Assembly: GCA_017446045.1 (NCBI GenBank)
Contig: JAFSRP010000050.1
Span: forward strand, 1 to 43,785
DNA from: Lachnospiraceae bacterium
GTDB taxonomy: Bacteria > Bacillota > Clostridia > Lachnospirales > Lachnospiraceae
Direction: 5' to 3'
Length of the DNA: 43,785 bases
In this document: one piece after another, positions 1-43,785 of the stretch
Numbering within the stretch: the first letter of the stretch is position 1
How the letters are laid out: each line of letters starts with the position of its first letter
The notes under the pieces: generated by a model
Seen by the model: only the letters and a program-made list of their open reading frames with translations
Databases searched by the model: none
Told to the model about the DNA's origin: nothing
Position numbers and translations under genes: made by a program

Positions 1-860
1 ATTTTTTCAATCGACAAGTTGAGGCAACCGGCTGGGGCTCCGGCGTAATTTTCCAAAGTGACGGCTACATTGTGACGAACAATCATGTCGTTTCTGATTC
101 ACGCGAATTAATCGTTTCGCTTTCTGACGGGAGAACTTTCAACGGCGAATTGGTCGGCGCGGACGAACTCACGGATATTGCCGTTGTAAAAATTGATGCG
201 AAGGATTTACCGACGGCAAAATTTGGAAATTCTGATGACATCATGGTTGGCGAACCCGCAATCGCAATCGGCAATCCTATGGGCTTGGAGTACAGCGGAA
301 GTGTCACTGTCGGCGTCATCAGCGCGTTGAACAGAAGAATTTCCAGCAACGAGAGCGTCAGTTACTTGCAGACGGACGCCGCGATTAATCAAGGAAATTC
401 CGGCGGCGCACTCGTCAACGCGGACGGTGAACTTATCGGAATCCCCAGCGTTAAAATTGTTCGTAGCGGTTTTGAAGGCATGGCGTTTGCAATTCCGATT
501 AACACCGTGAAAAACGTCGTTGACGATTTAGTTTCAAAAGGTTACGTGGCGCGCCCGTACTTGGGAATTACTCCGTTTGACAAGCCGACTGCCGCCCGCT
601 ACGGTTATTCGCTGTCAATCGACAGAGGCGTTTACGTTTTCCAAGTGTCTTTGGGCAGTCCTGCGGATCGTGCCGGCTTGCAACGCGACGATATTATTTT
701 GACAATCGACGGCAAGGAAGTTAATTCCGTGAGTGAAATTCGTGCGGAAATTAATTCGCACAAAGTCGGCGACAAAGTTAAAGTCACTTACACGCGCGGC
801 GGACAATCCAACACGGTTGAAGTTACTCTTCAAGAAATGCCCGCGCCGGAGCATCAGTAG
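1..860 (+). CDS. HtrA/DegP-type serine protease with PDZ domain (5' end missing)
   Basis: Trypsin-like protease of the HtrA family, normally membrane-tethered on the outer face, degrading misfolded envelope proteins. The reading frame is open from base 3, so the gene enters from outside the window; 285 residues are visible against roughly 350-400 in the family. The missing part would be the membrane anchor and the start of the protease. Catalytic triad in visible numbering: His28 in TNNHVV, Asp58 in TDIAVV and Ser133 in GNSGGAL. A PDZ domain follows from about residue 190, with the carboxylate-binding loop near YLGI. Codon choice is A/T-richer than in genes after 1440, so this belongs to the first piece of the contig. 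The family call is secure; the subtype (HtrA, HtrB, DegP) is not. Confidence 0.93.
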   Translation, partial: FFNRQVEATGWGSGVIFQSDGYIVTNNHVVSDSRELIVSLSDGRTFNGELVGADELTDIAVVKIDAKDLPTAKFGNSDDIMVGEPAIAIGNPMGLEYSGSVTVGVISALNRRISSNESVSYLQTDAAINQGNSGGALVNADGELIGIPSVKIVRSGFEGMAFAIPINTVKNVVDDLVSKGYVARPYLGITPFDKPTAARYGYSLSIDRGVYVFQVSLGSPADRAGLQRDDIILTIDGKEVNSVSEIRAEINSHKVGDKVKVTYTRGGQSNTVEVTLQEMPAPEHQ

Positions 861-896
861 TAAGCTTAAAGCTTGAAGCTTAAAATAAATTTTCTC

Positions 897-925
897 TTGA
901 CTTATAAAAGCTTAGCGTTTATAAT
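897..925 (+). promoter_or_regulatory. Sigma-70-type promoter for tRNA-Cys
   Basis: TTGACT (897-902), a spacer of exactly 17 bases, and a perfect TATAAT (920-925), about 50 bases before the tRNA. It lies just after the HtrA stop codon and would start a short tRNA transcript, possibly reading on into ffh. Confidence 0.75.
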
Positions 926-976
926 TCGTGCGTTGACGTTGAAACAAATTTTTTACGGAGTCAACGAAAAGATTTT

Positions 977-1051
977 GGCGACATAGCCAAGCGGTAAGGC
1001 AGAGGTCTGCAAAATCTCTATACCCCAGTTCAATTCTGGGTGTCGCCTCCA
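977..1051 (+). tRNA. tRNA-Cys (GCA), CCA encoded
   Basis: A complete cloverleaf. The acceptor arm is GGCGACA with TGTCGCC, followed by T and an encoded CCA (1049-1051). The D arm is GCC/GGC. The anticodon stem has one G-T pair and the loop CTGCAAA places GCA at 1009-1011. The T arm is CCCAG/CTGGG. The strong promoter at 897-925 is its own. Confidence 0.95.
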
Positions 1052-1135
1052 ACTTTGTAATTTTCTTGGCACTGCGCGGAGTAGTGCCAATTATTAATTG
1101 CGGAACTATTTTTGACGCGAAAGGGCGGTGAAAAT

Positions 1136-1414
1136 ATGTTTGAAGACTTGTCGCAAAATATTCAAGAGGCGTTTCGGAAGTTACGCGGGCACGGTAAGCT
1201 GACAGAAAAAGATGTTGACAAAGCATTAAAAGATGTTCGCATGGCATTGCTGGCGGCTGACGTGAACTATAAAATTGTTCGCCAATTTGAAAAGAACGTA
1301 AAGGCGCGCGCGGTTGACACGGAAATTTTGAGCAAGCTGACTCCTGCGCAGTCCGTCATAAAAATTGTTGATGAAGAATTGGCGGTTTTAATGGGCGGCA
1401 AGGCGGCGCTCTAG
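1136..1414 (+). CDS. ffh: Signal recognition particle protein Ffh, N-terminal fragment cut at the contig join
   Basis: Ffh is the GTPase that binds 4.5S RNA and signal sequences for co-translational membrane targeting. Only the N-terminal helical bundle is present (residues 1-91, starting MFEDLSQNI); the GTPase and M domains are missing from a protein of about 445 residues. The start is ATG 1136, behind AAGGGCGGTG, rather than the TTG at 1112. Homology runs to the MGGKAA motif at 1408. The next codon should be Glu but the sequence turns into tRNA-Gly sequence, and the TAG at 1412-1414 comes from that tRNA's D arm. So the stop is not a real end of the gene: the truncation coincides with the chimeric join. 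Confidence 0.88.
   Translation: MFEDLSQNIQEAFRKLRGHGKLTEKDVDKALKDVRMALLAADVNYKIVRQFEKNVKARAVDTEILSKLTPAQSVIKIVDEELAVLMGGKAAL
1397..1408. other. Chimeric join: 12 bases shared by ffh and tRNA-Gly
   Basis: Bases 1397-1408 (GGCAAGGCGGCG) encode the end of the Ffh motif MGGKAA on the plus strand. On the minus strand they are the anticodon (GCC, 1399-1397), the 5' anticodon stem and the neighbouring bases of a tRNA-Gly. To the left only ffh makes sense; to the right only the tRNA does. A gene breaking and a tRNA breaking at the same 12-mer is what an assembler produces when it crosses between two genomes at a short shared word. Confidence 0.85.
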
Positions 1415-1433
1415 CCAATTGAGCTATTCCCGC
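1397..1433 (-). pseudogene. tRNA-Gly (GCC), 5' half only, cut at the contig join
   Basis: Read from 1433 downwards: acceptor strand GCGGGAA, TA, D stem GCTC, D loop AATTGGCTA, D stem GAGC, then G and the 5' anticodon stem CCGCC, TT and anticodon GCC ending at 1397. The expected 3' half (loop AA, stem GGCGG, T arm, acceptor) is absent; from 1396 leftwards the sequence is ffh. It lies four bases after tRNA-Phe, as in a normal tRNA tandem, so the gene is probably intact in the real genome. Confidence 0.8.
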
Positions 1434-1437
1434 AGTA

Positions 1438-1513
<76 letters not shown>

Positions 1514-1558
1514 ATGTCGTTTGCGACCAGGATAATTTAGCACAGATCGCCCGGTTTG

Positions 1559-4375
1559 TCAATCACGGGAAGTCTGCGCTGACGGGCTTTGGCCTGAGGA
1601 TGACCGGAGCACCCTGTTCAGCTCCTTTACCAGCACGTTCACATCCACCGGCTTTGCGATGTGCGCCTGCATGCCGGCTTCCGACGCCTCCCTGATGTCC
1701 TCCGCGAACGCATTGGCTGTCATAGCCAGGATCGGGATCCCGGCAGCCGCCGGATCAGGCAGGGCGCGAATCGCCCTGGTCGCCTCATAGCCGTCCATGA
1801 CCGGCATCTGGATATCCATCAGAACCGCATCATAACAGTTCGGCGCTGACGCGGATACCATATCCACCGCTTCCTTTCCGTTGGACGCAGTCTCGACTGT
1901 AAAGCCCAACTGAGTCAGGATCATTTCCGCGATCTCCATGTTGATGAGGTTGTCCTCTACGAGGAGGACGCGCTTTCCTTCAAAGCCGGCCGTGTCTGTC
2001 TCCGTCTCTGTTTTCTCCTGTTTTGGAAGGTCGCTCTCCTCCGCCAGTCGGAACTTTACGCGAATGACCATTTTCGTGCCGCTTCCGGGAGATGTAAATA
2101 CTTCGATCGTTCCTCCCATCAGATCCACTATGCTCTTGGTAATGGAAAGCCCCAGTCCCGTGCCTTCCACCCCGCTGTTCGTGCTGGTCCGCTCCCTTTC
2201 AAAAGCCGTGAACATCTTCTCGACAAAGTCTTTCGACATGCCGATGCCGGTATCCTCCACCTGCACCTCGTAGCTGCCGTAGCCGTTTTCAATGCCGGCA
2301 TTCTCCCGCAGGGACACACTGACCGATCCGCCCTCCGGTGTAAACTTCCATGCATTGCTGATCACATTCATAAGTACACGGATCAGGTTCTTTCTGTCAC
2401 ACCAGACATACCTGTGCTGCACCTGTTCCGTATTCACCGTGAATCGCAGGCTTTTCTGTTCCATCTGGTCGGCAAAGAGAGCGCTTACGTCCTCAAACAC
2501 CGCATCAAGATCGGCGGGGACATACTCCTGTTTCAGGGTCCCGCTCTCAATGCGGCTCATTTCCAGAATATCGTTGAGCAGTATCATCAGATTCTTTCCC
2601 GAGGTATCGATCTTGGAAAGATACTCATGGAGCGTGTCCGGATCATTTTCCTTCATCGCGAGACCGGTATAGCCGATGATGGCGTTCATCGGCGTGCGGA
2701 TATCGTGGGACATATTGAAAAGGAACTGGCTTTTTGCAAGGCTTCCTTCCACGGCGCGGATCTTTTCCCGTTCAATGATCTCATGCTTTTTCCGAACCAG
2801 GTCCTGGATATGCATCATAGCCCCGAGACCGGTGAAAACGATAACCAGCAGCAGGATCCCGTTTCTGCTCAGCGTCCGCTGGACCGTCACATCCGCATTC
2901 CTTACGATCTGCTGTGCGATCCACATCAGTGACGAATACAGCAGCAGCGCAAATAATACAACTCCGGAAACGGACATGCCCGCAAACTCGGCCAAAGTGC
3001 TTTCAGAAACTGTCCTGAGATAGAAAACGAAGCCCAGGAGACACCATAAGGCCAGCAGCAGGAAAGCCTCGCTGCCCATGGTCTCCATTGCCGTCAGACG
3101 CGGGACGATCTGGACGATACCAAACAATACGGAAATGACGGCGCCTGCCAATCCGGACACAGCCGCTTTCCGGTCATTTTCGGCGCAGGCGATCCTGTAA
3201 GCCGCTGCAGATGTGTAGCCAAAACCGACGATGCCCCCAAAGGAAGTCAGGTCAACGAACCAGTTCAGCGTATTGCGCCCGAACAGCGACAGAAGGACGG
3301 AGATACCCATAATGAACAGGATGCTGTATTTCGTCTCCTTGAAGATCCCGGAAAGAATGTGGTCCTCCGCCATAGTGGAGAGGATCCGCATCGCGGCACG
3401 GTAAGCTCCGATAATGCCCGTAAAAATAGCCGAAAGGGCCGTGACACAGATCACGGCAAGTCCGGCATTCCCCATACGGGCCTGCGCAGCCATAAAAGTC
3501 GGGACAGATCTGATCCCTACGAGACTGTCGAGGTCCGCCATATACTCTCTCCAGGACGCATAGCCGTCCGGGACAAAGGAAACAGCAACGAGCGTCATAG
3601 CTGCATAGATCAGACCTGCAGTAATGATCGAAGAAGCAAGCACCATCCAGGTCTTTTTCATCGGGAAGGAAAAATGCGCGGTATCAAAGGCGGTCGTATC
3701 AAAACCCACGAACGCCCAGGGCGCAAGTATCACGACCGAGAAGATCCCGTAACCCCCGCTCACGCCTGCCGTCCCAAAGGAAGTAAGGACATCACCATTC
3801 AGTGCGTACGGGATGCATATGACGGAGATCACCAGCGCGCCTGCGACCAGCGTGAAGGCAAACACGGCAAATATCTTCTGAAGGAGCGGTTTTGCCGTGA
3901 TGAACAGGAATCCGACCCCGGCAAAAGCCAACACAGAAACCAGAACTTCCTTCAGGTAGATCTCATTGCCTGCAATTGTGTAGTGAAATCCGCCTACATG
4001 ACCGTCCATCATCGTCCGTACCACAATAAAAAGGGCTGTCCCGTTCAGGAATACGATCGTCAGATAAGACAGACACAAAAACCAGGAAGCTAGGAAAGCA
4101 TGGTCACGACCGAACGCTTCTTTCGTATAGGTATACACACTGCCGGTCCATGGGCTGCGCTCCATCAGATAAGCAAAATTCCTGCCGATCACCAGTATGA
4201 TGATAGTTCCGAGGACAAAAGCGATCAGCGTGCCAAACGGTCCCGCGACCGGAAGGAACACGGTCCCGGGCATGACAAATGCACCCCAGCCAACCATAAC
4301 GCCGATCGACAGGGCGAAAACATCGGCAACCGAAAGATATCTGTCCATTCCTTTCACATTTTGTGACTGTTCCAT
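1559..4375 (-). CDS. Amino-acid permease fused to a hybrid histidine kinase with receiver domain
   Basis: A 938-residue fusion. Residues about 12-455 form an APC-family amino-acid/polyamine permease, with the typical first helix (GVMVGWGAFVMPG) and about a dozen hydrophobic segments. Two more hydrophobic stretches follow (about 466-520). Next come a linker helix and a HisKA domain with phospho-acceptor His557 (NMSHDIRTP), a HATPase_c domain (N674 in the N box, DTGIGM at 708-713, GTGLGL at 738-743), and a receiver domain with Asp854 (VLMDIQMPVMDG) and the conserved Lys of AKP near 908. The start ATG 4375 follows GGGGAGA. It lies 45 bases after the second hybrid kinase and is the last gene of the long array. 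The likely role is a transport-coupled sensor, comparable in layout to CbrA, which uses an SSS transporter instead. No DNA-binding output is attached. Fusion and domains are clear; the ligand is unknown. Confidence 0.9.
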   Translation of the reverse strand: MEQSQNVKGMDRYLSVADVFALSIGVMVGWGAFVMPGTVFLPVAGPFGTLIAFVLGTIIILVIGRNFAYLMERSPWTGSVYTYTKEAFGRDHAFLASWFLCLSYLTIVFLNGTALFIVVRTMMDGHVGGFHYTIAGNEIYLKEVLVSVLAFAGVGFLFITAKPLLQKIFAVFAFTLVAGALVISVICIPYALNGDVLTSFGTAGVSGGYGIFSVVILAPWAFVGFDTTAFDTAHFSFPMKKTWMVLASSIITAGLIYAAMTLVAVSFVPDGYASWREYMADLDSLVGIRSVPTFMAAQARMGNAGLAVICVTALSAIFTGIIGAYRAAMRILSTMAEDHILSGIFKETKYSILFIMGISVLLSLFGRNTLNWFVDLTSFGGIVGFGYTSAAAYRIACAENDRKAAVSGLAGAVISVLFGIVQIVPRLTAMETMGSEAFLLLALWCLLGFVFYLRTVSESTLAEFAGMSVSGVVLFALLLYSSLMWIAQQIVRNADVTVQRTLSRNGILLLVIVFTGLGAMMHIQDLVRKKHEIIEREKIRAVEGSLAKSQFLFNMSHDIRTPMNAIIGYTGLAMKENDPDTLHEYLSKIDTSGKNLMILLNDILEMSRIESGTLKQEYVPADLDAVFEDVSALFADQMEQKSLRFTVNTEQVQHRYVWCDRKNLIRVLMNVISNAWKFTPEGGSVSVSLRENAGIENGYGSYEVQVEDTGIGMSKDFVEKMFTAFERERTSTNSGVEGTGLGLSITKSIVDLMGGTIEVFTSPGSGTKMVIRVKFRLAEESDLPKQEKTETETDTAGFEGKRVLLVEDNLINMEIAEMILTQLGFTVETASNGKEAVDMVSASAPNCYDAVLMDIQMPVMDGYEATRAIRALPDPAAAGIPILAMTANAFAEDIREASEAGMQAHIAKPVDVNVLVKELNRVLRSSSGQSPSAQTSRD

Positions 4376-4420
4376 GTATCCGACTTCTCCCCGGATCCCG
4401 CCAGACGGGACCCTTTGTTA

Positions 4421-7400
4421 TTATGGTCTGATCAGCGTTTCCAGTGTATCGAACAGGGCGTCCGGATCCACCGGTTTGGAAAGATGCGCATTGAGTCCCG
4501 CCTGCAGGCTCCGCTGCACGTCTTCGTCAAACGCATTCGCCGTCAGGGCGATGATCGGAATCTTCATCGCATCTTCGCGTCCGGAATCCCGGATGGCCTT
4601 CGTGGCGGTCAGTCCATCCATCTCGGGCATACGCATATCCATCAGGATCGCATCGTAGTAACCGGCTTCATGGCTTTCGTACTTATCTACGGCGATCCTG
4701 CCGTTTTCTGCCAGATCAGCCTCTATCTCCCGCATACTTAAGACCATGATCATGATCTCGGCGTTGACCGCAACATCCTCTGCCAGCAGAACGCGCCGTC
4801 CCTTAAGGTCCGCACGTTCCTGTATAAGGTCCCTGTTCTTTCTCTTGAAAGCCTCCCGGAATTCATCCATGACGCTTCCGGCAAAGAGCGGCTTCGGAAC
4901 GAAAGTATCCACGCCGGCAGCCCGCGCCTCATCAGCAATCTCGTCCCAGTTATAGGAGGTCAGGATGATGACCGGGGTCTCGTTTCCGACGATGGAACGT
5001 ATCCGGCGTGTCGTTTCTACCCCGTCCATATCCGGCATCTTCCAGTCTACCAGAAGCAGGTCATAGTCTTCTCTTCGCCCGTGACGCAGACGTACCTTCT
5101 CCACGCCTTCCTTTCCGGAAGCAGCAATATCACAGCTCACGCCGATCTGCTTTAATACGATCTGCGCATGCTCAAGGGCAATGGGATCATCGTCAATAAC
5201 CAGGACGCTCATATCTCTGGGGACCGCCTCGGCCTCCGCGTCCGCCCTGTTCCGGTGCGCGGCCTCCTCCAGGGTGACCGTGACCGTAAAGGTCGTACCG
5301 GAGCCCTTTTCGCTCTCCACCTCAATATGTCCGTTCATGAGCTCCACGATGCTCTTGGTGATCGGCATGCCAAGACCTGTACTGCCGTACCTGCTGGTGG
5401 AGGAAGAATCTTCCTGGCTGAAGGGATCAAAAAGGTGCGGCAGGAACTCTTTGCTCATGCCGATACCCGTATCGGAAATAACGAATTTCAGCGTTACCTG
5501 GCCCTTATAACGCCGTTCTTCCTTTATCAGGAAGGTCACGGAACCGCCCCGCGGGGTGAACTTGACGGCATTGCTCAGAATATTGATCATGACCTGTTTC
5601 AGCTTCATGCCGTCGCCGATATAGTGATCATCGATCGTTCCGACAGAATGGCAGTCGTAATTCAGCCCCTTTTCGGCGCACTGTCCGCTGATGATGGTGT
5701 TGACCTGCTCAAGATTCTTAGCGAAAGAGAACTCTTCATTCTTGATCACCATCCGCCCGGACTCGATCCGGGACATATCCAGAATATCATTGATGATCCC
5801 CAGAAGATGCTGTGCCGAATCACCCATCATCTTCAGGTGTCCCCGTACCTTTTCCGGGACATCCGGCTCATTGAGGGCAATATTGTTAAGGCCGATGATC
5901 GCGTTCATCGGTGTACGGATCTCATGGCTCATGTTGGAGAGGAACACCGTTTTGGCTTTGCTCGCCTGCTCCGCCGCAGCCAGTGCTTCCGTCAGGGCCT
6001 GCTGCTGGGCAAGATCCTTACGGGTCTCCGTATCCACATTCATGAAGCAGGCACCCACATTGTGGACTACATTGTCATCCCGGTCCTCAGGATGGCGAAC
6101 GCCGGCAAAACGGACTGCCTCCCATGATTCCGCCCCGCCCACGCTGATCATGTACCGGTAGGAGATCACCAGGTTCTCCTTCAGGCTTTCACGGATGGCG
6201 TCGGGTTGGATGAAACGCAGAAACTCCTCCCGATATTCCGGCAGGACATACTGATTGCAGTATGCGGTCACAGCCTCCAGGTAGGGGAAGTCTTCCCCGG
6301 CCTTAAAGCCGTCCAGATCGCTGCGGGACTGGTAACAGATGCCGTGATTCTTATCCAGTTCCAGGTAATATACACTGCGGTAATCGGAAGCCAGCGCAAC
6401 GATCATTTTTTCCTGCTGCTCCCTTTCGGCCTTCTGCCGGAGGATCTCTTCCTGCAGCTCCAGTCTGTGCTCCATCTCCTCATGCTTGATCCGGCTCTCC
6501 ACCTCAGCGGTCTCCTTTTCAAGCGCAAGTGCCGCATTCTTCCGCAGCTGCATGATGAGATACGCGAACATCATCCCCAGCACCAGAGCAGTCACAGCAG
6601 ACAGGATAACGCTCCGCAGAATGATCCCGGAAGACACCGCGCTGATCCTGTCATTGATCGCCTTTTCCCGAACCAGATACGTGAGGAGCCAGTTCGTCCC
6701 ATTCACAGGGACATAACTTAGCGTCTCGTCGATACCGTTATAAGTAAAAGAAACAGTGCCCTTCCTGCCTTCGGCAAAATCACTGATGACCTTTTCCACC
6801 GTGGACCCGTCCTTGTACTCCGCGTGACGCAAGGCCTCCAGAAGATTATCTTCCACAGCAAGACCTCCGAGCACAGTATTGCTGAGTGCGATGCCGTCGG
6901 AGGTGTAAATGTTGCAGAATGTAAAATCAGAATCCTGCGAGCCCATGGAAACACCGGACAGCATGTTGTCCATATCGATCTCCATATAACAGGCTACAAG
7001 ATGTCTGTCGCCGACATAAAGATCCCGGTCTCTGGTCGGCGCCGCGATGATCACCTTTTTATCGATGCTGTCCAGATTCCGGACGAAGACCAAAGGCTCC
7101 GAAATCGTTTTATAATCGAAGGAATACCGGTCGATGTCATTCTGGATACCCTCATCTGCCGTATAAACAAAACCGTCCTCATCCACGAACGCAAAGCGTT
7201 CCAGTTCAAACAGCAGCTTCAGCCGCCGCTGGTAGTCGCTCAGATGTTCGGGATCCTGGAGATCTGCTTCATTCAGCAGTCCAAGCGCAACATCGATAAC
7301 ACGGATGTTGTTATTGATGTTGTTCTTCACCACCTGTTCCCGGCGGCCTGCAAGCTCATCCAGGTACAGCCGGCTTACGGATCTTGCCGCTTCCACGGTA

Positions 7401-7513
7401 TCCTTCTGCGCGCTTCGTCCGGTCCAAAGCGTCCCGGCGATCAGCATCAGCACAACGAGAAGGATGCCGGCTGCAGCGATGCGTGTTGTTCGGTTGTTCT
7501 GCACGCTATTCAT
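4421..7513 (-). CDS. Membrane hybrid sensor histidine kinase with two receiver domains
   Basis: A 1030-residue sensor. TM1 is at residues about 12-31, followed by an extracytoplasmic domain of about 260 residues resembling double-Cache sensors, and TM2 at about 298-321. A charged coiled coil (325-370) and a PAS-like region (about 375-500) follow. The HisKA domain has His530 (NMSHEIRTP); HATPase_c has N648, DTGIGM and a G-rich lid. Receiver 1 has Asp823 (LLLVDWKMPDMDG) and Lys874. Receiver 2 has Asp959 (ILMDMRMPEMDG) and Lys1013. The start ATG 7513 is chosen because GGAGGAA lies six bases before it; an upstream in-frame extension would overlap mobA. The gap to mobA is 16 bases, suggesting co-transcription. 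There is no Hpt or DNA-binding domain, so the output partner lies elsewhere. Confidence 0.9.
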   Translation of the reverse strand: MNSVQNNRTTRIAAAGILLVVLMLIAGTLWTGRSAQKDTVEAARSVSRLYLDELAGRREQVVKNNINNNIRVIDVALGLLNEADLQDPEHLSDYQRRLKLLFELERFAFVDEDGFVYTADEGIQNDIDRYSFDYKTISEPLVFVRNLDSIDKKVIIAAPTRDRDLYVGDRHLVACYMEIDMDNMLSGVSMGSQDSDFTFCNIYTSDGIALSNTVLGGLAVEDNLLEALRHAEYKDGSTVEKVISDFAEGRKGTVSFTYNGIDETLSYVPVNGTNWLLTYLVREKAINDRISAVSSGIILRSVILSAVTALVLGMMFAYLIMQLRKNAALALEKETAEVESRIKHEEMEHRLELQEEILRQKAEREQQEKMIVALASDYRSVYYLELDKNHGICYQSRSDLDGFKAGEDFPYLEAVTAYCNQYVLPEYREEFLRFIQPDAIRESLKENLVISYRYMISVGGAESWEAVRFAGVRHPEDRDDNVVHNVGACFMNVDTETRKDLAQQQALTEALAAAEQASKAKTVFLSNMSHEIRTPMNAIIGLNNIALNEPDVPEKVRGHLKMMGDSAQHLLGIINDILDMSRIESGRMVIKNEEFSFAKNLEQVNTIISGQCAEKGLNYDCHSVGTIDDHYIGDGMKLKQVMINILSNAVKFTPRGGSVTFLIKEERRYKGQVTLKFVISDTGIGMSKEFLPHLFDPFSQEDSSSTSRYGSTGLGMPITKSIVELMNGHIEVESEKGSGTTFTVTVTLEEAAHRNRADAEAEAVPRDMSVLVIDDDPIALEHAQIVLKQIGVSCDIAASGKEGVEKVRLRHGRREDYDLLLVDWKMPDMDGVETTRRIRSIVGNETPVIILTSYNWDEIADEARAAGVDTFVPKPLFAGSVMDEFREAFKRKNRDLIQERADLKGRRVLLAEDVAVNAEIMIMVLSMREIEADLAENGRIAVDKYESHEAGYYDAILMDMRMPEMDGLTATKAIRDSGREDAMKIPIIALTANAFDEDVQRSLQAGLNAHLSKPVDPDALFDTLETLIRP

Positions 7514-7529
7514 GTGAAGTTCCTCCGTT

Positions 7530-8141
7530 TCATGATCCCGAATCAGCCTTCCTGTTTTCTCGGGATCCATCTCCATTCCCGGCATACATCCGGTACTCTT
7601 CCGGTGTATTGATATTGACAAAGGACTGCCTGTCGCCAATCTGCACGACATTTCCTCCGAATGCCGAAAAGAGATCTCTCGCCCTGTAATGACCATTTTC
7701 CAGCATTTCTACTGCAGTCTCAAGCACTGTCCTCGGGTAGATGCCGAACAGCGGCTCCAGAAGATCTCCGTTCGCCGCAAGCAGGATCCCATCCCGCCCC
7801 GCATACGACTCCAGCATGCGCCGTACAGCTTCCTTCGTTACAAACGGCATATCGCATGCTACGACAAAAAGGGCGTCTTCTTCACACGCCATAAGCCCGG
7901 ATGCGATCCCCCCGAGAGGCCCGCATCCGGGAAACTTATCTTCTATCATCGGGAGTCCCAGCTCCCGGTACTTCTCTTCCCTGTCAACGGAAAGATATAC
8001 CCTGTTGAATCCTTCGAAAGCGTCCAGGATGCGGGAGGCAAAACTCCTGCCCTCACACTCAAGAAGGATCTTCCTGCGGTTTCCGAAACGTGTGGACATC
8101 CCGCCGCTTAAGATCAGCAGTGCGATACTTTTCTCCGGCAT
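7530..8141 (-). CDS. mobA: Molybdenum cofactor guanylyltransferase (MobA-like)
   Basis: Attaches GMP to molybdopterin to make the (bis-)MGD cofactor of DMSO-reductase-family enzymes; cytosolic. The nucleotide-binding signature is LILSGGMSTRFGNRRK, a variant of the family LxGGxSxRxGxxK. The GPLGG loop and CDMPF (with the metal-binding Asp) follow, and the C-terminal NINTPEEY is characteristic. It has about 203 residues, the usual size. The start ATG 8141 lies four bases after the stop of the upstream amidohydrolase, implying translational coupling; an earlier in-frame start would run back into that gene. Its place a few genes after a molybdopterin oxidoreductase fits a dedicated cofactor supply. 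A related nucleotidyltransferase such as MocA is less likely, given the NTPEE end and context. Confidence 0.85.
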   Translation of the reverse strand: MPEKSIALLILSGGMSTRFGNRRKILLECEGRSFASRILDAFEGFNRVYLSVDREEKYRELGLPMIEDKFPGCGPLGGIASGLMACEEDALFVVACDMPFVTKEAVRRMLESYAGRDGILLAANGDLLEPLFGIYPRTVLETAVEMLENGHYRARDLFSAFGGNVVQIGDRQSFVNINTPEEYRMYAGNGDGSRENRKADSGS

Positions 8142-8145
8142 CGCG

Positions 8146-9330
8146 TCAGCCCAGGAAATCCGCGGCGACCTGCGCATAGACCAGGGCACCGTTCAGCAGC
8201 GCACTCTCATCCACCTTATAATGGCAGCTGTGCTGCGGATACACGGCATCGCAATCTGCATTGCCTACGCCGACAAATGCCATAACACCCGGGATCCGCT
8301 TCTGGTACTCGGAAAAGTCCTCCGCGACCGGGGTCGGCTTCATGTGTCCGAGCAGCGCCTCGCCGCCGACCTTACGCACCGATCCTCGCACCAGCTCGGT
8401 CATTTCCTCATCGTTAACTACTGGACCCAACAGGTAAGTATATTTCATTTCTGCCTTCGCACGGTAGGCTGCTGCCGTGTTTTCGGCGACCCGGCGGATC
8501 ATATCCGCCCAGGCATCATCCACGGCGCGGGAGAAGGTACGGGTCGTACCCTCCATATATCCTTCTGCCGGAATGATATTAAAGGCGGATCCGCTCTCCA
8601 TGTGGCCGATGGTCAGTACAGAAGGCTCCTGGGTATCGATCTCGCGGCTCACGATGGACTGCAGATTCATTGCGATCGCCGCCGTCGTCAGCAGCGGATC
8701 CACGCTCTTATGCGGTTCTGCCCCGTGCCCGCTTATACCTTTTACAAAGATCTCAAACTTGGAGCCTGCCGCCATGACCGACCCCGGATCAACCGCGATC
8801 GTTCCTGCCGGAAGTGTTGCCCAGACATGGGAAGCATAGCAGGCATCCACTCCTTCGAGCACCCCGTCCGCGATCATCATGCCGGCGCCGCGCCCGATCT
8901 CCTCCGCGGGCTGGAATACGACCCGGACCGTACCGGACAGTTCCTGCCGGAGATCCTGCAGGATCCGGGCAGCTGTCAGCAGGATAGCGATATGGCAGTC
9001 ATGTCCGCAGGCGTGCATGACACCGTCATTGACGCTGGTATAGGAATATCCTGTTTCCTCCACAATGGGAAGAGCGTCCATATCCGCACGCAGCATGATC
9101 GTCCTGCCGGGTCTGCCGCCTTCGATCGTCCCCACAACACCGTTGCTGCAGGGCGTTCCGACGTGACGGCACGGGATCCCGAATGATTCCAGCTCTTCTT
9201 TGATCTTTTTTCCGGTCTCTTCTTCTTTCAGACTCAGTTCAGGATGCTGATGAAAGTACCTTCTCATTTCGATCAGGTAATCGCGGTATTTCTCACCACA
9301 CGCTTTGATCTTCTCTGTCATTCCTGACAT
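8146..9330 (-). CDS. M20D amidohydrolase (N-acyl amino acid / hippurate hydrolase-like)
   Basis: A cytosolic dinuclear metal hydrolase that removes acyl or aryl groups from N-acylated amino acids. It has 394 residues, the normal size. The N-terminal motif is RRYFHQHPELS; metal-site motifs are RADMDALP (about 81-88), HACGHD (106-111) and PAEE (141-144). The dimerisation insert is in the middle, and near the C-terminus comes the His of the CHYKVDE region. The start ATG 9330 follows GAGGTGA with good spacing; a second Met four codons in is possible. It sits 21 bases after the FAD reductase gene and is coupled to mobA. Context suggests it releases or processes the substrate of the redox enzymes, but specificity in M20D cannot be read from sequence. 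Confidence 0.88.
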   Translation of the reverse strand: MSGMTEKIKACGEKYRDYLIEMRRYFHQHPELSLKEEETGKKIKEELESFGIPCRHVGTPCSNGVVGTIEGGRPGRTIMLRADMDALPIVEETGYSYTSVNDGVMHACGHDCHIAILLTAARILQDLRQELSGTVRVVFQPAEEIGRGAGMMIADGVLEGVDACYASHVWATLPAGTIAVDPGSVMAAGSKFEIFVKGISGHGAEPHKSVDPLLTTAAIAMNLQSIVSREIDTQEPSVLTIGHMESGSAFNIIPAEGYMEGTTRTFSRAVDDAWADMIRRVAENTAAAYRAKAEMKYTYLLGPVVNDEEMTELVRGSVRKVGGEALLGHMKPTPVAEDFSEYQKRIPGVMAFVGVGNADCDAVYPQHSCHYKVDESALLNGALVYAQVAADFLG

Positions 9331-9351
9331 ATGCGTTCACCTCGGTTCTGC

Positions 9352-10641
9352 TTACAGGATCACTGCACGCCGTTCCTTACGTAGCCAGTATATCACATCC
9401 GTGATCGTCATTTCATCCAAATGTTCCGGTTTTTTTACAAGCCGGCATTTCCGGTCGCGCTCCAGTGCGTTTTTGGTGATCACATCAAAGAGAAGGTCCA
9501 CGTCGTCCAGCGTATTGATCATTTGAACACCGCAGAGCAGCCCATCTTCAAAATGCAGCCTTCGGTAGACCTTTCCCTTCCTTTCTTCCAGGACTAAACC
9601 TTTCAGCGGATCCAGCTCCGCCTCGGTCTTGCCGAATCCGACGATCGAAAGTCCGCCTTTATGTGTCAGAAAGACCGCCACCGACCCTCCCCAGGCTTTA
9701 TCCAGCCCGGCACAGTTCAAACCCGCGACGGTGCCGCCCCTCTGCGCAGGCTCCCAGAAAAGGTGCACAGCCGGCTTTCCGCTCAGTTTGTCAACAGACT
9801 CTATACAGTCTCCGCAGGCATAGATATGCGGTACATTGGTACGCATGCGGTCGTCGACCCTGACCGCTCCGAGTTCTCCCAGTTCGATCCCTGTAGTCTT
9901 CGCCAGCTCCACATCCGGACGCATACCGATACCCCAGAGAATAATGTCGCACGGAATCGTCCTGCGGGAAGTGACGACACCTTCGACTTTCGTTTCCCCG
10001 ATAACGCCTTCCACCGCTTCTCCGGCAAGTACCTCGATCCCGAACGCATTGAGATTGGCCGTCAGCTCGTCTGACATTGCTTTATCAAGCGACTTCGGGC
10101 TCAGCCAGTCCAAAGCCTCTACCATTGTCACCTTTTTGTATCCGCGTGCTTTGAGCGCCATACTGCCTTCCAGCCCGATGGCGCCCGATCCGACCACGAC
10201 GGCATTTTTACCGCCGTAGGCGATCATCGCATCGATATCTCCGACGGTCTTCATCACAAAATTACCGGGAAGATCCGTACCCTTCATCCGCCGAAGCTGA
10301 ATAGGAAGACTGCCTGTCGCAAGGATCAGATTTTCATATCTGAAAGACTTGCCGCTTTCTGTCTTCACCACGCGCTTTTTAGGGTCGATCCGGGCCACCG
10401 TATCATTCAGGTGCAGGCGGATCCCCTCCCTGTCATAGTCCTCCTTTGTACGGACCATGACCTTATCAAGCTCCAGCTCCCCGGAAAGATAGTCAGGGAG
10501 CGCCGGGGCGGAATACTCCGTCCGGTTTTCCTTCCCGATGATCAGGACAGACAGTCCGGGATCCGCCCTGCGGGCTGCGAAGGCGGCGCTCGTACCGGCG
10601 GCACCGCTGCCGATGATCAGCAGGTCCACACGTTCTGTCAT
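9352..10641 (-). CDS. FAD/NAD(P)-dependent pyridine nucleotide-disulfide family oxidoreductase
   Basis: A soluble flavoprotein that moves electrons between NAD(P)H and Fe-S proteins. It has 429 residues. The FAD site is IIGSGAAG (residues 9-16), the NAD(P) site VVGSGAIGLE near 160, and the second FAD contact YACGDC near 280, followed by a C-terminal dimerisation domain. It lacks the CxxxxC redox disulfide of lipoamide-dehydrogenase types, so it resembles the reductase parts of nitrite reductase, rubredoxin reductase or NADH oxidase. The start ATG 10641 follows AAGGAGG and overlaps the stop of the upstream ferredoxin gene by four bases (ATGA). The overlap with an Fe-S gene, downstream of a molybdoenzyme, suggests it is the NAD(P)H-facing subunit of that complex. 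Confidence 0.88.
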   Translation of the reverse strand: MTERVDLLIIGSGAAGTSAAFAARRADPGLSVLIIGKENRTEYSAPALPDYLSGELELDKVMVRTKEDYDREGIRLHLNDTVARIDPKKRVVKTESGKSFRYENLILATGSLPIQLRRMKGTDLPGNFVMKTVGDIDAMIAYGGKNAVVVGSGAIGLEGSMALKARGYKKVTMVEALDWLSPKSLDKAMSDELTANLNAFGIEVLAGEAVEGVIGETKVEGVVTSRRTIPCDIILWGIGMRPDVELAKTTGIELGELGAVRVDDRMRTNVPHIYACGDCIESVDKLSGKPAVHLFWEPAQRGGTVAGLNCAGLDKAWGGSVAVFLTHKGGLSIVGFGKTEAELDPLKGLVLEERKGKVYRRLHFEDGLLCGVQMINTLDDVDLLFDVITKNALERDRKCRLVKKPEHLDEMTITDVIYWLRKERRAVIL

Positions 10642-11294
10642 ACCTTGTCCTCCTTTCCGGTTTCTTCTTCCCGGATCCGGCGGCTCCATTTCTTAAGCTG
10701 GGCCGGGCTCACCTTCTTCCCAAGCTCCGCACCGATCGTTTCAGAGATCTTTTTCCACTGCGCGGATTCTTCCGCTTTGGTCAGTGTCACTGGCGTATGC
10801 CGCAGCACCGTTCCCGGGACGACAGGAACGCCGGGCTGGCCGAGTGCCATCCTGGCATACCTCGTACGTATCGCTTCGCTGCTCTCCTGTACATCCGCAT
10901 AACCGAGTGCTCCGGTGGGACAGACCTTCACACATACCGGGTCACCGCCGCATAAGTCACAGGTCACGAAAGCCTTCAGCTCCTCGTCCAATACAGCCGC
11001 TCCGATGGGGCACATGACGTGGCAGGCCGCGCAGCGGAAGCAGTCCTCAAAATGTCTCCGAACCACGCCGGTCTCCGGATCTTTTTCTATGATCCCCCTC
11101 ATGCATGCCGTAACGCAGACCGGCTCCTCGCAGTGCTGGCAGACGGCTGCCCTGAGCGGGATGCCGTCCCCCGCGGTCTGGATCCGTATCCTGGCTTGCC
11201 CGGGATCGATCCGGTCTTTTTTGGACAGTGAGCACACGATCTGGCACGCACCGCAGTAATTGCATCTGGTTTGATCGTATGTTAACAGTTTCAT
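10638..11294 (-). CDS. Polyferredoxin with four 4Fe-4S sites (CooF/HycB-like)
   Basis: An electron-transfer protein of about 218 residues, soluble. Four cysteine clusters are visible: CNYCGACQIVC near the N-terminus, CQHCEEPVCVTAC, CFRCAACHVMC, and CDLCGGDPVCVKVC followed by PTGAL. A charged C-terminal tail of about 90 residues is not ferredoxin-like and may dock a partner. The start ATG 11294 is preceded by GGGAGG. It lies 16 bases after the other ferredoxin gene and its stop overlaps the FAD reductase start, so the three are surely co-translated. It probably bridges the FAD reductase and the molybdoenzyme module. Confidence 0.87.
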   Translation of the reverse strand: MKLLTYDQTRCNYCGACQIVCSLSKKDRIDPGQARIRIQTAGDGIPLRAAVCQHCEEPVCVTACMRGIIEKDPETGVVRRHFEDCFRCAACHVMCPIGAAVLDEELKAFVTCDLCGGDPVCVKVCPTGALGYADVQESSEAIRTRYARMALGQPGVPVVPGTVLRHTPVTLTKAEESAQWKKISETIGAELGKKVSPAQLKKWSRRIREEETGKEDKV

Positions 11295-11310
11295 CTCCCG
11301 AACCTCCCGG

Positions 11311-11838
11311 TTAATCCAGCTTGTCAGCGTAACCGCCCATCCTGTTTGCATCCTTTGCGTAACGCTCCCTCAGGATGCGGGAGACATTCTCTACCGTATC
11401 GCAGAGGATCGCTTCTGCAGGACAGTTATGTGCGCAGGCGGGCTCCCCGCCCTCATCGATCCTGTTAAAGCACATGGTACATTTCTGCATGAGGCCGTTG
11501 GACCCGAACTGCGGAATACCGAACGGGCACGCCCAAAGACACTCGTGGCACCCGATGCACCGTTCCTGCTCCGAAAGGACGATGCCGTCCTCCCTCTTGA
11601 ACAGGGCACCCGTGGGACAAGCTCTCACACACGGAGCATCCCCGCAGTGCTGGCAGGGCATGGGAAGGAAATTCAGTCTTTCCTCGGTGCCTTCACCGGT
11701 CTCCACCTCTGTGACCATGGTAAAGCGCGGTCCCGCAGGAAGGTCGTTTTCCAGCTTGCAGACCGTCTCACAGGCACGGCATCCCATGCATCTTCTGGTA
11801 TCGATATACAGCGTGCGCTGTTGCATAAAATCCGTCAT
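11311..11838 (-). CDS. 4Fe-4S electron-transfer subunit (DmsB/NrfC-like)
   Basis: A 175-residue iron-sulfur subunit typical of DMSO-reductase-family complexes. Cluster motifs in order: CMGCRACETVC (from residue 17), CQHCGDAPCVRAC, CIGCHECLWAC and CTMC with CAHNC after an 11-residue spacer. The start codon shares one base with the stop of the molybdoenzyme gene (TAATG), and GGAGG of the preceding coding sequence acts as ribosome binding site, so the two subunits are made in fixed ratio. No Tat or Sec signal and no membrane anchor is present here or next door, placing the complex in the cytosol. Confidence 0.92.
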   Translation of the reverse strand: MTDFMQQRTLYIDTRRCMGCRACETVCKLENDLPAGPRFTMVTEVETGEGTEERLNFLPMPCQHCGDAPCVRACPTGALFKREDGIVLSEQERCIGCHECLWACPFGIPQFGSNGLMQKCTMCFNRIDEGGEPACAHNCPAEAILCDTVENVSRILRERYAKDANRMGGYADKLD

Positions 11839-14081
11839 TACTGCTCCGCCTCCTTCTTATCCTCCATCTTCCGGATCTCCACCAGTGTATTGAAATACGA
11901 TCCGGTATTGCCGTCCAGAAGCGGATTGTAATCATACAGGATCCCGTCTTCCGCAAGAATGTCACGGGGGCCTGCCGGGACCAGCTTCGTCAGCTTATTG
12001 ACGCTGCCGCCAAGCTTCACCCACATGCCGCTGGACATCTCCACGACGCCGGGCTTCAGGCGGATGCCCACCCGCGCGACGATGTTTTCCAGCTCGCCCC
12101 GGTCGTTGAAGATCCGGACTCTGTCGCCATCCGCGATCCCGCGATCCTTTGCGTCTTTCCGGCTCATGAACACTCTCGCGGGACCCTCGATCTCACGGAT
12201 CCAGGGCAGGTTATAATACTGCGAATGCGTCCGGAACGAGGGATGCTGAGAAATGATATTCAGGGGGTATTTTTCAGCCAGCTCCGGGGTGGCCGCAACG
12301 CTCTCATCCGGCTCGTAATAACGCGGAAGCGGATCGTAGTGTCCCGGATACTTCTTTCCCCGTTCTTCAAGGACGGAAGAATGGAACTCAAACTTGCCCG
12401 AAGGCGTATCGAAGCTCTGATAGGGTACTTCGGGACACCATTTCTCCGGATTTCTGGCCGGTCCGTTCGGAGAGACCATCGAGTCAAAATCACATTCCTT
12501 CCCGATCAGCATCCGGCAGTAATCCAATCCGGTGCGTTTCTTCGGGAAATACCGTCCGTAGCCGAGACGTCTTCCCAGTTCCTCGAAGATCTCGATATCC
12601 GGCACGCACTCATATGGCGGCTGGACCACGGGGACCAGGATCTGGTTATAATTATGCCAGTAGGACGGGTGGACGCCGTACTGCTCAAGGTAGTGGCAGC
12701 CCGGCAGCACCAGGTCGGCGTAGTCCGTGTCATCCGTCATGAACTGCTCGATCGTCACGAACATATCCAGTTTCTTAACGGCTTCAATCGTGTAGTCAAC
12801 ATCCGGCTGCTGGGAGATCAGGCCGCCGCGGTAGGAGATCACTCCGCGGATCGGAGGCTCTTTGGCCTCGTGGATCGCACGCGCGATCGCGGCAATATTG
12901 ATCATGCGTGCCGGCGGGATCTTCGCCCTCTTCGGAACGCTGACTGCCGCCCCGTCCGCAAATCCTGTGATCCCGGGGAAGGCCATGCCGGAAATACAGT
13001 CGTAGTTGGCAGACTTCTTACCGAAACTGCCGCAGACGGCCGCGAGACATGCCAGTGCCTGCTGCACCTGATGTCCGTTGGAATAGCGCTGCTGCCCGTA
13101 TCCTGTCTCGAACATGGTCTCGGTCTTCGCCAGCAGCTCTGCCGTCTCGATCAGCTGCGCCTTCGGGATCGTAGTCACTTCCTCCGTATACTCCGGCGTC
13201 CACGGCTCCACGAGTTCACGAAGCTCCTCGATGCCTACCGTCTTCTCCGCAATGAACTCCTTATCTTCCAGTCCCTGCTTCAGGATCCAGTGGATCATGC
13301 CGAGCGCCATGGCGCCGTCCGTTCCGGGACGGGGACGCAGATGGATGTCCGCCTTTCCGGCCACGCCGGTGGCATAGGGATCGACCACTACGATCTTTGC
13401 GCCTCTTTCCTTTGCCTTATACAGGAACGGGAAGATGTGCGGATTGGTCGCGGTACAGTTGCGTCCTACCAGGAACAGGGTCTCACAGTTTTCCGCCCAG
13501 TACTCCGGGTCCATGGTAAACTGGCTTCCCACGGTGCCTACAGACCCCGCAACACCGGAAAGCAGGCAGAAGCTGCCCACCAGTTTCGACGCGCCCATCA
13601 GGTTCCAGAGCCTTCCCGCCACAGACTTTGCCATGTGTTCCCGGTTTCCGGAGTAACAGTACTCGATGATCGCTTCCGGACCGTATTCGGCCTGGATAGA
13701 TCGGATCTTATCCACCATCCAGTCCAAAGCCTCGTCCCAGGTGATCCTTTTGAACTTGCCCTCTCCGCGCTTTCCTGTGCGAAGCAATGGGTACTTGACG
13801 CGGTCAGGGCTGTTGATCTTCTGGACATTGGCAAAACCCTTCAGGCAAAGATGACCCCTGGTGATCGGATGCTCCGGGTCACCTTCGATCTTGATCACCT
13901 TTTCATCTTTGACATATACCAGCTCGCCGCAGGTATCATAACAGTTGTGGGGACAGCAGGTCTTGACGACCCGGTCCGCGATCACCTTTTTTCCGCCGAT
14001 CCAGACCGGGACATTTTTCTTCCAGGCATACTTGTCCAGGTTCTCATGCTTTCTCCATGGTATCGGATTGTAGGTCTCCAT
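11838..14081 (-). CDS. Molybdopterin oxidoreductase, DMSO-reductase family, cytosolic catalytic subunit
   Basis: A 747-residue Mo/W-bis-MGD enzyme. The N-terminal 4Fe-4S ligands are C43, C47, C51 and C79. The Molybdopterin domain follows to about residue 530, and the molydop_binding domain is near 610-730, with RTHSQYYN and the VRIFNDRGE region. The Mo ligand should lie around SFCLLSGVAG: Cys172 fits the formate-dehydrogenase/nitrate-reductase pattern, but Ser175 cannot be excluded. There is no twin-arginine signal, so it works in the cytosol. The start ATG 14081 is 41 bases after the lipoamide dehydrogenase gene. It is followed by two ferredoxins and a flavin reductase, giving a plausible NAD(P)H-to-Mo chain. 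The substrate is unknown: formate, oxyanion, aromatic or N-oxide chemistry are all possible, and I see no basis to choose. Confidence 0.9.
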   Translation of the reverse strand: METYNPIPWRKHENLDKYAWKKNVPVWIGGKKVIADRVVKTCCPHNCYDTCGELVYVKDEKVIKIEGDPEHPITRGHLCLKGFANVQKINSPDRVKYPLLRTGKRGEGKFKRITWDEALDWMVDKIRSIQAEYGPEAIIEYCYSGNREHMAKSVAGRLWNLMGASKLVGSFCLLSGVAGSVGTVGSQFTMDPEYWAENCETLFLVGRNCTATNPHIFPFLYKAKERGAKIVVVDPYATGVAGKADIHLRPRPGTDGAMALGMIHWILKQGLEDKEFIAEKTVGIEELRELVEPWTPEYTEEVTTIPKAQLIETAELLAKTETMFETGYGQQRYSNGHQVQQALACLAAVCGSFGKKSANYDCISGMAFPGITGFADGAAVSVPKRAKIPPARMINIAAIARAIHEAKEPPIRGVISYRGGLISQQPDVDYTIEAVKKLDMFVTIEQFMTDDTDYADLVLPGCHYLEQYGVHPSYWHNYNQILVPVVQPPYECVPDIEIFEELGRRLGYGRYFPKKRTGLDYCRMLIGKECDFDSMVSPNGPARNPEKWCPEVPYQSFDTPSGKFEFHSSVLEERGKKYPGHYDPLPRYYEPDESVAATPELAEKYPLNIISQHPSFRTHSQYYNLPWIREIEGPARVFMSRKDAKDRGIADGDRVRIFNDRGELENIVARVGIRLKPGVVEMSSGMWVKLGGSVNKLTKLVPAGPRDILAEDGILYDYNPLLDGNTGSYFNTLVEIRKMEDKKEAEQ

Positions 14082-14122
14082 GCTGCTTGTTCAACCTTTC
14101 TGCTTTATTAAAAACGGGTCAC

Positions 14123-16027
14123 TTATTTATAATGGATCGCGCGCTTTTCCACCGCAAGGGCGGCTTCCTTCATGGCTTCCGCCACAGTGGGGTGCGCGTG
14201 GATCGTGTGGATCAGATCGCTTACCGTAGCACCCATCTGCATGGCCATAGCTGCTTCGGCGATCAGGTCTGTCACTCTCGGCCCGAGGATATGGACGCCC
14301 AGGATCCGGCCGTTCTCCTTATCCGCCAGGATCTTGATCCATCCGTCGGTCTCTTCCATGATCAGCGACTTGCCGTTGGCTTTCAGAGGGAACCTGCCCG
14401 TTCGGTACTTCGATTCCTCTGCCTTCAGCTGCTCCTCGTTAAGTCCGACACAGGCGAACTCGGGCAGCATGTAAACGCAGGACGGGCAGACCCGTTCGTC
14501 ATAGACCGCGTCCTGTCCCATGGCATTCTCCGCCGCGACCTCTCCCATGACGGAAGCGGTATGGGCCAGCATGATCCTGCCGACACAGTCACCGATGGCG
14601 TATACATCCGGGATATTCGTTTCCATCTTATCATTGACGACGATGTGCCCGCGCTCTGTAACAATCCCTGCCGCTTCAACGGCAAGTGTGTCCAGAATAC
14701 TCTTTCTTCCGACGGCGACCAGCACCTTATCCGCTGTAAAGACCTTCTCTGTTCCGTCTTTCAGCAGTGTCACGACTTCGGTGCCGGCGCTGCTCTTCCG
14801 GAACTCCGTCACCTTCGTCTCCAGGTAAAACTCGATACCGCGCGCGGTCATCAGATCCTGGGCGATCTTCGTCAGCTCGAGATCCATGACAGGCATCAGA
14901 CGGTCCATCATCTCCACGATCGTAATCTTCGTGCCCATCGCCGCGTAAGCGCAGGCCAGCTCGATGCCGATCACGCCGCCGCCGATGATGATCATCGAAG
15001 ACGGAAGACTCTCCAGCATCAGGGCTCCGGTAGAGTCGATGCAGCCCTCATTATCTTTCAATCCGGGAATCGGGGGTATCACCGGCCCGGAGCCGGTCGC
15101 GATAATGATCTTATCCGGCTCGAGCGTCGTATCTTTGCCATCCATCTGTACAGCAAGCTTTTTCTGACCGGCAAACTTCGCCGTTCCTTTGATCACCGTC
15201 ACACCATTGGCGGTCAGAAGTCCCTCCACACCTGCGATCAGCTTGTCGGAAACGCCCTGCCGGTAGGCTTGTACAGCTTTCCAGTCGAGACGTACGTTAT
15301 CCGCAAGTACACCCGACGCCGCGCTATTAAGTGCGGTTTGATAATTCTCTGCGCTGTGCAGCAATGCTTTCGTAGGAATACATCCGGCGTTAAGGCACGT
15401 GCCCCCGATGCGCCCCTTTTCGATCAGTGTGACGTCCGCTCCCAGCTGAGCAGCCCGGATGGCAGCCACATAGCCGCCCGGACCGCCGCCGATCACAGCG
15501 ACTTTGGTCCTGGGTGCCTCCGGTCCGATCATGGTCCCGTCCGCGGTGATCCTCGCCACAACGCTTCCCTTCGCCGCAGCAGTGCCTGTCTCTGCGAGGA
15601 TCTCCTGCAGCGTACCACCATATGGGCTGGAGATATCCGTACTTAACTTTCCGGCTTCAGCTGAAACGATCGGTTCACCGGGCCGTACATCGTCTCCCGG
15701 TTCTTTATACCATTCTTTGATTATAGCAGACTTTCCGCTGATCCGGTCCAGAATCACATCGACCATGGTCCCCGCCGCAACGGGAACAGGACCGTCCGGC
15801 TTTTCCTCTGCGTCGATCCTGCAGATCAGCGCTCCGCCGGGCACAGCATCCCCCGGCTGTACCAGAAGCTCTGTCACAACACCATCAAACTTACTTGTAA
15901 CGGTGCGTTTCATGGTGCCGAGCTTCACCATGCAAAGTACGGAACCACTTTCCACACGGTCTCCCGCCGCAACTTTCCATTCCAGAAATACAGTGTCCAG
16001 TTTTGCGGCCTTGATCTCCTGAATCAT
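14123..16027 (-). CDS. lpdA: Dihydrolipoamide dehydrogenase with two N-terminal lipoyl/biotinyl-type domains
   Basis: A 634-residue fusion. Domain 1 (about 1-72) is a biotinyl/lipoyl fold with a non-standard hairpin (KLGTMKRT, Lys40). Domain 2 (about 83-162) has a canonical lipoyl hairpin, EAGKLSTDI, with Lys127 as modification site. From about residue 175 comes E3: FAD motif VIGGGPGGY, redox disulfide Cys211/Cys216 (GGTCLNAGCIPTK), NAD motif IIGGGVIGIE, YAIGDC, and the C-terminal catalytic dyad His612/Glu617 (HAHPTVAEA). E3 usually reoxidises lipoamide in 2-oxoacid complexes, but no E1 or E2 genes are near. It follows an AhpD-like gene, so the lipoyl arm may pass electrons to AhpD. The start ATG 16027 follows GGAGGAAAG. 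Confidence 0.92.
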   Translation of the reverse strand: MIQEIKAAKLDTVFLEWKVAAGDRVESGSVLCMVKLGTMKRTVTSKFDGVVTELLVQPGDAVPGGALICRIDAEEKPDGPVPVAAGTMVDVILDRISGKSAIIKEWYKEPGDDVRPGEPIVSAEAGKLSTDISSPYGGTLQEILAETGTAAAKGSVVARITADGTMIGPEAPRTKVAVIGGGPGGYVAAIRAAQLGADVTLIEKGRIGGTCLNAGCIPTKALLHSAENYQTALNSAASGVLADNVRLDWKAVQAYRQGVSDKLIAGVEGLLTANGVTVIKGTAKFAGQKKLAVQMDGKDTTLEPDKIIIATGSGPVIPPIPGLKDNEGCIDSTGALMLESLPSSMIIIGGGVIGIELACAYAAMGTKITIVEMMDRLMPVMDLELTKIAQDLMTARGIEFYLETKVTEFRKSSAGTEVVTLLKDGTEKVFTADKVLVAVGRKSILDTLAVEAAGIVTERGHIVVNDKMETNIPDVYAIGDCVGRIMLAHTASVMGEVAAENAMGQDAVYDERVCPSCVYMLPEFACVGLNEEQLKAEESKYRTGRFPLKANGKSLIMEETDGWIKILADKENGRILGVHILGPRVTDLIAEAAMAMQMGATVSDLIHTIHAHPTVAEAMKEAALAVEKRAIHYK

Positions 16028-16049
16028 ACTTTCCTCCTGCTGATAAGAT

Positions 16050-16089
16050 GCCCGGAATACGGAGCCGCCTCGCGGTTCCGTTTCCGGGC
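16050..16089. repeat. Strong hairpin between the ahpD-like gene and lpdA
   Basis: GCCCGGAA at one end pairs with TTCCGGGC at the other, continued by ACGGA/TCCGT and an inner CCGC/GCGG, with minor mismatches. There is no U-tract on either side, so it is probably not a full terminator. It may be a processing or partial attenuation point setting the ratio of the first gene to the rest. Confidence 0.6.
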
Positions 16090-16123
16090 GTATTCGGTCA
16101 GTCTGTACTATGATGATTTACGA

Positions 16124-16477
16124 TCAGTCAAAATCGTGTTCAAACTCATCGAGTGCCGCGTTCAGTACAGAAGCGCTGTACGCTACGCTCGGTCCGCCGC
16201 CGAATGTGATCGCAACTTCCGCAGCCGCAAGGATCTCCGCGCGGCTTGCGCCTGCCTGATATGCGCCGCGCGTATGTACGCAGATGCAGTACTGGCAACG
16301 GTTGTAGATACCGATCGCTACACAGATCAGCTCCTTGGTCTTGTCATCGATCACGCCGCTGCCGCTTCCGGCAAAACCATCGATATCGACGAATTTTCCT
16401 ATAAAATCACCGTTGGTCTCGGAAAGTTTGCCTACACCATTGACAAAATCGTTGAAAATCTCTCTTGCGTTGATCAT
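16124..16477 (-). CDS. AhpD-like alkylhydroperoxidase (carboxymuconolactone decarboxylase family)
   Basis: A small (117 aa) cytosolic all-helical protein. It has the complete AhpD peroxidase motif E-X11-C-X2-C-X3-H: Glu49, Cys61, Cys64 and His68. This is the redox signature rather than a lactone-decarboxylase one. In Mycobacterium, AhpD is reduced by a lipoylated protein and dihydrolipoamide dehydrogenase; here the next gene encodes a dehydrogenase carrying lipoyl domains, which supports the same chemistry. The start ATG 16477 follows AAGGAGG; an extension to 16531 has no such site. It is the first gene of the array and is divergent from the LysR gene. The length is shorter than classical AhpD (about 175). 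Confidence 0.88.
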   Translation of the reverse strand: MINAREIFNDFVNGVGKLSETNGDFIGKFVDIDGFAGSGSGVIDDKTKELICVAIGIYNRCQYCICVHTRGAYQAGASRAEILAAAEVAITFGGGPSVAYSASVLNAALDEFEHDFD

Positions 16478-16541
16478 GATCGCTTTCCTCCTTCGAAAAT
16501 ACACATGCATCGATTTGTTCAACATGTTCAAAAATCTACAA

Positions 16542-16574
16542 ATACATTATAGTATGTATGGGTAATTATGACCA
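16542..16574 (-). promoter_or_regulatory. Promoter of the redox array, with overlapping 18-bp dyad
   Basis: Minus strand: -35 TGGTCA (16574-16569), 17-base spacer, perfect -10 TATAAT (16551-16546). The dyad ATACAT-N6-ATGTAT (16542-16559) covers the -10 box. It lies about 70 bases before the first gene and faces a LysR gene, so a LysR-type or other dimeric regulator binding here is plausible. Confidence 0.6.
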
Positions 16575-16693
16575 TTTCAGATTCTTCCACTTCAGCCATG
16601 CACAGAAGGAATATCATATGGTGTTTTCCCGGGCTTCACAGCATGTTTTTATCAGATTTCCCCGGATCTGGCCGCTGTCCGGCTCCAAAAAGG

Positions 16694-16722
16694 TTGTATT
16701 CCTGCAGAATGTTGTTTATAAT
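16694..16722 (+). promoter_or_regulatory. Promoter for the LysR-type regulator
   Basis: TTGTAT (16694-16699), 17-base spacer, perfect TATAAT (16717-16722). The start codon is at 16827, giving a leader of about 100 bases. Confidence 0.6.
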
Positions 16723-16826
16723 CTCTGTAGAAAATCTTTTTTTCTTTGAGTTATCTCTAAATGGAATAGCCGATTGCAGAATCATCCGTTGGTCGCTGCA
16801 GAACATCGCACCCAGGGGGATCGGAC

Positions 16827-17807
16827 ATGACGATACAGCAGTTAGAATATCTTGTCGCCATCGCACAGAGCTCATCCATCAGTCAGGCAGCACAAAAGCT
16901 GTATATTTCCCAATCCAGTGTCAGTAAATCTGTAAAACAGCTCGAAAACGAGCTGGGTTTTGATCTGATGGACCGTAATTACAAGGGCGTCGTCTTCACG
17001 CCCAAGGGAGAGGAATTCCTCCGGGAAGCATATTCCCTCGTGGAAAACTTCCACATCATGGAGGACCATTACAGCCGGCCGGACTACGAAAAGACACGCT
17101 ATACCGTGTCCTCCCAGCACTATATTTTTGTTGTTGAGGCGGTCTCCCGGCTGGTAAATGAACTGGATGACCACTACTCTCTCGGTCTGCGCGAGCACCG
17201 GACCTCTAAGATCATCCGTGATGTAGCGACCCGCTCCAGCCAGATGGGATTCATCTTTTATTACCAGTTCAACGAGCAGTTCATCCTGCGCGAGCTCGCC
17301 AGGAACGACCTGGAGTTCCACCATTTCTGTACGCTGAAGCCGCATATCTACTGTTCCCTGGACCATCCGCTCGCAGGACAGGACCAGGTAACGCAGGAAC
17401 AGCTCTCCGACTATCCTTATGTATGTTATGATCTGGGGACGGATGCCGTCGAATATGCCGAAGAGATCCTTTTCCCACTCCACAGCTCCCGGGTGATCCG
17501 TGTCCTGGACCGGGCATCCCTGTTCAAGATCATGGCACACTCAGACGCCTACTCTCTGGGCTCGGGACTGCTAAGGGACGGCTTCATCGACTCCAACATC
17601 GTCACTATTCCCATCCGGACCACGATCGATACCGCCATGCACATCGGCTGGATCACACTTCGGGGAATGCGTCCCGCGCCGGGAAGCATCGGTGACCGGC
17701 TCCTGATCTACTGCCATGAATCCCTGGAACAATGCTATACGGGTCATCCCGTAAACGCCAGACACCCCCTGGCTGTGGGTTCCGCGCCGGTATCCGGAAC
17801 TTCCTGA
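16827..17807 (+). CDS. LysR-family transcriptional regulator
   Basis: A 326-residue DNA-binding regulator. The N-terminal winged helix-turn-helix (residues 1-60) has the typical MTIQQLEYLVAIAQ start, SISQAAQKLYISQSSVSKSVKQ-type recognition region and GFDLMDR wing. The effector domain covers about 90-300 and is more divergent than usual. The start ATG 16827 follows GGGGGA at good spacing. It is transcribed away from the ten-gene redox array and is the only one-component regulator near it, so it probably controls the array. It could also act on the downstream lyase-peptidase-carrier operon, whose 3' end faces it across a shared terminator. Confidence 0.9.
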   Translation: MTIQQLEYLVAIAQSSSISQAAQKLYISQSSVSKSVKQLENELGFDLMDRNYKGVVFTPKGEEFLREAYSLVENFHIMEDHYSRPDYEKTRYTVSSQHYIFVVEAVSRLVNELDDHYSLGLREHRTSKIIRDVATRSSQMGFIFYYQFNEQFILRELARNDLEFHHFCTLKPHIYCSLDHPLAGQDQVTQEQLSDYPYVCYDLGTDAVEYAEEILFPLHSSRVIRVLDRASLFKIMAHSDAYSLGSGLLRDGFIDSNIVTIPIRTTIDTAMHIGWITLRGMRPAPGSIGDRLLIYCHESLEQCYTGHPVNARHPLAVGSAPVSGTS

Positions 17808-17902
17808 ACGTGACATTCCAATACAGGATACAGATTTCTGACGATTGGTCATTGAGCATATGCCTTTATAATAAGAGCGTTGACAATATCTGAAACAGAG
17901 AA

Positions 17903-17930
17903 CGAGGCTGCCGCAAAAGCGACAGCCTCG
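17903..17930. terminator. Bidirectional terminator between the LysR gene and the YfcC carrier
   Basis: Arms CGAGGCTGCCGC and GCGACAGCCTCG with an AAAA loop and a single C-A mismatch. On the plus strand TTTGTT follows; on the minus strand a pyrimidine-rich stretch with a T-triplet follows. The two flanking genes converge on it. The core GGCTGCCGC/GCGACAGCC recurs at 27707-27739. Confidence 0.8.
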
Positions 17931-17978
17931 TTTGTTGCAGAATATAAACGTCAGACCGAAGCGGATATCCTTAAGATC

Positions 17979-19370
17979 TTAGAATCCCGTACCGATCGCG
18001 ACGCCCATCATGACGAAGGACAGGATGAAGAAAGCGATCATCAGCGGAACGAAGAACTTCCACCACTTCTGGATGGAGACCTTGCCGTAGGTAAGGAAGA
18101 TCATCAGGGTGCCGTAGCTGAACCAGAACATGTTGGTGATACCATCACCGAACTGATAAGCAAGGACGGAACTCTGGCTGGTAAGTCCGAGCTCCATGGC
18201 GATCGGGACCAGGATCGGGCTGAGCAGAGCGCCTTTGCCGGATCCGGACGGGATCAGACCATTGATCAGGGAGACCAGCAGGATGATGCCGATCGCTGCG
18301 CCCATGGGCGGAAGTCCCTTCAGCAGCTGGATGCCGGTATAGATGATGGTTGCGTTGACGTTGGCCGTATTCATGATCCAGTAAACGGCACGCGCGAAAC
18401 CGACGATCATTGCGCCGCCGATCGCGGATTTGGCACCGGCGATGAACGCGTCGGCGATCTCAGCGGGCTTCAGTCCGCCTACAAGGCCGGAGATCAGTGC
18501 GGATGCAAGGAATACTGCAGAGACATCATCAATAGCCCACTTCTTGCCGCCGAAGCCCTTCTGCATGCCGATGACGGTCATGATCATTGCAGCGACGATA
18601 GAAAGAATAACAAATGCATGACGGCCGGTGAACTTAACTTCTTCACTGGACTCCAGGATCAGGTCGGAAACATCCACACCATCCATCAGGCTCTTGGACG
18701 GATCCTTCTTTACCTTGTTCGCATAGAAGAGAATGTAAGCGATGGACATGCCGGTCATGATCACCCAGATCACGACACGAAGACCAAGGCCGACGAATAC
18801 GTCGCTGCCTTCCGGCAGGATGCCCATGTTCTGAAGAATACCATTACATACGCCGACGGTATAAAGGTTGGTCGGGCCGGCTACAAAACCGCCCATACAT
18901 CCGAGGATGACGACCGCGACCGCGACGATGGAGTCATAGCCTAGCGCAAGTACGACTCCGACGACCAGCGGGCAGAACGGGATAAGGACCTCGATCCAGC
19001 CAAGGAAGCCGCCCATCAGCGAGAATACAATGATCATGGCTACCAGCAGTGCTGTGCTGGAGCCCTGTCCGAACTTCTGTACGAGAACGCCGATACCGCT
19101 GTCGAATGCACCGGTCCTCTTGTAGATCTCGAGGGCTGCGCCAATGGTCAGGATCAGGATGACCAGGTTCGAGGTATCCTTCAGGCCCATCGGTATAGCG
19201 CGGAACAGGTTGAATACATTGTTGAAATTGACGGCGTTGCGAGGCATCGGCTCATAAACGCCGTCTGTCAGTGTACCCGGAGTGATGATAAACGTGAATA
19301 TCCAGGCAATGACAACGATACAGAATATCAACACAAATGGGTTGACATTAAATCCTTTCTTGTCTTTCAT
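17979..19370 (-). CDS. YfcC/DcuC-family carrier (C4-dicarboxylate or amino-acid/peptide transporter)
   Basis: A 463-residue membrane carrier with about 11-12 hydrophobic segments. Motifs typical of the YfcC group in the DcuC superfamily include GGFLGWIEVLIPFCPL, GPTNLYTVGV, LINGLIPSGSGKGALLSP and QFGDGITNMFWFSYG. The N-terminal PGTLTDGVY loop is also typical. The start ATG 19370 follows GGAGGGG. It is the last gene of a lyase-peptidase-carrier operon, 92 bases after the peptidase. Family members are annotated for dicarboxylates or for arginine/ornithine-type amino acids. With a neighbouring peptidase and a sulfur-amino-acid lyase, a peptide or amino-acid substrate is more likely here, as an inference. 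Confidence 0.85.
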   Translation of the reverse strand: MKDKKGFNVNPFVLIFCIVVIAWIFTFIITPGTLTDGVYEPMPRNAVNFNNVFNLFRAIPMGLKDTSNLVILILTIGAALEIYKRTGAFDSGIGVLVQKFGQGSSTALLVAMIIVFSLMGGFLGWIEVLIPFCPLVVGVVLALGYDSIVAVAVVILGCMGGFVAGPTNLYTVGVCNGILQNMGILPEGSDVFVGLGLRVVIWVIMTGMSIAYILFYANKVKKDPSKSLMDGVDVSDLILESSEEVKFTGRHAFVILSIVAAMIMTVIGMQKGFGGKKWAIDDVSAVFLASALISGLVGGLKPAEIADAFIAGAKSAIGGAMIVGFARAVYWIMNTANVNATIIYTGIQLLKGLPPMGAAIGIILLVSLINGLIPSGSGKGALLSPILVPIAMELGLTSQSSVLAYQFGDGITNMFWFSYGTLMIFLTYGKVSIQKWWKFFVPLMIAFFILSFVMMGVAIGTGF

Positions 19371-19462
19371 TGTTACCCCTCCTGATTGTATTTATTTGTT
19401 TCCCAGGCATGTCCGCGGGTGCACCGCCGGGCCTGCCTGCAGTTACCTCTGCTTTACAGGAC

Positions 19463-20677
19463 TTATTTGTCCGTATCCGCGAGCGCCTTAACAAGCGCCA
19501 GATATCCTACGATGCCCTCGTCCATCATCTCCAGGCTGATGCTGTCTTCCGCCGTATGACAGAGCTTGATCTCTGCCGGGGAGTAGCCGATGCACTTTAC
19601 GCCTTTGGAAGTGAAATGGCCGGTATCTGTCGCGAACGCCCAGGCCTTGGTCTGGATCTCATGACCGACTGCCGCCTCGATGGCCGCCTTTGCCTTTTGC
19701 ACAAAGTCTTCCTCCGGGCTGACGCTGAACGGTTCTTCTCCCTGATAACCCATACCTTCAAAACCAGTATATGTCGTCATCGGGAAGTAGTAAACATTCA
19801 ACTCGGCCGTTACGCCTTCCACATGGACCTGATCCATGACTGCCTGGATCTTTTTCTTGACATTCTCGACGGTGTCATCGCCCACCTGGCGGTAATCCAT
19901 ATATACGATCACGGTACCGGGAACGATATTCGTGACCAGGTTCTTGGAGTCTGTCGGCGTGTCGATACGGGTGACCGTCATCGTCGACGGACCAAACAGA
20001 GGATCGTCCGCCATCTCCACTTCCTTCAGCTTCGGAAGGAGCTTCTCCAGGTAATCGATCGGGTTGTGGCCTGTATGCGGGATCGACGCGTGACAGGACT
20101 TGCCTTTGATCGTGATATACGGGCAGCATCTGCCGCGGCTGCCGATCGCCAGGTCATTCTCGGACGCCTCGCCGATGATCGCATAATCCGTCAGCATGAA
20201 TTCATCCCTGCACTGCATCATGGAACCGAAACCGGCGATCTCCTCGCAGACCACACAGGATGTGATGACGTCGCCCTTCGGGAGCATACCCGCTTCACGA
20301 AGCATGATGGGCGTATATATCTGGATCGCCATGGTACCTTTGGTATCGGAAGCGCCTCGTCCCCAGATACGGCCTTCTGCGATCTCCCCGCTGTATGGCG
20401 GATATTTCCATGCGGAGCGATCGCCCTCATCGACGACGTCCATGTGACAGTTCATGCCAACGGAACTGCCTCCGCCCGAGCCCTTCACCACGCCGAAAAC
20501 GCTGCCGTACCGGTCGGTGATCACTTCGTCATAGCCCAACTCCTTCATCTTGGCGGTAACGTACGCCGCGACTTCAGCTTCTTCATTGGACTGGGAATTA
20601 CGGCGGATCAGTTCCTGCGCCGTCTCAACGATCGCATCCTTATACTTCGCAGCGATCGCTTTTAAAACTTCGTTCAT
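19463..20677 (-). CDS. M20 metallopeptidase/deacylase (YgeY-like)
   Basis: A 404-residue cytosolic dinuclear metal hydrolase of the ArgE/DapE group. Metal and catalytic motifs: CHMDVV with His78, ASDTKG with Asp111, CEEIAGFG with Glu145/Glu146, IIGEAS, and a late His in KLCHTAEDS. The dimerisation domain carries SCHASIPHTGHNP. It is closest by eye to YgeY, the hydrolase of a purine/diaminopropionate-linked cluster in enteric bacteria. The start ATG 20677 follows GGAGGGAGG, 15 bases after the PLP lyase gene. The substrate is probably a dipeptide or acylated amino acid taken up by the adjacent carrier. It is not closely similar to the other M20 enzyme at 8146. Confidence 0.87.
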   Translation of the reverse strand: MNEVLKAIAAKYKDAIVETAQELIRRNSQSNEEAEVAAYVTAKMKELGYDEVITDRYGSVFGVVKGSGGGSSVGMNCHMDVVDEGDRSAWKYPPYSGEIAEGRIWGRGASDTKGTMAIQIYTPIMLREAGMLPKGDVITSCVVCEEIAGFGSMMQCRDEFMLTDYAIIGEASENDLAIGSRGRCCPYITIKGKSCHASIPHTGHNPIDYLEKLLPKLKEVEMADDPLFGPSTMTVTRIDTPTDSKNLVTNIVPGTVIVYMDYRQVGDDTVENVKKKIQAVMDQVHVEGVTAELNVYYFPMTTYTGFEGMGYQGEEPFSVSPEEDFVQKAKAAIEAAVGHEIQTKAWAFATDTGHFTSKGVKCIGYSPAEIKLCHTAEDSISLEMMDEGIVGYLALVKALADTDK

Positions 20678-20692
20678 GTCCGCCTCCCTCCT

Positions 20693-21892
20693 TTATACCT
20701 GTGCCAGAGCAGCTTCAAACTCAGCGATGATGTCGTCCGGATCCTCCATGCCGATGGAGAATCTGATCGTACCCATGGAAATGCCTGCAGCTACCAGCTC
20801 TTCCGCACTGTATGCCCTGTGCGAAGTCTTTGCCGGATAGGAAAGGGTCGTGGAGTAGCTTGCAAGGCTCGGTACAAACTTGATCGTCTCACAGGCCGCG
20901 ATGAATTTGCTGGCGCCTTCCTCACCGCCGGCAATATCCGCACTCAGCATGCCGCCGAAGCGGTTGTCCACAAACAGGCGCTCGCCAAGCTTGCGATACT
21001 TGGAGGACTGCAGTCCCGGATAGTAGACCTTTTCGATCTTCGGATGCTTCTCCAGGAATTCCGCGACCTTCTGCGCGTTCTTTGAATGACGCTCCACCCT
21101 GAGGTCCAGGGTACGAAGGCTTCTGCAGAGCAGCCAGCACTCCAACGGTCCCATCTGACCGCCATAGATGCAGTGCGCATGACGGAGGCTGTTGATGGTA
21201 GCCTGGTCGGCAACGATCGCGCCGCCGACGATGTCGGAATGGCCGCCGAGGAACTTGGTGGTGCTGTATACCACGATATCCGTGCCGTAATCCATCGGAC
21301 GGCAGACGGACGGGGTCGCAAAGGTATTGTCTACGATCAGCTTGCACCCGTGAGCATGTGCGATCTTTGAAATGGCTTCCAGATCGTAGATGTTCATTGT
21401 CGGGTTAACGATCGTCTCAGTGTAGATCAGTTTTGTGTTGGGCTTGATCGCTGCTTCCACTGCCTCGACATCATCAAACTCCACAAATGTCACTTCCACG
21501 CCGAAGCGGCGAAGGTCGTTCTTCATGAAATCATAAACGCCGCCGTAAAGGACCGGGGAAGACACGATATGATCGCCCTGGCTGACCTGAGCAAGGAAGC
21601 AGGTCGTGATCGCCGCCATGCCGGAACCGAACATCAGAGCGTCGTCGGTGCCTTCTGCAAGGGCCAGGCATTCTGCAGCCGCTTCCTGGTTCGGATGGCC
21701 GTTTCTGCCGTAAATATAACCGTTTGCCTCACCCGCATAGACAGCGTCAAGCGACGGTACGTCATCAAAAGAAAAAACGGAACTCATGTAGATCGGGATG
21801 ACCTTTGGGACGGAAACACCGGTATTGATCTTCTTTGCCAGAGTGTTTTCGCCCGCATGAAGCAGTTTGGTGGTAATATTCTTTTCTTTCAT
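20693..21892 (-). CDS. PLP-dependent gamma-lyase (methionine gamma-lyase / cystathionine enzyme family)
   Basis: A 399-residue Cys/Met-metabolism PLP enzyme. It has YIYGRNGHPNQ for cofactor phosphate contacts, DNTFATP with the Asp that holds the pyridine nitrogen, the Schiff-base Lys213 in STTKFLGGHSD, and the C-terminal RFSIGMEDPDDI. The enzyme splits C-S bonds of methionine, homocysteine or cystathionine. The Cys that favours methionine in classical methionine gamma-lyase (GCT after LY) is absent; the sequence there is LYGGVYDF, so exact specificity is open. The start ATG 21892 lies behind GAGGAGGAAAGGA; the frame extends upstream but without a site. It is the first gene of the operon with the peptidase and carrier, with a good promoter at 21969-21997. 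Confidence 0.85.
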   Translation of the reverse strand: MKEKNITTKLLHAGENTLAKKINTGVSVPKVIPIYMSSVFSFDDVPSLDAVYAGEANGYIYGRNGHPNQEAAAECLALAEGTDDALMFGSGMAAITTCFLAQVSQGDHIVSSPVLYGGVYDFMKNDLRRFGVEVTFVEFDDVEAVEAAIKPNTKLIYTETIVNPTMNIYDLEAISKIAHAHGCKLIVDNTFATPSVCRPMDYGTDIVVYSTTKFLGGHSDIVGGAIVADQATINSLRHAHCIYGGQMGPLECWLLCRSLRTLDLRVERHSKNAQKVAEFLEKHPKIEKVYYPGLQSSKYRKLGERLFVDNRFGGMLSADIAGGEEGASKFIAACETIKFVPSLASYSTTLSYPAKTSHRAYSAEELVAAGISMGTIRFSIGMEDPDDIIAEFEAALAQV

Positions 21893-21926
21893 ATCTGTCC
21901 TTTCCTCCTCATTTTCGTTCAGGACC

Positions 21927-21945
21927 CGAATTTTTGTAAAATTCG
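21927..21945. promoter_or_regulatory. Perfect 8-bp inverted repeat in the lyase gene leader
   Basis: CGAATTTT-TGT-AAAATTCG lies between the promoter (21969-21997) and the lyase start (21892), inside the transcribed leader. At 19 bp it could be a dimer operator or a small mRNA hairpin. It does not match an S-box or T-box. Confidence 0.5.
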
Positions 21946-21968
21946 TGAAAAATAGTCCTTCATATACT

Positions 21969-21997
21969 ATCATAATTGTTGATATTGTATTTGTGAA
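21969..21997 (-). promoter_or_regulatory. Promoter of the lyase-peptidase-carrier operon
   Basis: Minus strand: -35 TTCACA (21997-21992), 17-base spacer, -10 TATGAT (21974-21969), five of six matches in each box. It lies about 77 bases before ATG 21892. Confidence 0.65.
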
Positions 21998-22130
21998 GCA
22001 ACTTATTTTCACAGTTTACCATGCGCGAAAGGAATAGCTGCACCAAATGGATTAAAAAAGATACAAGCCCGTGTTTTAGACAACTAAGGCCGCTGTCATC
22101 CGCTGCTGTCCGATGCCTGCGGCGGCTTCA

Positions 22131-22159
22131 TTGACAATCCATACCGAATCGGGTACACT
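22131..22159 (+). promoter_or_regulatory. Promoter for the MBL-FecR gene pair
   Basis: Perfect TTGACA (22131-22136), 17-base spacer, TACACT (22154-22159, four of six), about 48 bases before the first start codon. Confidence 0.65.
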
Positions 22160-22207
22160 ATGCAATAGTTCTTTTTTACCGGTCTTTTACCCATTTTTCC
22201 ATCCGTT

Positions 22208-23134
22208 ATGATGAATAAAGACGATCATTCCGCAGTCCGTATCACTGTTCTCGGCACGAGAGGCTCCATCCCTGTCTCTGACATTCGCATGCGCATTTTC
22301 GGAGGGTCCACTTCGGCTTATATGATCGAAGCCGGTGGTGAGCGCCTTCTTTTTGACGCCGGGACCGGCCTGATGAATCTTACCCGGGCAATGCTCCCAT
22401 CCGATACGGTACGTCTATTCCTCACGCATACACATATTGACCATCTCCTTGGGCTTCCGCTGTTTCTTGCGGGACCCTGCCGGGGAAAAACACTGCATAT
22501 CTATGGCAGGACACGCAACGGCTTATCTGTCCGTGAACAGATCGCCTGCTTCCTGCATCCGCCGCTTTGGCCGGCTGAGCTTACGGCCTATGCGGGTATC
22601 GTGGTTCATTTTCATGAATTAGACGACAGCCCTGCCCGAACAGTTCTCCCCACAGAAGGCACGACAGGATCTTCCGCCGCCGAAGTCCGGACCGGCTGTT
22701 TCGCTGTCCGGTGGATGGAATCCCGGCACCCCGGCGGATCCCTGATCTTCCGTGTCGGGGCAGCGGGGCGTTCCATCGTGCTCGCAACCGACTACGAGCA
22801 CAACTCCGAACCGGATGCGGACACAGATCCGGCACTCGCAGCTTTTGCCGCAGACGCAGACCTGCTCCTTTATGACAGCCAGTATACTGCCACGCAGATA
22901 CCGGAGCGCCGGGGTTTCGGCCACTCAACAGAAACAGCCGGACTCCGTCTGCTGCAGCGCTCCGGCGCAAGATCGATCCGCTTCATTCACCACGACCCGG
23001 AAATGACAGACTCAGCGCTTTTGGAGCGGGAAGCCGCGGTATTGGAATACTGGTCCGGGATCAACGGCATAAAAGCTGCTGAAACTGCGGACCTGCCTGC
23101 ATTCGCGAGAGAAGGAGAAACGATTCTGTTATGA
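22208..23134 (+). CDS. Metallo-beta-lactamase-fold hydrolase (phosphodiesterase-like)
   Basis: A 308-residue MBL-fold enzyme. Early GTRGSIPVS with GGSTSAYMIEAGG resembles RNase Z/cyclic-phosphodiesterase-type MBL proteins. Metal ligands are His74, His76, Asp78 and His79 (THTHIDHLLG), then His in the SRHPGG region, Asp in LATDYEH and a late IHHDP. No signal peptide, so cytosolic. The start is ATG 22208 or the adjacent ATG 22211; no clear Shine-Dalgarno site is seen, unusual among its neighbours. The stop overlaps the next start by four bases (ATGA), tying it to the FecR lipoprotein. The substrate is unknown; a cyclic nucleotide or phosphodiester is a family-based guess. Confidence 0.82.
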   Translation: MMNKDDHSAVRITVLGTRGSIPVSDIRMRIFGGSTSAYMIEAGGERLLFDAGTGLMNLTRAMLPSDTVRLFLTHTHIDHLLGLPLFLAGPCRGKTLHIYGRTRNGLSVREQIACFLHPPLWPAELTAYAGIVVHFHELDDSPARTVLPTEGTTGSSAAEVRTGCFAVRWMESRHPGGSLIFRVGAAGRSIVLATDYEHNSEPDADTDPALAAFAADADLLLYDSQYTATQIPERRGFGHSTETAGLRLLQRSGARSIRFIHHDPEMTDSALLEREAAVLEYWSGINGIKAAETADLPAFAREGETILL

Positions 23135-24900
23135 TCGATCATCCGCTGGTAACGATTACCGACATAAGATCTCCACGGCACCCTGCGGTGCCCCGCATCC
23201 GGACAGGTTCAGCTGTGCCCGGCCTCCTGCTTTGCCTCGTCATCCTTGTCGCCCTCAGCGGCTGCGGATCCGGCAAGGAATCAAACGCAGCTGTACCCAA
23301 ACAGGAACCGACGCCTTCGGAAAGTACCATGCCTTCTGCAGCGTCAGAAACGACTTCTGACGCTTCCGGAGAAAAAGCTGGACAGAAGATCCCCGCAGAT
23401 GCCGCTTCCGTTACCTCCGCCGTCGCTGCTGAAATGCGTCTCGTCCGTATGGTTGGAGCTGTTTCCCTGAGAAACGGGGATGGCAACCCGGTCAACAAAC
23501 ATGAAAACATGCGGCTCGCGAGCGGCGACGAACTCTCAACAGCCATACGCAGCCGTGCGGGCGTGAGCCTGGATGACACAAAAGCGGTCACCGTGGGCGA
23601 ACAGAGCCGCGCTATCCTGCGGCAGGAAGACCGTCTTCTGGGTCTCCGACTAGAAAGCGGGGAAATGTATTTCAGTGTTTCCGAGCCTCTGAAGGAAGAT
23701 GAGACTTTCGAGATCGAGACCTCGACCATCGTCATGGGTATCCGTGGGACCAGCGGCTACGTCTCCGCTCTCACAGAAAACAGCAGCGCCGTTATCCTTA
23801 CCAGCGGACAGGTCGAGCTCCGGGCAATGACCGGTGAGACACAGCATCTGAAAGCGGGGCAGCGTGTGATCATCGAAGCCAAAGACGAAAAAACGAGGTT
23901 TCATCTGGATCCCGTCACCCCGGAAGACTATCCGACTCTGCTGCTTGAAGAACTGGCGGCAGATGAAGGCATGCTGGCCGAAGTCAGCGCACAAACTGTG
24001 GCGGAGAATCTGGAATATGTTCCCGCAATGGAAGCCTACCGGCAGATCATCCTGCATGCCGAAGATTATGAATTCCTCTTCCCCAACTACGGCAGCGTGA
24101 CTGACAGCCCGAATACCCTGACCGGCGTCTACCGCTATGCTTTCGAAAAGGTCCGCCCCGACGATCCGGTCCCGGCGCTTCTCATCAGCGCCGAGAGCAC
24201 TTTCGGCATCGACAGCATCCGGGTCTTCTACTATGAGCCCTCTTCAGGCTCCATCCTCGCACCCGATGAACTGCTTGAGGAAGGTGTCGGTTCCGCCGGC
24301 GGCTTCCGTGGTTCGATCGCGATGATGGCAGACGGAAACGGCTTCAGGGAGACCGGTATCAGCAGCGGTACAGGTGAAGGGGAGATCAGCCGGGTCGAGC
24401 TCCGGGGAGACCGTCTTGTCCGTGATCACCTCTGGTCCGGCAATATGTTTACAGAAACTGTCCCGGAGATCGCGTACCGGGATATCGTCTGGCAGGACCG
24501 CTCCCATCTGGAGGACCTGAAAGGGAGCCTCGCCGCCGCCCTTCCCACAGACGGGGACAGGACCGTGCTGCGTGGAACCGTACGGATCGCCAGTTATCAG
24601 GAAATGCTTGAGATCCAGGGAGTCCCCGACCCCAATCCGGGGACGGATACCAGCATGACCGGTCCGATCACCGTGATCATCCTTGATGAGCCGCAGCAGA
24701 TCAGCGCAATGACGGTCGATGATCTGTATACTCCCAGTTTGGGGACTGCTTCCATGATCAAGATCTTCGGCGGAAGCCTCGAACAGGACGACGGACGGGA
24801 GGTCATTTTCAGCATCGATCCACACACCACCTACTGGCCGAGTGACACGAGCCTGCCGCTGGGACAGCCCGCGACGCGGGATATCCACATTCTGAACTAA
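23131..24900 (+). CDS. FecR-domain lipoprotein
   Basis: A 589-residue surface lipoprotein. A hydrophobic segment at about 30-44 ends in the lipobox LSGC with Cys45. A Ser/Thr/Pro/Ala-rich linker follows (about 50-95), then a FecR domain (about 100-250) with SLDDTKAVTVGEQSRA and the family signature MGIRGTSGYV near 205, and about 330 residues without a family I recognise. The N-terminal stretch before the hydrophobic segment is long, so a GTG about 19 codons in is an alternative start. In Gram-negatives FecR transmits ferric citrate signals; in Gram-positives the FecR fold occurs in varied surface proteins and is not evidence for iron sensing. Translation is coupled to the MBL hydrolase by ATGA overlap. 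Confidence 0.82.
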   Translation: MIDHPLVTITDIRSPRHPAVPRIRTGSAVPGLLLCLVILVALSGCGSGKESNAAVPKQEPTPSESTMPSAASETTSDASGEKAGQKIPADAASVTSAVAAEMRLVRMVGAVSLRNGDGNPVNKHENMRLASGDELSTAIRSRAGVSLDDTKAVTVGEQSRAILRQEDRLLGLRLESGEMYFSVSEPLKEDETFEIETSTIVMGIRGTSGYVSALTENSSAVILTSGQVELRAMTGETQHLKAGQRVIIEAKDEKTRFHLDPVTPEDYPTLLLEELAADEGMLAEVSAQTVAENLEYVPAMEAYRQIILHAEDYEFLFPNYGSVTDSPNTLTGVYRYAFEKVRPDDPVPALLISAESTFGIDSIRVFYYEPSSGSILAPDELLEEGVGSAGGFRGSIAMMADGNGFRETGISSGTGEGEISRVELRGDRLVRDHLWSGNMFTETVPEIAYRDIVWQDRSHLEDLKGSLAAALPTDGDRTVLRGTVRIASYQEMLEIQGVPDPNPGTDTSMTGPITVIILDEPQQISAMTVDDLYTPSLGTASMIKIFGGSLEQDDGREVIFSIDPHTTYWPSDTSLPLGQPATRDIHILN

Positions 24901-24930
24901 AGACCTGACTGAGATCAGCGAAATATCACA

Positions 24931-24973
24931 AAAGCCTTATGCCTGTCGATCCTGACAGTGCATAAGGCTTTTT
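24931..24973. terminator. Terminator after the FecR gene
   Basis: AAAGCCTTATGC pairs with GCATAAGGCTTT, continued inward by CTGTC/GACAG around a six-base loop, then TTTTT on the plus strand. A-rich sequence on the other side makes it usable for the convergent DUF523 gene as well. Confidence 0.85.
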
Positions 24974-25030
24974 CATGTCGTTTTGCCGCCGGTGGGCAGC
25001 TTATTTTTTCTTCAATGAAATCGATCCTTT

Positions 25031-25450
25031 TTACATTATATCTTCAACATCCATCACCCGGATACCGCATTCAGTCAGCATTTCAGCAAATATGCCCTGC
25101 CCTTCTATCAGCCGTCCGGTGAAGCTTCCGTCATAGACCTGCCTGACACCGCAGGAGGGGCTCCGCGACTGCAGGATCGCAAGTTCTGCCTTTTCCGCGA
25201 GGGCTTTTTGAAGACAACACGCAGCGCCTGCACGAAATTCACGGTCCTTGCTTTCGCCTGCACGGTTGGTCACGACCCCGTCTACGATCTCGCACGGGAT
25301 ACGCGGCGTAGGCAGACCGCCTTCTACCTCCGGACATACCGGAATGACTTCATGTCCTTTGATATATTCGGCGACCTTCTCACTGTAGTTGTCGCCGCCG
25401 TTATATTTACATTTCTGCCCCAGCAGGCACGCGCTGACGATGATCTTCAT
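25031..25450 (-). CDS. DUF523 protein (TudS-type thiouracil desulfurase family)
   Basis: A 139-residue cytosolic protein. Conserved cysteine motifs are SACLLGQKCKYNGG near the N-terminus, PVCPEVEGGLPTPR in the middle and SRSPSCG near 100. In characterised TudS enzymes these cysteines bind an Fe-S cluster that removes sulfur from 2-thiouracil, but the family is broad and activity here is unproven. It lies nine bases after telA, so it is the last gene of the xpaC-telA operon. The start ATG 25450 has a modest site (GGGGCAG). Confidence 0.85.
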   Translation of the reverse strand: MKIIVSACLLGQKCKYNGGDNYSEKVAEYIKGHEVIPVCPEVEGGLPTPRIPCEIVDGVVTNRAGESKDREFRAGAACCLQKALAEKAELAILQSRSPSCGVRQVYDGSFTGRLIEGQGIFAEMLTECGIRVMDVEDIM

Positions 25451-25459
25451 GCTGCCCCG

Positions 25460-26632
25460 TCACTTTTCAGCCGCTTCTTCTTCCTTCTCCGGAAGAGCAT
25501 GCAGGTCTCCGGACTTTTCCATACGCTGCAGGATCTTTTCGCCTTCATCCGTCATGGCGCGGAACTCATCGATCGTCTCACGGAGCTTCGGAAGCGCAGC
25601 CTGCTTATAGGCGCTGATGGATTCCAGCGCCTCCAGGGTATCCCGGAAAGCCGTCTTCATGGTGGCGACATCGATATTGGATTCGATCGCCTGCTTCTGA
25701 ACCTCTACACCCTGCTCTTTCAGCATGGTCGAAGTAGCGGCGATCATACTGTTGGTCGCCGCATTGAGCGTCTTGACCTTTTCCAGCACGATCTTCTGAT
25801 TGAACAGCGCTGCCGCCACCGTCACAGCCACTGTCAGCGCGGATACGGTCACGGTCTGCGCGCGGTTGACCGAACGGATCAGCTCCAGGTTGTTTTTCCG
25901 GATGACCTCCATTGCAGCTATGCCGTTCTGGTTGACTGCCTGCATCTGGCCAAAATCGATCATCCTCTGCCGCAGCGGGAAGAGGACCTCTTCTTCGATG
26001 AACTTCAGCTTTTCTTCATCGCCGCCCTCGCTGCGGAGCTTTGCGATATTGGCGGTAAGGTATTTATCCAGATCTTCACCCATCTGCATCTTCCGGTTCA
26101 GCTGCTTTGTCAGATCCCGCATGGAAGCCTGTTCGAACTCAAGGGTCACATTGTCATCCTGAAGTACGCCGGCACCCTTTTCAAGTGAACCGACGATATC
26201 CGCGATCGCGCCGTCAGCACTCTGGAAACGGTCAAAATAAGTGCGTACCGGATTGAAGATCCTGCCGAAAATACCTTTCTTTGTAAAATCGATTCCCGAA
26301 GGATCCAGCTCCTTCATCTGGCGGCTCAGTTCCTCAAGGCCGGACGCTACGGCGCTTCCTTCCTCTCCTGCCTTCGACAGCTCTGACAGCCGGGTCTTAA
26401 GCAGCTCGTTCTTCTGGGCAGATTTCTTTACAACATCGGATCCGAAGCTCTCAATAGCGTTGCGAATATCAGCACGGCTCTCTGCCGAATCCATATCCAA
26501 TGCCAGGATCTCGCTGCCTTTTTCCATCGATTCCGCGGAAATACCGGCGACTTCTTCCGGCGTAAGTTTCACTTCTTCTTCTACGATCTTAACGATCTCT
26601 TCCTTCTCGGGAATATCCAGTGTGAATGCCAT
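25460..26632 (-). CDS. telA: Toxic anion (tellurite) resistance protein TelA family
   Basis: A 390-residue cytosolic, mostly helical protein of the TelA family. Visible marks are the acidic N-terminus, the GSEILALDMDSAESRADI region, KKGIFGRIFNPVRTYFDRF, long coiled segments in the middle and a Glu/Lys-rich tail. The family is linked to tellurite and envelope stress, with unclear biochemistry. The start ATG 26632 follows GAGGAGG. Immediately upstream is xpaC, its usual partner in Firmicutes. Confidence 0.9.
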   Translation of the reverse strand: MAFTLDIPEKEEIVKIVEEEVKLTPEEVAGISAESMEKGSEILALDMDSAESRADIRNAIESFGSDVVKKSAQKNELLKTRLSELSKAGEEGSAVASGLEELSRQMKELDPSGIDFTKKGIFGRIFNPVRTYFDRFQSADGAIADIVGSLEKGAGVLQDDNVTLEFEQASMRDLTKQLNRKMQMGEDLDKYLTANIAKLRSEGGDEEKLKFIEEEVLFPLRQRMIDFGQMQAVNQNGIAAMEVIRKNNLELIRSVNRAQTVTVSALTVAVTVAAALFNQKIVLEKVKTLNAATNSMIAATSTMLKEQGVEVQKQAIESNIDVATMKTAFRDTLEALESISAYKQAALPKLRETIDEFRAMTDEGEKILQRMEKSGDLHALPEKEEEAAEK

Positions 26633-26661
26633 AGCTATCCTCCTCTTTCTGTATGCTTGGA

Positions 26662-27582
26662 TCAGATCTGTTTACGGTAATACGCAAGCTGCTTTTCCAG
26701 CTGCTCGATCTCTTCAGTAATGCTGTGCTCGTCGGCAATTTCCGAATCCGCCAGCTTCAGCATGAGCCGGTCCATCCCGGCCAGGATGTGTTCGTTATCC
26801 GCGAGGCACTCCTTCATGTATCGGAGATTCTCCTCATAGATCTCCTGCCGCTGTTCCTGCACATGGTCAGGAATGGAGTCATGCCGGTATGCGCCGCTTT
26901 TGAAATGCATGTATTCCCTGGTGTCGAAGGCTTCCATGCGGTTTGTGATCCGGAGAAATGCGCTCTGCATCGCCTCATTGGAGCTTTTCTCAACGCTGAG
27001 GTACTTTTCGGCGCTCAACGTGCCCTTGCCGAAGCGGCGCTCCACCAGGCGCCGGTAGCTCTCCTGCTGTGCAGTCAGCCGCTCCTTCTGCCTGCAGGCA
27101 TCTGCGGCAACCGGTCCCAGGATATGGTCGACCCGGTAATCGGTAAGCATCTGCATTACCCCCTCAGGCGTTTTATCGTAGGTCTTAGAGCGGTCTGCCG
27201 TACGATAGTTTGCTTCAGAAGCTGCAGCTTTCCCTTCGCGGTAAACCTTTTCCGGATCATCGCCTGTTCCTGTCCGACCGGCATTGCCGGCGGTCTGTCC
27301 GGCCGGCTTCCTGCCTGCCTTCCTGGCTCCTTCCGGGGTGACATTGGGGGGATCATGTTTCCCGCGGAATTTATTATCCTTTACCGTAAACCATATGACC
27401 GCCGCGGTAATGGCAAGACAGAGCAGCAATATGATAAACCCGGTCCAGAAAAAGAATCCCAGAAACTTAAACAAAAGCGAAAACGGTCCCCCGCCTCCCC
27501 CGCGAAGAGCAGACACTATAATGAGAATGAGGAATACGGTAAGGATAAGCTTGCCGATCCCTTTATCCTGATTACTTTTCAT
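26662..27582 (-). CDS. XpaC-like 5-bromo-4-chloroindolyl phosphate hydrolysis family protein
   Basis: A 306-residue membrane-associated protein. Two N-terminal hydrophobic segments (about 11-27 and 39-68) are separated by a glycine stretch. A basic, low-complexity linker follows (about 70-130), then an XpaC-type helical domain to the end. The start ATG 27582 is chosen for GGAGG seven bases before it; the frame extends further but without a site. It is the first gene of the xpaC-telA-DUF523 operon. The family name comes from an indirect plate phenotype and does not establish a phosphatase. Confidence 0.8.
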   Translation of the reverse strand: MKSNQDKGIGKLILTVFLILIIVSALRGGGGGPFSLLFKFLGFFFWTGFIILLLCLAITAAVIWFTVKDNKFRGKHDPPNVTPEGARKAGRKPAGQTAGNAGRTGTGDDPEKVYREGKAAASEANYRTADRSKTYDKTPEGVMQMLTDYRVDHILGPVAADACRQKERLTAQQESYRRLVERRFGKGTLSAEKYLSVEKSSNEAMQSAFLRITNRMEAFDTREYMHFKSGAYRHDSIPDHVQEQRQEIYEENLRYMKECLADNEHILAGMDRLMLKLADSEIADEHSITEEIEQLEKQLAYYRKQI

Positions 27583-27628
27583 AGGCAGCCTCCAAGAACA
27601 TGATCGCCCAAACTGATATCTAAACACA

Positions 27629-27657
27629 ATCTTACTGTGTTTCGCTCCGTTTCGCAA
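27629..27657 (-). promoter_or_regulatory. Candidate promoter for the xpaC-telA operon
   Basis: Minus strand: TTGCGA (27657-27652), 17-base spacer, TAAGAT (27634-27629), four of six matches each, about 47 bases before ATG 27582. Confidence 0.4.
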
Positions 27658-27706
27658 CAGACGTATGGGTGGAAAACGGTTATCTCTATATTAATTTTCT
27701 TTTCTA

Positions 27707-27739
27707 CAAAAAGGGCTGCCGCGCAGCGACAGCCCCTTT
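27707..27739 (-). terminator. Terminator of the NSS transporter gene
   Basis: GGGCTGCCGC/GCGACAGCCC arms with a short loop and one C-A mismatch, extended by AAA/TTT pairs. On the minus strand it is followed by TTTTTG, directly after the transporter stop at 27763. Its core is almost identical to the hairpin at 17903-17930. Confidence 0.82.
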
Positions 27740-27762
27740 GCATCAAATCTGTTATCCTGTTT

Positions 27763-29100
27763 TTACTTCCAGGGGAAGGTGACCAGGCCGTAAATGTAAA
27801 TGATCAGGATCGCGATGGGTACCACATAGCAGAATACCGGCTTCATCCAGTCACGGACCTTCATGCCCTCGCCTGCATTGGCTTCATCCACAAAATTGTC
27901 CCAGCCCCAGCCAAATCTGGTGCAGCAGAATATGGCGATCGCGAAGGAACCGATCGGCAGTGTGTTGGTGGATACGATGAAGTCCCAGAAATCCAGCCAG
28001 GCCGATCCTTCCGCAAACGGCTGGAAATGAAAGACACTGTAACCCAGGGCGGTAGTAATGCCAAGACCGAAGATCACGATACCGCAGATAGCGCTGCCCT
28101 TCGGGCGGCTCCAGCCGGTCAGCTCCCGGACCATTGCAAGGATGTTCTCACAAACTGCCAGAACAGTGGACATAGCAGCAAATACCATGAACAGGAAGAA
28201 CAGGGTGCCCCACCAGCGGCCGCCCTCCATGTTGTTGAAGACGGTTGCCATCGTGTCGAACAGAAGGCTCGGACCGGCAGTGACCTCCACGCCGTAGGTA
28301 AAGCAGGCGGGGAACATGATCAGACCCGCAACGACCGCCACCAGGGTGTCCAGCAGAATGACATTAATGGACTCACCCATCAGCGCGCGGTCCTTGTTGA
28401 TATAGCTGCCGAAGATCGCCATGCTGCCGATACCAAGTGAAAGTGTAAAGAATGCCTGATTCATTGCTGCGACGATGACACGGCCGTTGATCTTGGAGAA
28501 ATCCGGGATCAGGTAGAATGACAGACCTTCCTTAACACCGGACAGCGTCATGCTGCGGCCCGCAAGGACCAGCATCAGCATGATCAGGATGGTCATCATG
28601 TATTTGGTGACGCGCTCCAGGCCGCTTTGAATGTTATAGCTCAGGATGACGAATGCCAGTGCGACAGTGATCAGTAGATAAGCAACATTGACTGCGGGAT
28701 CCGTGATCATGGATACGAATCCGAAATTCTCATTTGCCCCGGTCAGGAACTTGACAAAGTAATAGATGATCCAGCCGGTGACCACGGTGTAGAAGGACAT
28801 AAGGGCAATGTTGCCGATCAGGCTGATCGCGCCCATGACTGACCACTTGCCGCCGGGCTTCTGCAGCTTGCCATACATATAAAGCGGACTGGCCTGTGCA
28901 GCACGGCCGACCGCAAATTCCATGGTCATGACCGGAAGTCCAAGCAGGATCAGACAGATCAGATATACCAGCATGAATCCGCCGCCGCCGTTCTGGCCGC
29001 ACATCCACGGAAACTTCCAGACATTACCGCAGCCGATCGCACAGCCCGCGGACAGCATAATAAAGCCTAAACGGCTGCCCAGTTTCTCTCTCTCATTCAT
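27763..29100 (-). CDS. Sodium-dependent transporter of the NSS (SNF/LeuT) family
   Basis: A 445-residue Na+-coupled amino-acid symporter with about 11-12 membrane segments. The N-terminal GFIMLSAGCAIGCGNVWKFPWMC is the classic NSS helix 1 with its unwound substrate/sodium site; FMLVYLICLILLGLPVMTMEFAVGR is helix 2. Helix 6-8 motifs include NQAFFTLSLGIGSMAIFGSY and the later LFFLFMVFAAMSTVLAVCEN. The start ATG 29100 has a GGGGAAA site about 11 bases away. It is monocistronic, with a terminator at 27707-27739. The amino acid carried cannot be told from sequence. Confidence 0.92.
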   Translation of the reverse strand: MNEREKLGSRLGFIMLSAGCAIGCGNVWKFPWMCGQNGGGGFMLVYLICLILLGLPVMTMEFAVGRAAQASPLYMYGKLQKPGGKWSVMGAISLIGNIALMSFYTVVTGWIIYYFVKFLTGANENFGFVSMITDPAVNVAYLLITVALAFVILSYNIQSGLERVTKYMMTILIMLMLVLAGRSMTLSGVKEGLSFYLIPDFSKINGRVIVAAMNQAFFTLSLGIGSMAIFGSYINKDRALMGESINVILLDTLVAVVAGLIMFPACFTYGVEVTAGPSLLFDTMATVFNNMEGGRWWGTLFFLFMVFAAMSTVLAVCENILAMVRELTGWSRPKGSAICGIVIFGLGITTALGYSVFHFQPFAEGSAWLDFWDFIVSTNTLPIGSFAIAIFCCTRFGWGWDNFVDEANAGEGMKVRDWMKPVFCYVVPIAILIIYIYGLVTFPWK

Positions 29101-29155
29101 AATCGATGTTTCCCCTTTGTTAAATACTTGCGAACCGCAAATGCGATTTCACTGT

Positions 29156-29185
29156 ATTATAATACATCGCTGCCGCTTTAAACAA
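29156..29185 (-). promoter_or_regulatory. Candidate promoter for the NSS transporter
   Basis: Minus strand: TTGTTT (29185-29180), 18-base spacer, perfect TATAAT (29161-29156), about 55 bases before ATG 29100. The -35 box is weak. Confidence 0.4.
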
Positions 29186-29235
29186 TGATTATCTATAAAA
29201 ATGTTGCATTATCCATTGTTTTTTATATAACGGCC

Positions 29236-29577
29236 TTACAGCCATTCTTTCCACACGTCCGGCTGATATCCGACTGTGGCCTGCTTTCCGTTCCTGACAA
29301 CAGGCTGCCTCAGAACGGACTGGTTTTCCAGCACCTTCTGCATCCTGTCCTCGGCAGCGATGTATTTGATCAGCGCCAGAAGATCCTTATCCCTGCAGTT
29401 CGGATCGATCATGGCCTCCAACCCTCCCACTGCCTGCATCACCGACTGGAATTCACCTTTGCTCAGACCCTTTTCCTTAAGGTCCACAGACTGAAAGCGG
29501 ATGCCCCGCTCCTTGAAGAAGCGTTCCGCCTTTCTCGTATCGCTGCTTTTCTTCGTCCCAAAGATCTGTATGTTCAT
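29236..29577 (-). CDS. ArsC/Spx-family thioredoxin-fold protein lacking the active-site cysteine
   Basis: A 113-residue protein with the ArsC-family fold: MNIQIFGTKK start, DTRKAERFFKERGI helix, LRQPVVRNGK and the GYQPDVWKEWL end. Family members have a cysteine after the TKK motif; here the sequence is TKKSSDT with Ser11 and Ser12, and the only cysteine is Cys61 in DPNCRDKD. It therefore probably cannot be a thiol-based arsenate reductase and may be a regulator or adaptor. The start ATG 29577 follows AAGGATGG. It lies 44 bases after an S66 peptidase gene in the same direction. No arsenic genes are nearby. Confidence 0.85.
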   Translation of the reverse strand: MNIQIFGTKKSSDTRKAERFFKERGIRFQSVDLKEKGLSKGEFQSVMQAVGGLEAMIDPNCRDKDLLALIKYIAAEDRMQKVLENQSVLRQPVVRNGKQATVGYQPDVWKEWL

Positions 29578-29621
29578 CGTTTTCCATCCTTATCAGAGGC
29601 TCTTTTCCAAGATCTGCGATC

Positions 29622-30650
29622 TCATTCATCAAACCGGATGATCTGGTCTTTTGTATCTACGACCGCTTCCACACCGAACGGCATAATGCATCGGGGCAGG
29701 GCATGCCCGATGTTGATGTTGAAAACAACAGGAAGGTCGGGCCGGTCGATCACTTCGACCAGTAGCTGTTTGTATTCTTTCGCCCAGGTCTCATCCATGG
29801 GCTTCCCGACGAGTACACCGTTGACTGCGCTGAATACACCTGTTCCCTTCAGGTATTCCACAGCGTCGCGATATTTATCGGGTGCCGGCTTTTCCTCACT
29901 GCTTTCCAGCAGCAGGATGCGCCCCCTCCAATCCTCTGCATCCGGAAACAGATGATATTTCCGGCAGAGCGCCGGCATGTCTGCATACCGGCTTCCGTTG
30001 AAGAAATCATACAGGGAATCTATACGGCCGCCGAGGATCTTACCCGAAAAGACCGGCGGTCCCTGCAGCAATTCAAATCCGTGATCTTTGCGGGCAGGCA
30101 GCTGCCTGCCGACCTGGTCGGGTGTGAAGCATTCCCTCTGCCGATACCAGACATCGCTTGGCGTTATCTCCCGAATCCGTCCGGTGCGGATCAATTCTTC
30201 AAAATACTTTCTGGTGTACGGATGCATCTGCGGGCCAAGTTCGCAAATGTCCGGAAAGAATGCCTGGCCGTAGAACGACTTCGCTCCGACCTTGTGCAGC
30301 ATCATGTGGTTGATCGTGGTATCGGAGAAACCGAGAAAGATCTTATCCGAGACAGCATCCGCCAATTCGTTATGATCAAAGAGATATGGCAGCAGACGGT
30401 AGGTATCGTCTCCGCCGATGGCACACAGGATCATATCGATCTCCGGGTCACGAAATGCCTGCAGGAGGTCTTCCGCCCGTTTTTCCGGATGCTCTCTGAC
30501 GTATTCCAGCCCCTTTCGCGCATGCGGCATAAACTTCACATTGAGACCATATTCTTCCAGCCTCCGAAGACCGATCTCCACTTCAAACTGTGCAGACGGT
30601 TCTCCGATGATCCCGCTTGACAGACTGACGATCGCAATATTCCTGATCAT
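29622..30650 (-). CDS. S66 peptidase, LD-carboxypeptidase / MccF-like
   Basis: A 342-residue serine peptidase of family S66. The triad is Ser109 in the nucleophile elbow GFSDTT, Glu249 in LLLESSEE and His316 in NIGHALPR. IGGDDTYRLLPYL and the KILGGRIDSLYDF region are also typical. Two branches exist: LD-carboxypeptidases trim murein tetrapeptides, and MccF proteins cleave toxic peptide-nucleotides of the microcin C type. The length and GGDD/GFSDTT pattern fit the MccF-like branch, but assignment by eye is tentative. No signal peptide, so cytosolic. The start ATG 30650 follows GGAGGAG. It is 27 bases after the P-loop kinase gene. Confidence 0.87.
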   Translation of the reverse strand: MIRNIAIVSLSSGIIGEPSAQFEVEIGLRRLEEYGLNVKFMPHARKGLEYVREHPEKRAEDLLQAFRDPEIDMILCAIGGDDTYRLLPYLFDHNELADAVSDKIFLGFSDTTINHMMLHKVGAKSFYGQAFFPDICELGPQMHPYTRKYFEELIRTGRIREITPSDVWYRQRECFTPDQVGRQLPARKDHGFELLQGPPVFSGKILGGRIDSLYDFFNGSRYADMPALCRKYHLFPDAEDWRGRILLLESSEEKPAPDKYRDAVEYLKGTGVFSAVNGVLVGKPMDETWAKEYKQLLVEVIDRPDLPVVFNINIGHALPRCIMPFGVEAVVDTKDQIIRFDE

Positions 30651-30677
30651 GATCTCCTCCGGTTTCCTGAAAGGAGC

Positions 30678-31757
30678 TTATATACTAAGGTCGGACAAGG
30701 CCGACTTGCATTCATTGACTATCCTCAGTCTGTTCCAGTTGGATAATTTCGTATTTGCTTCCGCTCTTTTCATTATCTGGGTTATGCCGTCTGTGTCTTC
30801 GTTTACGAAACATTTGTCGATGCTGCGCAGTTCGTTGAGAACATCTTCACGCTTTTTTGCGGCTTCATCTGTCTCTTCCCTGAGAATCGTTTCAGGCTTG
30901 TTTCCATAGAAGCTTCGGTAGCTGTTGATCTTATCTTCGTCAAGAAGATAATTTCTGACTTCTCTTCCGAACATCTGTTTCCTGTCCTGCAGAGTTTCCT
31001 TGTCTCTGTGCAATTCTCTTTTCATCGCGCGCACCTTGGATTTCAGGAAAGATGTTCCCTTGATGAATACCGTATAATCCTCAAATACGGAAGGGTCATC
31101 GAAATAGAGGTAGATCCAGATCCCGTCTATGATGTATTTCTTTTCCTTATGCTGTTTTGCATAATCCATTGCGAATCTGACGAAGTCTATGAATACCTTA
31201 TCTTCATATTCTTCTTTAGGGATATCGTTTCTCTCATCAAAACCGATATAGTATTTTGCCCCCTCACCGTTGAAGAAACTGTAGAGCATATCAGAATAGC
31301 CCTTCAGCGCATCCATTGTAAAATGATCCCTGATGAGAAGCAGGTCGTCAAGCTCGATATGATCGATATCGTCCCCTTCAAGAGTTCTTGCCATCCTGGA
31401 TTTTCCGCTCCCCGAATGACCGAGAAGAAAACAGATATTTGTTTCCCCTGTATTGAAACTGTCTTCTTTGTAGTAAAGATCCGGCTCCGACACTGTATAT
31501 TTTTCGTTTGGCAGCTGCCATTCTCCGGGACTTTCATTGTCAGCTGACAACCTGTCCTTTACAAGGACATACATTTCCGGTACACCCTGCCCGAGAAATA
31601 CATTTGAGTAATAGTTGGAGAATCGTTTCTGTTTTTTCGGAAGGAGCCTATATTTGACGTAAACTTTGCTGAGCTCTGTCTGCGTGGCTATATCTTCGGT
31701 TATTATGGCAAGTGACGGGTCCTGGATCGCCTGTTCCAGATCAGTATATTTAACCAT
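30678..31757 (-). CDS. Uncharacterised P-loop kinase/ATPase
   Basis: A 359-residue protein I cannot assign to a named family. It has a clear Walker A motif, GHSGSGKS (residues about 113-120), preceded by a hydrophobic strand (NICFLL). A second strand and Asp are in KKYIIDGIWIYLYF near 230, and a basic lid-like segment (about 245-275) is rich in Arg and Lys. This order resembles nucleoside/nucleotide kinases or zeta-like kinases rather than an AAA+ machine. The first 105 residues are unlike known domains. The start ATG 31757 follows AAAGGAAAAG. Base composition is clearly lower in GC than the neighbours, which suggests acquisition by transfer. Confidence 0.7.
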   Translation of the reverse strand: MVKYTDLEQAIQDPSLAIITEDIATQTELSKVYVKYRLLPKKQKRFSNYYSNVFLGQGVPEMYVLVKDRLSADNESPGEWQLPNEKYTVSEPDLYYKEDSFNTGETNICFLLGHSGSGKSRMARTLEGDDIDHIELDDLLLIRDHFTMDALKGYSDMLYSFFNGEGAKYYIGFDERNDIPKEEYEDKVFIDFVRFAMDYAKQHKEKKYIIDGIWIYLYFDDPSVFEDYTVFIKGTSFLKSKVRAMKRELHRDKETLQDRKQMFGREVRNYLLDEDKINSYRSFYGNKPETILREETDEAAKKREDVLNELRSIDKCFVNEDTDGITQIMKRAEANTKLSNWNRLRIVNECKSALSDLSI

Positions 31758-31882
31758 GGCTTTTCCTTTCTCTCCATAAAACACATGTCCGGTTCTTTCA
31801 TCGTTTCTATCATATCACAGAATCATAATATAGATCGTCCCGATAATGTCGGCTCCGCAGGCTTTCCGGCTGCGGCCCGAGC

Positions 31883-32092
31883 TTAGCATAGTCTTTCAAT
31901 AATCATTTCAGCCGAGCCTTCTTCAAGAGAATTATATTCATCATAATGGATATGATCCCCCGGTGATCCATCTGCAAGCGCTGTAAGCTGCTTTGCCAGG
32001 GAAAGCAAACCCTCTCTGTTGGCAGAGATAACCGCAGTGTCGTTTTCAATGCTGACATTTATCACAGATCCATCTACCCATATTGTTTCCAT
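31883..32092 (-). CDS. Small Imm32-like protein
   Basis: A 69-residue soluble protein. The pattern REGLLSLAKQLTALADGSPG, HIHYDEYNSLEEGSAE and MIIER resembles immunity protein 32, a family often found beside polymorphic toxins. The assignment is from memory of the motif, so tentative. The start ATG 32092 follows AAAGGTCGG. No toxin gene with secretion features is next to it; the nearest same-strand neighbour is the P-loop kinase at 31757, 125 bases away. Confidence 0.65.
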   Translation of the reverse strand: METIWVDGSVINVSIENDTAVISANREGLLSLAKQLTALADGSPGDHIHYDEYNSLEEGSAEMIIERLC

Positions 32093-32224
32093 AGCCGACC
32101 TTTCCTTTCACTTCTCTGACCCATCCGATTCGCTGTCTTATGTATCATAACATTCACCTCTCGTTTTCACAACAATGCCTTATGCTCCGCGTCAATGCAC
32201 AAAAATCCCACAGGAGAGAAAGAC

Positions 32225-32249
32225 CAAAGCTTCCGGCTTCTAAGCTTTG
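32225..32249. terminator. Inverted repeat after the MBL-rubredoxin gene, possible terminator
   Basis: CAAAGCTT and AAGCTTTG, 8-bp perfect arms around a nine-base loop. On the minus strand a pyrimidine-rich run follows (GTCTTTCTCTCC), fitting a weak terminator for the gene ending at 32372. Confidence 0.45.
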
Positions 32250-32274
32250 ACAAAAACAGGCATATCTGAACCAG

Positions 32275-32304
32275 TCAGGGGATCCGCTGATGCGGATCCC
32301 CTGA
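32275..32304. repeat. Perfect 13-bp inverted repeat with TGAT loop
   Basis: TCAGGGGATCCGC and GCGGATCCCCTGA with a four-base loop, about 70 bases after the MBL-rubredoxin stop. Neither strand has a U-tract, so it may protect the mRNA 3' end or act with the weaker hairpin at 32225. Nothing else is visible in 32093-32371. Confidence 0.6.
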
Positions 32305-32371
32305 TCTTATCCCATCTTAATTATCAATCCGGGCCTGCTTCCGGCTATGCCGGCGCAGCCTTCGCCGCAGC

Positions 32372-33313
32372 TCAGGCCTTGTTGAACTTTTCCTTCGGCT
32401 GTTTGCAGCGCGGACATTTCCAGTCCTCCGGAAGGTCCTCAAAGGCAACGCCGTCATGCTCTGCCGGATCATAGACGTAGCCGCAGACGGAGCAGACATA
32501 TTTACCGCTCGACTGATGGCCCGAGAAATCGACTTCCGCCAGGACCGTAGGGACCGGATGGTCCAGATCCATTACGCGCTTTGCCTCCAGGTTCTCATAG
32601 CCCTGGGGCGTATGGGTGCCGCAGTAGACCGTCGGATGGTTACGGACAAATTCACGTACCCGGTCCAGCGTTTCGCGGGCAGCCGCACGATCGTCAAATA
32701 CGGGAGACAGCTTATTTTCGTAGAGCGCCTCGTCTACATAGGTGATATCTCCATGGATCATATAGAACAGGCCGCCCTCCTCTATGATCACGATGCTGTT
32801 GCCGTTGGTGTGACCCTTCGCTTTGATAAATGTAATGCCATCCCGGATCTTCTGACTCTCCGGAAAGTTGTAATAGGCACCATCCGTAAACTTCACGGGC
32901 ACAATATTCGTCAGCCCCTGCAGCTCGTCCGAGGAGATTTCATCCTCATTGACATAGATCTTCGCATTGGGGAAGGAACGCAGCTCACCGGAGTGATCGG
33001 CATGCCGGTGCGTAAGGAGGATCGCCGTGACCTGTTCCGGCTTATAGCCGAGTGCCGCAAATGCTTCCATATAGCTGCAGATATCCTTTCCGGTATACGC
33101 GGGGCTCTTTTCGTCCGGCACTTCCTCCGGTGTCCCGGCAGGCAGACCGGTGTCCACAAGGATCACCTCGTCACCCGTGTCGATCAGGTAGTTCTGAAGG
33201 CTGCCGCGATAACGGATACTCAGGTCAAACTTGTCCATGCCCTCCTCACCGCCAAATGCAAACGGCTGTGAGTAAAATCCATCTTTTCTGAATTTAACTG
33301 CTTTAATGATCAT
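32372..33313 (-). CDS. Metallo-beta-lactamase-fold hydrolase fused to rubredoxin
   Basis: A 313-residue fusion. Residues about 1-250 are an MBL domain of the N-acyl-homoserine-lactonase type: His102, His104, Asp106 and His107 in THRHADH, His in AKGHTNGNS, Asp in MIHGDITYV, and a late His in CGTHTPQG. Residues about 270-313 are rubredoxin, with two CxxC knuckles ([11 protein letters not shown] and CPRCKQP). Flavodiiron proteins also join MBL and rubredoxin, but they have a flavodoxin domain between the two and a different metal signature; here no flavodoxin is present. The start ATG 33313 follows AAAGGAG. A role in oxygen or NO handling is possible but unproven. Confidence 0.85.
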
Positions 33314-33657
33314 CAGGTTCTCCTTTCTCTGTCAATCTCTATATAATATTATATCATAACTTATACATATGATCCGTTTTTTTGCTGATCGTATAAGCAG
33401 CTTGTTGGTATTGCTGTTTTTTCAAAGATTCCTTTTCTGCATGATTCTCCATGAATAATTCGCATTTCTAAAAATACAATTCACATATTATGACTAAAAC
33501 TAGCAGAATTGACAGATAATATTCTAATTTTAGTATTATTTTGGACAATTGTGCTATATTCAGCTATTAAAAGTTGACAGCTGAGACAGGATCCCGGACA
33601 AAGGGTGAGTGAGAGCTTTGTTAAACCGGGAAAACAAAAACAGATAAGGAGGTCGAT
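33314..33657. other. Divergent intergenic region between MBL-rubredoxin and nhaC
   Basis: 344 bases, AT-rich up to about 33570. AT-palindromic sequence at 33335-33360 probably holds the minus-strand promoter, but no clean -35 is seen. On the plus side, an extended -10 (TGCTATATT, 33552-33560) and a foldable leader (33561-33630) precede nhaC. Confidence 0.5.
33561..33630 (+). promoter_or_regulatory. Structured 5' leader of the nhaC gene
   Basis: Two hairpins just before the ribosome binding site. The first is CAGCT (33561-33565) with AGCTG (33579-33583). The second is CCCGG (33593-33597) plus ACAAAG (33598-33603), a 12-base purine-rich loop, then CTTTGT (33616-33621), TAAA bulge and CCGGG (33626-33630). 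AAGGAGG follows at about 33646. Such a leader before a Na+/H+ antiporter could be an ion- or pH-responsive element; it does not match a riboswitch I can name. Confidence 0.5.
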
Positions 33658-35025
33658 ATGCCAACCGAAAGAAAAACCAATGGCAAGGCACTGCTGCCTT
33701 TCCTGTTGTTCATTGTCATTTACCTGGGCGCAGGCATCATCCTGAATGCCATGGGCGTGGAAATGGCTTTCTACCAGTTCCCGGCACCCACAGCCGCGCT
33801 GTTCGGTATCATTGTTGCTTTCCTGATGTTCAAGGGCAGTATTGATGAGAAATTCAAGACCTTTGCAGAAGGTGTGGGCAATGAAGATATTATCATCATG
33901 TGCATGATCTATCTTCTTGCCGGTGCTTTCGCCCAGGTTTCCCGGGCAATGGGCGGCGTAGATTCCGTCGTCAACCTGGGCCTTTCCATCCTTCCGGCCA
34001 GCGTGGTCACCGCAGGCTTGTTCCTGGTAGCTGCGTTCATGTCCACCGCGACCGGTACTTCCATGGGAACTCTTTCCGCGCTTGCTCCGATCGGTATCGG
34101 TGTCTGCGAAGCGACAGGACTGAACATCTCCATGATGATGGCAGCTATCATCGGCGGCGCGATGTTCGGTGATAACCTGTCCTTCATTTCGGATACCACC
34201 ATCGCCGCTACCCGCAGCCAGGGCTGCGAGATGCGCGACAAGTTCAAGGTCAATCTGACGATCGCAGCGCCCGCCGCTATCCTGACCTTTATTCTCCTGC
34301 TGATCTTCGGCAGAGGACAGGGAGCTGCAGCTGTGGAAGTGGGTTCCTTCAGCATTATCAAGGTCCTTCCGTATCTTTCCGTTATCGTCCTTGCCATGAT
34401 CGGTATGAACGTCTTTGCAGTCCTGACGATCGGTATCCTTTTCTCCGGTCTGATCGGTATGATCAGCGGCTCCATCTCTTTCCTTGGTTTCGCACAGGCT
34501 ATTTATGACGGCATGGTTGGTATGACCGAGGTCTTCATCCTTTCCCTCTTTGTCGGAGGTCTGGCCAAGATGGTGGAAAAAGAAGGCGGCATCAACTGGT
34601 TGCTGGACAAGGTCCACAACAGCATCAAGGGACCGAAATCCGCGGAAGTCGGTATTGCAGCCATGGTCTGCGTGACCGATATGGCTATCGCCAACAATAC
34701 AGCCTCCATCATTCTGGACGGTCCCATTGCCCGCGGTATCTCTGAGCAGTATAAGGTTGACCCGCGCCGTACCGCTTCCCTGCTGGACCTTTTCTCCTGC
34801 GTCATGCAGGGTGCGATTCCTTACGGAGCTCAGATCCTGATGGTCGGTTCTCTTACCGCGGGAGCTGCTTCGGCATTCACTGTGATCCCCAGGCTGTGGT
34901 ATCAGATGCTGCTTGCAGTCTTTGCTATCGTATCCATCTTCGTACCTTTCGCGGATGGCGTTCTGAGAAAGGATCCGTGGAATTTCGAGAAATGGTGCCC
35001 GAAGAGCCAGGAAGACAAGCGCTGA
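33658..35025 (+). CDS. nhaC: Na+/H+ antiporter, NhaC family
   Basis: A 455-residue membrane antiporter with about 11-12 hydrophobic segments. Family motifs: AFMSTATGTSMGTLSALAPI, IIGGAMFGDNLSFISDTTIA with conserved acidic residues, and the late DMAIANNTASIILDGPIA and LFSCVMQGAIPYGAQ. It exports Na+ (or exchanges organic ions) for protons. The start ATG 33658 sits behind a perfect AAGGAGG. The gene is monocistronic, with a structured leader before it and a terminator at 35120-35171. Confidence 0.9.
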   Translation: MPTERKTNGKALLPFLLFIVIYLGAGIILNAMGVEMAFYQFPAPTAALFGIIVAFLMFKGSIDEKFKTFAEGVGNEDIIIMCMIYLLAGAFAQVSRAMGGVDSVVNLGLSILPASVVTAGLFLVAAFMSTATGTSMGTLSALAPIGIGVCEATGLNISMMMAAIIGGAMFGDNLSFISDTTIAATRSQGCEMRDKFKVNLTIAAPAAILTFILLLIFGRGQGAAAVEVGSFSIIKVLPYLSVIVLAMIGMNVFAVLTIGILFSGLIGMISGSISFLGFAQAIYDGMVGMTEVFILSLFVGGLAKMVEKEGGINWLLDKVHNSIKGPKSAEVGIAAMVCVTDMAIANNTASIILDGPIARGISEQYKVDPRRTASLLDLFSCVMQGAIPYGAQILMVGSLTAGAASAFTVIPRLWYQMLLAVFAIVSIFVPFADGVLRKDPWNFEKWCPKSQEDKR

Positions 35026-35385
35026 ATCGCCGGTTTATAACCCCCGGCACCAACATGCTATTTCCGGAAGCTTGACCCCCCCTTGAGGCAAAGAACTCAA
35101 ACATTGCTTCTGTGAAATGAAAAGGGGCTGCCGCGCTGCAGATCTCAGATCTGTGGTGCGGGGCCCCTTTTCTATGCCTGTTTTTTATTATGGGAGAGAT
35201 AAAGTAAGCCCGGAAGATCCTTTCATCGGTCCCGGCATTCATGGAGAACGGAAGATATTCAGATTCTTTCTTTAAAATTCGTTTCGGATTTGAGGTTTTC
35301 CGGGAAATATGATATCTTTGATTGTATATTTATCTCATCAGCATATTTACAGGAAACATTTAATTACAGCAGGGATCCTAAACCG
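35026..35385. other. Intergenic region between nhaC and the SpoIIE-type gene
   Basis: About 360 bases. It holds the nhaC terminator (35120-35171). Further on, TTGAGG (35290-35295) with TATCTT 17 bases later is a weak promoter candidate for the phosphatase gene. No other gene is supported. Confidence 0.5.
35120..35171 (+). terminator. Terminator after nhaC
   Basis: AAAAGGGGC (35120-35128) pairs with GCCCCTTTT (35163-35171), with CCGC/GCGG and CAGAT/ATCTG pairs inside, followed by T-rich sequence. The outer stem resembles the one at 27707-27739. Confidence 0.82.
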
Positions 35386-38300
35386 GTGAAAAACATTAAG
35401 ATGAAATTGTTTAAAACTTTGGTCACAGTCATACTCCTTATACTGACCTTTACAGGAATCAGGGGGCAGGCATTCGCGGACAATGCCGCCGGCTGGGACG
35501 AGATGAGTTTTGAAGCCCAAAACAATTACAGGATATTCGATATCGACTCAGGCTTGCCGTTTTTGGGTTATATGGCGGTCGCACAGACGCCGGACGGCTT
35601 TATTTATATGGGCGGCTACGGCGGGTTGGTGCGGTATGACGGCAAAAAATTCGAGCGTCTCTCCGGAGTCGACAGTGTCGTGAGCCTCTGTGTCGCAAAG
35701 GACGGAAGCCTGTGGATCGGTACGAACGTCGGTGTCCTTGTACATATGTCTCCCAACGATGAAATGACCTACTATGGCAAGGAAGAGGGCCTGGATGTCG
35801 TATCCATTCGCGCGATCTGCGCTGATGCCGCAGGCAATCTGGTCTTCGGAACGGACCAGGGCGTCTATATACTGGATACCGCCGGTACGATCCGCCTCAT
35901 GGATGATGATCGCCTGAAACAGTGCTATGTCAACCAGATGAGCAGTGATGATGAGGGCCTCATCTATGGTTCGGATTACGACGGAAATGTGTTTGTGATC
36001 CGGGACCTCGGGATCGAATACTATTATACCGGCGAATCGATCGGCAGGCCGGTCCAGACGGTCAGCGGAGATCCCCTGCAGGAGGGCTGTATTTATATCG
36101 GCACCACAGGCTCGGAGATCCTGCACGGCAGAGTTTCCCAGCCCATAGAGAGCTTTGATGTCATTTCTGTTCCCGGCCTTATGAACATCAATGCGATCAT
36201 ATATAACAAAGACCGGCTGTGGATCTGCTCCGACGGCGGCGTCGGCTTTATCGATAAAAACCGGAACTTTACGAAACTGTCTGACACTGCATTCAATTCC
36301 GGGGTCGCGATGTGCGCTGACTATGAAGGCAACCTTTGGTTTGCTTCTTCCCGAAACGGATTGATCCGGATCAGTACGAGCGACTTTGCGGATCTCAACC
36401 AGATGACCAGGGAACTGAATGACCGTGTGGTCAACACCACATGGATGGAAGATGACCTGCTCTACGTGGGTACCGACACAGGTCTTCTGGTCCTGAACAG
36501 TGAAGGACAGACGGTCGAAAAGCCCGTTTATTCTGCTCTAAAAAACGCCCGCATACGCGCCATCAAAGGAGACAGCAAGGGGAATCTGTGGTTCTGCACT
36601 TTCAGTGATTACGGCCTGATGTGCCGCAGGGCAGACGGGGAGATCGTGACTTACACCCAGGATGACGGCATGTTCTCGAACAACATCCGTACATTATACG
36701 AAATGGAGGACGGCACGATCGCAGTCTCTGTCACTGGCGGCGTGCAGCTGCTGCGGGACGGGAAGATCGTGCAGAGCTTTGGCGAATCCGACGGTATTCC
36801 GACCAACTCTATCCTGTCGCTGTGCGAAGACTTTGACGGCCGGCTGATCCTCGGTACCAACGGAAGAGGGCTCTACATGATCGACGGGGACCAGGCGGTT
36901 CCGTACCCGATTCGTGACGAGCTGGACAACGGCGTGATCATGGGCATCAAACGGGATGACCGCCGTCATTGTTTCTGGCTTATTACAGGCGGTTCCCTGA
37001 GCTATCTGAAGGATGGCGTCGCGCAGCTGCTTGCCTATTATCCTCCGGAGCTGAATTCCAACGGCTGTTACGACGTACTGTGGGCGAATACCGACGAGGT
37101 ATTCCTGATGTGCAACACCGGCATCCTTGTGATGAACGGCGACGATCTGATCAGCGGAACGGTTACGCAATACGAGCATTATAATTCCAAAAAAGGCCTG
37201 CCCCACATGGTAACGCCCAACTCCAGAAGCTGTGTCATGGAAAACGGCGATGCCTATGTAGCCTGCAGCGACGGCCTGGTGCGGATGAACCTCATCAATA
37301 TTCAGTCGACAGGCGTGACGCCCATCCTCGCCATCCCCTTTGTGGAGACTGATACGGACGAGAAGCCGCGGCGTCTGACCGAGGGCGAGACCATAACCGT
37401 GCCTGCAAGCACCCGCCGTCTCAACATTTATCCTTTCGTGCTTTCCTACGGGCTGGATGACCCAAAGGTCTCCTACTATCTGGAGGGTTTTGACCGCGAG
37501 CCCATCAAAAGCTCCAAGGAGGATCTGGGCCAGGTCAGCTATACGAACCTGAAGGGAGGCACTTACACCTTCCATCTGGATCTGGAGGATGAATCGGGAG
37601 AGGCCCGCAGGGCTTCTGTTACCATCGTAAAGATGAAGGCTTTCTATGAACAGCCGGTATTCTGGCTTGCTGTGGTTTCGGCAATGCTCCTGCTGATCGC
37701 ATGGATCGTGCGGCAGCTGCTCCGACAGCAGGCCCGGACACTGGAACACAAGGCCAGGGAAGAAGAACGAAGAAAAGAAGAGGAGCGGATCAGTCGTGAA
37801 CTGAATATGGCGGCCAGCATACAGGCTGGGGCCCTGCCCAGTATTTTCCCGGCTTTTCCCGATCGAAAGGAATTTGATATATATGCTTCCATGACACCTG
37901 CAAAGGAAGTCGGCGGTGATTTTTATGATTTCTTCATGGTGGACGACAACCATCTTGGCATGGTGATCGCTGACGTATCCGATAAGGGTGTGCCGGCAGC
38001 GCTGTATATGATGTCCGCCAAGATGACCATCAGCAGCCACGCGAAAATGGGAAAATCACCCAAAGAGGTCCTGGAGGCCGCAAACGCGGCGCTGACGGCC
38101 AGCAACAATGAAGAAATGTTTGTCACTGTGTGGCTTGGCATCCTGGACCTGAAGACCGGACTTCTGACCGCTGCCAACGCGGGACACGAATGCCCTGTTC
38201 TCCGGCAGCCGGATGGCTCATTCGAGATCATAAAGGATCCTCACGGCTTTGTACTGGGCGGCATGCCGGGTACCAGATACAGGGAATATGATCTTTTACT

Positions 38301-38538
38301 CAAGCCGGGAGCAAAACTGTTTGTCCACACCGACGGCGTGCCCGAGGCCTGTAATGAGCAAAAAGAATTCTTCGGTCTGGAACGTACCGTCGCGGCGCTC
38401 AACCATGATAGGAACGAAGCACCTAAGAAGATCCTGGAAAACGTACACGATGCTGTGGACCGTTTTGTCGCGGGAGCTCCCAGATTTGATGACCTGACCA
38501 TGATGTGCCTGCAGTATAACGGAATACAGGATAGTTAA
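35386..38538 (+). CDS. Beta-propeller sensor coupled to a SpoIIE-type PP2C phosphatase
   Basis: About 1050 residues. A signal peptide (Lys-rich start, LVTVILLILTFTG core, AFA cleavage site) leads into an extracytoplasmic seven- or more-bladed propeller of 'two-component regulator' repeats (marks DGFIYMGGYGGLVRYDG, DGSLWIGTNVGV, EGNLWFASSRNGLIR, KGNLWFCTF), then a Y_Y_Y domain, one TM (about 757-778), a coiled coil and a cytosolic SpoIIE phosphatase with metal-binding Asp in EVGGDFYDF, VIADVSDKG, FVHTDGVPEA and RFDDLTMMC. Such phosphatases usually dephosphorylate an anti-sigma antagonist. The start is taken as GTG 35386, behind AGGGA; ATG 35401 is nearly as good. No sigma or anti-sigma gene is adjacent. 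Confidence 0.88.
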   Translation: MKNIKMKLFKTLVTVILLILTFTGIRGQAFADNAAGWDEMSFEAQNNYRIFDIDSGLPFLGYMAVAQTPDGFIYMGGYGGLVRYDGKKFERLSGVDSVVSLCVAKDGSLWIGTNVGVLVHMSPNDEMTYYGKEEGLDVVSIRAICADAAGNLVFGTDQGVYILDTAGTIRLMDDDRLKQCYVNQMSSDDEGLIYGSDYDGNVFVIRDLGIEYYYTGESIGRPVQTVSGDPLQEGCIYIGTTGSEILHGRVSQPIESFDVISVPGLMNINAIIYNKDRLWICSDGGVGFIDKNRNFTKLSDTAFNSGVAMCADYEGNLWFASSRNGLIRISTSDFADLNQMTRELNDRVVNTTWMEDDLLYVGTDTGLLVLNSEGQTVEKPVYSALKNARIRAIKGDSKGNLWFCTFSDYGLMCRRADGEIVTYTQDDGMFSNNIRTLYEMEDGTIAVSVTGGVQLLRDGKIVQSFGESDGIPTNSILSLCEDFDGRLILGTNGRGLYMIDGDQAVPYPIRDELDNGVIMGIKRDDRRHCFWLITGGSLSYLKDGVAQLLAYYPPELNSNGCYDVLWANTDEVFLMCNTGILVMNGDDLISGTVTQYEHYNSKKGLPHMVTPNSRSCVMENGDAYVACSDGLVRMNLINIQSTGVTPILAIPFVETDTDEKPRRLTEGETITVPASTRRLNIYPFVLSYGLDDPKVSYYLEGFDREPIKSSKEDLGQVSYTNLKGGTYTFHLDLEDESGEARRASVTIVKMKAFYEQPVFWLAVVSAMLLLIAWIVRQLLRQQARTLEHKAREEERRKEEERISRELNMAASIQAGALPSIFPAFPDRKEFDIYASMTPAKEVGGDFYDFFMVDDNHLGMVIADVSDKGVPAALYMMSAKMTISSHAKMGKSPKEVLEAANAALTASNNEEMFVTVWLGILDLKTGLLTAANAGHECPVLRQPDGSFEIIKDPHGFVLGGMPGTRYREYDLLLKPGAKLFVHTDGVPEACNEQKEFFGLERTVAALNHDRNEAPKKILENVHDAVDRFVAGAPRFDDLTMMCLQYNGIQDS

Positions 38539-38572
38539 GAGGCGAGTGGAAGGACAAATGAAGACATAATTA

Positions 38573-38607
38573 AAAGAGTGACCGGAGATGATCTCCGGTC
38601 ACTCTTT
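38573..38607. terminator. Bidirectional terminator overlapping a stop codon
   Basis: AAAGAGTGACCGGAGA, loop TGA, TCTCCGGTCACTCTTT: a perfect 16-bp stem with A-tract and T-tract on both sides. It serves the phosphatase gene (+) and the small membrane protein gene (-), whose TGA stop (38601-38599) lies inside the stem. Confidence 0.88.
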
Positions 38608-39228
38608 CATCATTTTCTTTCTGTAGGGATTATCTTTTGTCGCATCGAATCCGTCCAAAAGATATTCCTGCGGGATATACTCCATATAATTAAGGTCCAT
38701 ATAATAGTTGCAGAATATCTCTTCCGCATAGATTATCCGATTGTTTCCATCTGTCAGCGCATACACAAATCCGTTATACTCGTCTGCATTAACCGCCAAT
38801 AGTTCATATGTGTGTTCTTCAATGACACTGTAATATCCAACATAGTCCGTCGAAGAATATTCTTTCAGGCGGGCTGCTTCGGCAGCAAAATCTTCGTCTG
38901 AGTAATCTATCACAAGATAGCCGAGATACTGAGCATCCCACGGATCATAGCAGACCATCTTATAATCAACGACATCAGAAGCCTCATTTATCGTACGCGG
39001 CCAGATACTTTCATCCATCCCCCACTTATTCCATATAGTGTCCGCGTTGTCATAGGAAAAGGACATGTATTCCGGATACTTTTCAATTTCATCATATACT
39101 TCGGGTTTTGCGGTAAAAGAACCAAAAAGCATTAACCCTATAAGTCCGATCGTGGCCAGCACTCTTATGATCGCTACAGCAGCAACAGCTATAACAACAC
39201 CGATCAGTATTTTTTTCTTAGTTGTCAT
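38599..39228 (-). CDS. Uncharacterised membrane-anchored protein
   Basis: A protein of about 209 residues that I do not recognise. A short basic N-terminus (MTTKKK) precedes one long hydrophobic segment (about 7-38). An acidic, aromatic-rich extracytoplasmic domain follows, with many Tyr and Asp residues and two scattered cysteines. The start is uncertain: ATG 39228 gives a typical signal anchor, ATG 39258 would add ten residues; neither has a strong ribosome binding site. Base composition is lower in GC than the genes around it. Its stop codon is within the shared terminator. Confidence 0.7.
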   Translation of the reverse strand: MTTKKKILIGVVIAVAAVAIIRVLATIGLIGLMLFGSFTAKPEVYDEIEKYPEYMSFSYDNADTIWNKWGMDESIWPRTINEASDVVDYKMVCYDPWDAQYLGYLVIDYSDEDFAAEAARLKEYSSTDYVGYYSVIEEHTYELLAVNADEYNGFVYALTDGNNRIIYAEEIFCNYYMDLNYMEYIPQEYLLDGFDATKDNPYRKKMMKE

Positions 39229-39342
39229 AGTTAATAACCATCTTTTATGACTGAACATTTTTGTATCCGGGACGACTCGACATTTCCACTAAATCTTTCA
39301 TCCCTGGAATGCTGTTCCCTCCCTAAGTGTCAGTATTTCGTT

Positions 39343-39903
39343 TTATAATCCGTAAGCAGCAAGTCCTGCGACAGCGGAAATACAGATCAGAAGGATCGGA
39401 GAAATGCCGCCGTTCATTACCTTTTCGGATCCAAAGTATATAGCTCCAAGCACCGCCGTCAGGATCAGCGGCCGGATCAGTAACGTACCGCTCTGAATAA
39501 CAATGCCGTTTCGGAGGATCATACAGACTCCGGTGGCAAGGATGATCCCGATCATACACGGCTTCAGTCCGCGAAGGACAGCCTGTACATATTCGTTCTT
39601 CAGGACTGTCTTCAGAAGAGCTGTTATAAGCAGGATAATGATAAAGGACGGAAGCACGACCGCAAGCGTCGCGATGATCGATCCGGGGAGCCCTGCCTGC
39701 GAGCTTCCGACATAGGTGGCCAGATTGACCATGATCGGTCCGGGCGTGCTTTCACTGACAGCGATCATGCAGGTCAGCATTTCATCATCCAGCCACCCAT
39801 AAGAAAGGACCGCTTCGCGGATCAGTGGGATCGCGCCGTACGCCCCGCCGAAGGCAAAGCAGCCGACTTTCAGGAAGCCGAAAAATAATTCCAGGAAGAT
39901 CAT
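39343..39903 (-). CDS. Chromate transporter, second half-size subunit
   Basis: A 186-residue CHR-family membrane protein with about five to six hydrophobic segments. It has the family motifs FGFLKVGCFAFGGAYGAIPLI and SESTPGPIMVNLATYVG. Half-size CHR proteins act in pairs; its start overlaps the stop of the first half by four bases (ATGA), so the two are made together. CHR proteins export chromate or related oxyanions, but many members have unknown substrates. Confidence 0.9.
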   Translation of the reverse strand: MIFLELFFGFLKVGCFAFGGAYGAIPLIREAVLSYGWLDDEMLTCMIAVSESTPGPIMVNLATYVGSSQAGLPGSIIATLAVVLPSFIIILLITALLKTVLKNEYVQAVLRGLKPCMIGIILATGVCMILRNGIVIQSGTLLIRPLILTAVLGAIYFGSEKVMNGGISPILLICISAVAGLAAYGL

Positions 39904-40475
39904 TTTCCGGCACCTCCCTTTGCGGCAGACTTACTCATAATGAAGATGATCAGACTGATCAATCCGGCGGTCAGCATCAGGATGATTGAAGAGATCCTGA
40001 CAGAGAAGATGTTGATCAGCAGCATAACTGCAAAAGCGGAGAACATGAACGCCAGAGGCCTCGGCTTCTTCCGCATCTTCTGAAGCATCTTTACAGCGGC
40101 ATCCAGGATCAGGATCCCGACAGCGATCCTGATTCCCCGGAAGGCATATGCGATCCAGGTGATCTCAAGGAAATGATCCAGATACCTTGATATCACAAAG
40201 ATAATGCAGAACGAGGGGAAAATTATCCCGATCGTGGCAGCCAATGCCCCTGCAAAGCCGTTTTGCTTATATCCGACATAGGTTGCGCAGTTGATCGCGA
40301 TCGGCCCCGGAGTAGATTCGGCGATGACCGTGATGTTCATCATCTCATCATGGGTGATCCACCGCTTTTTCTCCACACATATATTTTCGATCAGCGCGAT
40401 CATGGCGTATCCGCCACCGAAGGTAAACATCCCGACCTTTGCAAAGGTCAGAAACAGATCAAAAAACATATTCAT
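39900..40475 (-). CDS. Chromate transporter, first half-size subunit
   Basis: A 191-residue CHR-family membrane protein. Motifs: LTFAKVGMFTFGGGYAMIALI, AESTPGPIAINCATYVGYK and five or six hydrophobic segments. The start is uncertain. ATG 40475 gives the usual N-terminus but has no good ribosome binding site; GTG 40544 has AGGGGGA at ideal spacing and would add 23 hydrophilic residues. It lies 97 bases (or 28 with the GTG) after the DUF134/NifX regulator, probably in one transcript with it. Confidence 0.85.
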   Translation of the reverse strand: MNMFFDLFLTFAKVGMFTFGGGYAMIALIENICVEKKRWITHDEMMNITVIAESTPGPIAINCATYVGYKQNGFAGALAATIGIIFPSFCIIFVISRYLDHFLEITWIAYAFRGIRIAVGILILDAAVKMLQKMRKKPRPLAFMFSAFAVMLLINIFSVRISSIILMLTAGLISLIIFIMSKSAAKGGAGK

Positions 40476-40572
40476 ATTGGCAGATTCATTTCCGTTATGC
40501 TTTTCTGCGTTGTCATTACCACCAACCGGACCCGGATGGATCACAGGGCATCCCCCTGGCTTTTCCCCCGGG

Positions 40573-41301
40573 TCAGTTTCCCGCGCAATAATGCTCACCG
40601 CAGTGTTCGTGACCGCAGTCACCGTCATGATGATGTCCGTGGTGATCGCAGTGCGCGTCGGGGTCAAACTCCAGATTTCCTTCGGCAAGCGCTTTTGCCG
40701 CTTCGTCCGCAGAGCCCCGGACTCCTGCATAGAGTTTGATTCCGGCCTCCGCGAGTGCCGTCTGCGCACCCATACCGATCCCGCCGCAAATCAGCGCATC
40801 GGCTTTTGCCGCCTGCAGGAAACCGGCCAGTGCGCCGTGCCCGCTCCCGTTGGTATCTACGACCTGCTCATTTACGATCTGGCTATCCTCAACGTCGTAT
40901 AGCTTGAACTGTTCTGTGTGACCGAAATGCTGAAAGATCTCCCCGTTTTCATAGGTGACTGCAATTCTCATGGTATCTGTTCCCTTCTCTCTGAGTTTTT
41001 GTCTGATTTCAACCGGTTCGTACTCGAAATGTCCGCCAGAGATCAACAGCCTTTTTCCGTTGACCAGCGCATCAGCGATTTTTTTCCTTGCGCTGTCGTA
41101 AATGGCGGTAACAGTCGTCCTGGCGATATTCATCCTGGACGCGCAGGCTTCCTGTGTCAGCCCTTCATGATCCAGGAGTCTGAATGCCTCAAATTCGTCA
41201 ACAGTCATCAAAACAGTTTCAGTGGCTGCGGTGTCATCCGGCGAGAAGCTTCGGTAGACCGGAAGCTGCCCGATCCGTCGGCACCTGACTGGTCTTGGCA
41301 T
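40573..41301 (-). CDS. DUF134 DNA-binding protein fused to a NifX/NifB-type domain with a His/Cys-rich tail
   Basis: A 242-residue fusion. Residues 1-100 form a DUF134 domain (start MPRPVRCRRI, VDEFEAFRLLDHEGLTQEA, and a helix-turn-helix NIARTTVTAIYDSARKKIA). Residues about 110-215 form the dinitrogenase Fe-Mo-cofactor-type domain (RIAVTYENGEIFQHFGHTEQF, ADALICGGIGMGAQTAL). The last 28 residues are very rich in His and Cys and should bind metal. Together it looks like a metal- or cofactor-responsive transcription factor. The start ATG 41301 follows AAAGGAG. Its promoter is flanked by two palindromes (41315-41326, 41348-41359), consistent with autoregulation. The split chromate transporter follows in the same direction. 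Confidence 0.9.
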   Translation of the reverse strand: MPRPVRCRRIGQLPVYRSFSPDDTAATETVLMTVDEFEAFRLLDHEGLTQEACASRMNIARTTVTAIYDSARKKIADALVNGKRLLISGGHFEYEPVEIRQKLREKGTDTMRIAVTYENGEIFQHFGHTEQFKLYDVEDSQIVNEQVVDTNGSGHGALAGFLQAAKADALICGGIGMGAQTALAEAGIKLYAGVRGSADEAAKALAEGNLEFDPDAHCDHHGHHHDGDCGHEHCGEHYCAGN

Positions 41302-41314
41302 AAACTCTCCTTTC

Positions 41315-41326
41315 TGACATTTGTCG
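41315..41326. promoter_or_regulatory. Operator copy 1 at the DUF134 gene
   Basis: TGACATTTGTCG, a near copy of the perfect palindrome at 41348-41359 (two differences). It covers the expected transcription start, between the -10 box and ATG 41301. The two centres are 33 bp apart, three helical turns, so a regulator would sit on one face. Confidence 0.6.
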
Positions 41327-41331
41327 AAAAT

Positions 41332-41360
41332 AGTATAAATTCGAAAGTGACATATGTCAA
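41332..41360 (-). promoter_or_regulatory. Promoter of the DUF134/NifX-chromate transporter operon
   Basis: Minus strand: perfect TTGACA (41360-41355), 17-base spacer, TATACT (41337-41332, five of six). The start codon is about 30 bases downstream. Confidence 0.8.
41348..41359. promoter_or_regulatory. Operator copy 2 over the -35 box of the DUF134 promoter
   Basis: TGACATATGTCA, a perfect 12-bp palindrome sharing five bases with the -35 hexamer. A protein bound here would block RNA polymerase. Nothing else is evident between this site and the terminator at 41500. Confidence 0.65.
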
Positions 41361-41499
41361 TAATCAGCTCAAATATAGCAGCCGTTATAACGGAACATGC
41401 ATGAGAAAAGCCAGATTTTGTGCTTCAGGCCGGATCTACGGCTTCCATCCGGTTTTTTCCCATAAGAACTGAAGCAGGATATCTCCCTGCAGATAAAAG

Positions 41500-41549
41500 A
41501 AAGAGCGCACAGGTCTGCAGTCATTACGGCCGCAGATCGTGCGCTCTTT
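41500..41549 (-). terminator. Terminator of the cytochrome c synthetase operon
   Basis: AAAGAGCGCAC pairs with GTGCGCTCTTT, continued by GGTCTGC/GCAGATC with a bulge. On the minus strand TTTCTTTT follows. It lies 36 bases after the ccsA stop. Confidence 0.85.
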
Positions 41550-41585
41550 ACAGATCTGTTATGTCTGACCCGAAGATGCCGCAGC

Positions 41586-42401
41586 TTATACGTAGCTGTG
41601 GATGCCGGGCAGGAAGGTGTTCACGCCGATGTAGGTGAACAGGACACAGATGAAGCCGATCGCCGCAAAAACGGCTGCCGAGCGGCCTTCCCAGCTGCGG
41701 CGGATCCTGAGGTGGAGATAGACGGCGTAGATGATCCAGGTCACGAGGGACCAGGTCTCCTTGGGATCCCAGGACCAGTAGCTGCCCCAGGCGCGTTCCG
41801 CCCAGATGGCTCCTGTCAGGATGGTGAAGGTCAGGAACAGCAGACCCAGGGAAACGCTGCGGTAGCTGATCAGGTCCAGCATTTCACGGTCCGGGATATG
41901 CCGGTCCATAAAGCCCTGTGCCTTCATTTTGTCGCGCAGGAGGAAAATGACCGACAGAACGAACGATACTCCGAAGGACCCGTATGCGATGATCGCAGTG
42001 GAGACGTGGAATCCCAGCCAGTTGCTCCTTAAGGAAGGCATGAGTTCATGCACCTCCCTGCTCTGCATGGCTGCGTAACCGATCACCAGGAAAATGAGCG
42101 GCGCGGCAAAGGCGCCGAGCACCGGAAAGCGGAAACGGACCACAAAAAGCAGGCTGACAAGACACAGGCCCCATGCGAAACAGGTCGCGAACTCGTACTG
42201 GTTCGTCAGCGGAAGCCGCCCCGCCCCGATCCCGCGGCAGATAAGCGCGGCTGTGTGCAGGATCAGCCCTGCGGCCTGCAGCCATACGGCGATCTCCGCC
42301 AGCCGGTCGCGTTTCACGGCAATGAAAAGGAAATACAGGATCATTGCCGCGAAATATATCAGCATAACGATCGTAAAGAGTGTATTCTCGATCCGGAGCA
42401 T
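41586..42401 (-). CDS. ccsA: Cytochrome c synthetase subunit CcsA/ResC
   Basis: A 271-residue membrane protein with about eight hydrophobic segments, part of the System II heme lyase that attaches heme to apocytochrome c outside the membrane. The WWD heme-handling motif is clear (WGSYWSWDPKETWSLVTW). Conserved histidines flank it, one in SNWLGFHVSTAIIAYG and one in VYLHLRI. The start ATG 42401 follows AAGGAGG. It is 15 bases after resB, and the pair ends at the terminator 41500-41549. Its presence implies that this anaerobe makes c-type cytochromes. Confidence 0.93.
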   Translation of the reverse strand: MLRIENTLFTIVMLIYFAAMILYFLFIAVKRDRLAEIAVWLQAAGLILHTAALICRGIGAGRLPLTNQYEFATCFAWGLCLVSLLFVVRFRFPVLGAFAAPLIFLVIGYAAMQSREVHELMPSLRSNWLGFHVSTAIIAYGSFGVSFVLSVIFLLRDKMKAQGFMDRHIPDREMLDLISYRSVSLGLLFLTFTILTGAIWAERAWGSYWSWDPKETWSLVTWIIYAVYLHLRIRRSWEGRSAAVFAAIGFICVLFTYIGVNTFLPGIHSYV

Positions 42402-42416
42402 AATCAGCCTCCTTTT

Positions 42417-43706
42417 TTATTCTGTCTGTTTTTCTGCAGCGGCGGCAAATCGTTTTCTGAAAAGCGCGCCTCCTTTCGGGCAGTTCCCGAAGACCTGCCA
42501 GCTGCCGTCTCCGGTCTCTGAAGCCCATGCCCTGGCCGGCTGGACGTAAAACGCAAGCAGCAGGCCTGCCATGGCGATCACCCCGCCGATCAGGGCGAGC
42601 AGGGTGAAGGGATCCCGCTTTACCTGGATCAGAGTGTAGTTTCGGGGATCCGTAAAGGTGATCGTATATTCGTCTATGGTCAGCGGTTCATCGCCCATCA
42701 GGACGTTCATCCCGAGCAGGCGCTCCTGATAGTATGCGGAATAGAGCCAGGCGGGATTGCGCACCTCATTGGAAAGCGTAACGGGCGCGCTGCCCGGCAC
42801 AGCCTGATAATCAGGGTAAAAAACATTCAGGATAATGACCAGATCCTCCTTGCCGGGGACCCGGATCATATCTCCCGCGCAGATCACCGCGTCCATAAGC
42901 GGCGCGCCGTCCTTCAGGATATGTATGCTGCCTGCCCAGCCGGTCGAGTTCTGATAGTATTTCATCCCGAAAAGGCCGGCTGGCGCATTGACGCTGACAG
43001 TGGCGGAAGCGGCGCTTTCAGGGTCGCTTCCGGGCCATACCGTAATGTCTGAGGTGTACTGCCGGACCGAGCCGTCTTCATTGTAGTCGGTGCGGAAGTC
43101 ATCGATATGAAGCATATACCCGCTGTCGCCGATCTCCCGTGTCTCCCCGGGCACTCCGTATACGGTGTACTGCTGCATATTCATCTGGCCTAGGCTGTAG
43201 CCTGCGATCAGGAAGAGGATGCCCAGGTGGCAGACCCAGGCGCCCCAGAGCCCCGCACGGTTTTTGCAGGCATAAAGGATCTTCTCTCCTGAGCCGCTTT
43301 CACGGATATTGCGCATGCCGAGCCTGCCGAGCAGGCCTCTTGCTTCTTCTTCGGAAGCGCAGACGGCGGAGGCGTCATAAGACGGCGCGGGATCCGGAAC
43401 CGGCGGCCCGCCCCAGCGGCGGGATCTCCGGATCAGTTGCGGCGCCCTTAACACATTGCAGAGCAGAAGGTTCAGGCACAGAAACGCCGTGATCAGAATG
43501 AACCACCAGCTGTGGAAGGCGTCGTCCAGATGTAGCGCAATGATCAGCGCTGCCGTCCTTTCGGAGTAGCGCTGCGCGTACCACATATACGTCTGTCCCT
43601 GCGTGACCAGGCTGCCGGCCGCGCAGGCCGCAGCCAGAAGTATAAGCAGAAAAATTGCAAAATGCATGGAGGCCAGAAGCCTCCATGCTTTTTTCAGTGT
43701 TTCCAT
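42417..43706 (-). CDS. resB: Cytochrome c synthetase subunit ResB/Ccs1
   Basis: A 429-residue membrane protein and partner of CcsA in System II cytochrome c biogenesis; it presents apocytochrome and reduces or chaperones heme. Three N-terminal hydrophobic segments (about 14-33, 68-87 and 155-175), then a large extracytoplasmic domain (about 180-370) and a last TM near 375-395 (FTLLALIGGVIAMAGLLLAFYV), as in the family. The start ATG 43706 is preferred, with GGGGAG about 13 bases upstream; the alternative TTG 43727 lies inside that site. Confidence 0.9.
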   Translation of the reverse strand: METLKKAWRLLASMHFAIFLLILLAAACAAGSLVTQGQTYMWYAQRYSERTAALIIALHLDDAFHSWWFILITAFLCLNLLLCNVLRAPQLIRRSRRWGGPPVPDPAPSYDASAVCASEEEARGLLGRLGMRNIRESGSGEKILYACKNRAGLWGAWVCHLGILFLIAGYSLGQMNMQQYTVYGVPGETREIGDSGYMLHIDDFRTDYNEDGSVRQYTSDITVWPGSDPESAASATVSVNAPAGLFGMKYYQNSTGWAGSIHILKDGAPLMDAVICAGDMIRVPGKEDLVIILNVFYPDYQAVPGSAPVTLSNEVRNPAWLYSAYYQERLLGMNVLMGDEPLTIDEYTITFTDPRNYTLIQVKRDPFTLLALIGGVIAMAGLLLAFYVQPARAWASETGDGSWQVFGNCPKGGALFRKRFAAAAEKQTE

Positions 43707-43745
43707 AATACTGCTGTAACTCCCCAAAGAGTTTCTCTCAAGAGA

Positions 43746-43785
43746 TCATTCCCTGCCGAGCAGTGCCATTGCTTCGTTGATCTTC
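43746..43785 (-). CDS. C-terminal end of an upstream gene (possibly a c-type cytochrome)
   Basis: Minus-strand frame from 43784 reads KINEAMALLGRE and ends in TGA at 43748-43746, 39 bases before resB. Only 12 residues are visible. The helix-like sequence and its position just upstream of resB-ccsA fit the end of a cytochrome such as NrfA, often placed there, but that is inference. Another frame on this strand is also open up to nearly the same point. Confidence 0.3.
   Translation of the reverse strand, partial: KINEAMALLGRE

Follow-up and report, generated by a model that had tools for sequence, protein, structure and literature searches.

A conserved six-gene cluster of a gut Lachnospiraceae bacterium that may join a DMSO-reductase-family molybdoenzyme to a lipoyl-AhpD dithiol relay

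We analysed a window of 43,785 nucleotides from a Lachnospiraceae bacterium and found a gene cluster in which a molybdoenzyme of the DMSO-reductase family (MopB) is accompanied by an AhpD-like protein and by lipoyl domains fused to dihydrolipoyl dehydrogenase (E3). We tentatively propose, with somewhat less than even confidence, that it encodes an NADH-fed cytosolic molybdoenzyme working with a lipoyl-AhpD dithiol relay, as two arms of one substrate pathway. The conserved core consists of six genes: AhpD, the lipoyl-E3 fusion, MopB, two Fe-S proteins of the Fer4 type (FeS1 and FeS2) and a probable NADH flavoprotein.

The core is the first part of a set of ten closely packed ORFs on the minus strand, running from 16477 to 1559 (Table 1). 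With the likeliest starts, chosen by eye, the intergenic gaps are 96, 41, -1, 16, -4, 21, 4, 16 and 45 bases in gene order 5' to 3'. An initial annotation had described ten genes in one direction with overlaps and gaps of at most 96 bases, which the ORF positions bear out since the computed gaps run from -4 to 96. The families that it named agree with our Pfam and NCBIfam scans for all ten genes; for FeS2, MobA and the first kinase these scans used starts 3-25 codons upstream of those now preferred. The promoter-like site read from 16574 to 16546 counts for little, because the region exceeds its shuffles in such matches anyway (17 observed versus 8.8, sd 2.9).

Table 1. Predicted genes and other features of the cluster region, with window positions.
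Feature	Position	Strand	Evidence
AhpD-like CMD protein	16124..16477	-	PF02627, TIGR00778
Two lipoyl domains fused to dihydrolipoyl dehydrogenase (E3)	14123..16027	-	TIGR01350 540.5 bits, cut-off 408.8
MopB, DMSO-reductase-family molybdoenzyme, 747 aa	11838..14081	-	Fe4S4 PF04879, Molybdopterin PF00384, Molydop_binding PF01568, all above cut-off
FeS1, DmsB-like ferredoxin-type subunit	11311..11838	-	PF13247; TIGR02951 138 bits, below its cut-off 214
FeS2, AOR-complex Fe-S subunit/PadI-like	10638..11294	-	Best solved relatives 9mqx_E, 8c0z_C, 6x6u_B; NF045766 below cut-off
FAD protein, PadH/AorC-like, probable NADH dehydrogenase subunit	9352..10641	-	Pyr_redox_2; 8c0z_E alignment
M20 amidohydrolase, outside conserved core	8146..9330	-	TIGR01891 371 bits, cut-off 153.75
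MobA-like NTP transferase (molybdenum cofactor)	7530..8141	-	PF12804; MobA equivalogs below cut-off
Hybrid histidine kinase, two receiver domains, accessory	4421..7513	-	Domain scan
Amino-acid permease domain fused to hybrid histidine kinase, accessory	1559..4375	-	Domain scan; type recurs in family
Promoter-like site before ahpD gene (weak)	16546..16574	-	10/12 match
Divergent LysR regulator, possible link to cluster	16827..17807	+	PF00126, PF03466

MopB has the Fe4S4 motif CPHNCYDTC and, by eye, no Tat-like leader. The cytosolic location given in the initial annotation is supported. Its Cys172 (FCLLSG) aligns with the Cys of FdhF in 7qv7 and of 2vpw, is invariant across the 5 full-length clade members aligned and is presumably the molybdenum ligand. 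The next residue is Leu (L173) in the 5 clade members aligned, whereas FdhF of 7qv7 has C-H. We take a His directly after the ligand Cys or Sec to be the hallmark of formate dehydrogenases and therefore rejected this assignment. DmsA/YnfE proper was also rejected, as the best NCBIfam match, TIGR02166 (DMSO/selenate reductase DmsA-YnfE), reaches 311.6 bits, far below its cut-off of 777.7.

In the tree, MopB belongs to a rare, separate clade of the DMSO-reductase family (support 100/100, stem of 1.07 changes per column), being at most 37% identical to its next relatives in the listed comparison. Seven genomes of the searched collections carry it: G000 (the window's own), G299, G300, G301, G722, G935 and G1068, the last as a MopB fragment. 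The window MopB is 65-67% identical to those of G722 and G935. Close relatives were present in 1 of 299 genomes of the family and 1 of 391 of the class (its own in both), in 3 of 398 of the phylum (its own, G722 and G935, "close" here being at least 65%), in 2 of 22 genomes of the class of G935 (G935 and G1068) and in 1 of 3 of that of G722 (G722 itself); these samples overlap and their thresholds differ. Three further loci came from a scan of an 84,980-species collection whose reach is limited to close relatives.

The FeS2 and FAD proteins resemble the NAD module of aldehyde oxidoreductase (AOR) in sequence. The FAD protein aligns to 8c0z_E over residues 8-405, with NADH oxidases scoring higher. 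A truncated AOR subunit, recognized by an AFOR_N match, occurs in 4 of 6 clade genomes and not in the window, where the domain scan gave no AFOR match among the ten genes. This protein has about 300-400 aa, and in L004, L079 and L080 only AFOR_N was matched in it, with no catalytic AOR domain.

AhpD and a lipoyl protein lie near MopB in all six clade genomes read (G1068, represented by its fragment, is outside this count) and in none of 23 neighbourhoods of the next MopB relatives. This control covers 23 of the 24 best-ranked other MopB places (the second place in G1016 was left out), three of the stretches being short (6.7, 11.9 and 14.3 kb), and scored only AhpD, lipoyl/GcvH, ligase, LipS and AFOR_N. 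The same stretches gave FeS1-like matches in 5 of 23, FAD-protein-like matches in 3 and generic flavoprotein similarity to E3 in 4 (62-72 bits, without the lipoyl part). Few genomes make up the clade, and those from the gut are fragmentary assemblies. G722 and G935, its two distant members, have a GcvH-like lipoyl partner together with LipS1-, LipS2- and lipoate-ligase-like genes (LipS2 of G935 scores below its cut-off), while no GcvH-like or LipS gene was found in the window's operon. About 7.7 kb, occupied by genes that look unrelated, separates the AhpD-GcvH block of G935 from MopB. The clusters of G300 and G301 likewise have MobA-like genes next to them.

The association of this MopB clade with AhpD and lipoyl proteins was missed by the initial annotation; we regard it as the central feature of the cluster. 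Near the G301 cluster we also saw ornithine-cyclodeaminase- and threonine-dehydratase-like genes; they were dropped as a substrate hint because they occur in this one genome only.

In AhpD, E49, C61-x-Y-C64 and H68, which we take to be its functional Glu, CxxC and His, are invariant among the 5 clade members aligned. In the E3 fusion the usual lysine position is retained by lipoyl domain 2 (AGKL) and lost from domain 1, which reads GTMK at this place. The fusion holds the only lipoyl-type domain found in G000 and G299, where the other lipoyl-like matches are, by eye, a biotin carrier (EAMKM) and an HlyD-like protein; as G000 is 79% complete and G299 fragmentary, further lipoyl proteins may have been missed. 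One full lipoate ligase is present in each of the four gut genomes. In G299 its neighbours are MobB, MoaA and a molybdopterin-binding protein; in G300 and G301 it is grouped with a MobA-like gene and MarR and runs divergently from the cluster.

The identities hint that the AhpD-lipoyl pair was exchanged and kept in kind. The window AhpD is 38-39% identical to those of G722 and G935 and 37.5-53.5% identical to AhpDs at 13 loci outside the clade, and is thus nearer to some outsiders despite the closeness of the MopBs. The backbone of the AhpD tree lacks resolution, so this hint rests on identities only.

We suggest that the first six genes form one cytosolic redox system, a molybdoenzyme with two NADH-fed arms. 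Judging from the protein families, electrons of the first arm would pass from NADH through the FAD protein, FeS2 and FeS1 to a molybdenum centre held by Cys172. In the second, NADH would reduce the E3 flavoprotein, whose own lipoyl arms would hand the electrons on to the AhpD CxxC pair. Sections of PMC10460364 describe the reduction of an AhpD-like protein by NADH, Lpd and SucB in Corynebacterium glutamicum. The two arms would act in a single substrate pathway, which most likely runs in the reductive direction. A small cytosolic acceptor would be reduced by the molybdoenzyme, and thiol electrons from the lipoyl-AhpD relay would complete the reaction or regenerate the enzyme. The proposal draws on gene content, the repeated MopB/AhpD/lipoyl pairing, the sole lipoyl-type protein found in an incomplete genome and the conserved active-site residues; from these we infer reaction direction, electron order and contact between the arms.

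AhpD and lipoyl-E3 might instead be an ordinary NADH-dependent thiol peroxidase or reductase module that protects a neighbouring oxygen-sensitive molybdoenzyme or shares its control, without exchanging electrons with it. AhpD-lipoyl pairs without MopB occur at 10 of the 13 AhpD loci outside the clade, so that MopB and the pair may be neighbours and not partners (L153 is counted as a match with its lipoyl-E3 1.4 kb off behind another gene; L159, L163 and L165, without a lipoyl gene in the stretch read, which is only 3.3 kb for L159, are counted as misses). At seven loci outside the clade the pair of AhpD and a lipoyl-E3 fusion stands alone, two of them with an adjoining lipoate ligase and some with a MarR-like gene; MarR also adjoins the G300 and G301 clusters, and the Corynebacterium system is of this kind in the sections of PMC10460364 cited above. 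This reading is possible but unlikely, since the pairing is kept throughout the clade genomes read with different lipoyl carriers, is lacking near all the control MopBs, which are presumably as oxygen-sensitive, and no AhpC or peroxiredoxin gene was seen among the ten genes of the operon. The lipoyl arm might also deliver the substrate itself to the molybdenum enzyme, for instance sulfur or some other group bound to it, a role proposed for LbpA in sulfur oxidation by the sHdr system. The GcvH-like protein and lipoyl-assembly genes of G722 and G935 are the set that accompanies sHdr-LbpA in sections of PMC10332631 and PMC6067878, a CCG (HdrB-like) gene and a small Fe-S gene occur once in each of their stretches (L084 and L085), and among solved structures the second-best relative of MopB is 2vpw, a chain labelled thiosulfate reductase that has a Cys aligned at the ligand site. 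By eye, however, these stretches show one HdrB/HdrC-like pair and no HdrA-like gene, where the sHdr complex has HdrA and two HdrB/HdrC pairs. The E3 fusion of the gut members also fits dithiol cycling better, and we consider substrate carriage improbable.

The initial annotation saw in the ten genes one array and offered, as a possible reading, an inducible pathway under two sensing kinases in which an amino-acid-like compound is deacylated and reduced with NAD(P)H electrons. The amidohydrolase, MobA and kinases do continue on the same strand, spaced by 4-45 bases, and a probable NADH-linked electron chain is retained in our proposal. The search for the same gene order in other genomes recovered the first six genes together and no others: the amidohydrolase and both kinases have no tblastn match (at least 55-60 bits) in the MopB loci of G301, G722 and G935, leaving the deacylation step and the sensing part without support. 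G300 and G299 are uninformative here because their contigs end too early, 247 bases after the flavoprotein gene and inside FeS1, respectively. Permease-kinase fusions stand without MopB-core genes nearby at 11 of 13 loci fetched from other genomes of the family, and at L043 three similar kinase regions precede a permease-kinase. We consider the inducible pathway very improbable, reject the ten genes as a single conserved pathway, and regard the amidohydrolase and kinases as apparent local additions outside the core. An ectoine or selenium (YgeY) family was rejected for the amidohydrolase, with matches below cut-off only; the other M20 gene (19463-20677) is also below the YgeY cut-offs. A search of open-licence PMC papers found no account of permease-kinase fusions in Lachnospiraceae.

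A wider form of the two-armed proposal is conceivable but doubtful. MopB would be a lipoate-dependent molybdoenzyme whose molybdenum centre receives electrons, or its substrate, from the lipoyl arm and AhpD; more generally, AhpD with a lipoyl-E3 or a GcvH-like carrier (S-G/A-K-W-V/A-G at the lipoyl lysine) would be a dihydrolipoyl relay of anaerobic Bacillota that can take the place of lipoamide dehydrogenase and ties lipoyl chemistry to Hdr-type, GlcD/CCG-type or molybdenum enzymes. Some E1/E2 operons without an E3 gene carry AhpD, a GcvH-like protein and HdrABC- or GlcD/CCG-like genes, and these would represent a new route of dihydrolipoate re-oxidation.

According to sections of PMC10332631, lipoate serves 2-oxoacid dehydrogenases, glycine cleavage, reactive-oxygen defence and sHdr sulfur oxidation. 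If our proposal holds, this molybdoenzyme clade, with lipoyl partners retained both in gut bacteria and elsewhere in the phylum, would be a new lipoate client. It would explain why G000 and G299, gut fermenters with no other lipoyl-type protein found, have a lipoate ligase, and would narrow the substrate search to a cytosolic NADH-driven reaction needing both molybdenum and lipoate. Among open-licence PMC papers we found no pathway with the exact ten-gene set, as the initial annotation had stated, and no lipoate-molybdoenzyme cluster; the pairing is a two-cofactor combination that we did not find described in this literature.

Several known systems share parts of the cluster. In the AOR complex 8c0z, which we take to be AorABC, the Fe-S and FAD subunits are similar in sequence to FeS2 and the FAD protein, and the first domain of the large subunit to the AFOR_N protein of four clade genomes; unlike it, the cluster has a DMSO-reductase-family enzyme in place of a catalytic AOR domain, and the window is without even AFOR_N. 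With the Cys-ligand members of the DMSO-reductase family (2vpw, a thiosulfate/polysulfide reductase, and formate dehydrogenases) MopB shares the three Pfam domains, the Fe4S4 motif and the aligned Cys, but it differs in its separate clade, the Leu after the ligand Cys and its AhpD and lipoyl neighbours. An AhpD/lipoyl E2 (SucB)/Lpd thiol system is presumably found in M. tuberculosis as well as in C. glutamicum. The latter, in the sections of PMC10460364 concerned, has a Cys-pair AhpD-like protein with a lipoyl protein and E3 as NADH reductant; in the window the lipoyl domains are fused to E3, neither E2 nor AhpC was seen in the operon, and a molybdoenzyme is joined. The sHdr-LbpA system with LipS1, LipS2 and sLpl(AB), as presented in sections of PMC10332631, is matched in G722 and G935 only, by a GcvH-like carrier with its own lipoate-assembly genes; what sets the clade apart is the MopB complex with AhpD and, in the gut members, the lipoyl-E3 fusion, and no full sHdr set was seen in the stretches.

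The initial annotation had read ten minus-strand genes, including an amidohydrolase, MobA and two hybrid kinases, as one redox and sensing array. All ten are present and their family assignments hold; with gene starts picked by eye, the likeliest starts leave intergenic gaps of 96, 41, -1, 16, -4, 21, 4, 16 and 45 bases. The window is contig C25 of a 2.26 Mb assembly of 63 contigs that is 78.9% complete. MopB, its DMSO-reductase-family molybdoenzyme, has relatives of 78-84% identity in another Lachnospiraceae MAG (L003, genome G299) and two Anaerotruncus MAGs (L004, G300; L005, G301), relatives of 65-67% in two more genomes of the phylum (G722 and G935), and a fragmentary one in G1068. The best other relatives in the search that yielded G722 and G935 reach at most 37% identity. 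In a tree of 34 MopBs, the window's MopB and these six form a single clade of seven (support 100/100, stem 1.07).

The genes that recur around the MopBs of this clade encode AhpD (a CMD-family thiol protein), lipoyl-E3 (two lipoyl domains fused to dihydrolipoyl dehydrogenase) or a GcvH-like protein, MopB, the Fe-S proteins FeS1 and FeS2, optionally an N-terminal AOR domain (AFOR_N), and a PadH/AorC-like FAD protein. The G299 locus breaks off within FeS1, the G300 contig stops right after the FAD gene, the G301 cluster is spread across two contigs and, in G935, about 7.7 kb separates MopB from the AhpD-GcvH block. AhpD and a lipoyl protein were matched by tblastn in all six clade genomes tested. 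As a control, the surroundings of the MopBs next in rank were searched in 23 stretches, 20 of them about 20 kb long and the other 3 shorter: queries for AhpD, lipoyl-domain, GcvH-like, lipoate-ligase, LipS1, LipS2 and AFOR_N proteins gave no match in any of them (tblastn, 1e-6). Five of the 23 held an FeS1-like match and three a FAD-protein-like one. Judged by gene content, MopB is firmly associated with AhpD and a lipoyl protein within the genomes read.

Amidohydrolase and kinase queries found no match at the G301, G722 and G935 loci (tblastn). For the second kinase, the permease portion has matches in 24 of 150 family genomes, its own included. Thirteen of these loci were fetched; 11 encode permease-hybrid-kinase fusions (tblastn, nearly whole length) and 2 permease-GGDEF proteins, and none carries MopB-core genes at 60 bits or more (tblastn). 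Permease-kinases of this kind turn up repeatedly as sensors in the family and lie outside the MopB system. At three other loci (L026 by Pfam, L027 and L029 by eye) an amino-acid permease domain is in frame with an iron-type alcohol dehydrogenase.

Elsewhere in the window, an NhaC-like transporter, named by eye, is 72% identical to one beside the G301 cluster, which may reflect a shared substrate or simply a common transporter. ResB and CcsA-type proteins are unexpected in a gut Lachnospiraceae-type fermenter.

Features of the window and of the loci compared with it
Feature	Source	Positions
Ten-gene stretch, minus strand	window	16477 to 1559
Metallo-beta-lactamase-fold protein, rubredoxin domain at C-terminus (Pfam)	window	32372-33313
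NhaC-like transporter	window	33658-35025
NhaC-like transporter	L034	6283-7638
ResB and cytochrome c assembly (CcsA-type) proteins (Pfam)	window	41586-43727
E1alpha/E1beta/E2 operon	L166 (G967)	1172-12814
E1alpha/E1beta/E2 operon	L167 (G1058)	1-15579
Amino-acid permease-hybrid histidine kinase fusions	L037-L045, L047, L048 (window's family)	
Amino-acid permease fused to PAS-GGDEF	L046 (window's family)	
Amino-acid permease fused to GGDEF, receiver, EAL domains	L049 (window's family)	

Searched with the G722 AhpD, 15 of 398 genomes gave a match at 1e-18. With G722 and G935 left out, a lipoyl gene adjoins or lies near AhpD at 10 of 13 loci: seven hold lipoyl-E3 fusions (lipoyl domain Pfam-confirmed in six, recognized by alignment in L157), one an 80-residue lipoyl protein with lipoate ligase (L171), and two are E1/E2 operons. 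Compact modules of AhpD with lipoyl-E3 or the 80-residue protein (L170, L172, L171, L174), some with lipoate ligase or a MarR-like regulator, had no molybdoenzyme seen nearby. Both E1/E2 operons include lipoate ligases, AhpD and a GcvH-like protein, the latter two followed by GlcD-like and CCG proteins in L166 and by HdrC-, HdrB- and HdrA-like proteins in L167, where LipS1/LipS2-like genes and a geranylgeranyl-reductase-like (LipT-like) flavoprotein are present too. No E3 match of at least 50 bits was found within the stretches read, and Hdr-linked re-oxidation of dihydrolipoate is possible there. In G722, AhpD, GcvH-like, GlcD-like and CCG genes lie downstream of the FAD gene in a different order, with a radical-SAM-like gene in between. 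Because AhpD-lipoyl pairs recur outside the MopB clade, AhpD probably serves as a lipoyl-thiol adaptor in general, with the clade among its users; an AhpD-like protein of Corynebacterium is reported to play this part for NADH/Lpd/SucB (PMC10460364).

The lipoyl lysine lies in S-G/A-K-W-V/A-G in all five aligned cluster GcvH-like proteins (G722, G935, G1058, two of G967), and in K-A or K-S in five other GcvH-type proteins from whole-genome searches. A single G935 stretch encodes a GcvH-like protein, LipS1 (over its cut-off), LipS2-type proteins (under cut-off) and lipoate ligase, all with counterparts in G722 (tblastn). Biotin_lipoyl and GCV_H were searched across six whole genomes. In G000 (the window's genome) and G299 they matched only the cluster E3, a biotin carrier (EAMKM motif), on which the weak G000 GCV_H match falls, and an HlyD-like protein (by eye); G300 and G301 each have one GcvH beyond the cluster E3. 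A single full lipoate ligase is present in every one of the four gut genomes. Its neighbours in G299 are MobB, MoaA and a molybdopterin-binding protein; in G300 and G301 it belongs to a divergent group that also holds MarR and a MobA-like gene. Lipoate-ligase and molybdenum-cofactor genes therefore sit side by side in three of the four; the G000 ligase is located away from such a group.

FeS1 is DmsB-like, and the best solved relatives of FeS2 are Fe-S subunits of aldehyde oxidoreductase complexes (9mqx_E, 8c0z_C, 6x6u_B). Nearly the full length of the FAD protein can be aligned with the FAD subunit 8c0z_E; NADH oxidases score higher. An extra gene in G300, G722 and G935, absent from the window, matches the AOR N-terminal domain only (PF02730); its G722 product has the solved relatives 9mqx_D, 1aor and 8c0z_A, and the G301 protein is 66% identical to that of G300. 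We infer that a DmsAB-like pair is combined here with a NAD module of the AOR type, for which a truncated AOR subunit would serve as scaffold. Use of NADH is consistent with the Glu seen by eye at the end of strand two of the NAD fold in each flavoprotein (VEALD, VEMMD).

The C-L-N-x-G-C motif is retained in E3, as is the E/CxxC/H set in AhpD; lipoyl domain 2 of E3 has the lysine at the usual place (AGKL), and domain 1 has none there. We favour an NADH-fed molybdenum reductase that would be partnered with a lipoyl-AhpD dithiol relay, the direction and contact being proposed; the strongest rival is that AhpD-E3 merely protects the system. The reductase itself would hold molybdenum through Cys172, the probable ligand, whose counterpart in the alignment with FdhF and 2vpw is also a Cys; in formate dehydrogenase FdhF the ligand Cys is followed by His, whereas MopB has Leu there.
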